Notes under the pieces: model-generated
Told to the model about the DNA's origin: nothing
Database searches by the model: none
Seen by the model: the letters and a program-made list of their open reading frames with translations, nothing else
Assembly (NCBI GenBank): GCA_030710605.1
Contig: CP092882.1
Location: 17,294,316-17,358,315, forward strand
Length of the DNA stretch: 64,000 bases
Source of the DNA: Cordylochernes scorpioides
Lineage: Eukaryota; Arthropoda; Arachnida; Pseudoscorpiones; Chernetidae
Reading direction: 5' to 3'
Position numbers and translations under genes: made by a program
Shown: positions 1-64,000 of the stretch, piece by piece
Layout of the letters: every line of letters begins with the position of its first letter
How positions within the stretch are numbered: the stretch's first letter is position 1

Positions 1-160
1 AGCCGGACATTGGGATAAAACAACAACGAGTTTTATAGGGGAAGAGTGACCTCTGGCGGTCGATTTAGCAGAGTATTTGAATCTATGAAATTATAATTTA
101 AAATAAAATAATATTTTTATATAACATATATATATTCCTGAAACAGTATAAATGAAAAAA
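1..160 (+). repeat. Partial copy of interspersed repeat A
   Basis: The window opens inside a repeat that recurs at about 8365-8655, 30325-30610 (minus), 35035-35335 (minus), 48060-48510 and 62690-63200. Shared landmarks are GAGCCGG, a run of AACAACAAC followed by GAGTTTT, then CCTCTGGCGGTCGATTTA and an AT-rich tail. No coding capacity is seen. It could be an LTR or a SINE-like unit; the class is unresolved. Confidence 0.6.
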
Positions 161-247
161 TAGTTCTTTATTTACATACATAATGTCTTTTTATGTATAT
201 TCATAACACCTAGCACATCAGATATGCAACTTTTATTTAATTTATAT

Positions 248-422
248 TGTAGCAAAGTATTTATTATTTTATTAACACAGAATCATTTTTATGTTTATAT
301 TGTTCTACTTTGTAAACTTCCCTCTTTGCTTATCTTTTTGTTTATCACTCATAGTTTGTTCTTGTCTGAAATAAATTGTTGTCTCATCCCGAAGTTGGTC
401 TTCCCTTATTTTCCATGTGACA
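248..422 (+). mobile_element. Solo LTR, about 175 bp, TSD ATAT
   Basis: The unit begins TGTAGCAAAG and ends GTGACA, giving TG...CA ends, and is flanked on both sides by ATAT (244-247 and 423-426). The same sequence forms the two LTRs of the small element at 31870-32553 and another solo copy at 31332-31510. This supports a solo LTR left by recombination between LTRs. Confidence 0.7.
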
Positions 423-504
423 ATATATTCATAACAAACAAAGAATATATATAAATATTGCATTATTTACATAAACATTATCTCCTATATATATATATAT
501 ATAT

Positions 505-785
505 ATATATTTCTGAAGCAGTATAAATGAAAAAATAGTCCTTTATTTATATACATAATGTCTTTTTATGTACATTTATAACACCTAACACATCAGATAT
601 GCAACTTTTATTTAATTTATATACATATTGTCTTATATATACTGTATACATTAATAAAATACAGCAGATAGATAAATATTGTTGTAATTGTAATTGTGTT
701 GTATTGTAAATAACGTTGTATCGTATATATATAATATATAAAAATGTTACGTATATATAACACATATATAAAACGAAATACATTA
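505..785. repeat. Left arm of long inverted repeat
   Basis: Reading 505-785 on the reverse strand gives the sequence found on the plus strand at 1380-1531 and, after the inserted LTR element, at 8139-8275. The arms are AT-rich and imperfect. 120-245 is a further direct copy of part of this arm. The inverted repeat is the host site of both the HHR element and the 1532-8138 LTR element. Confidence 0.65.
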
Positions 786-786
786 T

Positions 787-965
787 TAAGAAAAAGGCAT
801 CTCCTTATCGTGCAAATGAAAGTTGCTGATTGCTGATTCTCATTGATTTTTAATTATTCCAGAATTGGCCAAATATCCATTCTTGATTAATCAAGAAAAG
901 CTAACCACGGACGCGTTTCGGGCTGTTGGCCCTCATCAGCGTGGTGCAAGCTGTGCAGATAGATA
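787..965 (-). mobile_element. Hammerhead-bearing short element, family 1
   Basis: The unit is absent from the matching arm of the surrounding inverted repeat, so it looks like an insertion. On the minus strand it reads from a 5' part AGCTTGCACCAC through the ribozyme (904-945), CTTGATTAATCAAG, and a 3' end GGAGATGCCTTTTT. Related copies lie at 34200-34345, 35640-35850, 56189-56370 and, diverged, 13550-13745. It has no ORF. Ribozyme, small size and lack of coding capacity resemble metazoan retrozymes or non-autonomous Penelope-like elements. Confidence 0.7.
904..945 (-). ncRNA. Type I hammerhead ribozyme, complete core
   Basis: On the minus strand the order is stem I ACCACG (945-940), CTGATGA (939-933), stem II GGGC with loop CAACA and GCCC (932-920), GAAA (919-916), CGCG (915-912), then the cleavage triplet ending T911-C910, and CGTGGT (909-904). 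CGTGGT is the exact complement of ACCACG, so stem I has 6 bp. Stem II has 4 bp. Stem III is the self-complementary ACGCGT with no loop, so it should be far more stable in a dimer. All core positions match the hammerhead consensus CUGANGA/GAAA/NUH. Cleavage is predicted after C910. Confidence 0.88.
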
Positions 966-984
966 TGCAAAATATGCATGTACA

Positions 985-1045
985 GCAGATATGCAAATAT
1001 ATCATCATTTGCATATATATTTCCGCGTATAAATTCAAAAAATAT
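985..1045. repeat. Inner arm of inverted repeat (partner 1303-1375)
   Basis: The segment with TGCATATATATTTCCGCG is the reverse complement, with a few changes, of 1303-1375. It continues the long inverted repeat inwards toward the hairpin at 1120-1268. Confidence 0.55.
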
Positions 1046-1119
1046 ATGACAGATGTCCATATGAAAAGATAGTACCAATGTGATATTGTACTGGGATAAG
1101 GTTCATAAATTAAGAAAAT

Positions 1120-1268
1120 AAAAAAGGCATCTTCTTATCGTGCAATTGAAAGTTGCTGATGGCTTGCGCCATCTATCGGAATATTCGGAATATTTATTCC
1201 GATAGATGGCGCAAGCCATCAGCAACTTTAAGTTGAACGATAAGGAGATGCCTTTTTTCTATTTTCTT
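1120..1268. repeat. Fold-back of family 1 3' ends
   Basis: Two copies of the 3' half of family 1 lie head to head. The left arm runs from AAGGCATCTTC to GATGGCTTGCGCC. The right arm runs from CCGATAGATGGCGC to GGAGATGCC. They are separated by a few bases (TTCGGAA). The ribozyme part is missing from both arms, so both copies are 5'-truncated and joined at the truncated ends with their 3' ends outward. The transcript would form a long hairpin. Confidence 0.75.
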
Positions 1269-1531
1269 AAGATATCCATATATTATATACACATTTTATC
1301 AAATGCAACATATATTTTTTGAATTTATACACGGAAATATATATGCAAATGATGAGATATTTGCATATCTACTGTATGTCTATGAATATAATGTATTTCA
1401 TCTTATATATGTGTTATATATATACGTAACATTTTTGTATCGTATATATACGATACAGCATGTAAATAATGCAATATTTAGGTATATGCTGAATGTTATG
1501 AATGTATACAGTATATATAAGACAATATGTA

Positions 1532-2487
1532 TGTAATATGATGATGTTGTTATTACACTATAATATTTGATGTATTACACTGTTGTAGAATCCTGTCGAC
1601 TTAACCGTTCTGTGGCAATATCGTTGCGGGGTTTCTTATTGTTGGATGCGAATGGTGAGATTTGGTTGAAGCGCAGTCGTTGAGTGGTAAGTGAAGCACA
1701 CAGTTAGGAATAATCAGGACACATGATGAGGTTTGAAAATAAAAGGCAACTGGATTGGAGGGAAGAAGGTTTGAGAAGGAGCGGGTTTGATTGTTCCTTA
1801 TCTGATCACATGGCGGTGATTGACATAGCTATGAGCTGAGAGAGAGATCTCTAGAACAGATGTTACCTTGGTGGGAGCAAGTCGAAGGCTGATCCGAACT
1901 CGGTGGGAGCCAAGTCGCTACTGCAGGTGTTGTTCCTATGAGAGCGAAAACCTAACTGACCATCCTTGCCTTTCGATTTAACACCAAGACTCCGTTTCTC
2001 TCTGATTGGTTGAGAGATGATCACATGCTTTTTCCCTATTGGTTGACCTATTTAGATGCTATCTTTTGATTGGCCCGCGGCTTTCCTTGATGAAAGCTGT
2101 GGTCTGCTTGATAGGAAGTGTCGAGTGCTATTTTGACTTTATTTACTTCCGTGTTATCAAATACGTCCTATCTTGGGTCGGAAGTATGGGGTGTCTCTAT
2201 ACTAATATAACTTCTGTGGATATTGGATACGTCCTGTTTTGTCAGGAAGTATTGAGTGCATCTTGGCTAAAATAAGTTCTGCGGTCACTAGAGACGTCCG
2301 GTCTCTGCCCCTGCAATATTGACACAGGGGTGCCCAGAATAGTCGTGCCAGCCTTAGGTCTACTTCCTATATCTTAATGCTACTTGCTTCCCTCCAGTTA
2401 CCTTGTTCTTTATTAAGTCTTCGAAAATCATACATGGTACATACATAGTGGGTCGGGGTTGCATTTAATTATATACAAATTATGACA
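1532..2487 (-). repeat. LTR of the 6.6-kb element (sense 3' LTR)
   Basis: Plus-strand ends are TGTAATATGATG and AAATTATGACA. The repeat is co-linear with 7183-8138 at a constant offset of 5651 bp and shows no difference by eye. It contains a 78-codon open stretch (2039-2275) that is repeated in the other LTR and has no recognisable domain. I treat that stretch as incidental. Confidence 0.88.
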
Positions 2488-4238
2488 GATGCGCCCCCTA
2501 CATGTGAAGAATTCAAGAAGGGGTTAGCCTGAGAGAATTCTGTAAAATGAAAAATAATTTTGTGGGAAAATTAGTTGTAGGTATTGAGGGGCTATATACA
2601 AGCATTGCTGGTGACATAAGTAAGATAGAATGGGGTTGATGATATAGGTTGAGTATAATTAATAGAAATCAAAAATTTTTTTAATTGTAAGAAATCAATG
2701 AAGGTTATGGTACATAGTGGGTAAAACAAAAATGCGCCTAAACGAATTCTACTCGAGATAAGAAATGATATCGAGGGAGTTCTATTAAGGCTTTTGAAAT
2801 CAAATAAAAATAATATAAAATAGTTGAATGAAATCAAAATTGAATGTGTTTTGTTGAAAAAGAAAAATATTTTGTTGCATGGTGACAAAGACAACTGCTT
2901 AGTTACTTTTTTGCTCGACTTTTGAGAAAAGAAATCGAGGAAATTTCATAAGGCGCTTTGAAATCAAAACAAAATAAAATAAGAGTAGTTGAATGAAAAC
3001 AAAATTGAATGTGTTTGGTTGAATGGTGAGAAAAAAAAAGAAAAATGCCTAACCATATTCTAGCTCGAAATTGGGAATGAAATCGAAGGAATTCTATTAG
3101 GTCTTTTGAGAAATCAAAAATAAAAATAAAATAAAAGTTTTTTGAGCGAAATCAAAGTTGAGTGCTTGGTTGAATGGTGAAAAAAAAAGGGAAAATGCCT
3201 AACCATATTCTATTCGAGATTGGGAATGAAATCGAAGGAATTCTATTAGGTCTTTTGAGAAATCAAAAATAAAAATAAAATAAAAGTTTTTTTGAGCGAA
3301 ATCAAAGTTGAGTGTTTGAAAAAGAAAAATGAAAAATAAAAAGGTTTCAACAACAGAGGGTGATTTAATGTTTTTAGTTTAATCGAAAACCAGTGGGTTT
3401 TCGTTGATAATTGAGTTGTGGCAATATAAGCTAAGTGGTAAATAGAATGATAATTGATAAATAAAAATGATAATATAAACTAATTGGAAAAAAAATGATA
3501 ATTAATGATTAAAAGTGGCAATAAGTTGAATAAATTGATAAATTGATTAAATATTTACATTTTTAATTGCGAGAAAATAATGAAAATGATTGATATGAAA
3601 AATAAGGTGTATTGGTTGGAACCCTTTGGTATCTACATGCCCTGATCTAAATGTATTGATTGTTCCATTTTGCCCTATAAATGTTTTACTTGCTCAATTA
3701 TGCCCTATAAATTTTTTGTCTCATCTGTAGCGACACTTAGGTGAAAACGTGATTCTAGTCCTCAAGTGCGTTTATGCTGTGTGTACAGGAGACATGGAAA
3801 TCTATATAACCTTTATGTGTAATTTTTTGTCTTTGTGTGTGTGTTGTGAAAAAATGTTAGAAGTCTGTTGTGTAAGAAATGTGTGAGTTAGTTCTATGTG
3901 TTGTCTCGTGGATGTGGAGTTGGTTGGTAAAAATCGATATGTAGACTCGAACTGGAATCAAAATCGGTGGTATAGCGAGGTTCCCAGTTGACCTCAATAG
4001 GGGATCTTCTCATTGTAATTAGAGATACGGAAGTGGGGTGTGTCGGGCAAACGAGAGGGAGGGAAATTGGAGATCGGACGAGGGCGCTCCGCTTTGTTTA
4101 CAGAGGCCGAATTTATCGCTGCGAACTACACTTCCGTCGTGGTGTCTCAAATTCTCGTTTCCTGCCGTCTATTTATTTTTGGTGCGGCTCGGGGCTTGTT
4201 TTTGGAGTACGGCTTCTCCGACATCGGTTGGTTATCTT
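2488..4238. other. Non-coding interior of the 6.6-kb element
   Basis: This 1.75-kb stretch lies between the ORF stop and the sense 3' LTR. 2690-3330 holds three to four imperfect copies of a unit of roughly 130 bp with GAAATCGA, GGAATTCTATTAGG and an A-rich AAAATAAAATAA part. 3640-3720 has two copies of TGCCCTATAAAT. I see no ORF with a recognisable product. Confidence 0.5.
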
Positions 4239-6593
4239 TCAGTTACTGCTATCTTTTCGGAGTTTATTTAGATTTTCTGCGAGGATGGTTCCTAAAATTA
4301 GGAGAAGTTTTATAAATGCTTGTCCAAAATTAAAAACTGCCTCTTGTAGTTCGAAGATTTTCTGAGCGGGCATGGTATATATAAACAAGTAATTGATGAA
4401 TAAAATTGGAATACAGTTGTATGGCAGAAGTAACAAACAAAGGATGAAAATCAGATGAAAAATAGGGTATTGCCCCATGTTCGTCCACATTTTTGTAACT
4501 GGGGACTCTGAAATATTTGCTTGAACCTTATAAATTGTAGAATTTGAATGATTGGTAGGTTCGCAGTTTTCCTGTTTGATATCTTTAGGGAGTGTTGTGA
4601 TATGATTGAGCTGGTTGTCAGGTTTACAGTTCTCCTGCTTGATCGTCAATGGTTTTATTAGAGATATGTCGGCGGTAATTGGTTTAGGTTGAGATGTGTG
4701 ATCTTTTCTCTGACGTGGATGTGGTAATTTTGGCATTATTTGTGTTGTGTGTACGCTGTGCTTTATGTACGAATTTTGTTTTGTTTGGGTACCTGTGTCG
4801 GTATTTTTACGTGCAGGTTGTTTGTATTCATCGATTCTTCTAGCGAATCGGCAGGTGGGGCAGGTTTTTACCTGTTTTGCGATGTCTTGTGTCATGTTCT
4901 GCCAATAATATTGTGCTGAGATGACCCTCGTCATCTTGGAGATGTTTGGATGGTGGTGTTGAGTGTGTACGGACTTAAGGAGTCTGGTTGTAAGTGAACT
5001 TGGGACTATAGTTTTAAGTACTCCTTTTCGGGAGACGGTGCGCAGTTTATTGTGATCTATAGTCACGCGAGATTTTCCCGGTGGAGAAGACTGTTGGCTC
5101 TGTATGAGTGGCGCATCTAGAAAGCCACAAAATGGGATACGAGTTCCAATGCCCGTTTCATATTGTTGTACTCCATTTATGCTACGGACCTCATATTCAT
5201 ATCTTGACAATCTTAACCTCCATCGAAACAATCTGCCTGACGGAGCTTTGATCTCTTTCAACCACTGCAATGCGGGATGGTCAGAAAATATTGTAAACTT
5301 TCTGCCATTTAGACAGGTGCGGAAATTATCCACACTTTCCACAATGGCTAGGCATTGTAGTTCCAAGTCTGAATAATTTCGCTCGTGACTACGTAGAGAT
5401 CGGCTGAAATGTTGAACGGTGTATGTCTTCCCATCAGGGTAGACTTGTTTAAGAACGCCTGTAATGCTGAATGTTGAGGTGTTACAGTACACCTGGCATG
5501 GCAGACCTTCCTGGTAAAGGTGTAATGTGGGGTGTGTGGTAAGGTTTTCTTTCAGGTTAGTGAACGCTTTCTGGCATTCGTCATCCCAGACCCACATGAT
5601 ATCCTTTTTTAGAAGGTTGATAAGTGGCGTCCGCAAGCGGGCGTGGTCTGGAATGAACTCTTTATAGGTGTTCACAGCTTTTAGGAAAGATCGCAAGGCT
5701 TTTCGATTGTGTGGTTGTTTGGTGGCGTGAATTTTTTCTATGTTTTGTGTAGACGGGATGATTGTATTATTCTTAACGGTTGTGCATGCGCTTGTTTGTC
5801 GTTGTTGTTGTCTTTTGGCGTGCGTGTTGCGTGTGTTGTGCGGATTGTGTGTGTTACCGTTGTGTGACGACGTATGGGTGCGCGTGTTGTGAGGTACATT
5901 TGCGTGTTTATGGCGTTGCGAAGTATGGTCATGTGTGGATTTTGTGTGGTAAGTGGGTGAGCTGTGTCGGTGTACGGACACTTTTTTGGGCATTATTGGA
6001 ATTGTAGGTTGGAGTCGTGGTGGTTTTACATGTTGTGGGCATATAGTACTGGTAATTGGGTTGAGTGAAAAGTTGCGTGGTGTGAGATTAGAATGGTGGC
6101 ATGTAAATATTGGAGGTTTGGGCAATGAATGCAGGCAAGGGTTTCCATGTGTGAAAGCTTTGGGTGCTGTGCGAGTCCTTTGGGACAGGTTTTGGCCTAG
6201 CCCGTGCTTGCATTCATTTGACACATGTTTAAAGTGGTAGATAAGATTAGACAATGGGACGCCAAGTTGGAAAATAGTGCCGCGATTATAATTTAGTTTT
6301 AATTTATACTGATAAAGGGTTTTTAAGGTAAGAACTCCAAATGGCAAGGATGCATTTACCACGTGGAAGTTCTCTCTACGGGTTATTTGGCCTATTGTCA
6401 GAGGGAAAGTTAAATGTCCTATTATTTTCGTAAAACTATTTAGGGTGGATAGATCAAGGGAAGGTTTTTTAATACTTAAATTGGGAAGTTGTGCTTTTAA
6501 TCTATTGTATAAATGATACGGCAATATGTTCGAACCTGCGTCTGGTTCAATGAGAAAGGTACATGGTAGGTCCTGGGTCAGATACAAGTCCAA
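4239..6593 (-). CDS. Chimeric retroelement polyprotein, 784 aa, no RT core
   Basis: The ORF has recognisable Ty3-type pieces but not a complete Pol. Residues about 1-110 resemble a retropepsin, with EPDAGSN where DTGA or DSGA is usual, so catalysis is doubtful. Residues about 200-300 are rich in His, Thr, Asn and Arg and occupy the place of the RT palm; no YxDD is present. Residues about 300-460 match the RT connection and RNase H (RSLRSHERNYSDLELQCLA, FSDHPALQWL), but the first catalytic Asp is replaced in YCNTSTF. Residues about 540-580 carry an integrase HHCC finger ending CPTC. The DDE core is missing. Near residues 708-740 there is a hydrophobic run (FILCLLLLPYNC) that could be a membrane segment or signal sequence. 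The frame is open despite these losses, so this is either a young internally deleted copy or a retained chimeric protein. Confidence 0.75.
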   Translation of the reverse strand: MDLYLTQDLPCTFLIEPDAGSNILPYHLYNRLKAQLPNLSIKKPSLDLSTLNSFTKIIGHLTFPLTIGQITRRENFHVVNASLPFGVLTLKTLYQYKLKLNYNRGTIFQLGVPLSNLIYHFKHVSNECKHGLGQNLSQRTRTAPKAFTHGNPCLHSLPKPPIFTCHHSNLTPRNFSLNPITSTICPQHVKPPRLQPTIPIMPKKVSVHRHSSPTYHTKSTHDHTSQRHKHANVPHNTRTHTSSHNGNTHNPHNTRNTHAKRQQQRQTSACTTVKNNTIIPSTQNIEKIHATKQPHNRKALRSFLKAVNTYKEFIPDHARLRTPLINLLKKDIMWVWDDECQKAFTNLKENLTTHPTLHLYQEGLPCQVYCNTSTFSITGVLKQVYPDGKTYTVQHFSRSLRSHERNYSDLELQCLAIVESVDNFRTCLNGRKFTIFSDHPALQWLKEIKAPSGRLFRWRLRLSRYEYEVRSINGVQQYETGIGTRIPFCGFLDAPLIQSQQSSPPGKSRVTIDHNKLRTVSRKGVLKTIVPSSLTTRLLKSVHTQHHHPNISKMTRVISAQYYWQNMTQDIAKQVKTCPTCRFARRIDEYKQPARKNTDTGTQTKQNSYIKHSVHTTQIMPKLPHPRQRKDHTSQPKPITADISLIKPLTIKQENCKPDNQLNHITTLPKDIKQENCEPTNHSNSTIYKVQANISESPVTKMWTNMGQYPIFHLIFILCLLLLPYNCIPILFINYLFIYTMPAQKIFELQEAVFNFGQAFIKLLLILGTILAENLNKLRKDSSN

Positions 6594-6746
6594 AGTTAAT
6601 TTGATGGTGTCATTGGGTGGATTGCCTACCTTAGTCTCGAAAAGTCTCCATTGTGGCGTCTTCGGCTTGGTGTGGCTGGCTTGGAATATCTGTTGGACCG
6701 GGTCGGGACCTTTTGCACTGTCCTCGCAATTGAAAGGGAAATTTAG

Positions 6747-7085
6747 TCATTTGTACTGCTTCCATTCGAGTGGACCGCGTTGTCGGTACACTGGGCCCGT
6801 GTCGCGTGGCTTGCTTCCGGGTGCACGGGTACGGCATGGCGGGTGGCGACTCCTCGGTGGCGTCAGGTTGTTCGGACACGTACCGGCGGTGCGGGCGTCG
6901 GCTGTCCCGAGGGTGGCGCTCCGGAAGACCGCTTCCAGTTGCGTGGATCTTGGCCCTTGTAGCGCGGCGGTCAGTTCTAAAATTACCGTCGCAAGGGGGT
7001 GTCTTGTCGCTTCGTTCGTTGTCAGTCTCTTCTCTCTTGGTTTGTCATTGCCTTTTGGTTTGCTGGTGTCTGGGCTAATTTCCAT
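6747..7085 (-). CDS. Possible Gag remnant, basic
   Basis: A 112-codon minus-strand frame lies between the sense 5' LTR and the large ORF, where gag belongs. It is Arg-, Lys- and Pro-rich, as in a nucleocapsid region, but has no CCHC knuckle. It is in the same frame as the downstream ORF and separated from it by a stop. A second overlapping frame (6631-6879) is also basic. The region is GC-richer than its surroundings. The gag identity rests on position and composition only. Confidence 0.35.
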   Translation of the reverse strand: MEISPDTSKPKGNDKPREKRLTTNEATRHPLATVILELTAALQGPRSTQLEAVFRSATLGTADARTAGTCPNNLTPPRSRHPPCRTRAPGSKPRDTGPVYRQRGPLEWKQYK

Positions 7086-7174
7086 AATCTTTATCCTGAT
7101 TAAGCTCTATAATCTTTATCCTGATTAAGTTCCATAATCTTTATCCTGATTAAGTTCCATAATCTTTATCCTGT
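7082..7174. repeat. Tandem 25-bp repeat in leader, about 4 copies
   Basis: The plus-strand unit is ATAATCTTTATCCTGATTAA plus GTTCC, repeated four times with small changes. On the sense (minus) strand three of the four copies contain ATGGAA, producing short upstream reading frames ahead of the gag-like frame. Confidence 0.75.
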
Positions 7175-7182
7175 CGACTCTG

Positions 7183-8138
7183 TGTAATATGATGATGTTG
7201 TTATTACACTATAATATTTGATGTATTACACTGTTGTAGAATCCTGTCGACTTAACCGTTCTGTGGCAATATCGTTGCGGGGTTTCTTATTGTTGGATGC
7301 GAATGGTGAGATTTGGTTGAAGCGCAGTCGTTGAGTGGTAAGTGAAGCACACAGTTAGGAATAATCAGGACACATGATGAGGTTTGAAAATAAAAGGCAA
7401 CTGGATTGGAGGGAAGAAGGTTTGAGAAGGAGCGGGTTTGATTGTTCCTTATCTGATCACATGGCGGTGATTGACATAGCTATGAGCTGAGAGAGAGATC
7501 TCTAGAACAGATGTTACCTTGGTGGGAGCAAGTCGAAGGCTGATCCGAACTCGGTGGGAGCCAAGTCGCTACTGCAGGTGTTGTTCCTATGAGAGCGAAA
7601 ACCTAACTGACCATCCTTGCCTTTCGATTTAACACCAAGACTCCGTTTCTCTCTGATTGGTTGAGAGATGATCACATGCTTTTTCCCTATTGGTTGACCT
7701 ATTTAGATGCTATCTTTTGATTGGCCCGCGGCTTTCCTTGATGAAAGCTGTGGTCTGCTTGATAGGAAGTGTCGAGTGCTATTTTGACTTTATTTACTTC
7801 CGTGTTATCAAATACGTCCTATCTTGGGTCGGAAGTATGGGGTGTCTCTATACTAATATAACTTCTGTGGATATTGGATACGTCCTGTTTTGTCAGGAAG
7901 TATTGAGTGCATCTTGGCTAAAATAAGTTCTGCGGTCACTAGAGACGTCCGGTCTCTGCCCCTGCAATATTGACACAGGGGTGCCCAGAATAGTCGTGCC
8001 AGCCTTAGGTCTACTTCCTATATCTTAATGCTACTTGCTTCCCTCCAGTTACCTTGTTCTTTATTAAGTCTTCGAAAATCATACATGGTACATACATAGT
8101 GGGTCGGGGTTGCATTTAATTATATACAAATTATGACA
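7183..8138 (-). repeat. LTR of the 6.6-kb element (sense 5' LTR)
   Basis: It has the same ends and length as 1532-2487. It is followed by TGTATATAAAT, completing the TGTA target duplication. The left arm of the surrounding inverted repeat (near 600-640, reverse strand) preserves the uninterrupted site. Confidence 0.88.
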
Positions 8139-8275
8139 TGTATATAAATGAAATTAAAGTTGCATATCTGATGTGTTAGGTGTTATGAATATACATAAAA
8201 AGACATTGTGTATGTAAATAAAGGACTATTTCTTTTCATTTATACTGATTCAGGAATATATATATGTTATAAAAA
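8139..8275. repeat. Right arm of the long inverted repeat, displaced
   Basis: The sequence continues the inverted repeat interrupted at 1531. It holds GTTGCATATCTGATGTG, the reverse complement of the segment near 590-610. Confidence 0.65.
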
Positions 8276-8364
8276 GAGAAGAGATTTTCTGCTTGTATTT
8301 TAATTGTTATTTATCTATTATTAGCTGTTACTTGATTTTTGCATACATGTGTATTTTACGATAT

Positions 8365-8655
8365 TATTCTGCAGTCGTGGGAATAATAAAATAGTTTTGA
8401 TAAGTAGTTGCTTTAATTGGTCTTAAGGAATATATAAAAAACATAATTTGGTATAAGTACTGCCTGGCTTAAGGCGAGTAGAACAACGAAAAACAAAAGT
8501 TTATTTACATAATGTACAAAAGTTCTGAGCCGGCCTTCGGTATACAACAACATCGAGTTTTTATATGCAAAGCGTAACCTCTGGCGGTCGATTTAATAGA
8601 ATATTTGAATCTATGAAATTATAATTTTAAATAAAATAATATTTTTATATAAAAT
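8365..8655 (+). repeat. Interspersed repeat A
   Basis: A full-looking copy runs from GCAGTCGTGG through TACTGCCTGGCTTAAGGCG, GAGCCGGCC and CCTCTGGCGGTCGATTTA to an AT-rich tail. It is non-coding and of unknown class. Its tail abuts the Helitron end at 8657. Confidence 0.6.
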
Positions 8656-8656
8656 A

Positions 8657-9730
8657 CTAGACGAATGACCCGGACAACGCCCGGGTTTACCCGATTAAAT
8701 GTTTTATTCAAACACTATTCGTTACTATTATAAATTTGGCGCCGTGGATGTCACTCTTGTGAAACGTCCCGCTCCAAACTTTACAGTCAGATTAGTTACG
8801 ATATACACATGTGTAAATCTTCAAATCGAGCGAGCGTCTATAAATATCTCGATTTAGATCAAGTATTCTAATTATTAAGCGAACACTATTATTAATAAAA
8901 TTTTGAGAAGATATCGATTTTAAACGTATTTATAACCTTGATAGAGGGCGCTGTTCGTGAGCTAAGTAGAATAATTTGAATATATATTTTTTATATTTAA
9001 TTTATATATAATATAAAATAGCCTATCGTTTTCCTCGTACTTTTTTTTACCTATGTATGGAAATCTTGGTACTGTAAAAAAAAAACTTTGCTTCAATAAT
9101 ATAAAAAAAAAACACCCAGGCTAAGTTTCGAACCAAGGTTGTGGAAATACGAAGCCGCACACCTAACCATTAAGCTACGCTTGGCATCATAAATATTCGC
9201 ATGCAAAGCTATTTCAGGCATTACATATTTCTAACGACCTTTTTGAAATAGGTTTTTGAAACATGGAAATTATAATACTTCAAATAAATAGAAATAGAGT
9301 GAACACAAATAAAACATACCAAATATTTCGAATTAGAGCAGTTATTTTAAACGGCGAATTAGATCAGTTATATCAAAAAATGGAAATATATAAATGAATA
9401 AAACATAACAAATATTTCAAGAGCAGTTATTATATAAATATTTATATTATATGTGTTATTAAGCGAACTATTATTAATAAAATATTGAGAAGATTTAGAT
9501 TTTAAACGTATTTATAACCTTTTAGTACTTGATAGAGGGCGCTGTTCGTGAGCTAAGTAGAATAATTTGAATATATAGTTTTAATAATTGATTTATATAT
9601 TTTTTAAAAATAGCCTATCGTCTTCCCCGTTATTTTTTACCTATGTATGGAAATTTTGGTTTGAATTAGTGAACTACTGCGAATTTGTATACCGGACATA
9701 CATACAAACATTCATTTTTATATATATAGA
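8657..9730 (-). mobile_element. Non-autonomous Helitron, 1.07 kb
   Basis: On the minus strand the element starts TCTATATATATAAAAATG at 9730 and ends with a GC-rich hairpin (CCCGGGCGTTGTCCGGG) followed by CTAG at 8660-8657. It sits between A and T, as Helitrons do. A block containing GATAGAGGGCGCTGTTCGTG occurs twice (about 8937-9075 and 9528-9660). No transposase frame is present. Related copies lie at 52336-52701 and 57309-57645. Confidence 0.75.
9119..9192 (-). pseudogene. Decayed tRNA-like sequence inside a Helitron
   Basis: The minus strand has an A-box-like TAGCTTAATGGTTAGG, a T-arm B box GGTTCGAAAC and a partly paired acceptor (CCAAGC with GCCTGG, one mismatch). A T run follows directly, as in a Pol III terminator. 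The T stem has a mismatch and the anticodon arm is not clear. It may be a tRNA pseudogene or a SINE head captured by the Helitron. Confidence 0.4.
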
Positions 9731-10145
9731 TATATAGGAGATAATGCATTATTTTCATTCTTCAAATGATAGCGGTCGAAAACAAACAGTTTAGATCGCT
9801 CGTCTGGAATTAAATAGCTGGAACAGTAAAAGGTCTATAAAATTCTGAAAACTTCTAGAAACCACAGTGGAGTGTCCACGTGAAGAAATTACTTTAATCC
9901 TGAGCCGGATAAAGGAGTTTATTGCGTCTTTCCTTGATGTATTGTTTCCGATTTAGCTAAAGTGTGGCTAAAGTGTCAGCTAGAGATAGCTTGGAGCTGC
10001 TCTGATGGCTTTATCTACTGATGACTTCCGACTGGGAATGAATTGGTTCAATTGACTGCCACTGTATTCAGTCCTGTGTGTGGGTGAAATCTCTCATAAA
10101 CATAAATTTATACTTATCTATACATTTCTTTCTTATATCATTAAT
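9731..10145. other. No recognisable feature
   Basis: Mixed-composition sequence. I find no ORF, RNA gene or repeat. Confidence 0.4.
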
Positions 10146-10480
10146 CTACTATAGTGTACTGGAGGTTGGTGGAGGAATGGTTTAAACTGTTGATTTTCAA
10201 CAGCAATGACCTAGGTTCGAATCCCGCATTGGACACTTTTTATTATTTAGAAAAAAGGTGCTTCAATGGCCCCCGATATTTGCAAAAATCCAACCCCACC
10301 AGCGAATGCAAGTAATCAAACGGGGCTCTGACACATTTGTAATTGCGAAGTCGAACTGCTTTTCACATGTGTAGATATGTGGTACACTTACAGTAAAAGT
10401 AGTCGCCAACTTCTACCCACCGTGATTATCATGGCCTGTACCACGCTAGATTCATATTCTAAAGAACGAGAAAGAGCTAA
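10146..10480 (+). mobile_element. tRNA-derived SINE
   Basis: A tRNA-like head with B box GGTTCGAATCC (10214-10224) is followed by a T-rich link and a unique body: AACCCCACCAGCGA, CAAACGGGGCTCTG, CACATGTGTAG, then CATGGCCTGTACCACG. Copies lie at 49876-50190 and 59738-59850. Body fragments lie at 41155-41245 and 55755-55830 (minus). Confidence 0.7.
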
Positions 10481-10583
10481 TAAAACCGAGCGAAAAAAAA
10501 TCCCAATTAAAAGATCTTACTACACAATAACTTAAACGTCAAATAGTTTTATTAATTAAAGTTCTATATGATGAACTTCAAGA

Positions 10584-10830
10584 GATGTTGGGTACTGTCT
10601 GAAATGACTAGGCCATAAGATAATCTACCAAGATAATGGATCAATTATGTAAAGTCAGATTTCTTGTATTGTAGATCCAATATGGCGGAGTAGAGAGGAT
10701 GTTGGGTACTGTAGGAAATCGGTTGAGTGGAACGATATTCTACCAAGATAATGGATCAATTATGTAAAGTCAGATTTCTTGTATTGTAGATCCAATAGGG
10801 CGGAGTAGAGAGGATGTTGGGTACTGTAGG
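10584..10830. repeat. Tandem repeat, period about 115 bp, about 2.3 copies
   Basis: GATGTTGGGTACTGT starts at 10584, 10698 and 10813. The blocks between share CCAAGATAATGGATC and TGTAGATCCAATA. Confidence 0.8.
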
Positions 10831-11031
10831 AAATCGGTTGTGTGTAACTATGAAAGACATCCAGGAATTCATGTAAATTATATATGACAAGCTAGAAAGA
10901 ATGTCCACGGAACATGGTATCGTTTCACAGAGTCTAGCAACAAGGGTGTAACCACTAGCCAGCATAATGGGAAAATTTAATTAAGCCATGGATTGTTACA
11001 GCGCATCCTCAGTGGAAATTCCATTTTCTGT

Positions 11032-11735
11032 TCTACCAATAGCGTACGTCGGTCGTGATAATCATGGAAAACATAAGTAAACCTTGCATAATCTCTGCAA
11101 CAGACAGGAAATAGGGATGTGCGAGCCATTTTACCACCAATAGCGTGCGTAGGTCGTGATAATCATGGATAGCAGAAGTAAACCTTGCATAATCTCTGCA
11201 ACAGACAGGAAAAAGGGATATGCGAGCTATTTTACCACCATTGGCGTGCGTAAGTCGTGATAATCATGGAAAACATAAGTATACCTTGCAGAATCTCTGC
11301 AACAGACAGGAAATAGGGATATGCGAGCCATTTTACCACCATTGGCGTGCGTAAGTTGTGATAATCATGGAAAACATAAGTATACCTTGCAGAATCTCTG
11401 CAACAGACAGGAAATAGGGATATGCGAGCCATTTTACCACCATTGGCGTGCGTAAGTCGTGATAATCATGGAAAACATAAGTTTACCTTTCAGAATCTCT
11501 GCAACAGACAGGAAATAGGGATAGCGAGCCATTTTACCACCAATAGCGTGCGTAGATCGTGATAATCATGGAAAACATAAGTTTACCTTTCAGAATCTCT
11601 GCAACAGACAGGAAATAGGGATAGCGAGCCATTTTACCACCAATAGCGTGCGTAGATCGTGATAATCATGGAAAACATAAGTTTACCTTTCAGAATATCT
11701 GCAACAGAAAGGAAATAGGGATATGTGAGCCATTT
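11032..11735. repeat. Satellite, period about 101 bp, 7 copies
   Basis: The landmark GTCGTGATAATCATGG recurs at 11052, 11153, 11254, 11355, 11456, 11556 and 11656. Each unit also has CTCTGCAACAGACAGGAAA. The last two intervals are 100 bp because one base is lost. Short minus-strand frames across it are artefacts of the repeat. Confidence 0.9.
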
Positions 11736-11954
11736 TCTAATGATTTTTTCAACTAACGATTTACTTCTGACCCTGAAGGGATACATAAGAGAAAAAAGAA
11801 GACAAAGAAGAATATAGACCAATGACCACAAGGACTGGAGTGTATAAAGCTTCAAACTGTTAAAGAGGAAGCCACAAGAAGTATGTAGACCAATGACCTC
11901 AAAGACAGAAGTGAAGTAAGCTACATGCTGCTAAAGAAAAAAGGACCAAGAGTA

Positions 11955-12120
11955 TCGGGATTAAGACAATAACTCTGAAAGATATTTGATACATAGTGAC
12001 CTTTATTGAAGTCACGAGATAACCAAGTGTGAACAAAATTGTCTGTGTCTCCTTAAAAAAAAAAATAGACGACCAGTGACATCAATTACTTTCCACTTCC
12101 TTAAGTTTTGTCCATAGTGT
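11955..12120 (+). mobile_element. Degenerate Tc1-like MITE fragment
   Basis: It contains CAATAACTCTGAAAGATAT, GAGATAACCAAGTGTGAAC and a terminal CCTTAAGTTTTGTCCAT, shared with the better MITEs at 22630-22838 and 25762-26055. The left inverted repeat is not visible. Confidence 0.5.
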
Positions 12121-12159
12121 TTATATAAATCGTAACCGTTCCAATTGATGAGATGAAGT

Positions 12160-12457
12160 TTCGATCCTCGTGGTCACTATTTTTGCCGCCTTGGGGCTTC
12201 GGGCTCTAGGTGTGCTTGGTGCGTCCTTGGTTCCTTCGCAGGCGGCGCGCTGTACCAGATTCGGCGGGCTGTTTGCACTTGTGTCGTCTAGATGTTGTCC
12301 TGTGTCTTTTTATGTGCCTTAAAAAGCTTACCTGAAAGCTTGTAGAAGGCGGAATAATTGATACCCGTTCCAATTGATGAGAGAAGATTACTTTTATAAT
12401 CTTTCCATTTTTTATGTAAATAACTTCATGTATATATATATATTGTTTGCTTTTCAT
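12160..12457 (-). other. GC-rich island with basic 83-codon frame, unrecognised
   Basis: 12180-12300 is clearly GC-richer than its surroundings. The minus frame 12457-12206 ends in a strongly basic tail with RHIKRHRTTSRRHKC. No known domain is evident. It may be the end of a retroelement or of an old gene. I do not assign a function. Confidence 0.25.
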
Positions 12458-12459
12458 CT

Positions 12460-13540
12460 TTATATCGTTATTAATAATATATTAAATATAAAATTATACA
12501 CAATATTGTGTCCTTTAAATATATTTTAACACAGTAATATTATATCTAAAATATATAAATAAATTATTCTAATTCTAAAATAATAATTTAATTAATTTTG
12601 ACCATTAAGAGAGATAGCATCAAACGATATTTTTAAATACAAATAATTCAAATTTTAAAAGATCGTCTGACATTAATGATTATTCTATATTCATCAAATT
12701 CACAGAAGCTCGGGAAGATTTTTCTCATTTTGATGTCAGAGGGAATATATCAGATAAATGAACCAAACGACTGTTATCACCAAAAGATAGCGCGACTGCG
12801 GTTCGCCTGCTAGCTAATTATGCTTTCCAATTGGCGGGGTGAGTCAAGGCGTTGCCATGGTAACGCCCTCTATGTCAACTCTTCCCGATCGCAAGATGAA
12901 ATCTTGTTTAACCGCATCTCTTCACTGCTATCGTCTGCATTTTATTTGTATATATACCGAATTAAATAAGAATTTTAAAATATATATTTTTAATTGAAAG
13001 CACACGACATTGGTTAATGTTATTTCTGTTATATATAGAGTGTGTTATGAAAAGAGAGATATAAATAAAATATTAATTAAAAAGTAAATTAAAATAAATA
13101 TTCACTGAATAATTTATTTATTCTGATGCTTTATCATCATTACTTCTTTTAATAAACATGCTGTGTCTTTATGTAAATAAGGCGTGTTTGATTTTTCTCG
13201 AAATATGCAAATCGTTTTGTTTTCCTTTCTGAAATTTCTTTCTTCATTTTATTTACATGACATAATCTGGGTAAGCTAGAACGATTCCCATAAGCGTAGG
13301 CCTAAAATCTTGGATACTTCTTAACGTAATGTTTTTTTTTATAGATTCAATCAGAATAAATCATTTTTGATTATATTAATATAATTAATATAATATAATG
13401 GTTATTTATCAGATAGGTTGTTCATTGAAGATTTTACTGTATTACCTCCCTCTCAAGAGAATTATATGAAAGTTCATAACACTGTTATATAAAATTGTGC
13501 TAGCTTTCACATTTTTCTCGTAATATACTGTAACTTTAAA
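12460..13540. other. AT-rich, no recognisable feature
   Basis: No ORF or named repeat is seen. 12795-12900 is locally GC-richer (GTTGCCATGGTAACGCC), without a coding signature. Confidence 0.4.
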
Positions 13541-13549
13541 AACAAAAAA

Positions 13550-13745
13550 GGGCATATCCTGACCTTTCATATGAGAATTTTTGATGGCAGAGGGCCATCA
13601 AGTGATACAAAAATCAACTAAACGTTGATTTAACTTGTTCCATGATATTTGGCCAACCCAATTTATTGATAAATCAAGAAAAGCCCAAGAAAAATGTTGG
13701 CCCTTTTCAGTGTGGGCAATTGCACCTCAGCGAACAAATATTTGA
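13550..13745 (-). mobile_element. Diverged family 1 hammerhead element
   Basis: It keeps the family order: AAGGGCATATCC at its 3' end, ATTTGGCCAA, TTGATAAATCAAG and a 5' CTGAGGTGCAA. The ribozyme boxes are broken: CTGAAAA replaces CTGATGA and GAAA is no longer next to stem II. It is an old, inactive relative of 787-965. Confidence 0.5.
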
Positions 13746-14139
13746 TCTAAGCAGGTTCCTGAGAAATCAAGAAATAGGTATTTAATATCAAATTTGCGTA
13801 AATACACACTATTCCACTTTCTATTATCTTCCCATTTTTTCACATATTGTTATATATAAGCTTTCTTCCTGAGCATAAAATTGAGTGGAGAACAAGAATA
13901 CTTTTTTTCTCAATCTGAAGAAGAACTCTTTCAAAACGGGGGCCTCCTAAGCTATAAATGTAAATATGCATATATATTCCTCATATATATTATCCAATTT
14001 ATCATATTTACAAAATGTAAATCATGAACTGTTGACTGAGGTCAATGAAATAATCAAATTTGTTCCTATAAATGAAAGTTTTTTTTTCTTACACACATAT
14101 ACACTCATAAACAAAACTTGAAGTAGTTTTATATTTTGA

Positions 14140-14268
14140 TTTTGCCAGTCGTCTCTTTTTTGAAGGAGATAGCTGTAAATATCTTTCAGAGTTATTGTAT
14201 GAATCCCGATATACATGGTAAAAGGTACAGCTTCCTTAAGTTTTGTCCATGAGTATATAGTAATACAA
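14140..14268 (-). mobile_element. Tc1-like MITE fragment
   Basis: It carries TATCTTTCAGAGTTATTG, ATCCCGATATACATG and the terminus CCTTAAGTTTTGTCCATGAG seen at 26035-26055. The other end is missing. Confidence 0.5.
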
Positions 14269-14724
14269 ATACCTCCCTATACAATCTTTGACCGAGATAT
14301 CCGCAGACCTCCCTCGAACAATAAAAAATCAATTAGCACCCACCCACCTCTTATCAGCGGACATGACCGGAATATTCTCTGTTTGAGTGAGAGAGGTTGT
14401 ACGTATTGAATTGCGATTCCCTTTCTATTCAAGTCTAAATGACAAAATTATGTTTTTGTAAAAACCTCAATGATATATTTTCTACCGAACTTTTGACGCC
14501 TTACTACATAAATAATTCAAACTGTTGATTTTTTAATTCTGTGTTTAATACTTTAAAAAATATTTATAAACGTATATAGAGAACATATTAATACCCTAGT
14601 TTTTAAAATAAACATGGAAGTAGAAGAGAGAAGAGTGTGGGCAGTTAAAGAGATGTTGGCAAGGGGGTAAAATATTGATTTTTTGAAAAAAATGAAAATA
14701 AATGTGCATCAAAATAGATTGATA

Positions 14725-16440
14725 TGGGTTTGGGAAGATGCATGAATGTGAATGTGGGTAAAGAAAAGAGGTGGGCGTGGGAATATAGATTTTGGCGTGA
14801 GAAGACAAAGAGATGTGGGCGTGGGAATATAGATATGGGCGTGAGATAACAAAGGAATGTGGGCGTGGGAATATAGATTTGGGCGTGAGAAGACAAAGTA
14901 AGGTGGGCGTGGGAATATAGATATGGGCGTGAGAAGACAAAGGGATGAGGGCGTGGGAATATAGATATGGACGTGAGAAGACAAAGAGAGGTGGGCGTGG
15001 GAATATAGATATGGGCGTGAGATAACAAAGGAATGTGGGCGTGAGAATATAGATATGGGCGTGAGATAACAAAGGAATGTGGACGTGGGAATATAGTTAT
15101 GGGCGTGAGATAACAAAGGAATGTGGGCGTGGGAATATAGATATGGGCGTGAGGAAACAAAGGGATGTGGGCGTGAGAATATAGATATGGGCGTGAGATA
15201 ACAAAGGAATGTGGACGTGGGAATATAGATATGGGCGTGAGATAACAAAGGAAAGTTGGCGTGGGAATATAGATATGGGCGTGGGAATATAGATATGGGC
15301 GTGAGGAAACAAAGGGATGTGGGCGTGGGAATATAGATTAGGGCGTGAGGAAAGAAAGTGAGGTGGGCGTGGGAATATAGATATGGGCGTGAGATAACAA
15401 AGGAATGTGGACGTGGGAATATAGATTTGGGCGTGGGAATGTAGATTTGGGCGTGGGAATATAGATATGGGCGTGGGAATATAGATATGGGCGTGAGGAA
15501 ACAAAGGGATGTGGGCGTGGGAATATAGATTAGGGCGTGAGGAAACAAAGTGAGGTGGGCGTGGGAATATAGATATGGGCGTGAGATAACAAAGGAATGT
15601 GGGCGTGGGAATATAGATTTGGGCGTGGGAATGTAGATTTGGGCGTGAGAAGACAAAGGGATGTGGGCGAGGGAATATAGATATGGGCGTGAGATAACAA
15701 AGGAATATGGGCGTGGGAATATAGATATGGGCGTGGGTATGTAGATTTGGGCGTGAGAAGACAAATATATGTGAATTTGGGAAAACAAATGTGGGTGTGG
15801 GAAAACAAAGAGGTGTGGGAAAACAAATGTGGGTGCGGGAAAACAAAGAGGTGTGGGAAAACAAATGTGGGTGCGGGAAAACAAAGAGGTGTGGAAAAAC
15901 AAACAAATGTGGATGTGGGAAAACAAAGAGGTGTGGGAAAACAAATAGATGTGGATGTGGGAGAACAAAGAGGTGTGGGGAAACAAATAAATGTGGATGT
16001 GGGAAAACAAAGAGGTGTGGGAAAACAAATAGATGTGGATGTGGGAAAACAAAGAGGTGTGGGGAAACAAATAAATGTGGATGTGGGAAAACAAATAAAT
16101 GTGGATGTGTGAAAACAAAGAGGTGTGGGAAAACAAATAAATGTGGATGTGGGAAAACAAAGAGGCGTGGGAAAACAAATAAATGTGGATGTGGGAAAAC
16201 AAAGAGGTGTGGGAAAACAAATAAATGTGGATGTGGGAAAACAAAGAGGCGTAGGAAAACAAATAAATGTGGATGTGGGAAAACAAAGAGGTGTGGGTGC
16301 GGGAAAAGAAATGTGGGTGTGGAAAACAAAGAGGTGTGAAAAAATAACAAAATTTTGGCGTGGAAAAACAAAGATGTGTGGGAATAAGAAGAAATTTGGG
16401 TGTGGGGAAAACAAAAGGTGTGGGAAAACAAAGAGATATG
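14725..16440. repeat. G-rich minisatellite, two related unit types
   Basis: From 14725 to about 15770 the plus strand repeats a 44-bp unit made of GTGGGCGTGGGAATATAGAT and GGGCGTGAGATAACAAAGG. From there to 16440 it changes to a 42-bp unit with GTGGATGTGGGAAAACAAAG and GTGTGGGAAAACAAAT. The units contain few stop codons, so long frames stay open (up to 615 codons on the minus strand in overlapping frames, and up to 182 on the plus strand). These encode only Pro/His/Phe/Ser-rich or Gly/Lys/Cys-rich repeats, and I do not call genes. Confidence 0.85.
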
Positions 16441-16539
16441 GAAGCTGGGAAGTGGGTCATGTGGGTCGATGGCGTAGGAAGATCCATCATGTGAAGAATG
16501 GAGGAAGTCTGAGAGGTGATGTGAGATAGTATGCAGGGT

Positions 16540-17220
16540 GTGATAAATTGTTCCACTCTAGATTCTACTCGTTGATTGGCTGCTGTGTCTACACCTCGGC
16601 AATTTGATTGGAAAATTGTTAGATAGAATAGAGGGGTGATAAATTGTCATACTCTATATTCTTCTCGTTGATTGGCTGCTACTTCTAAACCTCTGGAATT
16701 TGATTGGACAATTATTTGATAGAATGTAAGTGTGATAAATTGTACCGCTCTATATTCTTCTCGTTTATTGGCTGCCATGTCGAAACCTCTGGAATTCGAT
16801 TGGATAATTGTTAAGTAGAATAGAGACGGGTGTGATAGATTGTCACACTGGAAATTCGGCTCGTTGATTGGCTGTGGCATCCCTTTCTCGTTTATTTGAT
16901 TGGACAATTATTGATGGTATAAATAAGATTGACGCACACGCTCTATATTCTGCTTGTTTATTGGTTGAAGTATTCTGATCTCTGTAATTTGATTGAATAA
17001 ATAGTTATAATTGAGGGACTTGTTAGATTTACCCACTTTAAATTCTTCTCGTTTATTGGCTGCTGTATCTAAACCTCGAGAATTTGATTGGGTGTTTATA
17101 TACGAACGTATAAAATACCAAGCCATATATTCCAAAAATCCTGCGACTCTAATGAAAAACAAAACATTATCGATAAATTACGCATTCTATATTTTGCTCG
17201 TTTATTGGGGTACATGAGAA
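16540..17220. repeat. Tandem repeat, period about 97 bp, CCAAT-rich
   Basis: The landmark CTCGTTGATTGGCTG or CTCGTTTATTGGCTG appears near 16567, 16664, 16760, 16859, 16951, 17048 and 17195. Most units contain two ATTGG (reverse CCAAT) boxes, one in GATTGGCTG and one in TTTGATTGG. The last units are degenerate. Confidence 0.75.
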
Positions 17221-17569
17221 TAACCAAGCCATACCATGCAATTCTTTGCTGAGGCATTTTCAAATATCTAAAATGTGTTTAAATAGAGGTACGCAAAGTA
17301 GGAATCTTTTTAAACGGTTCAATAAAACCTCTCCTGAGCGACCATAATCTCTTATAGAAGTTTCGGTTGTATTAGCATTTTAATATAAAGCCAACTCTAT
17401 TACATATTCTACCTTCAAAGATGTATGAGCTACCAATCTTAAAGAAAATGGGCTGATGAAATTTCAACAAAACCTGGATAAGTAAATATGTAAATTAATT
17501 ATATGGCAATAACCTGCCATCTTTATATAAGAAATTAAGCACGAATGTTTAATTTGCACATAAAACCTC

Positions 17570-17790
17570 CTTCTACTGTCCTTACTGCGATACAAATATT
17601 GGGAGGGGTTGGTTTATCAGTGGTGAATCCTCCTTGCAGTTTCGCTTATTTAATCTACCAGACCGTTTTTTAGAGCTCTAATACTATATTGTGCGATTCT
17701 GTTTATATATGCTGCGCTGAAGTGTGGAAACTGAGTTATGGTTTTTTATCAAACTATGATATTCATGCACCAAAAGAGGCATCACTTCTA
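17570..17790 (-). mobile_element. Short element with permuted-HHR motif, decayed copy
   Basis: The minus strand has GCGAAACTGC, TTCACCACTGAT and GCAGTAAGGACAGTAGAA in the order typical of the family. The CTGATGA box and helix 1 are lost. Confidence 0.5.
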
Positions 17791-17894
17791 TTAAAATACA
17801 TTAAATCAATTCCATTTGGTTCATCATCCTAGTATAGAATGTTTAAAAGGAGATAAAGAATACGCCTTAACAGCAGTTTTGACAAATTCAGTCA

Positions 17895-17950
17895 AAAAGC
17901 CAACCTGTATCACATGATTTCGGGATATAGCCCTCATCAGTACATGGAAG
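17895..17950 (-). ncRNA. Hammerhead-like motif, weak stem I
   Basis: The minus strand has CTGATGA (17940-17934), GGG-CTATAT-CCC (stem II, 3 bp), GAAA (17921-17918) and TCATGTGA. Core boxes and spacing fit a hammerhead. I cannot pair a convincing stem I around the expected cleavage site, so it may be inactive. Confidence 0.5.
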
Positions 17951-17969
17951 ACATCGATTTTATAATACA

Positions 17970-18222
17970 AGGTATGTCCCATAAGTTCCCGGACTGGGTC
18001 CATAAAAAATAACTAAAAATGTAAATAAAGTTGACTGTGTATTATAGAAAAAATATCTGGCAACACGGTGGTACCAATATTGAGGCGATACGTGCGCGCG
18101 CGCCAAAGTCATTCTGATTTATTTAAAGGTTACACCTAGCGCTGCGGCGATTTTACGATGGAACAAAAATTGAAGCAGAAGAGCTTGTATCCTACGAGAG
18201 AGGTCATGAAATTGATCCAATT
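17970..18222 (+). pseudogene. Possible mariner-type transposon 5' fragment
   Basis: A terminal-repeat-like start (GGTATGTCCCATAAGTTCCC) is followed by leader sequence and an ATG at about 18159 beginning MEQKLKQKSLYPTREVMKL. The frame is cut by the fold-back at 18223. The placement of terminus, leader and start resembles mariner elements. No transposase domain is long enough to confirm this. Confidence 0.35.
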
Positions 18223-18465
18223 AGTTAAACATAATTTATTTACATATACCAATAGAGACACCTCTCTCGTCAAACCCTAACGCAACGTTATGTCGTATTC
18301 CTGCCTTTAAAAAATTGGCTCTTGCCATTTTACTAGCTTAAAAACCTTTTTGCATAATGGCAAGGGCCAATTTTCAGGCAGGAATTCAACATAACGTTGC
18401 TTGAGGGTTTAACAGGAGTGGTGTCTCTTTAGGTATAATAATAAACTATGTTTAACTATCTGTAC
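18223..18465. repeat. Fold-back element, arms about 110 bp
   Basis: The left arm (TTAGTTAAACATAAT, GAGACACCTCTC, CGCAACGTTATG, GGCTCTTGCC) is matched in reverse by 18345-18465 (GGCAAGGGCC, CATAACGTTGC, GGTGTCTCT, ATGTTTAACTA). Confidence 0.8.
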
Positions 18466-18479
18466 CAAGATGTAAAAAC

Positions 18480-18494
18480 GGAGGGGGGGGGGGG
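18480..18494 (+). repeat. G homopolymer run
   Basis: About 13 G in a row. Similar runs lie at 59437 and 61210-61226. Confidence 0.9.
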
Positions 18495-18599
18495 TAGGTA
18501 ACATAATGGCCGTTGAACGCCCCCTAGATATCGTGGTTGCCATGGTAACGAGAAGGTTCAGCGACCTAAAGATGGAGACCCCCCCTGCACCTCCAAACA

Positions 18600-19540
18600 A
18601 TCATCCGATTGGTGCATTCTTCTACTAGGTGTGATGATGATAAATCCTTTCAGTGAATATTTTATTATATCTTCTGCTATTTTCTCTCTTTAAGAGAGAT
18701 TGCGAATCTTTTTTTTTTATTTCTCCACTAGATGTGTCGACTTGAATAAATAAAGATTTGATGTGTTTGTGTCATTTATGGAGAATATAAAATCTTAAAT
18801 AGCATGTTGAATTTCTCTATTTTATATATCTATTTTTTATCATGAAGGAAAAGTGTATTATTTTGTAAAAAAAAAAGACTAGCAGGAATATTTTTAATTC
18901 GCTTGGAATTTGTTTTTTTTTTTTCACCATTACTATTACACTTTTTAAAAATGTACAGATTTTATATATGTATGTGTTTTTGTGTGTATGAGAGAAGGTA
19001 GGAAGAAATGTATAGGAGTCGCTTAGAAACATTTATACGAGTCGATTAGAAAACAAACCTTCGTTGTCTTTTGATATTTTCTTAATTTTATAAAAATGGA
19101 ATAATTAATATTATTCTTAATCAATAAAGTTCTTCGATCAATAATTTTTTTTCGAAAACAGTGATTTCATATACTTTCCTAATCAAAAAATTAATACACC
19201 CAAAACTTTAAAAATTTAATGTATCAGAAAGCTTTAATTTTTCTCATTTTTTTACGGTAAAGACAGCATAGATAGAGCTCCTATACTCCAGACAGCACAG
19301 AACCCAACAACAAGCCTCCAGGTCATATATTTTATATAGAGTTTTTAATACCACCAGGAAAATACAAAGAAGTTTCAATAATTGCAAAATCGTCTCAAAA
19401 GCTTTTTTACGAACTAATCACCTGATTTAAATTTCAATAAACGTTGTTACAAAGATAACCTTAAATATAGTCGGCAATTATCATTTATAACTTTATCAAA
19501 ATTCTAAACTATTATAGACGGGTATGATTCTTTTTAAAAT
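18600..19540. other. AT-rich, no recognisable feature
   Basis: Homopolymer T and A runs and short chance frames only. Confidence 0.4.
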
Positions 19541-19544
19541 AAAA

Positions 19545-19850
19545 CAATTTCTACTGTCCCTACTGCAAGGGAAAAATTAATGGGAGGGCCTGGCTCATCA
19601 GTGGTGAACCCTCCCAGCGGTTTCGCCAGTTTAATCTACCATTCTTTTTAAAATAAAACAATTTCTACTGCACTTACTGCAATGGAAAATTAATGGGAGG
19701 GCCTGATTATAAATATATAATATGCTTCGAGCAATCGCTCTTCCACACATAGGCATTTGCAGTAAGGGCAGTAGAAATTATTTTATTTAAAAAAGAATCA
19801 TACGCGTCTATAATAGTTTAGAATTTTGATAACAGATGGCGCGCTAATGC
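19545..19850 (-). mobile_element. Permuted-HHR short element, one intact motif plus fragments
   Basis: The 48-nt motif at 19582-19629 (minus) is intact: CTGGC, GAAACCGCT, GGGAGGG, TTCACCACTGATGA, GCCAG, G, CCCTCCC. A second partial copy (19640-19705) and an inverted 3' part (19750-19850, ending near ACAGATGGCGCGC) follow. Confidence 0.65.
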
Positions 19851-20029
19851 ATTATAATTTATAACTTTATAGATCTTTTTATTTGGTATCTAATAAATCT
19901 CTTTGGCTACCTAATATTTATTTTAAGTCGAAGATAAACTCAAAATTGTACCAGAAGAAAACTAGTTTTATCTTTCTCTTAGAATAGTCGTGCTAATAAA
20001 ATAAAAGAAATTTTCGTTAGAATATGTAA

Positions 20030-20520
20030 TAACATTAAAAATTATTGCAAGGAACTCTTCCTAGTAAACTTTGAAATGAACCAGGCGATAAGGAAGATAG
20101 GTGTCTTTTTTTATATAAAACGAGCACAAGCTTTCGGGTAAAAACCCTTCTACAGGCGGCTATCACATAGCAAGATGAATACCAATGGCAAGAGCTTCTC
20201 AAATATATATAGCAGAGGTAATTTGTATAAACAGCGTGAAAATAAAGAGGATACAAAGTAGACAAAAATTCTATTAAATAAATATATATGGAAAAAAGGC
20301 TCGGGATAACATAGAAACTATTAAATAACGTAAAACATAAAGGAAGATTAGTTTCTTTTTATAATCAAAAAATAAACTTATCTTCCTTTATGTTTTACGT
20401 TATTTGATTATCCAAACAGGAAGAGTTCTATCGCTTATAGAAATTTTACATTAAAGCTTTAAGAAATACCAGAAAGGAAAACACCTTATCGCCTGGTTCA
20501 TTTCAAAATTAAAAATTATT
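20030..20520. repeat. Inverted-repeat cluster with HHR-like motif
   Basis: GAACCAGGCGATAAGG near 20075 is repeated in inverse near 20485. 20323-20357 is inverse to 20377-20405 (ATAAAGGAAGAT). On the minus strand 20124-20157 holds CTGTAGA, GGGT...ACCC, GAAA and GCTTG, the layout of a hammerhead with A6 changed to T. Confidence 0.55.
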
Positions 20521-21460
20521 ATTTTGAATATGTATACTTTGTAGATTTTTAAAGTTTTTTCTCACAAGAGCAGAACATTTGAATATTCTATAAACTCGGT
20601 TTTCTCCCCTTTGTTTTTTTTTTTCGTCTGAGAACAAATGTACTTTTACGATCTTCCCTCCCTACCTCCCTTAAATCCAATTATAAAATGTGAATTCAAT
20701 TACTTCAAATACTTGAGGCAAAATCTCTGAAAATACAACGGAATTAATTTATTGATTTTTTTTTGTTGTTGTTGTAAGCCACTTTCTCTTTTTGGTCTTT
20801 ACTTGTCTTTTTTAACCTCTGTATTATTTAAAGGTGTTATTTTAGGCTTAACTATGTGATAATAAAGGTATCGTTTGATGTTTTTTTTTAAAATCGTCTG
20901 CTTTTCAAAATTATCGTCTGCTTTTTGAAAATTTCGTCTGCTTTTTAAAATTATTGTCTGCATTTAAAATTAGATAACCTTTTTCGATATTTTCGAATTA
21001 TTGCGGTTAAAATAATATAGTTTTTATAAAATCCATTGTTATAACTTAATAAAATTTGGCGTTCAGCCAACAGAAATATTGGTAAAGCTTTTTTATCTAT
21101 ATACATTTTTAATTAGAGTTTTTTTCATGCTAATCTAACTTGTAATGTGCATCTAGATTGCAAACATAAAGCTCCATTATAGTATGCAGTTTTTATTTAT
21201 ATTTTAAGAATTTTAAACTAAGATTTTATACGAATTTACTGATAAAAAATATGAGCAGTGATAATACCATTAAAATGTACTAGTAATTTTACTAACAGAC
21301 ATACTCTATCTCTCTCTAGAATTCTAGTTTTATTTTTTATAAAGCAATTTTTAACTTCTTCATATAATTAGCATTTCAACATTTTCTGCACAACTTCTAT
21401 TATGAATTAAAACAATTTCTGTTATAACTCGTTATTTGGAGATTAAAATTATATCTAATT
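20520..21460. other. AT-rich, no recognisable feature
   Basis: 20900-20960 has several copies of TCGTCTGC plus T-rich text. 21055-21100 has a fragment of fold-back family 3 (GGCGTTCAGCCAAC). No gene is seen. Confidence 0.4.
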
Positions 21461-21464
21461 AATT

Positions 21465-21990
21465 TTTCCATTGCAGTAAGGACAGTAGAATTGTTTATTA
21501 TTTTTATAAAAGAATCATACGCATCTATATAATAGTTTCGAATTTTCATAACAAATGACGCGCTAATGTATCATAATAAAATTATATATATTAGTTGATT
21601 TTTGTACCACTAGATGGCGCTCTGCCATCTAAAATTCTTATGTAAGTGGTCAGGATAGGCCTTTTTTTGTTTTTAATATCAACACCTGACCCTATTTCTA
21701 TTTTTTACACGGACATATATATTACGGTGTCTGGCTCATCAATTGTAAAACCTCCTAGCAGTTTTTTCAGTTAAATCTACACAGAAGGGTACATATAAAC
21801 AACCTTTCATGGCAGACCGTTTAAAAAAAAAAAAACATGGCTACTTATGGTATCTCTTTGGAGGTATTTCCTTCGCAGTAAGGATACGAGAAGTTTGTTT
21901 TATTAGTGTAAAAGAAACATTCGTGCTTTATAGTTTTTATATCTCATATGTAAATGAAGTGATATTGTCCTATAATTAATGTATTCCTAA
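21465..21990. repeat. Fragments of the permuted-HHR short element
   Basis: 21470-21580 carries the 3' part (CCATTGCAGTAAGGACAGTAG). 21715-21785 has a decayed motif in reverse (CTGGCTCATCA). 21880-21990 has another 3' part (GCAGTAAGGATACGAGAAG). 21600-21670 contains CTAGATGGCGCTCTGCCATC, a box shared with other families. Confidence 0.5.
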
Positions 21991-22054
21991 CTGACCTTGT
22001 ATTTAAGGTGAAAAATAGTACAAAAGGGAATTTGTACTTGGGTCGGGTGGATAA

Positions 22055-22155
22055 ATACAAGAAAAAAGGCATTTCCTGATCATGCAACTAAAAGTAGCTG
22101 ATCGAGCAAGCCATCAGCAACTTTTAGTTGCATAATAAGGAAATGCCTTTTTACT
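22055..22155. repeat. Fold-back of family 1 3' ends, short form
   Basis: AAAAAGGCATTTCCTGA is mirrored by AAGGAAATGCCTTTTT, with AGCAAGCCATCAGC near the centre. This is the same head-to-head design as 1120-1268. Confidence 0.7.
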
Positions 22156-22184
22156 TGTATTTATTGTTTTTAAGGAAAAGCATG

Positions 22185-22325
22185 CAATGGCCGCAGCCTT
22201 GCAGAAAATTGACTTAGACCCAGAGCAGCAGCTTTACACACCCAAGATAGTGGATATTGCTGCTGCTGTGATGGAGATGCATGGAGACATCTGAGACTCT
22301 TCTTTGGACACGACAACAACAACAA
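22185..22325. repeat. Single copy of the 118-bp repeat unit
   Basis: AGAAAATTGACTTAGACCC, CAGCTTTACACACCC and GATGCATGGAGACATC match the array at 33100-33525. It ends in an ACAACAACAAC tract. Confidence 0.7.
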
Positions 22326-22629
22326 GGAAAAGCATTCCTCGATGCAAAAATGGCAATACAATATGCAATTATATTCTCCTAAAGCTTATATTTTCATTGT
22401 TTACTAATATGCCATGATTAAGATTCCAGCCTACATTGTCGTATATATATGACAGGTCGCCGTCAAGAATCTTGGAAGTGGAAGACTGGACAGGCGAAAA
22501 GAAGGATGTCCACGGTTTGGTGTTCGCCTTGGCAATGGGGAAAGTTCAATAAATTTGCATAGTCTGCCTGAATGTCACCATGACCAGTCAGGAATTGTTA
22601 TTGAGGTAAATCCACGTTTGAATATTTAC

Positions 22630-22838
22630 TACACTCATATGACAAAACTTAAGGCATTTGTACCTTTTAACATGTATATCGATATTCAGACAATAACTCT
22701 GAAAGATATTACAGTGACCTTTATTGAAGACACACGAGATAACCAAATGTGAACAAAATTGCATCTGTCTCCTTGAAAGAAACAGACAACTAGCAACATC
22801 AAAGACTTCCCACTTCCTTTTGTTTTACCATGAGTGTA
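22630..22838 (+). mobile_element. Tc1-like MITE, 209 bp
   Basis: Ends TACACTCATATGACAAAACT and TGTTTTACCATGAGTGTA form terminal inverted repeats with TA at each end. The body shares CAATAACTCTGAAAGATAT and GATAACCAAATGTGAAC with other copies. It carries no transposase. Confidence 0.65.
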
Positions 22839-23059
22839 AATATGCAGAATGGGCAGTATAACAATTGAGGCGTTCAGGTGGATTAAATTAACGAAATCAC
22901 TGGAAAGGTAATGAGAACTAAGCCTTTTCAATTATTTTTCATTATTCAGTTCACTAATTGGGCACAAATACGTCCCATAGAGAGGAATAAAGGAAATAAT
23001 TCCATTCTCAATATAGTATATATTGAGAATTACTACATATATATATATTGAAGTCACAG

Positions 23060-23400
23060 AAATTACGTACGATAAACACTCTGCTTTTTTATATATAAAA
23101 TATAATATTTCTTTATGTGAAACATTGAAATGGAGAAATTTCCATTTAAAGTAATGTCAAACATCCACCCCCTTTGTTCTTTAGAGTTATCAAACTTTTT
23201 AAATATATATATAGCAGAGGACGACATTCGCGTGACGTGATGTCGTAGATTGTCACATCGATTTTTAAGTAATTTTACACAGAGTAATCTTGAATATATT
23301 ATAATATAATGCGGCTTGTGATGGTAAAAACGACATTTGAAAATTATTCCGCATGTGTTTCTTTTCAAAGAATTTTTTTTGTAAAGAGAAATAACGATTA
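23060..23400. other. Unassigned AT-rich sequence
   Basis: A 101-codon minus frame (23063-23368) is open but has low-complexity, chance-like composition. No domain is seen. Confidence 0.3.
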
Positions 23401-23599
23401 TATCTAACCTTAGGGATGAATTGTGAACCGATATTTTACAATCTTGAATATATTCAGTTTGATATGGCTATCTTGCCAGTTTTATGTAGGCGATCTTTAA
23501 AACTAAATTATGTGGTAAACATTGAAACTATTTCCATTTATAATTTTGATTTTTGTACGCACATAATATTAGAAATATAAACCTCTGTATCAATTAAAT

Positions 23600-24095
23600 T
23601 AATTTATATAAATCTCCGAGGATAAGTTTCTTTATTACACTTTTAACCAGTTTACAAGCTTTCGGATTTTAAATGACCCTTCTACAGATAAATTTCTCCA
23701 TCATCGGCCGGCCGCCAGACCTGCAGTCCTGGATCTTTCCAGTTGGTCTCGAGGACATCACCATCTCCTCAGCGGCGAAGTACGCAATCTACGTATTCAT
23801 CGTAGATCTCGAAATACGTGGTGTCGCTGGACACCTGCTGGTGATTCTCCACCAAACTCTGCAGCACTGGCAGAGGCGCCATATTCATTGTACATAGTGT
23901 ATATAATGCATATTATATTTTTTTAAATAGTGCAGACTGTGCACTTTGCATGTATTGACAAGATGTCAATAAAATTATTTTAATTGTCTAGAGGTAAGAA
24001 TTTACCTATATAAGAGTTGTTTAAAACCCGAAATCTTGTAAACTCTTTGAAAGTGTAATAAAGAAATGTATCCTCCTTGATTTATATTTGATACA
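23600..24095. repeat. Inverted pair of HHR-like 3' ends around a GC-rich segment
   Basis: The left end (23600-23690, minus) reads CTGTAGA, GGGTC, GAAAGCTTGTAAACTG, GTGTAATAAAGAAAC. The right end (24010-24090, plus) reads CCCGAAATCTTGTAAAC, GTGTAATAAAGAAATG. They are inverted relative to each other and enclose 23690-23890. Confidence 0.6.
23695..23888 (-). pseudogene. GC-rich coding-like fragment, unrecognised
   Basis: From an ATG at 23888 the minus strand reads MNMAPLPVLQSLVENHQQVS and continues to a TGA after about 40 codons. The text beyond stays GC-rich (GACTGCAGGTCTGGCGGCC). Composition and codon use differ sharply from the AT-rich flanks. It may be a captured exon or the end of the autonomous partner's gene. 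No family is recognised. Confidence 0.3.
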
Positions 24096-24261
24096 TTTAA
24101 AATGTATTCCCATCAATTAAAAATGACCTTATGTGAAAAATCCAAACGGTAGATAATTCAAGAATTAAATGGTCATATAAGCTAGAGAAATATATGATGG
24201 ATAACCGGGAATTCAATAAACTACAGAGATTTATTATAGACATAAAACTCTAAAACTTGTT

Positions 24262-24335
24262 GTTGTTGTTGTTTCAAATGAAGAACCTCAGATGTCACCG
24301 TGCATCTCTATCACAGCAGTCGCAATGTCCTCTAT
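24262..24335 (-). repeat. Fragment of the 118-bp repeat unit
   Basis: TTGTTGTTGTTGTTTC is followed by GAAGAACCTCAGATGTC and GCATCTCTATCACAGCAGTC, the inverse of the 33100-33525 unit. Confidence 0.6.
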
Positions 24336-24339
24336 GTCT

Positions 24340-25320
24340 AAAAATTGTAAAATAATACAATTGTTATATTATAATTGTATATATCTTTATAATATTAAAA
24401 TAAATAGCGTAAATAGCAATATTATTGTTTAAAAGTTATAATATTCTAAACTATTTATGCTTAATGTTAACTTTGACTTTAAATTGTATATAAATACATC
24501 TAGATGAGATTTGTGTAGTACTTCAGTAGAGCACAAATCTCTTAAATTTTCTAATATTGTCTTTGAATAAAATGAATATAAGCAATAATATCTAAAAATT
24601 ATTAGTGCATCTAATAATATTTTTATATTTAATATAATTGTATGTGTCAACAAGAGCGTGAAAACAAATTTACCTAAGAACTTTGCAAAAACTAATTAAA
24701 ATTGGAAATTAATTTTAAAGCAGAAGATAATTTTGGCGCGATTTATTTAAACAATAAATAAGCGAATTTAAATTTCATTATAGACATTATAGCATATCTA
24801 TATTTAAATTTTATATTTCATATATAATTGTCTCTCTCTATTATCTCAAACGTTTTAAAATTATATAATTATAATTCACAATTCAAATTGAATTCCTTAA
24901 TGTAAATTAAATAATAAATATACGAGCGGGAAAAGGATTTAATTTTGAGAATCAATTAATATTCAATTAGGTGCTCCAGAAGTTAATCACACAAATATTT
25001 GCTTTCCCAACTACATTTTCGATTAATTATAAAATCATTTAAAGAATGAAAAATCATAAATTAAATTGAAAACGTTAAACACATAAATTCTTGATTGATA
25101 GTGAATTGATGTCTAAATAAATGCTGAATATTACAAATTTCATTTTTGACTATTTATTAATGTTTTTTTTCTATAGAAATGTATTTGACAACTATATTTA
25201 TTAAAATACATTAAAATATAAATGCGTAGACGATAAATTGTACAAAATCTTCTTAATAAATATGTGTTTTTATTTTTAATGAATATTTAATATTTGAAAT
25301 TGTATTTATATTTATAAATG
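24340..25320. other. AT-rich, no recognisable feature
   Basis: No ORF or named repeat is seen. Confidence 0.4.
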
Positions 25321-25324
25321 TATG

Positions 25325-25605
25325 TAATTCTACTGTCCTCAAAGCTTATATCCATAGTTCTTCTAAAATACCCATTCCAAGAGTCTAGCATCAGTATCAC
25401 TATAAAAGGAAGATCGAAAAATGCAATATAACAGCGGTTAGTTAGATTAAACTGGCGAAACCGCTGGGAGGGTTCACCACTGATGAGCCAGGCCCTCTCA
25501 TTATTTTTTCCATTGCAGTAAGGGCAGTAGAAATTGTTTAATTTCAAAAAGAATCTTACGCGTTTAAAATAGTTTAGATATTTGATAAAAAGGAAACAGA
25601 AGGTC
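25325..25605 (+). mobile_element. Permuted-HHR short element, near full length
   Basis: A 5' part (CAAAGCTTATATCCATAG) leads to the 48-nt motif at 25452-25499. Then come CCATTGCAGTAAGGGCAG and a 3' part (TTACGCGTTTAAAATAG). In this copy helix 2 is GGGAGGG with CCCTCTC, a G-U intermediate between the two fully paired variants. Confidence 0.7.
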
Positions 25606-25761
25606 ATATATGTTGAAGTAACTTACTGACTGTTGATTTACTCCACTGTGCTACCCTTAAATTGAATTGTACAAGGCCATTTATGTTCATTTTACACCAT
25701 AAAAAGCATGGTATTCTAGGTGTACCAAGTGATTAATAGATACCTTTAACTAGTAAGCAAA

Positions 25762-26055
25762 TACACTCATGGAGATAAAACTTAAGGAAATTCTACTTTT
25801 TAAAGAAGACAGAGGTAATTTTGTTCACACTTGGTTATCTCATGTGTCTTCAATAAAGGTGACTGTAATATCTTTCTGAGTTATTGTCTTAATCCCGAAT
25901 ATATATATGCTAAAAGGTACAACTTCCTTAATTCATGATAAAATTGCGAAAAACGTTTTTAATAATACAAAATAATTTTTAATAAAAATAAACTGATTGT
26001 GGGGGAATTATTTTTGTATTTTTATATAAATTCCTTAAGTTTTGTCCATGAGTGT
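25762..26055. mobile_element. Tc1-like MITE, 294 bp
   Basis: It begins TACACTCATGGAGATAAAAC and ends TTTTGTCCATGAGTGTA, terminal inverted repeats bounded by TA. Its interior matches the 22630 copy. No transposase is present. Confidence 0.7.
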
Positions 26056-26355
26056 ACTTGAAACTGATGAAGCGAATTAAAGAACAAGAAACCCCTTCAA
26101 GAAAAATCCTAACAAGCATTGAGAGAGAAAATAAATCATAGTTTAGTGGTCCATAAAGGAATACGTTCAGAAATGTTAGACGGACAATGATGATACTTGA
26201 GATATACAAAGTCGCCAACAAACAATTTCTATTTTGGATAGAAAACCCGATGATTTGATTTCAAAATTGAGGATTAGTTCTCACAATAAATAACATGATT
26301 CAAATAAGGAAAACTATCTTTTCAGGCCCAAAAATTTATTTATTTATTTATTTTT

Positions 26356-26400
26356 AGGTGTTGCAAGCTTTCGAACAAATCCTGCTCTTCATCAGGCAAA
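26356..26400 (-). ncRNA. Hammerhead-like ribozyme, AGCTT variant
   Basis: The minus strand has TTGC, CTGATGA (26395-26389), one extra A, stem II GAGCA with TGTTC, GAAA (26372-26369), GCTT, then GCAA. GCAA pairs with TTGC (stem I, 4 bp). Stem III is the loopless AGCT. The cleavage triplet would be CUU. Motifs with the same GAAAGCTTG layout recur at 20124, 23655, 53975, 56028 and 58776. Confidence 0.6.
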
Positions 26401-26556
26401 TCCAAAAGAAAAGAGAAGTGTGAACTCGGGGACATGGATAAGACAATATTACAGCTACATATAAAAGATTTTATATTTGGCTGCAATTTAATCTGATCCA
26501 CACCCACAACTGCACACATCTCTTTTCTTTTGCCTCTGGATTTACTCGAGAGCTTG

Positions 26557-26890
26557 CAAGCTCATAGATCAATTTCTTCCCGGCAAAATTTCCATTTATA
26601 TTTTTTGCCATATATATTACCTAGCCACTTTGCCAGCTAAAAATCTCTTTGGTAGATTGTGAAGATTTTATTAGATACCGTGTGGATTTCATGGAATAAA
26701 GTCTGCCTTGGACTGACGAGGGCCATTAGCCCGAAACCATGGTCTCTAGGTGGACGCTTCTCTGTTTACCAAAGCTGGTGTTGTGGCTTTGTTACCCACC
26801 TGAGTACGCTAGTTTGTGAAGACGGTCAATAGATGGCGCTTAGTTTTAGCGTCTATTTTGACAGAAGAGTCGTCCTTTATTTTTATAGCA
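26557..26890 (+). mobile_element. Hammerhead-bearing element, family 2
   Basis: The unit contains the ribozyme at 26707-26750. A downstream part (AAAGCTGGTGTTGTGGC, GGTCAATAGATGGCGCT, GCGTCTATTTTGACAG) recurs in the fold-backs at 42225-42440 and 48515-48695. Its upstream part near 26557-26605 matches, in inverse, the outer arm of those fold-backs (GGAAATTTTGCCGGGAGG). No ORF. Confidence 0.6.
26707..26750 (+). ncRNA. Type I hammerhead ribozyme, family 2
   Basis: Stem I CTTGGA (26707-26712), CTGACGA (26713-26719), stem II GGGC, loop CATTA, GCCC (26720-26732), GAAA (26733-26736), CCATGG (26737-26742), T26743-C26744 cleavage triplet, then TCTAGG (26745-26750). CTTGGA and TCTAGG pair over 6 bp with two G-U pairs. 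Stem III is the loopless palindrome ACCATGGT, again suited to a dimer. All core bases are present. Cleavage is predicted after C26744. Confidence 0.85.
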
Positions 26891-26899
26891 ATGGGTATA

Positions 26900-28060
26900 T
26901 ATTCAAATGTAAAATATACGTTTTATTTATTAAAATAGGAATAGTTTAGTATTGTTAGAAAATTTATATAAATAACTTGATAAATTAAATATATTTTCCA
27001 TTGTTTGAATATAAAAAGAAAGAAATATATAACATGATTTTCAATTTTTAAAAACTATTCGATAAACATTTTTATGAAACGCAAAAATAACAACTCATTT
27101 AAATTATAAATAATTTTTCAAATTAAAATTTCCTAAAAAAAACAAGAATTTAGCAACTTTAATAATAAATAATATATGTAGAAAAACCTATTCTATTTTC
27201 TTTTTTTATTTTACTTTGCAGAAATATGGTTTCAAATTAAATATATTATAACCCTAATAATTCTATAGAAATTTAGAAATTATATATTTTTATCATTTAT
27301 ATATATAAAAGGATAAGAGATCCAGACTAATTAAATATAATATAACCCTAATAATTCTAGATAAAGAGCAATATAAGTAATTTAAAGTTAATACTATTTC
27401 CAAGATTTTTAAAAAATTCAAAAGATTTATCCTCTGGAAAGAAATTGACGTTGACAAATGAAGCGAAACAAGGCTCTGCAGATTTTTTTTTATTTCTTCT
27501 GGTAAATTCCAGGGTGTGTAGGCCACTTCCTATTGGACAACCCTCCATTGAGAGCGTCAAACGAATTCGATTTATCATATTCGTTTGGAAGTTTTTTTCT
27601 TCGTCGTCTGACAGTATTAAAAACTTGTGTTATTTTCTCGTCTGCCACGAAAATAAGATTTGATATTGAGGTAATATACGCATTTAGAATGGAAAAAACA
27701 CCAAAAATGTAATTATATGTAATAATATATAATTATATTTTTAACATTAATCATATTTTAATAGCATTTTATTTTAAATAAATACAATTTTAAGGACTTT
27801 TAATTTTATTTTTGTAAGATTTGCAAACAATAGTTTCACTCTTTTTTAAAATATATTTTGAATAAAGAAAACAGCATTATCAATACAGATATTACAGTTT
27901 GAAAAGCTTAACAATAAATATTCATTTTATTTTTATATTTGATTATTATATGAATTATTCCATATTGGTTACGCACCGTTAATTTAAAAGGCAATATATA
28001 TTTATAAAATATGATAAATTAGAAAATAATTTATATATAAATATCATTTACTGGCAATGC
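26900..28060. other. AT-rich, no recognisable gene
   Basis: Overlapping short frames on both strands at 27293-27663 look incidental. No repeat is identified. Confidence 0.35.
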
Positions 28061-28064
28061 GTTT

Positions 28065-28835
28065 CTTTTTTAAATCTCTACAGACCTTACTGCAATGATA
28101 TGATTTAATGAATGAGAGGGCTTGGCTCATCAGTAGTGAACCCTCTCAGCGGTTTCGCCAAATTAATCTCTAGACCGCTCTACTATTGTATTGGACTGGT
28201 TTTGTTATATACCCTGCGTTTTCTATGGAAGGCAGCTTAGGGGTGTTTAGTGAACTATGGACATAAGCTTATAGGTCTGTGGAGGTACATACATATAAAT
28301 CCGCTGAGAGGGTTCACTACTGATGAGCCAAGCCCTCTCATTCATTAAATCATATCATTGCAGTAAGGTCTGTAGAGATTTAAAAAAGAAACGCATTGCC
28401 AGTAAATTTATTTGTGTAAAATTTTAACGATAGAGGGCAATAAAATTTAATTTACTAATATATAATGGTTATAAAAACATGTTTTGCGCGGAAGAGCTTT
28501 GCTCGATGCAATACCTTGAAATTTATATGTATGTACCTCTACAGACCTATAAGCTTATGTCCATAGTTCACTAAACACCATTTAGCTGCCTTCCATAGAA
28601 AATGCAGGGTATACAACAAAACCAGTCCAATACAATAGTAGAGCGGTCTAGAGATTAATTTGGCGAAACCGCTGAGAGGGTTCACTACTGATGAGCCAAG
28701 CCCTCTCATTCATTAAATCATATCATTGCAGTAAGGTCTGTAGAGATTTAAAAAAGAAACGCATTGCCAGTAAATTTATTTGTGTAAAATTTTAACGATA
28801 GAGGGCAATAAAATTTAATTTACTAATATAAATAT
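28065..28835. mobile_element. Cluster of three permuted-HHR short elements
   Basis: A minus copy (28065-28290; motif 28114-28161) is joined head to head with a 5'-truncated plus copy (28298-28475). A near-complete plus copy follows (28510-28830; motif 28660-28707). All three have helix 1 TTGGC/GCCAA where present, and helix 2 GAGAGGG/CCCTCTC. The two plus copies share a near-identical 3' part ending in a GATAGAGGGCAATAAAA box. Confidence 0.75.
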
Positions 28836-28839
28836 CAAT

Positions 28840-30320
28840 AAATTGTTTTAATTAATATATCAAAAATGAATTATATTTTATATACGACATAAGAAAACCT
28901 TTTATTAAGACATAATCTTATACGAAGATTCACTACGGAGTCTGTAAAGGAAAAGGAATTTTTTAAAAGTTATTTAAATTCATTGATAATAATAAATATT
29001 TTATATACAGTAAAACCTAATTAAAACAACTAGTTTCATTACCGTATTTGTATAATAATTCCACGTAAAAATAAAGGAAATTAGTGAAAAATAATATATT
29101 AGAAATATAAGTTGATAAATGGAGTTGAAGAAAAAATCGTTTTAAAAATTTAATACCGACCTTATGATATATAAATGAAAAGATATCATACATTTTACAT
29201 ATACACTATTTAACAGCTTTGCAAGGATATTTCCATTCATTTAATCCTAAATTTTCCCGCCAATTACCAACCAATCAAATTATCGTTCCTATAGGTCAGC
29301 AATATTGACACACGTCACTTCCTGATTGGAGGAAATAAAGGAATTATCGGGAGTCTGTATCTTCTGCAATATAGCTATAAATTAATCCACAATATATGAC
29401 ACCGATTATTTGAGAATTTGCTATATAAATATACCATGTTTATATAGTTAATAAAAAATATATTAAAATATTTGTATGAGAAACAAATAAAATATATCAG
29501 CATTATATATTAAAATAAATAAGTGGTGTTTTTTTTATTCGATCAATTGAAAAAAAAAATCATTACTTTTCATACAAACTAATTTTAAACTTTAAATGTT
29601 AAGAAATATATATTTATATGAGAAATAAATAAAATTTATTAGCATTTATATATAAAAAGAATAAAGTGTTTTTTTTTTAAATTCTATCAATAAAAAAATC
29701 AATACTTTTTTATATACAAACTAATTTTAAAATTTAAATATTAATAAATAATTCTATGAGAAACAAATAAAATATATCAGCACTATTTATAAAAAGAAAA
29801 AGGGGGTTTTTATTCAATAATATTTTTTTTTCAAATAATATTCAAAAAAAAAATAATTTTTATACAAACTAATTTTCAAATTCAAATGTTAATAAATAAT
29901 TCTAATATTCTATTAAATTAACTAAACAAAAGAATATACTTATGAGTGAAATTTAATTGTCAATTTATTATTTTTCAATAGTAAGAATGCAAATTTATGA
30001 TAACCTTCATAATATTAAATAAAATTATTTTATTTTAAAATATTATAATCGATTTTTATTAAACGAACTAATTAGAAATTGTTGACTTTGCTTAGACTTT
30101 TTAAAGATACAGATTCCAAGAAGATTAATCAAACATTATTGATTTACAAGAGAGAGAACAAAACTTATAACATAGTAAATAAAGAGAATTTTCTTTTACA
30201 GTTAGCGCCTATATACTTGTGATCATACACATATACTCTGTGAGTACAATTAATTAATTAAACTTCAAATAAATATACAACAGAAATTAGTGCTAAAATT
30301 TATGTTTTATATAAAAATAT
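28840..30320. other. AT-rich, no recognisable gene
   Basis: 29470-29920 holds loosely repeated AGAAACAAATAAAATATATC and CATACAAACTAATTTT blocks, about four imperfect units. Nothing coding. Confidence 0.4.
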
Positions 30321-30324
30321 TATT

Positions 30325-30610
30325 TTATTTGAAATTATAAATGTTAAAATCGACCACCAGAGGTCACGCTTCCCCTATAAAAACTCATTGTTGTTGTTTC
30401 CTGATGGCCGGCTCAAACCTTTGTACATTATGTAAATAAGTTTTTCATTTTTTAATTCTTACGTCTTAAGCCAGGCAGTACTTTTATCAAATTATGTTTT
30501 TTATATTGCGCATAAGTTCATTTCTAATCTTTACTATTTTTATTTTATATTTATTTTATATTACTATTTTTGTTTATACTTTCAAGATTTTTGCCACGAC
30601 TGCATACCAA
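30325..30610 (-). repeat. Interspersed repeat A
   Basis: Inverse copy with AAATCGACCACCAGAGGTC, GGCCGGCTCAAACC, TTACGTCTTAAGCCAGGC and a terminal CCACGACTGC. Confidence 0.65.
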
Positions 30611-31325
30611 TACCATTGACCTAATACTAATATATTCCAAAATATATCAAATCTCAAGATCATAATCTCAATCTTAAAAATAATTCCAATATCAACAGAA
30701 AATATATTTTTATTTATAACATATATATATTTTTAAAAAATTATGTAAACCTCTCTCTATATATATATTTTTAATTTTTATGCATATACCATTAAGTAAT
30801 AAAAAATAAAAGCATATATTTTTATTGATATAAGAAAAGTCAATAGAAAAGTTAAATAATCTTACTTTATTTCCATTTCTAAAAAAAAAAAATTCTAGAG
30901 GGAAACCTTATCAATATTGGGTGTTAGGCAGATATTTAATTAATTTTTTTATCAATTGACGTAATTGATTTCTCCCAAGTTAAATTGGATTGGCATTTTA
31001 TCAATAATTGGATTGTGGATTATTGGAATAATTTTTATGGATTCCATTGAAATGGCTATATGTAGTTTTTCTTCTGTTTTTATAACATTTCTATTTATAA
31101 TTCAAAATTTATAGATTTTTTTTAAATTTTGACGTGTGATTAATTTGAAATATTGTTTAGAATGTCATTTTAATTGAATCAAAGATAGATTGTAAAACCT
31201 ATGTTGTGATAAATTCACTCAGATTGATCTTATTCTGTTCGATTTGCGAAGAAAGGGTATTTTAAAGATAATTTTTCTTAATTTTTCTATATTTCTATGA
31301 TTGTGCAAAAATATTTACAATGGGT
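30611..31325. other. AT-rich, no recognisable feature
   Basis: No ORF, RNA gene or named repeat is seen. Confidence 0.4.
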
Positions 31326-31331
31326 TCATAT

Positions 31332-31510
31332 TGTAACAAAGTATTTATTTTTTTATTAGCATAGTATTATTTTTTAAGTTTATATTTTTCTACTCTGTAC
31401 ACTTCTTCCCTCTTTTGTTTATCTTTTGTTTATCACTCATAGTTTGTTCTTGCCTGAAATAAATTGTTGTTTCAATCCAAAGTTGATCTTCCCTAATTTT
31501 CCACGTAGCA
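31332..31510 (+). mobile_element. Solo LTR of the TRIM family, TSD ATAT
   Basis: It begins TGTAACAAAG, ends CCACGTAGCA, and is flanked by ATAT at 31328-31331 and 31511-31514. It is similar to 248-422. Confidence 0.75.
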
Positions 31511-31825
31511 ATATTAAACGTATATTCTGTTTGTATATTTGCCTCCTTTTTCAACACATCAATTAGAAATTTATTATTTTTTAATGCATTTTTTCATCGT
31601 TCGCAAAATTTTTGAGTAAAACTTATCAAACAACCAATACCAGAGATAGAAAAGATGCCTTTTGAGAACTATTATTTTAAAATATTTCTCATAGAGGTTC
31701 ATAATATAAATAATGTTTATAAATTCACTTTTATAAATATATTCTATAAATTGATTTAAATTTCTTGGACATGAACAATACCACAGATTTCTGGAGATGA
31801 GTTTCTTTTCACTTTATTAACGTAG

Positions 31826-31862
31826 TCTCAAAGTTTTTCGGGTATATCTGCCCTTCTACAGG
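31826..31862 (-). ncRNA. Degenerate hammerhead-like motif
   Basis: The minus strand has CTGTAGA, GGGC, a short loop, ACCC, GAAA and AACTTTG. The CTGTAGA box departs from CUGANGA at A6. It abuts the TRIM insertion. Confidence 0.35.
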
Positions 31863-31869
31863 AGAATTA

Positions 31870-32553
31870 TGTAACGAAGTATTTATTATTTTATTAACAA
31901 AGTATCATTTTTAGGTTTATATTTTTCCTACTCTGTAAACTTCCCTCATTCCTTATCTTTTGTGTATCACTCATAGTTTGTCCTTGCCTTAAATAAAACT
32001 GCTGTCTCATCCTGAAGTTTGTCTTCCCTAATTTTCCACGTGGCATTTTGGTGGAGATGCTGGGTAAGTTGGGGAAGACAAACTGAAGATCGCCGAGAAG
32101 AATTTGAAGCCATGGTTGCTGTGATCTACATTTTCAGAGACTGGCTCCAGGATTCCACCGCCGTGTCAAAGCCAAGACTTCCTTCCAAGATGACGATGTC
32201 CCTATAGACGATACGACAACAAAGGCGCTCTTCACGCCGCAATAAAATGGACGCAAGGGTACTAGGGGCAAAGTTCCAAGACTTCGATGGAATCCTTGGC
32301 AGAAGCACGTCAGATCCATGTCAGTAACTATCATAATTGCAAGCTGTGGGCCATAGCTCCCATAGAGAAGGAGCTATGTAACAAAGTATTTATTATTTTA
32401 TTAACAAAGTATCATTTTTAGGTTTATATTTTTTCCTACTCTGTAAACTTCCCTCATTCCTTATCCTTTGTTTTATCATTCATAGTTTGTTCTTGCCTTA
32501 AATAAATTAATGTCTCATAACTGAAGTTTGTCTTCCCAAATTTTCACGTGGCA
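31870..32553 (+). mobile_element. TRIM-type miniature LTR element, 684 bp
   Basis: Two LTRs of about 176 bp (31870-32045 and 32377-32553), each TGTAAC...GTGGCA, flank a 331-bp interior. A primer-binding-site candidate TGGTGGAGATGCTGGG begins 3 nt after the first LTR (32049). A purine-rich AGAGAAGGAG lies just before the second. A 62-codon frame (32019-32207) spans the junction but has no recognised domain. The flanks are ATTA and ATAT, so no clean target duplication is preserved. Confidence 0.7.
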
Positions 32554-33099
32554 ATATAAATAAACGAATAAAACTCCGCCTCACGCCAAACTATTACAAA
32601 AATCTTAAATATATTCTATACAAGATTGTAGTACGGATTCAAGTTTAAAACACAAAAGAATCCGTTAAATATATCTTCCAAATATTCCTTATATCTACAT
32701 GTTATAATTTGAAAATAAACATTTACAAAAAGAAAGATAGAGGGAGGGAGTTAACGTTTTGTTAATTTCTTTATGAGAATGATAGTTACTTAGAAATATT
32801 CAAATAGGAAAAAGATTAAGGCAAATAGTATCTTTTATTTGAGGTGTTGCAATTTTTGAGAAAAAAACCTGCTCTTCAACGGATAAATCCAAAAACAAAT
32901 GAAGATAGATGTTATCAGACATGGATAAGATGGATAAGCATATATAATCAGAATAAAGAAACTACCTTAGAGTGGGAGAATTCCGACCACACCAGTCTCC
33001 CCTGGACCCGTGGAATATTTGACCAAATTCTGGTCCAAGGTGACTAACGTGGCAACGGTATCTATTTTCCAATGAAGACCAAAACCGATATCTCCTTTG

Positions 33100-33525
33100 C
33101 AACTGCTGTGATAGAGATGCATGGAGACACCTAAGGCTCTTCATTGGACACAACAACAACAGAAAATTGACATGGATCCAGAACAGCAGCTTTACACACC
33201 CAAGATAATGGACATTGCGACTGCTGTAATAGAAATGCATGGAGACATCTAAGGCTCTTCATTGGACACGACAACAACAGAAAATTGACATGGATCCAGA
33301 ACAGCAGCTTTACACACCCAAGATAGTGGACATTGCGACTGCTCTGATAGAGATGCATGGAGACATCTAAGGCTCTTCATTGGACACGACAACAACATAA
33401 AATTGACATGGACCCAGAACATAAGCTTTACACACCCAAGATAGTGAAAATTGCGACTGCTGTAATAGAGATGTATGGAGACATCTAAGGCTCTTTATTG
33501 GACACGACAACAACAACAAAGAAAC
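33100..33525. repeat. Tandem repeat, period 118 bp, about 3.5 copies
   Basis: The landmark AGAAAATTGACATGG starts at 33161, 33279 and, with one change, 33397. Each unit has CAGCTTTACACACCCAAGAT, GATGCATGGAGACATC and an ACAACAACA tract. Short minus frames through it repeat the same peptide and are not called. Confidence 0.85.
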
Positions 33526-33529
33526 TACG

Positions 33530-34195
33530 ACAATTTTTTATTAATCGAATAATATCTTATATATATATAGACGTTTTTATGTTTTCAAAATATATATAAA
33601 ATGTATTTCCAATCTTATATATAAATGTCGAATATTTATTTTATTTTCGTTAAATTCACCAGAAGATGATAAATATTTTAGAAACCTTTCAAAATGATGA
33701 TGTCATTTGGTTCCTCTCTCTCTCTCCATTTTATTTCTTCAAATTTATTTTTTTATGAGCGTGTGTGTCCATAAAAATTGTCTCTTTTCAAATAAATCTA
33801 AAATTTTAAGTGGATCGTTTGATTTAAAATGTGTGCTATTTATTTAATGGAACCACAAACTATATATATATATTATAAAAGAGCAACTGAAAATTCAAAG
33901 GCAATTTTCTATAAAATATATATATGTCATAATTTGTATAGTTAATGACAAGAGATATAATTTATTTTCGTCAAAATAAGTATGTAAATATGTTACGCTT
34001 GTGTTAAAATGTAAATATGTAAATTCATCCATGTATAAAAGCTGGACAAAAAATAAAGGTGGCAGACATCGCGGGTGCGCTGTTCCCTAGGCATAACGGC
34101 TGCGCCTCTTCATTTAGCTACGACATATATATATTATTTTAAACCTATAAAATACATTAAATTACTTTAAAGATAGATATAAGTTATGAAAATGA
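33530..34195. other. AT-rich, no recognisable gene
   Basis: 34060-34120 is a GC-richer patch (ATCGCGGGTGCGCTG, GGCTGCGCC) of unknown origin. Confidence 0.35.
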
Positions 34196-34199
34196 GCAG

Positions 34200-34345
34200 T
34201 AATCATTAACCTATATTAATCGTTTATTTTTAATTATTCCAGTATTGATCAAATACCGTTTCTTGATTAATCCAAGAAAAGCTAACCACGTACGCGTTTC
34301 GGGCTGTTGGCCCTCATCAGTGTGGTGCAAGCTGTACCTCAACGA
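34200..34345 (-). mobile_element. Family 1 hammerhead element, truncated 3' end
   Basis: From GGTACAGCTTGCACC at its 5' side it includes the ribozyme and TAATTAAAAATAAACG, but lacks the GATAGATGGCGC and GGAGATGCC 3' part. Confidence 0.65.
34285..34326 (-). ncRNA. Hammerhead ribozyme, family 1, GTA variant
   Basis: All core boxes are present (CTGATGA 34320-34314; stem II GGGC/GCCC; GAAA). The triplet is GTA rather than GTC. Stem I ends in an A opposite C next to the cleavage site, so five of six pairs remain. Cleavage is possible but probably weaker than at 904-945. Confidence 0.78.
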
Positions 34346-34414
34346 CCAAATATATATATATATACTCGTACATATTGATAATAGAGCAATCCATAAATAA
34401 ATCTTTAAATAATA

Positions 34415-34645
34415 AGGCATATATTGGATCAAAAAATCATTTATTTTACCAATATTTCAGTTAGTTGAACGCCAACCTTTGTCAAGGTATTTTAACATAT
34501 TTAATGTGTGTCAATAACAAGATGTGACGCTGTGTTTGTTGTTGACACACATTAATATGTTATAATACCTTGATAAAGGTTGGCGTTCGGCCAACTGAAA
34601 TATTGGTAAAATAAATGACTTTTTTGATCCAATATATGTCTTATT
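34415..34645. repeat. Fold-back, family 3
   Basis: Arms carry GCATATATTGGATCAAAA, ATTTTACCAATATTTCAG and GAACGCCAACCTTTGTC, mirrored as GATAAAGGTTGGCGTTC, CTGAAATATTGG and TTTGATCCAATATATG. The segment TTGATAAAGGTTGGC...GCCAACTGAAA resembles a degenerate hammerhead core. The 3' ends face outward. Confidence 0.75.
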
Positions 34646-34647
34646 AA

Positions 34648-34727
34648 ATTATAAAACTATTTTAGAGGCGTAATATTTTTTTATTTAAAAAAAAAGAATA
34701 TTACGCCTCTAAAATAGTTTTATAATT
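34648..34727. repeat. Hairpin of permuted-HHR element 3' tails
   Basis: ACTATTTTAGAGGCGTAATA is followed a few bases later by its inverse TATTACGCCTCTAAAATAGT. It leads into TTTGATAACAGATGGCGC, the 3' end of the permuted-HHR family. Confidence 0.7.
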
Positions 34728-34784
34728 TGATAACAGATGGCGCTCTAGTACATCGTAACATATGTCTTATTATTTAAATATATA

Positions 34785-35032
34785 TATACCTCTCTTTAGA
34801 TGGGCACCTCTCCCTTCAATTATACATCAGAACTATTCTCATCACCCTAGTAAAAGACTTTACTTGTGATGTTAAAGAATGAACCACAAACAACACCAGT
34901 TTTGGTGGTCAGACAACAACCTCTGTATACCTTATTATTTATATCGCCAATTATAAAGTTTTTACTAGATTGATGAGCAAAATGTATCTTTCTGATTCAT
35001 AATTAAAGGGAGAGGTGCCCTTTATATATATG
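34785..35032. repeat. Fold-back with short outer arms
   Basis: GGGCACCTCTCCCTTCAATT near 34800 is mirrored by AATTAAAGGGAGAGGTGCCC near 35010. The centre is unrelated to other fold-backs here. Confidence 0.65.
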
Positions 35033-35034
35033 TT

Positions 35035-35335
35035 ATATTAAAATATTATTTTATTCAAAATTACATTTCATAGATTCAAATACTCTGCTAGATCGACCGC
35101 CAGAGATCCCGCTTCCCCTATAAAAACTCATTGTTGTTGTTTCCCGATGGCCGGCTCAAATCTTTTGTACATTATGTAAATAAGTTTTTTTTTATTCTTA
35201 CGCCTTATGTCAGGCAGTACTTTTATCAAATTATGTTTTTATATATATTCCTTTATCTAAATTAAAGCAATCTCTGATCAAAACTATTTTATTATTATAC
35301 TTTCAAGATTTTAACCACGACTGTATTACCATAAC
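35035..35335 (-). repeat. Interspersed repeat A
   Basis: Inverse copy with GATCGACCGCCAGAGATCC, GATGGCCGGCTCAAATC and CCACGACTG. Confidence 0.65.
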
Positions 35336-35639
35336 ATAATCCACAAGCTAATCAAAATTCAACAGCAGAAATCTCATTTTTTAAATAACATATATATATA
35401 TGTGTGTACTATTATAACAGTATATAAAAAGGTCCTATATATCGAATTAAATTTAAAAATATATATATTTAAAAAATACTAGAGATTGTAAATACTAGAG
35501 AGAATTATCACAGATTTAATCATTTTTGTAAATATATTTATGATTATCTTTCTAACCTGGAAGGTTCAGGTTCCTAATATATCTTATTGTTACTTTTTTA
35601 AATTTATTTTTTCTTTGTATAATATGTTTATAACTGAGA

Positions 35640-35850
35640 AAAAAAAGGCATCTCCTTATCGTGCAACTTAAAGTTGCTGATGGCTTGCGCCATCTATCGG
35701 AATAAATATCAACTAATCGTTGATTTTTTATTATTCCAGTATTGGCCAAATACCCATTCTTGATTAATCAAGAAAAGCTAACCACGTACGCGTTTCGGGC
35801 TGTTGGCCCTTGTCAGCGTGGTGCAAGCTGTACCTCAACGACCAAAATAA
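35640..35850 (-). mobile_element. Family 1 hammerhead element, full length
   Basis: The most complete copy of the family. On the minus strand it has GGTCGTTGAGGTACAGC, the ribozyme region, CTTGATTAATCAAG, ATATTTATTCCGATAGATGG, GCAACTTTAAGTTGC and GGAGATGCCTTTTTTT. It is about 200 bp and non-coding. Confidence 0.75.
35781..35822 (-). pseudogene. Mutated hammerhead ribozyme, family 1
   Basis: Stem I is fully paired (ACCACG with CGTGGT) and stem II is intact. The core box reads CTGACAA, replacing the essential G8 by A. This should abolish cleavage. Confidence 0.75.
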
Positions 35851-35879
35851 ATTTTCTGTTTAAAAATGAAAATCGACGC

Positions 35880-36755
35880 AATTATCCCTAGACGGGATAT
35901 CGCGTTTTGTGTGTTGAAATAAAACATAAAATAATAAGTTTATAAAAAGCATTACATTTATAAATTTATACAAGACCGTTTATATAGAATAATATTTTAC
36001 TTGATTTTATAGATATTTTGTGTTTTGTAAAATATGGAAATGTATTTTATTGTTATTTCAGAAATAATTATAATATCATAGGCAAAAAATAACACAAATA
36101 ATAAATACTATTATATATGAATTCAATATTTTGGGGAAAATATTTATTCTGAAAACACGACATTACAGAAGCAAAAAATATGTTTACCTTAGTGCCAAAT
36201 CTATTTTGTTTTACCTTATATTTTCGAATATCACAGAAGAAATATTTTTCTTTCCCATTTCTGTGAAGATATATTTAATGGAAAATGTTTTTAAAGATAT
36301 TCACTAGAAAATAATATTTTATTCTACATAGAATTTTCTAAAAATATTTATAATTTCAGATAATATAAAATTCTATTTACATATTTTTGTTTATACGAGA
36401 TTTTTGTTGGCTTATATTGAAATTTTCATGTATTACAATCTTTTCATCAATAAACGTTTTATGGTTTTACCGAAAAAGTTGTAAAGTATTGTTGATATTT
36501 TAAAATTTTATAGTTTCAATAATAAATTAAAATATTATTCTCTTTTTTGTCATATAAATCCAGGTACGCTTTCTTTATTGATTCTATATTTAAAGGACCT
36601 CTAATTATATATAATATATATATATATAATTATAAAAATAAATAGTTGTATAGTTTTATAGTTAAGTATTCTATTAAAATTATCTTAATTATTTTGATTA
36701 TTTGTAGAATCACTGTTATATTTTTATTATATAGTTTTTACACTATATATATCCT
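35880..36755. other. AT-rich, no recognisable feature
   Basis: Includes a (TA)n tract at 36605-36630. No ORF with a product. Confidence 0.4.
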
Positions 36756-36759
36756 TATA

Positions 36760-39476
36760 TCTATAAAAATGAAATGCGAAATCGATGTTTGTTATCGCAT
36801 CACGCAAAATCTACTGACTCAATCATTATGGAATTTCGCATGTAGGTAGCTGAAGATTTCGTTTAACATATAGGCTATTCAAAAAACGAAAAGGTTTAAT
36901 GTGCTATTTTTAAAAAATGTTAAACCAAAATTCCTTAGTTCAAGCCTTTTACCGCTTGGCGGCGCACTGGTCGCGACGATAAATGAATTTGATTGGTTAA
37001 AATTTTACACGTTGTTTGTTTTTAATTTGTAATTTTGTAATTTTACCCGATTAATGTGTCTTTAAAAGGTAAGATTATTTTTATATATTTAAACTCTTTG
37101 AAAATAATTTTAATCGATCATTATCAAATAAATACGCCCCCGGAACCTGGGTTAATTAAAACTGTATTGTGAAATTTCGCACGTAGGGAGTTGAGGTTTT
37201 GTGGTTTAACATTTAGGCTAAAAGCACAAAAATTGCATTTCGAAAAACTTTCTTTTCCTTTTTAGAAGGTAGATTTTATTTAATCATTTAGTATTATTTT
37301 TTCAATTTAAATTCATTGGAATTATTATTTATTTCGCAGCTTATTCATATATTTTGCTTCGTTTAATTTTAATTAGTGTACATATAACGATCTACATTTT
37401 TAAAGATAAGTGTAATTTTTTATCTCATAAGGTATATTATTTTTTTTATTAAAGTTGTAAAAAGTATATTTATTGAAAAAAGTATGTTTTACAATATAAC
37501 TTGCTACATATATTTTACTATATGTTTGTTCCATGTAATATGTTTATGCTCTAATAGCATTTATATTGTAAGCAGCAGCTATGAATTTTCAGTAACTGCT
37601 TTATTTAAGGGTTGGCTATAGATATATATATATATATAGATATATATATATATGCAAATATACTCATTTATATAAATAAATATACAATCAGAGATCGATT
37701 GGTGCATAATTTTACGTTGTTTTTGTTTCTAGACTAAATTTATTCAAATCGAGATAGCTTTTTTTATGCTTTTAAAAGTAAGTATAATATATTTAACGTT
37801 TCATAATACTTTTCAAATTAAAGTCTTTGGAAACAATATTGCTTTTTTTCTATCCTACAGGTCAACAGTACACTGCAACATGCTATCATAACTCTGGCTT
37901 TTTGCATTGATATTTATTTATTGTGAAAGTACTGTTTGCTACCTTAAGCTCTGGAGAAATTATAATGTAGATCCATCCTGTGGAAATCACACCATAGTAA
38001 AAAAGAACGCATGTAGCTGGTAGCAAATTTTGTGCCCTTTGTGAAGCTAGCGTTCAAATTTAATTTTTTAGAAAGATATTTCTATGGTTGGCCTTATTTT
38101 CACTTGTCCTGACCCATATAGGGTTAATTAATAACTCATTTGACATTTTACCTTTATTTATGGTCTTGGCAATATATATGTAAAGCTTTTTAGGTAAAAA
38201 AGAATTGAGGTATATTTTGAAATATAGATAAAAATCACAAGGAAGCAAGACCAAATCCAAATAAATAAATTATGTGTGGTTTCAGTAACAGCATTGTTAC
38301 CATCTTCGGACAAAAGTACTGAATACATTCAGTAATTTTGTCTTTATAAGGTAGCAATGCTGTTATTGAAACATCACACATAATTCGTTTATTTTTTATT
38401 TGGTCTTGCTTTTTTGGTATTTTTAACATTGCCCTTGACTATTAGAAAATGATGCAAATTTCCTAATTATTTTATGCCATTTTAAAAAGTACATTCTTTT
38501 GTAAAAATATCTAATTTCCCACATTTTTCTAAAACTGCCAACAATAACCTACTAAAAAAATAATCCAAGTCTGGGTATTTCAGTATTGCAGATATATTAC
38601 ATTTTTAAAAGTTGCTTAACTATCGATGTACATGCCGGATTAGGTGCCCTTAAAAATGTTTAATCTGGCTGTTTCTTCTTGAGCTGCTGAGAGTGAAGTG
38701 GAGAAAGTGAACTTTTCCGGTTGCGAGGACCATTTCCCTTTATTCACACTAATCATTAGATTTTTTTTTTCATGCCATGCTTCTTCATTTTATGCCATTT
38801 TAAAAAGTACATTCTTTTGTAAAAATATCTAATTTCCCACATTTTTCTAAAACTGCCAACAATAACCTAATAAAAAAATAATCCAAGTCTGGGTATTTCA
38901 GTATTGCAGATATATTACATTTTTAAAAGTTGCTTAACTATCGATGTACATGCCGGATTAGGTGCCCTTAAAAATGTTTAATCTGGCTGTTTCTTCTTGA
39001 GCTGCTGAGAGTGAAGTGGAGAAAGTGAAATTTTCCGGTTGCGAGGACCATTTCCCTTTATTCACACTAATCATTAGATTTTTTTTTTTTCATTTTTTAG
39101 ATACCAAAGCCCAGTTTGGTTACTTGCACTCACTGGAGGGGTTTGACTTCTTCAAGAATCAGAGGCCATTGGGACAATTTTTTTTTTCAGAACAAATTCC
39201 CCAAAACTGGATTCGATGATCCCGGGTCGTGGTTTTTAAAAATCAACAGTTTAGACCACTCCTCCAAAAATGCACTCTATTCATTAGATGTGTTTGTGAA
39301 ATTGATCTTATATTTCAGATTCTTTTTACTAGAATTTTTAATTTTGATGTTTGCAGTTTATCTCCATTGTGCTGAAAGAAAATTCTTTACTTTAAGTTTT
39401 AAAACAGTTGGGGGCTCTATTCATTCAAGAGTCATCCCCCACTCGAACAATACCCGGGCGAAGCCGGGTCCATATA
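36760..39476 (+). mobile_element. Helitron, 3' end incomplete
   Basis: It starts TCTATAAAAATGAAATGCG after an A. The interior (37725-38460 and 38560-39470) is repeated, diverged, at 40835-41520 and 41580-42150 in the adjacent Helitron. A 305-bp internal tandem duplication lies at 38477-38780 and 38785-39085. The copy stops near GCCGGGTCCATATA, short of the hairpin and CTAG terminus seen at 42216. Confidence 0.6.
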
Positions 39477-39936
39477 TCTATATAGGCTCAATTTATTGAG
39501 CAGTTTTTTCAACCAAATTAGACTCTTTTTTTTAGGCCTTCTTCCATTGTCTTTTTTTTTGTTTGTTTGTTTTGCTGTCATTTGTTTAGGTAGTATTTAG
39601 ATTTATCTGCTTCATAATATGTAGCTGCTCATATATATCTATGTATGTTCTACTCATATTTATTGTGCATATTTTTTCTGCGATTTATACTTTTTTTTTA
39701 CGTCTTCTTCCATTTGCTTTTTTTTAATAAGTTGTTTTACGTTTTCACTGAGTTTTATGCATTTTTCCCCTCCTTTCATATTATTTCTATGCTTTTTTTT
39801 ATTTTGGCCTTAGTCATGAGTCGCGCTTATTTTAATACACTATTTTTGAATTTTTTTCTTCAATCTCAGTCCTTGATGTTTTACATTTTTCGGTTATCCT
39901 TATTTTTATTTTTACTAATGCTTTGTGTTTGTAGGT

Positions 39937-40160
39937 ATGCCAAGCCATAGGAGAAGCAATCTTTCTCAGCGTTCCAATAGCTCTAGGGTTCAGCATGCTT
40001 CAGGGTCAAACATTGCAAGTAGTTGGTGTGCATCTTGAGTCTCCCTGTTTCTCGCATGGGCAACTCTATGCCCTGGCTGGAAAGCCCTAAGAATTTATTT
40101 GTCTTTAGTTCTACTTTTAGCAAGACACGCATTATTGTTTATCAGGGGGTTTTGATATAG
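39937..40160 (+). pseudogene. Helitron RepHel remnant, ends fused
   Basis: A frame starting MPSHRRSNLSQRSNSSR resembles the basic N-terminus of Helitron proteins and stops at 40038. Overlapping it in another frame from 40016 is VGVHLESPCFSHGQLYAL, the C-terminal Pif1-type helicase motif (usually ...FSHGQLYVA.SR). After a frame change it runs on as PKNLFVF to a stop at 40160. Everything between the two ends of the protein, including the Rep HUH domain and the helicase core, is deleted. Confidence 0.65.
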
Positions 40161-41154
40161 ATTTTGACAATTTTGAAAGAGATTTCTTCGAATAATGATT
40201 TTGGGAAGCTTGACTTTTGTAACTACATAATTTGTGAATAATTTGTTATCATTATTGCTCTACTGTAGTTTCATCAATAAAGCTTTTTTTACTTTATTTT
40301 ATTTTAATTTTTTAACATTTAATTCATTTACATAACTCTATTCTTGAAAATTGTTTTTTATTTTTTTATGGTATCAACATTTCTGGTTCAATTAAGGTTT
40401 TTGTTAGCCTGCAACACACCTTATCATAGCTCATTGCATTTATCAGGATAACTTTGCTGTTTTGATTTTTACACCATTAGTATTTTCATGCCTCTATAAT
40501 ATTATATTTGTTTGCTGAATTTTATAGACAATTTGGTTTGGGTTATATACATTAAGAATTTGTAAAAATATAAAGTCAAAGTTTTACAACAAAAAAAACT
40601 TTTGGAGCACCATTTCTCTCCCATTTAATTTAATGATGCTTCATTTATGATTTTTAGAATTGCATTATTTTTATGCATATTATTTTTAAAATTTGTGTTA
40701 GCAAGACATGGAATATTGTTAAGTTAATGTAATATTAACATAAACTTTACCAACCCGTGAAGCGTTAGCTCCAGTCTTTTACCGCTGGGGGCAGCACTGT
40801 TAGAGCTCATAAATGCTTTCGATTGGTGCTTACTTTTACATGCTGTTTGTTTTTAGACTAAATTAATACACATCAAGTTAGCATTTTTTCATGCTTCAAA
40901 AGTTAAGATTATATTTTTAACGTTTCATAATACTTTTAAAATTAAAGCCGGAAATAATATTGCTTTTTCCCATCCTGCAGGTCTACATTACACTGCAACA
41001 GCTATCATAACTCTGGCTTTTGGCATTGATATTTATATAATGTGAAAGTACTGTTTGCTACCTTAAGCTCTGGAGAGATTATAATGTGTCTACAGATCCA
41101 TCATGTGGAAATCACACCATAGTGAAAATGCATTTAGCTGGTAGCAATGTATCA

Positions 41155-41245
41155 CATTTGTAGACATGTGGTGCGCTTACAGTAAAAGCAGTCGCTACCT
41201 ACCCACCATGGTTATCATGGCCTGTACCACGCGTACTAGGGATAA
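41155..41245 (+). repeat. SINE body fragment
   Basis: TGTAGACATGTGGTGCGC, TACAGTAAAAGCAGTCGC and CATGGCCTGTACCACG match the body of the 10146-10480 SINE, without the tRNA-like head. Confidence 0.65.
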
Positions 41246-42224
41246 TTAAAAAAAAAAAAGGAAGCAAGACCGAATACAAATAATTACATTATGTGTGGTT
41301 TCAGTTACATTTTGGCTATCTTCAGACAAAGGTACTGAATACATTCAGTAATTTTGTCTTTATATGGCAACAATGCTGTTACTGAAACATCACACATATA
41401 TATATTTTTTTTTATTTGGTCTTGCTTTTTTGGTATTTTTAAAATTGCCCTTGACTATTAGAAAATTATGCAAATTTCCTTTTTATTTTATATACCATTT
41501 TAAAAATTGTATTCTTTTGTTAAAATATCCAATTTCCCACACTTTTCTAAAACTGCAACAATAAATAATACAAAATTCTTCCGAGTTAAGGTAATTCGAT
41601 ATTGCAGAAATATATTACATTTATAAAAGTTGCTTAACTATTTAGATATGTAAATGCCGGATTAGGTGCCCTTTAAAATGTTTGCTCTGGCTGTTTCTTC
41701 TTGGACAGCCGAGAGTGAAGTGGACAAAGTGAAATTTTCAGGTTGTGCCGACCATTTTCCTTTATTCAAACTAATCATTAGCGCTTTTTTTTTTTTTTTT
41801 TTTTAAATAAAAGCCCAGTTTGGTTACTTGCACTCACTGGAGGGGTTGGACTTTTTCAAGATTCAGGGGCCATTGGGGCAATTTTTTTTTTTTCAGAACA
41901 AAGTGTCTAAATCTGCATTCAATGATCCCGGGTCATGGTTTTTAAAAATTAACAGTTTAGACCAACTCCTCCAAACAGCACTCTATTCATTAGATGTGTT
42001 TGTGAAATTGATCCTATATTTCAGATTTTTTCACACGCATTTTCGATATTGCTGTTTGCAATTTATCTCCATTTTGCTGAAAGAAAATTCATTACATTGA
42101 GTTTACAAACAGTTGGGTCCTCTATTCATTCATGAGTAAACCTCGCTCGAACACTACACAGGCGAAGCCGGGTCCAGTCGGGTAAAACCCGGGCGTTGCC
42201 CGGGCCACTCGGCTAGTATATATA

Positions 42225-42442
42225 TATAGATGGAAATTTTGCCGGGAGGAAATTGATCTAAAGAGACAAGGGTCGCCTCTCCCGTCAAAATAGACGTCTA
42301 AAACCAGACGCCATCTATTTTACTGTCGCCGCAACTTGTCACCGACCCGAGGCCGCTAGTTGCGGCGACGGTCAATAAATGGCGTCTGGTTTTAGACGTC
42401 TATTTTGACGGGAGAGGCGAACCTTGTCTCTTTAAATATATA
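42225..42442. repeat. Fold-back of family 2 3' ends
   Basis: Arms carry AAAGAGACAAGGGTCGCCTC, CGTCAAAATAGACGTC and AGACGCCATCTATT, mirrored by GGCGTCTGGTTTTAGACG, CTATTTTGACGGGAGAGGCG and CCTTGTCTCTTTA. The centre has GTTGCGGCGACGG. The family 2 ribozyme is not included. Confidence 0.8.
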
Positions 42443-42459
42443 TATATATATATATATAT

Positions 42460-42799
42460 TGTTGCACCAGGTTGCGGCTTGGCAGACTCTTCAGCCTGGA
42501 TTCTCTCCTGTGCTGGGTCCTGCATCTTACCAGAGCGTGTTTCAACCATCCTAGAAATTTATAAAAGGGAATAACGAGATAAGTCTTCTTTAAGTAGCCA
42601 CCAGAATCCTTTTTTTATTTTCTCACATCAAAGAGAGCAGTGAAGTCACAGTGTACCTAAATACAAATGATGATAAATTAATAATCTGTTTTAAATAAAT
42701 ATCATAGAATATTTTATATAAAAATAAATAAATATATAATTTAAATTTCAAATATATTAAAACTAATATAAGAAATACGCCATTAATCATTATGTAACA
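42460..42799 (-). repeat. 3' LTR of the Ty3/gypsy element
   Basis: 340 bp, co-linear with 47306-47645. The pol stop codon lies inside it (42783-42785). The purine-rich GGAGAGGGGGAAG (42800-42812, sense) sits immediately upstream as a polypurine tract. Confidence 0.93.
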
Positions 42800-45700
42800 C
42801 TTCCCCCTCTCCAGAGGTCGTCACGTCCTCGTGATTGACCTCATCAATTCTTTCAAAATAGGGTTTGATTCTTGAGACATGGACAATCAATGGGTCTTGG
42901 CCAGGATTATCTTTTGGTTCAATTAAGTAATTTACGTTGGACAGCTTCTTTAATATTCTATATGGGCCAAAATATTTTCTCAGTAGTTTCTCACACTTTC
43001 CTATTTTCCTAATTGGTGTCCAAACTGCTACTAATTCTCCTGGTTCGTAGCTTCTTTCCATGTGTTTCTTGTCATAGTTCTTTTTCATTCTTTCTTGAGT
43101 CTTTATTGTGTTGTTAATAACTAATTTTCTTGTTCTGTTTATTTTGTCTAAGTGATGTTTTATGTATTCATCATAATCATCTTTGTCAATGTCCACCGAG
43201 ATATTCCTGTCGTCCAAAAGAGACGTGGGTTCTCTTCCAAACATCAGGAAAAAGGGAGAATATCCTGTGGTTTCCTGAATTGTAGTATTGTAAGCGTGAG
43301 TGATGAATGGGAGTATTTCGTCCCAATTTTTCTGATCAGTGTTCACATACATACTGAGCATATTGATCAATGTTCTATTTAACCGCTCTGTCAATCCATT
43401 AGTCTGGGGATGATAGCTCGTTGTGAAGCAATGTTTAATCTTGCACGTTTTCATCACCTCTTTCATTAAATTACTGGTAAATTGAGAGCCTCTGTCACTA
43501 ATAAGATATTGTGGGGCTCCGTGCCGAAGAAAAATATCCTCTACTAGAAATTTAGAAACTTCTTTCACTGTTGCTTCCGAGACTGCTCTTGTTTCTGCAT
43601 ATCTAGTGTAGTAGTCCGACAGCACGATTATCCATTTTTTACTGTTTTTCGTAGATGGTAGTGGACCAACAAAGTCAATTCCAATTCTTTCGAAAGGAAA
43701 GTTGGCTGGGGGGATGGGCTGTAGTAGTCCAGAAGGTAATTGGTTTGAGCCTTTCCTACTTTGGCAAAGGTGACACGTCTTAACGAATTCTGAGACATCC
43801 TTTAGCATGGATGGCCAAAAGTATTTACTCTTTATTCGGTACATGGTTCTGGCGACGCCCAGATGGCCATTCGACATATGGTTGTGATATTCTTTCATAA
43901 TTTCTCTCTTTTTATTCTCTGGAACCACAAGCAACCACGCCCTGCCTTCAGGGTTCGGGTTTTTCTTAAAGAGGCATCCATCTTCTTCTTTAAAGTTTTG
44001 CGCAATTGATCGCCTGCTTCCATTAAGGTTTTTCTTAACACTTTCGATAAATTTATCCTCTTCGTCTGTTATTTGATTTAAAAATAGCCTTTCAAAATCC
44101 TCATCCCAATCAGTTTCTGGTAAGGGCCCCCTAGATAAGCCATCGGCGTCCAGATGCTTCTTTCCCGATTTATGTATTATATCGAAGTCATATTCTTGAA
44201 TTTTCAATGCCCATCTTGCCAATCGACCTGTTGGATCCTTCAAGTTTTTGAGCCAGCATAAGGCGTGATGGTCTGTTACTATTTTAAAGTGTCTTCCATA
44301 AAGGTAGGGTCGTAATTTTGACATTGACCAGACAACGGCCAGACATTCTTTTTCAGTGGTTGAATAATTTTGCTCCGCTTTACTTAGGGTACGACTCAAA
44401 TATGAGATCACCTTCTCTTCACCACCGATGTCTTGGACAAGTGTTGCACCTATGCCGATGTTGGACGCATCAGTATGAACATAAGTAGGTGCATTTGGAT
44501 TGAAGTGACCTAAAATTGGTGGACTTAATAGTGCTGTTTTTAGGGTTTGAAACGCTTCCTCTTGTCTTTCTGTCCAGGTAAATGATACACTTTTTTTTAT
44601 AAGGTTGGTCAAAGGGTCAGCAATTTTTGAAAAGTCTTTGATAAATTTTCTATAATATGAACACATTCCCAAAAAGGATTGTACTTCTTTGACCTTTTTG
44701 GGCCGAGGAAAATTTCTGACAGCTTTGATGTTATGTTCCGCGGGTTTTATACCATGTTTGCTCGTTATATAGCCGAGAATCTCCAATTCTTCAAAAGCAA
44801 ATCGGCATTTTTTGTCGTTTAACCTTAAATTAGATTCACGAAAACATCTAAAAACAGCTTCAAGTCTTTTGAGGTGCGTTGGAAAATCCGGGCTATATAT
44901 GATAACATCATCCAGATAACACAAACAAATTTGCCATCTCAGATTTCCAAGCATATTCTCCATATTTCTCTCAAAGGTAGCAGGCGCGTTACAAAGTCCA
45001 AAAGGCATCACGTTGAATTCATATAATCCATGCGCTGTAGTGAAAGCTGTTTTCTCTTTGTCTCTTTCTTCGACTTCAACTTGCCAATATCCAGATCTGA
45101 GGTCTATTGCTGAGAAGTGTGTAGATCCTTGGAGAGTATCCATAACTTCGTCTATTCTAGGGATCGGATAGACATCTTTTACCGTCACATTATTCAGTTT
45201 TCTGTAGTCCACACAAAATCTGTATTTACCATCTCGCTTCTTGACCAATATTACTGGAAAAGACCAGGGGCTAGAAGATGGCCTAATTATGCCTTCTGTA
45301 AGCATCTCGTCAATTTGCTCTTTTATAATATCTCGTTCTTTAGCACTTACCCGGTAAGGCTTGTGTTTAATTGGCTTCGCGTCTTCTGTGTCTATCCGAT
45401 GTTTTGCCAAATTGGTTCTCCCTAATCTCGATGAAAAAAGATCTCCATACCTTTCTAAAACTTGTTTTAACTCCTTCTGTTCCTTTGGTGAAAGATTTTC
45501 GTTTATTTGTAATCTAGGTTCTTCGTTCTTTTCTACCTCTCTTTCTCGACTCACATTTATTTTCGCTGGACTACTTCCAAAAGCCAATGTTTGGTTTTTC
45601 ATTATTTTTAACGGTCGAGGATACGGATTAGTTATCCAGATATGTGTTTCCCTATTTATAACATTGATCAAGCTTCTTGCTAGACGAAGTCCATTTGTTT

Positions 45701-46256
45701 GAAACATTTTGCTGCTCTCTTCGATAATATATTCTCCATCCTCTGTTTCTACCAATGCCTTGATCAATTTCATGGAACATTCCGGTACAATGGAATCCTT
45801 GGCACTCTTTATTTTCAACATTTCAAAATTGATTTCGTCATGATTATTCGTCAAATCATATTTTATAGTTTCTTGCTTACAATCTATTTTTGCGTTCATT
45901 TTCTTAAGGAAATCTCTCCCAAGAATTAATGTCCGTAAATGCGTTTTCAATATCACAAAGTTGTGTGATAATGTTTCGTCATCAATTTTTATATTTAAAA
46001 ATATACTTCCTACCATGTCCAATTTTTTTCCATCGGGTCCTGCACAAATTTTTGCGAGTTTACTTATACCATGGCCTGTATCGAGGGCCGTTCTGAGGTC
46101 GACCACTGAGAGGTCAGCACCTGTATCAACCAAAGCTTCAAAAGTCCCTATCTTGTCCACATTAATTTTTAATTTGTATTTAGGGTCCAACTTCTTGATT
46201 CCGTTTATGGTCGACTTGCTTTGATTGACAGATTCAGGCGCGACGCTTAGTTTAAA
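42783..46256 (-). CDS. pol: Ty3/gypsy Pol polyprotein (by -1 frameshift)
   Basis: The pol frame has no ATG near its start. It is open upstream of codon TTG at 46190 back to the slippery site at 46250-46256, consistent with synthesis as Gag-Pol. Counting from 46190: protease with LVDTGADLS near residue 22; RT with YLDD near 424; RNase H with TDASN near 570; integrase HHCC finger near 766-806, DDE residues in IDFVGPLP (about 840), SDRGSQ (about 900) and TERLNRT (about 935); a GPY/F module near 1078. About 1,135 residues remain to the stop in the 3' LTR, a normal length for this family. No frame break is seen. The enzymes should act in reverse transcription and integration within particles formed by Gag. 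Confidence 0.93.
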   Translation of the reverse strand, partial: FKLSVAPESVNQSKSTINGIKKLDPKYKLKINVDKIGTFEALVDTGADLSVVDLRTALDTGHGISKLAKICAGPDGKKLDMVGSIFLNIKIDDETLSHNFVILKTHLRTLILGRDFLKKMNAKIDCKQETIKYDLTNNHDEINFEMLKIKSAKDSIVPECSMKLIKALVETEDGEYIIEESSKMFQTNGLRLARSLINVINRETHIWITNPYPRPLKIMKNQTLAFGSSPAKINVSREREVEKNEEPRLQINENLSPKEQKELKQVLERYGDLFSSRLGRTNLAKHRIDTEDAKPIKHKPYRVSAKERDIIKEQIDEMLTEGIIRPSSSPWSFPVILVKKRDGKYRFCVDYRKLNNVTVKDVYPIPRIDEVMDTLQGSTHFSAIDLRSGYWQVEVEERDKEKTAFTTAHGLYEFNVMPFGLCNAPATFERNMENMLGNLRWQICLCYLDDVIIYSPDFPTHLKRLEAVFRCFRESNLRLNDKKCRFAFEELEILGYITSKHGIKPAEHNIKAVRNFPRPKKVKEVQSFLGMCSYYRKFIKDFSKIADPLTNLIKKSVSFTWTERQEEAFQTLKTALLSPPILGHFNPNAPTYVHTDASNIGIGATLVQDIGGEEKVISYLSRTLSKAEQNYSTTEKECLAVVWSMSKLRPYLYGRHFKIVTDHHALCWLKNLKDPTGRLARWALKIQEYDFDIIHKSGKKHLDADGLSRGPLPETDWDEDFERLFLNQITDEEDKFIESVKKNLNGSRRSIAQNFKEEDGCLFKKNPNPEGRAWLLVVPENKKREIMKEYHNHMSNGHLGVARTMYRIKSKYFWPSMLKDVSEFVKTCHLCQSRKGSNQLPSGLLQPIPPANFPFERIGIDFVGPLPSTKNSKKWIIVLSDYYTRYAETRAVSEATVKEVSKFLVEDIFLRHGAPQYLISDRGSQFTSNLMKEVMKTCKIKHCFTTSYHPQTNGLTERLNRTLINMLSMYVNTDQKNWDEILPFITHAYNTTIQETTGYSPFFLMFGREPTSLLDDRNISVDIDKDDYDEYIKHHLDKINRTRKLVINNTIKTQERMKKNYDKKHMERSYEPGELVAVWTPIRKIGKCEKLLRKYFGPYRILKKLSNVNYLIEPKDNPGQDPLIVHVSRIKPYFERIDEVNHEDVTTSGEGEVLHND
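46247..46256 (-). promoter_or_regulatory. -1 ribosomal frameshift site TTTAAAC then TAA
   Basis: On the minus strand 46256-46250 reads TTTAAAC, with the gag frame split T|TTA|AAC, the ideal X XXY YYZ phasing. The gag stop TAA follows directly. Slipping back one base continues in the pol frame, which is open on both sides of this point. I have not identified a downstream stimulatory structure. Confidence 0.88.
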
Positions 46257-47395
46257 TCTTCCAACACGGAATATCTATTCCGGGTAGGAATATTTGTCTG
46301 TGTGCTATGACATACATCAGCATAAAGCCGAGGTCCTGATTTCTCTGATGTTTCATTCATTTGGCATTTTTCTTCGACCTTCTCTTGGGTATCTGCTGGA
46401 TCCTCTTCTAGGATTCTTATAAACTTGACCCTACAATAACGGGCCACGTGCCCTGGCTTGTTACATTTAAAGCAGATTGGTCTTCCATCTTCCGTCCTAT
46501 TTTTGCTCACTTCTTGGCTTTTATTGTAAGTGTTTCTCTGAAGGTTTGGTTTCGGCACAAAGTTAGGATTATAAGGACGTCTAGGGGTAGATGGCTGGGG
46601 AAAGTTGTTTCGATACTGTCTGGGGGTAGGAGGGGAGTCGTTCTTGTAATTATTGGAAACAGGGGCTTGGGGCCTGGAAGTGGTCTGGTAGTTTCGTGCG
46701 CCAGTCGGCGGCACGTACCTCGATTGTTGTTGGGGTCTAGAATAGCGTGGACCGTTATATAGGTTTCTGGATTTCTCCACACGTTCCCGATACTTCTTTT
46801 CAAAATAATCCATTTTCTTGCACACGACAAGAAGGTCATCGGTCGTTTTAGGAGGGTTCAGGTAGAGCGCGAATGAGTACTCTTTTTTCAGTCCTCCAAT
46901 AACATGTTCAATTTTTGTTTCTTCTTCCATTGCGGGGTCAACCTTGTTGCACAACACTAGAATGTCTTCCGCGAACCTGATTGCTGGTTCATTCCAGTGT
47001 TGCATTCTGTTGAGCTTCATTCTAAGTTCTTCTTTATTCGCGTCCAAAGAAAAATCCTGAATGAGGCGGATTTTAATATTTTCCCAGCTCGTGAAACTAG
47101 CTTTGTGTAAATTCAACCAGGTTTTAGCGCTTCCCGTCATGTTCATGGCGGCATAACGAGAGATAATGTAGTCTGCCCAATGGTACAAGAAGCCAATTTC
47201 TTCAAGAGATTCAATCCATGGGCGAGGGTCTTCCGTTCCATCATACTTGGGGATGTCGATGTTGGGATTCAGGACAACTGGGTCGGAACTAGCATCTCTA
47301 CCAATTGTTGCACCAGGTTGCGGCTTGGCAGACTCTTCAGCCTGGATTCTCTCCTGTGCTGGGTCCTGCATCTTACCAGAGCGTGTTTCAACCAT
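46247..47395 (-). CDS. gag: Ty3/gypsy Gag
   Basis: 382 residues, structural capsid and nucleocapsid protein of the element. The C-terminal half is basic and Asn/Gln/Pro-rich and carries one CCHC zinc knuckle, CFKCNKPGHVARYC, which binds RNA during packaging. The start ATG at 47395-47393 lies inside the 5' LTR, so the first 30 codons are LTR-encoded and the primer-binding site falls inside the coding region (around residues 31-36). I chose this ATG because it is the first in the frame; a later ATG at residue 9 is also in the LTR. The last codons overlap the slippery heptamer, and TAA (46249-46247) follows at once. Confidence 0.9.
   Translation of the reverse strand: MVETRSGKMQDPAQERIQAEESAKPQPGATIGRDASSDPVVLNPNIDIPKYDGTEDPRPWIESLEEIGFLYHWADYIISRYAAMNMTGSAKTWLNLHKASFTSWENIKIRLIQDFSLDANKEELRMKLNRMQHWNEPAIRFAEDILVLCNKVDPAMEEETKIEHVIGGLKKEYSFALYLNPPKTTDDLLVVCKKMDYFEKKYRERVEKSRNLYNGPRYSRPQQQSRYVPPTGARNYQTTSRPQAPVSNNYKNDSPPTPRQYRNNFPQPSTPRRPYNPNFVPKPNLQRNTYNKSQEVSKNRTEDGRPICFKCNKPGHVARYCRVKFIRILEEDPADTQEKVEEKCQMNETSEKSGPRLYADVCHSTQTNIPTRNRYSVLEDLN
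47286..47303 (-). promoter_or_regulatory. Primer-binding-site candidate
   Basis: Two nt past the 5' LTR end the sense strand reads TGGTAGAGATGCTAG. It begins with TGG, the complement of a tRNA CCA end. The TRIM at 32049 has a very similar TGGTGGAGATGCTGGG at the same position. The tRNA species is not identified. Confidence 0.6.
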
Positions 47396-47645
47396 CCTAG
47401 AAATTTATAAAAGGGAATAACGAGATAAGTCTTCTTTAAGTAGCCACCAGAATCCTTTTTTTATTTTCTCACATCAAAGAGAGCAGTGAAGTCACAGTGT
47501 ACCTAAATACAAATGATGATAAATTAATAATCTGTTTTAAATAAATATCATAGAATATTTTATATAAAAATAAATAAATATATAATTTAAATTTCAAATA
47601 TATTAAAACTAATATAAGAAATACGCCATTAATCATTATGTAACA
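47306..47645 (-). repeat. 5' LTR of the Ty3/gypsy element
   Basis: 340 bp. Sense order is TGTTACATAATG at the start, an AT-rich U3 with a TATATAAAA candidate (47567-47559), then the gag ATG (47395), and GGTGCAACA at the end. The promoter call within U3 is weak because the region is AT-rich. Confidence 0.92.
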
Positions 47646-48055
47646 ATATTGTGTTGGTATTTATTTTTTTGTGTTTGAAAAAGGGGTGCAGTCGTGAAAA
47701 AGTAACGATAATTATTTACCTTTCAAGTAGATTTTATTTTGAATTACTTGAAGTAAAATTAGACATAAAATTATTTATCACAGCAATATAGAATTTATAG
47801 AATGAATTCTATAATCGTGATTTTTAAAAAATAGGTAGAATTAACTATACATATTTACAACAATAATTAAAGTGGTATGTTATGAATCTATGGTCAAAAA
47901 ATATAGAACAGTCAATAATGGAAATGAAATATATGTTTTTAAAAAAATAAAATATTTGAATTTTAGATTATATAATATATATATATATGTTATAATAAAA
48001 TTATTTGTCTGTGTCCATAAAATATTATTATTTTCTGAATTAGGAATTCCTTAAT
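47646..48055. other. AT-rich, no recognisable feature
   Basis: Sequence downstream of the Ty3/gypsy insertion. A 60-codon plus frame at 47872-48054 is low complexity. Confidence 0.4.
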
Positions 48056-48059
48056 ATTA

Positions 48060-48510
48060 TGGCAGTCGTGGTGAAAATAATAAGACAGTTTAAATCACAA
48101 TTATGAATTTTGCTATTGAAGTATTGAATACATAATTTGAGAAAGTACTATCTAACTAAAGGCGAGTAGAATAAAGAAAATAAAAAGATTATTTACATAA
48201 TTACAAATACAGTTAAACCTGTCTATAGCGCCCCCTCTTGGGACTCACCAAAATAGGGTGCTATAGAGAGGGGGTACTATAGACAGGTCACTTTTAATGT
48301 AAAACGTTTATTTTTTAATGTTTAAAATAGGGCGTTATAGAGAGGAAGGCGCTAAAGACAGATTTAACGGTTTGAGCCGGCCAAAGGAAACAACAACAAA
48401 TGAGTTTATATAGGCTGAAGCCGCGACATCTGACGGTCGACTTTATCGAGTAGTTTATTCTAGAACAATATAATTTATTAAATTAAAATATAAATATTTT
48501 AAATAAATAT
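48060..48510 (+). repeat. Interspersed repeat A with an insertion
   Basis: It has GGCAGTCGTGG, AAAGGCGAGTAGAA, TTTGAGCCGGCC and ATCTGACGGTCGACTTTA. About 48205-48365 is an extra inverted-repeat unit (AAACCTGTCTATAGCGCCCC, mirrored by GGTACTATAGACAGGT, then GTTATAGAGAGG). This resembles a pogo/Tigger-like MITE. Confidence 0.6.
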
Positions 48511-48514
48511 ATAG

Positions 48515-48697
48515 ATGGAAATTTTGCCAGGAGGAAATTGATCTAAAGAGACAAAGGTCGCCTCTCCCGTCAAAATAGACATCAAATCTAGACACCATCT
48601 ATTGACCGTCGCCGCAAACTAGCGGTCTCGGGGCAGTGACAAAGCCACAACACCAGCTTTGACGGGAGAGGCGACCTTTGTCTCTTTAGATATATAT
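48515..48697. repeat. Fold-back of family 2
   Basis: Arms AAAGAGACAAAGGTCGCCTC and GGGAGAGGCGACCTTTGTC match 42225-42442. The centre keeps AGTGACAAAGCCACAACACC, which is part of the ribozyme-bearing element at 26557-26890. Confidence 0.75.
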
Positions 48698-49024
48698 AGT
48701 TCAAACTTTATCTTATAATTCAATATTTGAAATTTTCTAAAAGGAGCACAAACTAAAATATAAATCAAAATATATGTAAATAAATATTTACAATAAAGAT
48801 AAGCAAGTATAACACTCGCTATGTCGGTATAACACATAAATCTTCCACCAAAGTTCCAAATATTTGCCAGTAGAATGCTATCAAGTAAAATAGAGGATTA
48901 AGTAGAGTAGAGCCGGGATTGGACAAAATCCATTTCCAATACACGGGATTTCATTGAAGCGTTAAGTCTGCACTTAGCTCTATCCACTCCCCCTATATAT
49001 CCACTTTTTTATTTATTCGGGAAT

Positions 49025-49400
49025 ACAAGTTCATGATAATCATGGTAGACAGAATCGGGGCGGAAAAGGGGTCCAATGTTGGTTTTTTTTGGTGATGGGA
49101 TGTCTCAGTATGTGGTTCAGGTAATGGGTGTTACTGGAATATGAGTTGCCTCTTAACTTCAGTGTTGCATATAAAAGCAGAATGATCCAATACAGTATTA
49201 GAACTCTAACGAATCGGTCTGCTAGATTAAATTGGCGAAACCGCTGGGAGGGTTCACCTCTGATGAGCCAATCCCTCCTAATATATATTTTTTCATCGCA
49301 GTAAGGACAGTAGAAGTTTGATTTATTTGTGAAAAAAACATTCACGTCTTTATGTCTTCATTTGTTATATATAGATGGCGCGTTATTTCTTTGTATTAAC
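49025..49400 (+). mobile_element. Permuted-HHR short element
   Basis: The motif at 49231-49278 has the longest helix 1, ATTGGC with GCCAAT. Helix 2 is GGAGGG with CCCTCC. The 3' part has CATCGCAGTAAGGACAGTAG and ends near ATAGATGGCGCG. Confidence 0.65.
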
Positions 49401-49448
49401 TTAAGTAATAATTTTTAACGCTTTGCCAAATGTTTTAATTTTTGTTCG

Positions 49449-49487
49449 CTCCTGACGAGGACAAAAGATTTTTGTCGAAACGTCGAG
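49449..49487 (+). ncRNA. Type I hammerhead ribozyme, third family
   Basis: CTC (49449-49451), CTGACGA (49452-49458), one extra G, stem II GACAAAA-GAT-TTTTGTC (49460-49476), GAAA (49477-49480), CG, T49483-C49484 and GAG (49485-49487). Stem I has 3 bp next to the core. Stem III is the loopless ACGT. The triplet is GUC. The core is complete; the short stem I and the bulged G make activity less certain than at 904 or 26707. Confidence 0.7.
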
Positions 49488-49499
49488 ACAATAAAAAAG

Positions 49500-49875
49500 A
49501 TTTACTGGCTGAAGTATCTTTAATTTGAAGAACTAACTTAAGTAAGTTGCGAATTAGGGAGTTGTATGGGATTACAGAAGCAACTTTACAAAATATTTTA
49601 GACATTGCAACTCTTTTTTTTATTATTATTATTTTCATTAATTAAATAAAGCTTTCGAGCAAGCCCTTCTTTATCTAACTAAAACATATAAACAAGGTAA
49701 TGAAGAGAGATTATATAGTATATTTAAAGGGTAATTAATGTAAATAGACTTTGAGTTAGAGTTTGAGATTTATATAATTGTATAAATTTGAAGAATTAAA
49801 TGTATAAACAGGTTAAGGGATCTCTAGTGAATAGAAAAATGACTATTATTTTATATGCTTATTAAAGGTTTTAAG
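49500..49875. other. No recognised gene
   Basis: 49620-49680 has a TTATTATTATTATTT tract and a fragment AGCTTTCGAGCAAGCCC of the GAAAGCTTG family (minus). Nothing else. Confidence 0.4.
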
Positions 49876-50190
49876 ATAGAAGGGTGGAGGGTCGATGGAA
49901 GGCTGGTATAAACCGTTGGTTTTCGACCGCTACGACCCGAGTTCGATTTCCACATTGGGAACTTTTTTTCTGATTTAAAAAAAAATGCTCCATGTCCTCC
50001 TATTCTTGAAAAAGTCCAACCCCACCAGCGAGTGCGAGTAACCAAACGGGGCTCTGGCATATTTTTTTGTAAGTACAATGTCGAACTGCTTTTCACGTGT
50101 GTAGACATGTGGTGTACTTACAATAAAAGCAGTTGCCTTCTTCTACCCACCATGATTATCGTGGCCTGTACCATGTGTACTAGGGAAAAT
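49876..50190 (+). mobile_element. tRNA-derived SINE
   Basis: Head with TGGTATAAACC and a degenerate B box AGTTCGATTTC (49940-49950). The body has AACCCCACCAGCGAGTGC, CAAACGGGGCTCTGGC and GTGGCCTGTACCATG. Second copy of the family at 10146. Confidence 0.7.
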
Positions 50191-50830
50191 AAAAAAAAGA
50201 TAGAAGGGTAACGTTTTGTGATGATAGCTCTATACTTTTGTTTATTTCTTTGGGTTCTTCATGGGGTCTGTTTCAAAGATGAGTCTTTATTGTTTAGTTG
50301 TGTTTTTTTATAGATGATTATAAGGTATTATTGAAGTTTAGAGTATATAAAATTTCTCTGATGTGGTGAACTATTAAAGGAGTTTGGATTCTGCTTAGAA
50401 ATAACTTTGTAAACCGGGGTAGATTAGAGTGTGAAAAAAGCCTTCAATATGAAAGATAGAGGGTAACATGATGTGTTGAGGTACCTAATGTTATTGGTTT
50501 TCTCTGAAGACTTAAAAGAAGGACAAAAACAGTGAGTATGTGAGTAAGGACAGTAAGATTCGTGACACAATGTCTTAATAAAAGAACCATCTCAAACTTG
50601 GCGAGTCCAAAGAACCTAGCGACAAAGTAAACTGCTGTGTTTGAAGTGAACAATAGCGTCTCAATGAGTAAATAAATAAGACGTAGGTAAATTGATTTTT
50701 TTTTTTACTCGTAAAATAAGAAGTGTGTGTGACATCGTGGAAATACATTATTATTTGTTGTTGTTGTAGAAATACATTCATGGACAAATCTTTAGAAAGT
50801 GTAAAGTCTTTGATTTCGCCTGCCTTTTTT
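50190..50830. other. No recognisable feature
   Basis: Only short low-complexity frames on both strands. Confidence 0.4.
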
Positions 50831-50834
50831 TTTT

Positions 50835-50975
50835 TTAAGAAAACAGAGACAATTTTGTTCACAATTGGTTATCTCGCGTGTCTTCAGGTGTATCAAATAT
50901 CTATCAGAGTTATTGTCTGAATCCCGATATACATGCTAGAAGTAAGAACTTACTTAAATTTTGTCCATGAGTGTA
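50835..50975 (-). mobile_element. Tc1-like MITE fragment
   Basis: It contains GTTATCTCGCGTGTCTTC, ATCCCGATATACATGC and the terminus TTTTGTCCATGAGTGTA. The opposite end is missing. Confidence 0.55.
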
Positions 50976-51084
50976 GTTGAAACTTATGAACCGAATTAAA
51001 GAACAAGAAGCTCTTTCTATGATTATGAGAATTTCTTAATATATCTTTCTAACAGTTTATATAAACCGAATAAACATAGCAATG

Positions 51085-51260
51085 ATTTGCTATGTAGATT
51101 AAATTGGCGAAATTGCTGGGAAGGTTTTCCTATGATGGGTCAAAACTTCTCAAATCTTCTTCTTATCTTCAGTTTACCAAGTGTATAAAAATTCGCCATA
51201 TATGGTTATAGAAGAAATCGCGCTAAATAGTTCCATCATTCACCTACAGATGGCACTATG
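51085..51260 (+). mobile_element. Permuted-HHR element, decayed
   Basis: GATTAAATTGGCGAAATTGC, GGGAAGG and TATGATGGGTCAA show the family order with several core changes. It ends near ACAGATGGCACTATG. Confidence 0.5.
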
Positions 51261-52330
51261 TGTTCTGTTTACTAATTTTTCAATATGTGATCCTAATCAT
51301 TTTTCGACCCCAGAATATGCAAATTAATATGAAAGTATAGAAATGGGAATGAGAGAGAATATGCATTCCAGAAATAAACCTGAATGATGATTTAAAAAAC
51401 AAAAGATAATCAAATAATCTATATTATCAAACAAACCAAATGACAATTTTATTTAACCCTATTAAGTTAAGAAATCAAATTGCATTTCCTCCAAAAGACA
51501 GTATTTTACTATCGGCTGCTAAATAGCGCACCGGAAGTGCCTAGAGCTAACTTCCCGTTGCCATGGCAACTAAAGCAGACGATTTTTTTTACCTCAATGG
51601 AGGGAGGGGCGTTGGAATGGAAGGAACATTTGTGGGGATTTCGTTTGGTAGATTTTTTTATTGAGGCTTCTCCTATCGAATTTAGAAGATTCTTTTGCTT
51701 GCAGAGCGTTTCATGAGGAGCATGCGCAGAATAATTTTTTTAAAGTGTTAATTAGGCATTTTAATGGTTGATTGGCGCCTATTGGTTGATTTATATGATG
51801 TCATTATTTATTTACGTTAATATGATTGGATATCTTTAGCACTTAAAAAGCAACATAACAATTTTTATAAAGAAATAGGTCTGAATTCGAAAACCTAATA
51901 AGGCAATGGGTTGACATGTTTCTGTGTCAAACGGTATATTTAATTTTAGCAAGGAAGTAAAAGAGAGAGGTAAAAATTTACACTTGATATAGGTCTAGCA
52001 ACGTTACAAGTCCATTGTTTAAAGGTATTTTCGTATTTATATTGACCGAGAATAGCTTTAGTTACGTTTTAGTTAGTTGAAGATGTGTTTGCCCGAAAAT
52101 TTCTTTAACCAAGAAAATTAAAAGAAATGCGGCGTTTTATGCCTTTATTCTTAATTTGTCGAAATTCGCCATCCTGGGATAATGAAGAACTTTATCTATT
52201 CATATCGTACCAGTATGTGTGTGTGTGTTGTGTGTGTTTTACAGCTCATCATTAAAGTTGGGAATGGTCTTTTAAGAAAGATAACTATAAGAGATACACA
52301 GTAGTTGTCTTTCCACCACGACTGGATATA
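51260..52330. other. No recognisable gene
   Basis: 51520-51720 is locally GC-richer with a 78-codon plus frame (51480-51716) that has no recognised domain. Confidence 0.35.
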
Positions 52331-52335
52331 GTTGA

Positions 52336-52701
52336 CTAGACGAGTGACCCTGGCTTCGCCCCGGGATTGACCCGTGTGCATATCTACCCGAGTGATATAT
52401 ATTTAGATAAGATTTTTTAATAATTGTTTGTTATTAGCATTATCTATTTGTTTGCAACAGCACAATTTAATCTAATCTTTGATAGAGGGCGCTGTTCGTG
52501 AGCTAAGTAGAATAATTTGAATATATAGTTTTAATAATTGATTTACATATTTTTTAAATAGCCTATCGTCTTCCCCGTATTTTTTTTTTTTTACCTATGT
52601 ATGGAAATTTTGGTTTGAATTAGTGAACTACTGCGAATTTGTATACCGGACATACAAACAAACAAACAAACATACAAACATTGATTTATATATATATATA
52701 T
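52336..52701 (-). mobile_element. Short Helitron copy
   Basis: The minus-strand 3' end is CTAG (52336-52339), preceded in sense by a CCCGGGGCGAAGCCAGGG hairpin and followed by T. The body has GATAGAGGGCGCTGTTCGTG and GTATACCGGACATAC, as in 8657-9730. The 5' end is diverged. Confidence 0.65.
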
Positions 52702-52779
52702 TACCTATTTACATATTGGTACTATCTACCAGTTGAAATATTATTAGTACAAAATATTGAAATGTACTGAGATCAGTTT

Positions 52780-53170
52780 TTTTTTTTTGACAATTAAACA
52801 ACTTTATTGACATCTCGTCAATCTTTACACTCAAAGGGAGTTATAAGGTAATAATAATGGTAGGAATGAAGAGAGATATATACAATCGACGTAGCCCTCT
52901 CCGAGGGCACGTCCGGATCAGGAGCTCAAAGACGCCTTGAATCTAGACAGATCCCTGCCATTTGGGGAGTTCATGTTCAGAACATGTTTGATAATAATGT
53001 CGAAGAATTTGTCGAGAAGAATCTTGTCTTCAGGCGTGAGTAGCCCGAGGAGGTGCTCCGTTTCTTCTTCGTAATAGACCGCGATATCCATCCTGACCAC
53101 ATTATTCTTGTTATATATGGAGTGCAGGAATTCTCGATCCTTCAATCGGATGAGTAACATCATCTTTACT
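52780..53170 (-). pseudogene. Possible retroelement 3' end, 81-codon frame
   Basis: The minus frame 53163-52918 (MMLLIRLKDREFLHSIYNK...) is acidic and helical-looking and ends near a short 3' region with AATAAAGTTG (about 52795-52804). The layout matches the non-LTR 3' ends at 54585-55135, but no domain is recognised. Confidence 0.35.
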
Positions 53171-53280
53171 GATCTTGCAACTGAAAGATGATGATGGCTT
53201 GCGATATCTATCGGAAAAAATATAAACTATTAGTTTATATTTATTCCGATAGATAGCGCAAGCCTTCAGTACGACCAAGA
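53165..53280. repeat. Fold-back of family 1 3' ends, diverged
   Basis: GATGGCTTGCGATATCTATC is mirrored by GATAGATAGCGCAAGCC, with AATATAAACTATTAGTTTAT between. Confidence 0.6.
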
Positions 53281-53479
53281 AATGTCTCTTTCAAATTTCT
53301 ACCAATTTTGCTTCTTTTTTTTTTTTTTTGGACCCCAGGACCAATCTATGTCAGATGAAATGTATTTTTAAAAAACGATTTTGCTGTTGTGTATTCCATT
53401 TTATCATGCAATAGTATAGTATAGAATGATTGACATGTATATTTTGTAATATATGTAAATCTCCTGTATATGTATTAAA

Positions 53480-53540
53480 CTAGAAGAATGACCCGGCTTC
53501 GCCCGAGAAATCCCCCGAATGAAGTATCCTTCATACTGAA
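53480..53540 (-). mobile_element. Helitron 3' terminus
   Basis: CTAG at 53480-53483, followed in sense by T. Upstream in sense is CGGGCGAAGCCGGG, a hairpin of the Helitron type. The rest of the element is not recognised. Confidence 0.5.
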
Positions 53541-53745
53541 AGTACATCAATAATAAATAGTAGAAGTGCCATAGAATAGCAATACAGAAGAAACACATAA
53601 ACTACAGGAAAAAAAGTGTGAAATGGCAAAAATTGTATTATATTAGTGTTTAGGTATTTTATTTAATTATTTTTTGCATACATTTAGTTGTTTCAAAATT
53701 AATATAGTTTAAATAAATGAGTTTTAAAAATTGTAAAAAATAAAT

Positions 53746-53816
53746 GCATCGGCCGGGAATCGAACCCGGGCCGCCCGCGTGGCAGGCGAGCATTCTCGCC
53801 ATTGAACTACCGATGC
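53746..53816 (-). tRNA. tRNA-Gly (anticodon GCC)
   Basis: The 71-nt minus-strand sequence begins GCATCGG and ends CCGATGC, a perfect 7-bp acceptor. It has a D arm with AGTTCAATGG, the anticodon arm CTCGCCTGCCACGCGGGC with anticodon GCC, and a T arm CCGGGTTCGATTCCCGG with a perfect stem and B box. A TTTTTT terminator follows within about 10 nt downstream. It is close in sequence to animal tRNA-Gly(GCC) and looks functional. It decodes GGC and GGU glycine codons in the cytosol. Confidence 0.96.
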
Positions 53817-53969
53817 TTATAAGAAATGGCCATATTTGGGTATTTATTCCATTCACAAAAGCAAACGGTGACAGAATTGATTAAGAATTGATTGATGACT
53901 CTGATACTGGTATTATATCAATAATACAACAGGCTTCTGGGGATGTGAGTTTCTTTTCATTTTTATTGT

Positions 53970-54060
53970 AATCTCAAGCTTTCGAGCATTTCCACCCTTC
54001 TACAGGAGTACATTCAATTATTGTTTATTTTGTACTCCTGTATAAGTACAGAAATATGCC
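53970..54060 (-). repeat. HHR-like motifs, degenerate
   Basis: The minus strand at 54006-53975 has CTGTAGA, GGGTGG, GAAAGCTTGAG. Further right (54040-54055, plus) is CCCGAAAGATTG, an inverted partner. The CTGTAGA box departs from the HHR consensus. Confidence 0.4.
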
Positions 54061-54079
54061 CGAAAGATTGATAATGTAA

Positions 54080-54440
54080 TAATAACACACACACACACAA
54101 AAGCCTTTATTAAGACACACAGGTCTTACAGAGGATTCTCCTTGGGGTTAGGAGACGGAGAAACCTATGAAAGTGGAAAATATAAAGAGGGGTAAAAATG
54201 GAGAAAGATTATATACACATGGTAAATATATACAGATTATTATTTGAATAATCCTATGGAAAATAAGAGAAAAAAAGAAAAATATTTTGGAAATATGGAT
54301 GGGAGAAGTGGAGAGCGAAAAGAGGAAAGAAAACAAGTATTTGAATGTAATAATAAAAGAAAATAAATTCATATCCAGAAACCTACATACACATGGACGC
54401 CATACACACACGAAAAGTATAGTTTCTTGCTATAAATATA
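54080..54440 (-). repeat. Non-LTR retrotransposon 3' end fragment
   Basis: The sense (minus) strand has GTCTTAATAAAGGCTTTTG, with an AATAAA signal near the end, followed by a (TG)n tract. The same design occurs at 54583-54650 and 54733-54810. Confidence 0.45.
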
Positions 54441-54582
54441 TATAGAGAAAGTTACATATGAGAGATTCTATTCATGATAAAATTGTGAAAAAAGTATTAA
54501 AATTACAAATATATTCTCACAATTAGTATCTTTTTTATTTTAAAAACGTTAGCTTTCAAGCTTACTGGTGGGATAAAGTCGA

Positions 54583-55135
54583 TATTATACAACAACAACA
54601 ACAAAAGCCTTTATTGAGGACCTCTCGTCCTATAAAGGATTCGCCAGTTTACAGAGTAATTGAAGAGAAGAGAACTAAGAATACAGAGATATATGTAGTA
54701 GGTATAGTATAGTATTTTCTACACTGTGACTATATACAACAGCAGTAACAAGCCTTTTAGTGGAATCAAAGTCCCATACAGGATTCGTCAATCTATTCCT
54801 GACAAAGATTATTTACATATGATTATTTACATCAATTAGATTATGTATATAGCTTCCCCTTCTCTTCAGCCGTCTTCCAAAATTTGAACAACGCAAACGC
54901 TCCAGCTCTGTTTCTCACCACTTCATTCAACAGGAGCTCCAAAGAGAGTCCCTCGAGGCCTATTTCACTGAGGAGCACTTCTCGTTCGTCTATAAAGTCG
55001 ATATTATAGTAAGCCCGTTGAAGAGCGATTAACGCTTGAAAGCTAGCGTTTTTTAAATAAAAAAGATACTCATTGTGAGAATATATTTGTAATTTTAATA
55101 CATATGAGAGATTGTATATGTACATTTTGATCAAT
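54583..55135 (-). pseudogene. Non-LTR retrotransposon 3' ends with ORF tail
   Basis: The minus frame 55134-54841 ends in LSLELLLNEVVRNRAGAFAL and a short tail, possibly the last residues of a retrotransposon ORF2. Downstream are two 3' ends, one with TCAATAAAGGCTTTTGTTG and a (TTG)n tail. The ORF2 assignment is by context. Confidence 0.4.
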
Positions 55136-55540
55136 TAATTACATAAATGGGACTCCCAACGACATAAGCAATCAACACACGCGACTTAATTGTTCTGATA
55201 GGACACAAGGTCATTCAGCAACGTCATTCTCGTTCCCAAGGATCTGTCTGTCCTACATAGTCGACTCAATAATATTCTATATTAAATATTTAATCGACCA
55301 CTCAGAAAAAGGTGAAGAATTGAGGTAAAATTATAAAAACAATTTTCAAAGTGGGTCTTTTTTTTACTTATCCCTAGTACACTTGATATAGGACATTTTT
55401 ATTTTTATTATTACAGAAGCACGAAGTCTATCAGACTATTGTGCTATATTAGAATTATTTACATATATCTCTTTAATTATTTACACGATAGTAGTGATTT
55501 ATAAATCTGTGAACAAATTGCTCTAAACTTGCCAAAGTGT

Positions 55541-55738
55541 TCATAAGATTGAGTATATACGGAAAGATGGCATTATGTCAAAGTAAGCAATTATAATTTG
55601 GTTAGTCAGAGGACAAGCCAACAAAGGATGCTCTGGTGTTTCAACATCTAGACAGCATTCACATGTTGGATCATTTATAACTCTCAAGTCAAAGAGAAAA
55701 CTTAAAAAGGGTCCTTTGCCTGTGAAGAACAAAGTAGT
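55541..55738 (-). pseudogene. I/R1/Jockey-type ORF2 C-terminal fragment
   Basis: The frame includes FTGKGPFLSFL, then CECC, ETPEH and LLACP. These match the TGHG...CxC...ETxEHxLxxCP motif at the C-terminus of ORF2 in many arthropod and other invertebrate non-LTR elements. The start is cut off and the frame stops at 55541. Confidence 0.6.
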
Positions 55739-55754
55739 GTATTTATCAGGAGCA

Positions 55755-55830
55755 TGGTATCAGGAGGCCATTATAATCATCATGGTGGGTAGAAGTTGGG
55801 GACTACGTTTACTGTAAGTGCACACCAAAT
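55755..55830 (-). repeat. SINE body fragment
   Basis: AGGCCATTATAATCATCATG, GGGTAGAAGTTGG and TTTACTGTAAGTGCACACC are the inverse of the SINE body. Confidence 0.6.
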
Positions 55831-55973
55831 ACCAACCTTAGAAGCTCCAGAATCAATACCGAAATCACTAAAGAAGATAAATACATATCTCTAATTAATA
55901 TATACGATATATTCGTATAACAATATAACTTTTTTAACATGAATCATGAAAATTTCTCTTATAGAATTGTAAA

Positions 55974-56127
55974 TAGTTATAAAACGAAGAGAAAATTTTT
56001 TTTAATATACATGGGCTACAAGCTTTCGGGCTTCACGCCCTTCGACGGGTACCCGTCGAAGGGCGTGAAGCCCGAAAGCTTGTAGCCCATGTATATTAAA
56101 AAAAATTTTCTCTTCTTTTTATAACTA
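55974..56127. repeat. Near-perfect palindrome, arms about 77 bp, no spacer
   Basis: Centre at 56050/56051 (GACGGGT|ACCCGTC). Each arm holds CCCGTCGAAGGGCGTGAAGC, CCGAAAGCTTGTAGCC, CATGTATATT and a T- or A-rich end. I see only one mismatch, near the outer end. The arms carry the GAAAGCTTG layout with CGTCGA in place of CUGANGA, and their 3' ends face outward. Confidence 0.88.
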
Positions 56128-56188
56128 TTTATAATATAACTTTTTTTTAAATAAAATATTCAGTACAAAGAATACAATTGGAAATTTT

Positions 56189-56370
56189 GGTTATGAGGGC
56201 CAACAGCCCGAAACGCGTACGTGGTTAAATTTTCTTGATTAATCAAGAATGGGTATTTAGCCAATTCTGGAATAATTAAAAATCAACGAGAATAGTTGAT
56301 ATTTATTCCTATAGATGGCGCAAGCCTTCATCAACTTTTATTTGCATGATAAGGAGATGACCTTTTCATA
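56189..56370 (+). mobile_element. Family 1 element, 5'-truncated ribozyme
   Basis: It starts inside the ribozyme (ATGAGGGCCAACAGCCC, GAAACGCGTACGTGG), so the stem I 5' strand and CTG are missing and it cannot cleave alone. It continues with CTTGATTAATCAAG, CTATAGATGGCGCAAGCC and GGAGATGACCTTTT. Confidence 0.7.
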
Positions 56371-56489
56371 ATTTTGGTTATGTAAATTTTTCCTAAAAAT
56401 ATTATTACGTTCCAGAATGAATACTCAAATAAATAAATAAGATACATTTATATATTCCTAATTATCTCTCAATACAAGAGCTCTGAGAA

Positions 56490-56700
56490 GCGGTCTGGTG
56501 GATTAAATTGACGAAACCGCTGGGAGGGTTCACCACTGATGAGCCAAGCCCTCACAATATATTTTTCATCGCAGTAAGGACAGTAGAAGTTTGTATTATG
56601 TATAAAAGAAACATTCGTGCTTTTAAATCCTTTCATTTTATATGTATAGATGTCGCGTTATTGCTTTGTGACTATAAACTTTGTAGTAATTACTCTGTAC
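56490..56700 (+). mobile_element. Permuted-HHR short element
   Basis: The motif at 56508-56555 has TTGAC/GCCAA (one mismatch) and GGGAGGG/CCCTCAC. The 3' part has CATCGCAGTAAGGACAGTAG and ends near TATAGATGTCGCG. Confidence 0.6.
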
Positions 56701-56869
56701 GAAGAATACAAGAGATAATTCTAGTTATGCAAATTTGTTTCCTAAAATAACATTTTGTAAATAGATTTAAAAGAAAATTAGATACAGAAACGTGTATGTG
56801 ATCTTTTTTTCTAAAGAATATTTACATAATTTATGTGTTTCAATTTCTTAATTTTATTTTATGATGCAT

Positions 56870-57020
56870 TAGCGCGCCTTCTGTTATCAAAATTGGAAAC
56901 TTTTATAGACGCGTATGATTCTTTTTAAAAATAAACAATTTCTACTGTCCTTACTGGAATGGAAAAAATAATGGGAGAGCTGGCTCATCAATGGTGAACC
57001 CTCCCAGCGGTTTTGCAAGT
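56870..57020 (-). mobile_element. Permuted-HHR short element, decayed
   Basis: In inverse: GCGCGCCTTCTGTTATC, CTACTGTCCTTACTGG, GCTGGCTCATCA, CCCTCCCAGCGG. The GAAA box is changed. Confidence 0.5.
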
Positions 57021-57308
57021 TTTTTTTTATATTCGAAAAAAGAAAGGGATTTTTAAAGACTTAATGTGGTAAAATAATTTTTCGATGTTGAAAGGTGCAT
57101 ATATAGGCTTGTAGATGTTCCAAAAAGGGAGAACTTTTAAAAATGCAATACTAATATGCATGTTAAAGGGAGAGACGGGATCTTGTGGTATATGAATTCC
57201 AAACTCTTTTTAAAATGTAAGATTCTATAGAATATTTATTTATATATTACGAGGCGCATATTGAATATCAAACGATTCTTTAAATATAAATCAAGAGTTC
57301 CAAATATA

Positions 57309-57645
57309 TCTATATATATAAAAATGAATGTTTGTATGTTTGTTTGTTTGTATGTCCGGTATACAAATTCGCAGTAGTTCACTAATTCAAACCAAAATTT
57401 CCATACATAGGTAAAAAATATACGGGGAAGACGATAGGCTATTTCAAAAAATATATAAATCAATTATTAAAACTATATATTCAAATTATTCTACTTAGCT
57501 CACGAACAGCGCCCTCTATCAAAGATTAGATTAAATTATGCTGATGCAAACAAATAGATAATGTTAATAACAAACAATTATTTAAAAAATGCTTATCTAA
57601 ATATATATCACTCGGGTAGATATGCACACGGGTCAATCCCGGGTG
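57309..57645 (+). mobile_element. Helitron, 5' end and body
   Basis: It starts TCTATATATATAAAAATG after an A. It contains GTATACAAATTCGCAG and GAACAGCGCCCTCTATC. It stops at CAATCCCGGG, before the expected 3' hairpin and CTAG. Confidence 0.65.
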
Positions 57646-57649
57646 TTTC

Positions 57650-58395
57650 TTTTTAATCTCCAGAAACCTGTTGCATTATTTAATTAATATCCATATTTGG
57701 TATTTTTTCATTTCTATAACAAGGCATTAGATTGTGAGTCATCCTCACATGAAAACTCTGATTACTAAACTTTTAAAAAGTTGTTTCATTTTTTTTATAC
57801 AAGGTCTAAAATATTTGTGGAGACGGATAAAAGGTTTGTAGGCTCGAAACTGTTTCCCGGTTCATTTTTGACGAGACCCTGCCTGGCATAAAATTAGGCC
57901 ACATTTGGGATTTCATACTACAACAAGCATAGTAAAACTATTATAGACATTTGAAACAAGACAATAGATAAATATATATTTCCGTAGAGAAGTATATAGA
58001 GACTATAAATAATTCTAAAAATACTTCTCTCCCGCAAAAAAAAAAAAAAAACTTTTGATTTCGATTAATAGATAGTGCTATGCGCCTTAATTTAATTCGT
58101 CCTTCTTTTCGAATGCCATCGTCTGAATATGGCATTCTTCTTCTCTTCGAGAATGTTTGGCGTTCTCTTTGTCTTCTTATTAAAATTCGAACTATCTAGA
58201 CAAGTTTATAAACAAACACTAGACTGACTAGAAGGTTAGGGTAGAACATAGAGCTACTATACACTTTTCAAGACCGATATTGTCTAACGCACCTTTCCCT
58301 TCAAACTGTGTTTCATCCACTTTATAGCCAAATATTCTGTAGATAGTCCTATACCGACAGCCTTTTGAACGTCTATGGAAGTTAAACTCTATATT
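57650..58395. other. No recognisable feature
   Basis: No ORF with a product. A 16-A run lies near 58040. Confidence 0.4.
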
Positions 58396-58399
58396 TACA

Positions 58400-58602
58400 A
58401 ACATTTAATTAAAAAGGCATATATTGGATCAAAATATCATTTATTTTACCAATATTTCAGTTGGCTGAACGCCAACCTTTATCAAGGTATTATAACATAT
58501 TTAATGTGTGTCAACACCTTGATAAAGGTTGGCGTTCAGCCAACTGAAATATAGGTAAAATAAATGATATTTTGATCCTATATATGCCATTTTAATTAAA
58601 GA
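58400..58602. repeat. Fold-back, family 3
   Basis: AAGGCATATATTGGATC, TTGGCTGAACGCCAACC, mirrored by GGTTGGCGTTCAGCCAAC, TTTGATCCTATATATGCC. A shorter version of 34415-34645. Confidence 0.75.
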
Positions 58603-58769
58603 TTTATTTATGGATTGCTCTATTTTCATTCACAAACATGTTTGTTTTAAACATGTTAAAACAAGAAAGTATCATTTACAGACCTAACTTACAGGTTTAC
58701 TCAGACATGACGTAGCTACGCAATAATATTTGAAACGAAGGCGATAGAAACGTGGTGATTTTCTTTTAT

Positions 58770-58812
58770 TGTTAAAACACAAGCTTTCAGGCAAGAATGC
58801 CCTTCCTCAGGT
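58770..58812 (-). ncRNA. Hammerhead-like motif, AGCTT variant
   Basis: The minus strand has CTGAGGA, stem II AGGGCA-TTCT-TGCCT, GAAA and GCTTGTG. CTGAGGA fits CUGANGA and stem II pairs well with one bulge. Stem I has only about 2 bp next to the core. Confidence 0.45.
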
Positions 58813-58814
58813 TA

Positions 58815-59215
58815 CAACTTGAGAGAGTTCACTACTGATGAGCCAAGCCCTCTCATTCAATAACTCATATCATTGCAGTAAGGTCTATAGAGACAATATT
58901 TGATGATATTTAAAAGAAGCGCATTGCCAGTAAATTGATTTGTGTAAAAATTTTAACGATAGATGGCAATTAAATTCAATTTTCTAAACTTCTACTGTTC
59001 TTACTGAGATGAAAAAATATTGGAAGGGCTTGGATCATCAGTGTTGAACCCTCCCAGCGGTTTCGCCTATTTAATCTACCAGACCGTTTCTATAGAGCTC
59101 TAATACTGTATTGGACGATTCTGCTTATATATGCTACACTGAAGGGTGGAATCTCAGAAAAGGTATTCAAAGAAACTATAGACATAAGCTTTTAGGACAG
59201 TAGAATTACATATAA
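58815..59215. mobile_element. Two permuted-HHR elements, tail to tail
   Basis: A 5'-truncated plus copy (58820-58985, CTACTGATGAGCCAAGCCC, ending in a GATAGATGGCAATTA box) is followed by a minus copy (58988-59215) with a decayed motif at 59021-59071. Confidence 0.6.
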
Positions 59216-59219
59216 ATTC

Positions 59220-59735
59220 TATAATTGTTCAACTCCTAAGAGTGATTAAATAAATTAAGAAATAAAAACATTCTAAAGTGTAAACTCAAAAGAAAGAGAA
59301 CTCAAAAATATGCATATTTCTATGAAAATATGTAATTAGGGTTTTACACAAGTTGACCAAGTTTATTCAGAAAACGATATATAGCAGAAGACACCTGTGC
59401 AGCATGTAGCAATCAGTGAATATTTGTCAAATTGAAGGGGGGGGGATGTAGGTGACAATGAGTCACGCACTTCCGTGTTCTTCTGCAAATAATTGAGGCG
59501 CCAAGAAATGATAATTTGTTCTTAATCATCGGCTGCAATGGATCACGCGACGTCATTCAAACCGAAGCTATCATCATTGGTCTATTTGTATCACGTGATT
59601 GCTATTTTTTGGTCACGTTTGCTGTGATAACATGTTTATTGATATTCATCCTGGATATTATAACGATTAGACAATACTGACCCCGATTTTGGACTGCGTG
59701 TTATCCTGGCTATATTTATTTATAGCATTTTTATC
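59220..59735. other. No recognisable gene
   Basis: Includes a G run near 59437 and a GC-richer patch at 59520-59660. Nothing coding. Confidence 0.4.
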
Positions 59736-59737
59736 TT

Positions 59738-59850
59738 TATGGAGTTGGGTAGGTGGAGTAGTGGTATAAACCATCGAATTTTGACAGAAACGACCCGGGT
59801 TCGAATCCCACATGGGGCATTTTTTTTCTAAACAAAAGAAATCGCTTCAA
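59738..59850 (+). mobile_element. SINE head, 3' truncated
   Basis: GAGTAGTGGTATAAACC and a perfect B box GGTTCGAATCC (59798-59808), then a T-rich link. The body seen at 10260-10480 is missing. Confidence 0.65.
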
Positions 59851-59943
59851 AATCGACTCATATTGCAGAAATTTTAAGAGATATTGTCAGGAGGACAGAG
59901 GTATTCCCTCTTATCTGGACGGGACCGACCGGTCTGGGAAAAC

Positions 59944-60129
59944 AGTGGCGCCACTAGGAAGGGGACAAAAAAATCTTTAGGATGACACAGCAATTTATTT
60001 AAGGCAAGAACAAACTATGAATGGTAAACAAAAGATAGGCCACGAGGCAAATTTACAGAGTAGCAAGATATAAACATAAAAATGACCACTGTTAATAAAA
60101 ATAATAAAATTAATAAGTGCTTTGTTACA
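59944..60129 (-). mobile_element. Diverged LTR of the TRIM family
   Basis: The minus strand starts TGTAACAAAG at 60129 and keeps CATTCATAGTTTGTTCTTGC and AAATTGCTGTGTCATCC. It ends near CCTAGTGGCGCC, unlike the GTGGCA end of other copies. Plus-strand flank after 60129 is ATAT. Confidence 0.5.
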
Positions 60130-60439
60130 ATATATTCTAAATAACGTCTGAGGAAAAGCTACTACGCTTAAAGGCTTACGGTAAAATGTTGATAACGTTA
60201 TTAATAAAATAATAATTACTGAAAGAGTGGGCTTTAATTTGATTATAATTAATACTAGGTAATATTACAAACAATGGCGGTATTATCCATACAATCCAGC
60301 ACATTCGGGACAGAGCTGACAAAGTTGGTGTTACGAGGTATGTCACCCACCCCAGTCTGCTAAATTACAGACTGTCATTAGATAGTGCACGGCGTCTATG
60401 TTGATGTGAGCAATGGCTCTTTTATAATTAGCATAAATA

Positions 60440-60580
60440 AATACAGTAAAACGCCTCTTTAACGACCACGCCGCTTTAAAGACCGCGACTCTATAACAAA
60501 CAGACGCCTTAACGACCACGCCTCTTTTAAACTATTACGCCTCTTTAACGACCAGCCTCTTTAACGAATATACGAATATT
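60440..60580. repeat. Degenerate repeats of CCTCTTTAACGACCA
   Basis: CAGTAAAACGCCTCTTTAAC is followed by several imperfect copies of the same phrase. CAGT-AAAC-CTCT-TAACGA termini are typical of pogo/Tigger-like MITEs, but no inverted partner is clear. Confidence 0.4.
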
Positions 60581-60784
60581 TTACGGCTACCTATCAATAG
60601 TTACAGAGTCCTCATCTTAAAGTTGATGTATCAAATATCAGATGATCAACTTCACAAATTGACCAGTGACCACTACATTTAGTTTCAGAGTTTCAATCAC
60701 TTTTATAAATAGTTGTAAACACAGAGTGACTCCAGTACTTTATTAAAACAAACAACAATTTGTACAAATGTGAAATATTGTACT

Positions 60785-60955
60785 GGGATAAGGTGCATAA
60801 ATTATGAAAAAGGCATCTCCTTATTGTGCAACTGAAAGTGCAAATGAAATAATTAGAAATCAACGAGAATAGTTGATATTTATTCCGATAGATGGCGCAA
60901 GCCATCAGCAACTTTAAGTTGCACGATAAGGAGATGCCTTTTTCATAATAAACAA
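60785..60955. repeat. Family 1 fragments in inverted order
   Basis: A left AAAGGCATCTCCTTATTG piece and a right GATAGATGGCGCAAGCCATC...GATAAGGAGATGCCTTTTT piece form an uneven fold-back. No ribozyme. Confidence 0.65.
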
Positions 60956-61029
60956 CAATTTGTTTAAATGATTCTGATAAGAGAAAATAAACATTAATTA
61001 TCGATTTATTGAAACACAGTACTCCCATC

Positions 61030-61465
61030 AGCCGTGTCTAATCAAACCTTTTGTTGTCTTTATCGATCAATCAATCAATTGGGAAGGTGACAAACTCAAA
61101 ATTAGATCAAATAGTTTTAAAAAATCAAATTTTGAAAATCATTTTTTAAAAATTTTCAAAAGGTTTTTTTTTATTGAATAATTGAATATTTTGCGTTTTT
61201 TTTTTTGAGGAGGGGGGGGGGGGGGAGTGAAAAATCCTAAAAAGATTTTCTAAACCTTTTTTTATTTTCACGTATTTACTTCATGGGGTTTTAAACTGAT
61301 TCTAAGGATTATTTTACTACGTTATAGATTGTATATATCTAAAATAAATAAACTTATAGCGAAAAGTTTTTGATATTTTATAATAGTAAATCGTAATTTA
61401 TATCCTATATTTGTATATATCTAAAACATGTTTTTTTTTTTAAATAGAGCAATCCATAAATAAAT
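61030..61465. other. AT-rich with a long G run
   Basis: 61205-61228 is almost all G. Otherwise no feature. Confidence 0.4.
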
Positions 61466-61469
61466 CTTT

Positions 61470-61520
61470 AAATAAAAAGGTATATATTGGATCAAAATAT
61501 CATTTATTTTACCAATATTT
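61470..61520 (+). repeat. Fold-back family 3 fragment
   Basis: AAGGTATATATTGGATC and TTTACCAATATTTTAG match the left end of 58400-58602. Confidence 0.55.
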
Positions 61521-61524
61521 TAGT

Positions 61525-61790
61525 TTGTCATTAATGTCCATAGTTCTTCTAAAATACCCATTCCAAGAGTCTAGCAACAGTATCACTATAAAAGGAAGTT
61601 CCAAAAATGCAATATAGCAGCGGTATGGTAGATTAAACTGGCGAAACCGCTGGGAGGGTTCACCACTGATGAGCCAGGCCCTCCCTTTAATCTTTCCATT
61701 GCAGTAAGGGTAGTAGAAATTGTTTAATTTTGAAAAGAAGCTTACGTGTTTAAAATAGTTTCGAATTTTGATATTAATGTGTGTCAACAA
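61525..61790 (+). mobile_element. Permuted-HHR short element, near full length
   Basis: The motif at 61638-61685 is fully paired: CTGGC/GCCAG and GGGAGGG/CCCTCCC. Upstream (ATAGTTCTTCTAAAATACCC) and downstream (CCATTGCAGTAAGGGTAG) parts match the 25325 copy closely. Confidence 0.7.
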
Positions 61791-61889
61791 CAAATTTTTT
61801 AAAATGTTTTTTTTTTTATTTCATAAAATTAAAAAAATGTACGAGACTTTATGACAAATTTTGACATCATACATCTCACTTAGAATAAG

Positions 61890-61990
61890 ATTTAAAATAC
61901 TGGAAGGGGCCTGGCTCATCAGTAGTCAGCTTTCAAAACAATTTCGATAATTTAAATTTACACATCGCTACAACTATTGTATTGTTTATT
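61890..61990 (-). repeat. Permuted-HHR element, heavily decayed
   Basis: GGGGCCTGGCTCATCAGTAG and an altered AACAATTTCGATAATTT are all that remain. Confidence 0.4.
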
Positions 61991-61999
61991 CTACCTGTA

Positions 62000-62685
62000 A
62001 ATAAAGGTATATTTACAGAAATATGGTGTTTAATGAAGAGGTTATATGAATTTGTTAATTTTGTTGTGCATTTTTGCAATTGTAGAAATTATATTTTTTA
62101 TCTTCGTGCTATATATATATTTATAAAATCTAGAACGATATCGATTTAATTACATTTACTTCCTTTTTATATTAAAAAAACTAACAGAAAAAAAGAAAAA
62201 TCTTCAATATCACAAACTTCTATTCAAATTTCTAGAATACAAAAGACAGAAAACTGCTAAATTTATCATTTAAAAAAGATAAGGAAAGAAAAAAATCTTT
62301 TGAATTTATTTTAACTTTATATAAAAGAAGAGTGTGGAAAAATAAACTTTTATATATTTGTGTGCCAATTTAACACACAAGAAGAAAAAAAATATATATA
62401 TATTATATTATTTTAAATGCAAATATTTTATTTTTTAAAAACATATATTTTATTTTCATTCATTGACTGTTCTGCATTTTTTTACCATAGATTTAGAATA
62501 TACCACTTTGATAATTGTTGTAAATATGTATAGTTAACCTACCTATTTTTTAATTCACGAATATAGAATTCATTTTATAAATTCTATATTACTGTAAAAA
62601 ATATTTAATGTGTAATTCTTTTCAAGTAATTGAAAATGAAAACTACTTGATTAGTAAATAACTATCTTTCCTTTTTCACGACTGT
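62000..62685. other. AT-rich, no recognisable feature
   Basis: No ORF, RNA gene or named repeat is seen. Confidence 0.4.
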
Positions 62686-62689
62686 ACCT

Positions 62690-63200
62690 CCAATTCTTTA
62701 TCATTCCAACATCAAAACAATATAATCATAACATATACATACTAAAATCCACCATATTTTATTAATTTGAGTTATATAACATATAGAATAGAGGGATATG
62801 TGTGTGGTATATTATATATAAGAATTGTTATATTGTATAATTGTGTAAAATTTCATTGAGTGATTAATTTATTTGCTGTTTTATCATCATCACTCTATCA
62901 ATTTCTTCATCGTTTTAAGGTTATTTGTATAAAAAGCTGTTTTATTATTCCATAATTTAAACCCCTTCGTAATAGTACTGCCTGACTTAAGTCGAGTAGA
63001 ACAAGGAAAACAAAAGATTATTTACATAATGAACAAAAGGTTTGAGCCGGCCAACGGGGAATAGAAAATATCTTTATTTTACGGGGCTGCTAACCAAAGC
63101 GTGACCTCTGGCGGTCGATTTAACATAATATTTGTATCTATGAAATATATTTTTAAATAAAATAATACTTTAATATAACATTTAAAATAATACCTTTATA
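62690..63200 (+). repeat. Interspersed repeat A
   Basis: CACGACTGTACC, TACTGCCTGACTTAAGTCG, TTTGAGCCGGCCAACGGG and CCTCTGGCGGTCGATTTAAC with an AT-rich tail. Confidence 0.6.
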
Positions 63201-64000
63201 TAGCATATATATAATTGTTCTATTCATATTTATATATGGACAAACAAATATTTTCATACCTTCGGATTTATCACTGAATATTATTTCGAATAAATGAATT
63301 TGACCATAAATTATGTAATTCATAACGCTTTATACATAAGACTCAAATTTTAAAATAAATATTTTCATTAAAATTTAATTTAATATATATATAAAGAAAC
63401 GACCCCCTAACAAACATTTCCTAAAATATTTCCAGAGCAAAATTAAAATTTCTGGAAAAACAAAAGAATATAAAAAAAAGAAAATCAATTACAGACGAAT
63501 AAAACTTTAAAAAAAAGATAATCACGCAATTTAAATTTCTTAAAAAATAATACAAAAAGCGTCATTTTTCCAAAAAGTATTTTAAAATAATAAAACTTTT
63601 GTAAGCTATCCTTTTGAATATTTTTAATTATTGTTCAAGGCTTTAAATATATTTTTCAAATAAAAAAAAAAGTTGAAAGAGAGAATTAGTTTAAATTATT
63701 CTTTTTTTATATCGTTTGGAATTATTTGTTAGTTTTGGCGCCAAAACTCAAACGTAAAAAAAGACCTATATAGAACGCATTAATAATAAGTAGAATTTAA
63801 ATAATCTTGCATTATCGCTCTCAATAATAATTTTCTATAAAAATATTCTCCCATAGAGATAAAATGAACAAAAATATATTAATATTTACGATTTTATTTT
63901 GAAATGTTAAAAAATAAACCCTCCCAGACGACACACATGAATATTTTAAACATATATTTATTCCAAAAGATATAATCACAGATTTTCTTAACCCTATGAA
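63201..64000. other. AT-rich, no recognisable feature
   Basis: Nothing coding to the end of the window. Confidence 0.4.

Follow-up and report, generated by a model that had tools for sequence, protein, structure and literature searches.

The window, a stretch of 64,000 nt (C20:17294316-17358315), was eukaryotic in content and held LTR retrotransposons. Two of these, Ty3-like by domain order, had direct repeats at 1532-1831 and 7183-7482 and at 42458-42757 and 47304-47603; in both elements the repeats were 100% identical over 300 nt, which marks them as recent insertions. An RNase H/integrase frame (4239-6593) lay in the first element, and a pol frame (42783-46190) and a gag frame (46247-47395) lay in the second. 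Positions 14661-16556 consisted of tandem repeats of about 44- and 42-nt period and contained a minus-strand open frame of 615 aa (14709-16556) with no Pfam match, and two other tandem arrays were located at 11014-11736 (~101-nt units) and 33097-33520 (~118-nt units). Two long palindromes with 0-1 nt between their arms were found at 55966-56135 (85-nt arms, 98% complementary) and 58399-58605 (103-nt arms, 90% complementary), and a tRNA-Gly(GCC) gene or copy was found at 53745-53816. The feature studied here was a short motif that recurred along the window. The preliminary description had reported seven copies of 48 nt, at 19582, 25452, 28114, 28660, 49232, 56508, and 61638, each with two crossing helices and hammerhead boxes in permuted order. 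All seven copies and their layout were recovered, together with the CTCTGATGA variant at 49232, the G-U pair in the second of the crossing helices at 25452, and the single mismatch in each helix at 56508. At up to 3 mismatches to GAAACCGCTN7TTCACNACTGATGA, the window contained 11 copies (Table 1), and 100 shuffles contained none. Three copies were intact in stem II, stem III, and a fourth helix, apart from an imperfection of stem I specific to their subfamily; one had single mismatches in two helices, and seven were truncated or decayed, as expected for copies of a mobile element.

Table 1. Copies of the predicted ribozyme in the window and insertions that contain them
Feature	Positions	Strand	Predicted cut	Pairing and remarks
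Predicted type-SGC hammerhead, intact, subfamily C	28642..28707	+	28648/28649, GGUC^UAG	III 6/6, II 5/5, fourth helix 7/7, stem I 5/6 with one A.A mismatch
Predicted type-SGC hammerhead, intact, subfamily C	28114..28179	-	28173/28172	Inverted partner of the 28642 copy
Predicted type-SGC hammerhead, intact, subfamily A	61619..61685	+	61625/61626, GGUA^UGG	III 6/6, II 5/5, fourth helix 7/7, I of 4 bp + A.C mismatch + 2 bp
Predicted type-SGC hammerhead, subfamily B	56489..56555	+	56495/56496	Single mismatches in II and in the fourth helix; stem I 7/7, with a G.U among its pairs
Copy reported in the preliminary description, with its upstream block	25433..25499	+		Pairing kept in III, II, and the fourth helix (one G.U); alteration of the site block (GGTTAGTTAG) damages stem I
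Copy with mutated stem I and one III mismatch	49213..49279	+		
Copy with homology starting at the predicted cut	19582..19641	-		Lacks the stem III 5' strand
Decayed copy	17601..17667	-		Core CTGATAA
Decayed copy	59022..59088	-		Mismatches in I, II, and III
Copy truncated within the stem III 3' strand	28298..28339	+		
Truncated and decayed copy	56972..57014	-		AAAA, TTGATGA
Composite insertion	28028..28878	.		Several unit copies, both orientations
Insertion with matches in both orientations	19493..19862	.		14-nt direct repeat at its bounds

The upstream flanks were conserved among the copies and consisted of (A)GCGGTC or AGCGGTA followed by TGGTRGATTAAA or TAGAGATTAAT. The hammerhead parts missing from the 48-nt motif, namely one strand each of stems III and I and a GUC/GUA cleavage site, were found in these flanks, ~20 nt upstream. 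In stem III, AGCGG paired with the CCGCT located 3' of GAAA, and the U paired with the A of GAAA, the triplet being GUC or GUA. In stem I, TGGTGGA paired with the TTCACCA directly 5' of CTGATGA, the upstream strand pairing with ACCA or ACTA. Read 5' to 3', the motif started with the 5' strand of stem III, the UH cleavage site, and the 5' strand of stem I, continued with the 3' strand of stem II, GAAA, and the 3' strand of stem III, and ended with one strand of the fourth helix, the 3' strand of stem I, CUGAUGA, the 5' strand of stem II, and the second strand of the fourth helix. The fourth helix ran between the ends of stems III and II. The block order was site (S)-GAAA (G)-CUGAnGA (C), both in the window family and in a second, Penelope-like family described below. 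The core nucleotides were CUGAnGA, GAAA with A15.1-U16.1, and H at the site (GUC/GUA), from which individual decayed copies departed; A15.1-U16.1 appeared as U-A in 75 of 77 distinct sequences. All four helices were present, namely stems I, II, and III and the one that connects I with II; in subfamilies A and C, stem I had imperfections. As judged from its sequence, the window motif is a type-SGC non-circular permutation of the hammerhead, including its fourth helix.

According to the available text of Eckert et al. 2023 (PMC10085705), the type-SGC hammerhead (the HRIMA-1 motif and its variants) is one of the non-circular permutations; a helix joins its stems I and II and is separated from stem III by 0-44 nt, cleavage occurs at the bond predicted, and none of the four helices is dispensable. 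The layout in the window, for which the preliminary description knew of no described RNA, is thus a published one. Both helices of that description are real, although its "helix 1" is stem II and its "helix 2" is the fourth helix between I and II. Its reading as type II order without a usable stem I did not hold, since the order is S-G-C and stem I is present once the upstream block is included; the site and the strands of stems I and III in that block had been overlooked. A type II hammerhead without stem I was ranked low. Its suggestion that the RNA is a selected pseudoknot, in which hammerhead boxes accompany two crossing helices that show compensatory changes, was upheld, but the two-state switch it offered beside this is not needed, because the published type, in the text available, needs its four helices together. 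That the two helices form an H-type pseudoknot or such a switch without any catalysis would agree with their crossing and covariation; yet the upstream strands of stems III and I, the GUC/GUA site, the GAAA and CUGAnGA boxes, and the copy boundaries at the cut site would then be unexplained, and we regard this as extremely unlikely. None of the hammerhead models of Rfam 15 matched either family's motif up to E 10, and at the gathering threshold no hammerhead model matched in the window. With its S-G-C order and no match to these models, the ribozyme falls outside the classical hammerhead types I, II, and III, and the Rfam hammerhead models are blind to both type-SGC motifs.

The repeat was extremely abundant. 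The genome searched (2.62 Gb, 24 contigs) contained 142,189 matches (70,956 + 71,233) to GAAACCGCTN7TTCACNACTGATGA at up to 2 mismatches and none to the reversed pattern, and 7 of 12 arbitrary 10-kb stretches (C2-C13, L017-L028) contained 11 profile matches to the repeat. A strict layout scan, which required the exact core and at least 4 bp in each of stems I, II, and III, was run on both strands of 352,760 fetched bases, most of which had been picked around copies. It yielded 54 sites, 52 of them with a fourth helix of at least 6 bp; the same scan of one strand of 20 Mb of simulated sequence found none. The upstream block was present in 127 of 182 profile matches. Seven of the 127 were dropped (six with upstream blocks that were non-homologous or too decayed, one with a long insertion), and the 120 that were kept represented 77 distinct sequences. 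Over 25 pairs in these sequences, 89.3% of the cells were paired, compared with a shuffle mean of 87.3% (maximum 88.0%) and 31.8-54.2% in slid versions, and 55 cells contained double changes, compared with a shuffle mean of 23.3 (maximum 33). Stem II was clear on both measures (0 of 500 shuffles). The percentage paired in stem I was reached by 5 of 500 shuffles, the double changes in stem III by 9 of 500, and those in the fourth helix by 2 of 500; the fourth helix was still 39-78% paired when slid, because its strands are purine and pyrimidine runs. Each taken alone, some helices are weak on covariation.

A tree built from the flanking columns only (119 copies) was used to place the changes. 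The large-clade compensatory changes were G-C to A-T at 9-46 in stem I (once), C-G to T-A at 20-59 in stem II (reconstructed twice), and G-C to A-T at 35-66 in the fourth helix (once), and a large-clade change at 12-43 repaired the A.C mismatch of stem I. In stem II, column 22-57 was broken in 42 leaves and restored in 37 of them, a pattern that we attribute to the reconstruction itself. Of the 198 changes anywhere in the tree that started from a standard pair, 123 broke the pairing. The compensatory change noted earlier is therefore real but came from few founder events, and the concern raised with it, that a few subfamily founders could account for the pairs, was justified: the covariation of the window family amounts to about four founder events, few per helix. 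Such founder-limited covariation together with decay is the pattern that would be expected if source elements were under selection and their copies decayed. These founder events and the many decayed or truncated copies would also suit a repeat that exists at the DNA level and has no RNA function, its apparent pairing coming from a few founder copies. Against this stand a second, unrelated sequence with all four helices and the full core, the piling up of 5' ends at the predicted cut, and the empty strict scan of simulated sequence, so that a purely DNA-level repeat appears very improbable. Since the covariation of the window family is founder-limited, the case rests on the independent second ribozyme and on the cut-site boundaries.

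Copies of the repeat frequently started at the predicted cut. Genome-wide, at the three offsets counted in subfamily A, 298 5' ends were found at +1, 56 at +4, and 20 at -5, and the reversed patterns gave none. The patterns required six non-consensus bases upstream, and the -5 pattern was three bases shorter at its far end; at 33% G+C the chance of passing the six-base filter is ~0.21 (+1), 0.16 (+4), and 0.13 (-5), differences that do not explain the ratios of 298, 56, and 20. The 298 ends were partly redundant, with distinct upstream hexamers at about half of 100 +1 sites listed (hand count), and some +1 sites were joints to an inverted copy. A gapped count at the fetched loci, which were mostly chosen around perfect cores, gave 54 copy ends between -24 and +12, of which 16 coincided with the base predicted to begin the 3' product or preceded it by at most 2 bases; three of the 16 came from one tandem array and two from one palindromic joint. 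An ungapped count placed 16 of 154 copies at -2 to 0 but suffered from indels at other positions; we relied on the gapped and genome-wide counts. In an array at C1:3060804-3061285 (L012 4804-5285), three of four 122-nt tandem units started exactly at the predicted cut and the first started 6 nt inside it, as if reverse transcription had run repeatedly from one internal point to the cut end of the RNA. Ends are expected at this position because self-cut transcripts would leave reverse transcripts that run out there, and the excess of copy starts at the predicted cut suggests cleavage in vivo.

The second ribozyme was found in a Penelope-like element. A search of the genome for GIY-YIG endonucleases, aimed at an autonomous partner of the window family, gave 17,015 first-look candidates, and 146 of the 150 that were scored matched. 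One locus (L089, C1:8987501-8991500) and its continuation (L094) contained a GIY-YIG domain (PF01541, 29.0 bits; cut-off 22.6) and, after it, a reverse transcriptase (PF00078, 28.9 bits, slightly short of the cut-off of 29.6). The endonuclease frame preceded the reverse transcriptase frame, the two forming separate, interrupted open stretches, and the reverse transcriptase frame of L094 had 4 weak relatives in a protein search. The presence of GIY-YIG and reverse transcriptase in one element makes it Penelope-like, and an endonuclease N-terminal of the reverse transcriptase is presumably the Naiad-type order; no literature linking Naiad with the hammerhead or with GIY-YIG was found. About 0.85 kb upstream of the endonuclease frame and on the same strand lay the motif GCAGUA^AUGGAG-UAA-GGGCC-GAAA-CUGC-UG-CUCAGGU-CUUCAU-CUGAAGA-GGCCC-ACCUGAG (^, predicted cut), with helices III (GCAGU/ACUGC), I (AUGGAG/CUUCAU), and II (GGCCC/GGGCC) and a fourth helix (CUCAGGU/ACCUGAG). 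It has the four-helix layout of the window family, with unrelated stem sequences. By eye, a possible further helix, GAGG(U)AUGGU / ACCAUCCUC, encloses this ribozyme at L089 2351-2435; no such helix was seen in the available part of the published type-SGC description.

At up to 3 mismatches the core of this ribozyme had 999 matches (479 + 520) genome-wide, and the reversed pattern had none. Pairs in the same orientation were 5,259, 5,265, and 5,175 nt apart (C1, C2, and C3, respectively), indicating units of ~5.2-5.3 kb, and both members of all three pairs were intact. The C1 pair flanks the genes of L089/L094, and the C2 pair surrounds the endonuclease match at C2:100479309; each terminal repeat of the Penelope-like element holds one type-SGC ribozyme. 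The site block was present in all 13 further copies, five of which were members of the pairs; these 13 had been picked by a perfect downstream core, so only the upstream block and the last helix strand provide an open test. The deviations among them were a mismatch in stem III (L109), in stem I (L105), and in the fourth helix (L103), and a G-U pair in the fourth helix (L104). In the partial stretches of six other endonuclease loci (L090-L093, L095, and L096) no type-SGC motif was found, and their terminal repeats possibly lie outside those stretches. The endonuclease followed the reverse transcriptase in L090-L092 and L095, and L093 resembled L090-L092; L096, a 72% relative of L089, had an N-terminal endonuclease. 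Exact scans of viral contigs with a 30-nt core of the window family and with the Penelope-like core gave no match each.

The window family belongs to a much shorter unit, which measured 371 and 372 nt at two tandem pairs and contained one ribozyme. No stop-free stretch longer than 63 codons was found on either strand of doubled A and B units, and the ~371-nt unit is apparently non-coding. By eye, a hairpin (GAAGAGC...GCTCGA) was seen upstream of a TATA-like stretch at ~28482-28513 of the window and in units at L009 ~5086-5110 and L010 ~4888-4915, and it may be a recognition element. A short non-coding unit with one hammerhead and some tandem copies is what defines animal retrozymes, together with a circular RNA of unit length and a type I hammerhead, in place of which the unit has the S-G-C order; the unit is therefore retrozyme-like in its working and not a retrozyme in the published sense. 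Direct repeats of at least 11 nt bounded 16 of 116 insertions, compared with 0.10 expected; these target-site repeats were 11-19 nt long, and 14 of the 16 insertions held matches in both orientations. The end points at 44 head-to-head joints (88 in total) were broadly spread, with 8 at -2 to +1. Insertions of this kind, tandem, in part inverted, and ending within the unit, resemble those of Penelope-like elements. The 371-nt unit and L089 had no meaningful similarity (best E 0.014), so we infer the autonomous partner.

The tandem units, 371 and 372 nt apart, would also allow the active ribozyme to form only between neighbouring units as a conventional type III hammerhead (S-C-G) that takes its site and CUGAUGA blocks from one unit and its GAAA block from the next, the order within a unit being incidental, and animal retrozymes can act as dimers according to the available text of PMC7229834. 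However, among the fetched loci, same-orientation copies with exact cores within 600 nt occurred only at L009, L010, L012, and the window. Moreover, the 7-bp fourth helix with its compensatory change would have no role in such a ribozyme, yet it is the validated fourth helix of type SGC, and the Penelope-like version repeats the four-helix layout in units ~5.2-5.3 kb apart. An inter-unit type III ribozyme is thus very unlikely. The best explanation as a whole, with a probability of about 0.9, is that a type-SGC hammerhead of ~67 nt, of which the 48-nt motif forms the 3' two thirds, is carried by a ~371-nt non-autonomous, retrozyme-like retroelement that inserts in the manner of Penelope-like elements. 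In the mechanism proposed, transcripts would cut themselves at GGU(C/A)^U, and the new 5'-OH end would be the point where reverse transcription of the template runs out. The enzymes of a Penelope-like element would act in trans on the ~371-nt units, some unit RNA may circularise, and the ~371-nt repeat would spread as a non-autonomous retroelement in head-to-head and some tandem copies.

Both families share with the published type SGC the block order, the core nucleotides, stems I-III, a helix that joins the outer sides of I and II, and a short I-II linker, here 3 nt in the Penelope-like version and ~5 nt in the window family; stem III and the fourth helix are separated by 0-2 nt, within the published range of 0-44. 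The published type-SGC ribozymes came from environmental RNA with unknown hosts, and their role was only guessed, as circular RNA replicons; in the text available, the only RNA placed in the genome of a known organism was a type-GCS candidate, with no type SGC there (PMC10085705). In contrast, the ribozymes here are in chromosomal DNA, in retroelements of very high copy number, and have their own stem sequences. Literature searches on non-circular permutation with hammerhead, type SGC, or HRIMA returned PMC10085705 and work on structure software only, and among titles on hammerhead and Penelope, or on retrozymes from 2022, none concerned SGC ribozymes in genomes (searches of open-access journal literature). 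As far as these searches go, the ribozyme is an added member of a published topology, and what is new is that it resides in chromosomal DNA, where a Penelope-like element and a massively amplified short unit carry it.

Animal retrozymes with type I hammerheads are repeats of 170-400 nt, and the axolotl has 126,247 type I motifs, as given in the available text of Cervera and de la Pena 2020 (PMC7229834); with this number already reported, high copy number is in itself not new. The ~371-nt units resemble these retrozymes in being short, with one hammerhead per unit, some tandem copies, more than 100,000 copies, and Penelope-like elements in the same genome; they differ in the non-circular SGC form of the ribozyme, which is not type I, and a circular RNA is putative here. 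The Penelope-like elements with hammerheads treated by Frangieh et al. 2024 (PMC11167929) share with the second family the combination of GIY-YIG and reverse transcriptase, the tandem copies giving terminal repeats, and a hammerhead near the 5' part; L089/L094 differs from them by an endonuclease N-terminal of the reverse transcriptase and a type-SGC hammerhead. The enzyme of the Anolis element acts on both DNA strands, cutting and extending each, and begins to copy at a point within the RNA (PMC11167929), and such two-strand cutting and extension would fit the head-to-head insertions found here. Hammerhead mutants of that element still insert in vitro, and RNA reads beginning or ending at the hammerhead cut were not found, both of which speak against a necessary role of the hammerhead there (PMC11167929).

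The genome of Cordylochernes scorpioides offers a test of what the hammerhead does in Penelope-like elements, since it records 5' ends at the predicted cut, in contrast to the Anolis element, for whose insertion in vitro cleavage is dispensable (PMC11167929). Tentatively, and at somewhat less than even odds, we propose that a Penelope-like lineage uses a pseudoknotted, non-circularly permuted hammerhead in place of the usual type I, that this topology was passed to hugely amplified non-autonomous units, and that the RNA copied into the genome owes its 5' end to the cut, from which copies and head-to-head joints beginning at the cut would follow. If this is true, some of the type-SGC ribozymes found only in environmental RNA would derive from such retroelements. 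The genome gives type-SGC hammerheads a home and a natural history, and their natural job is now testable.
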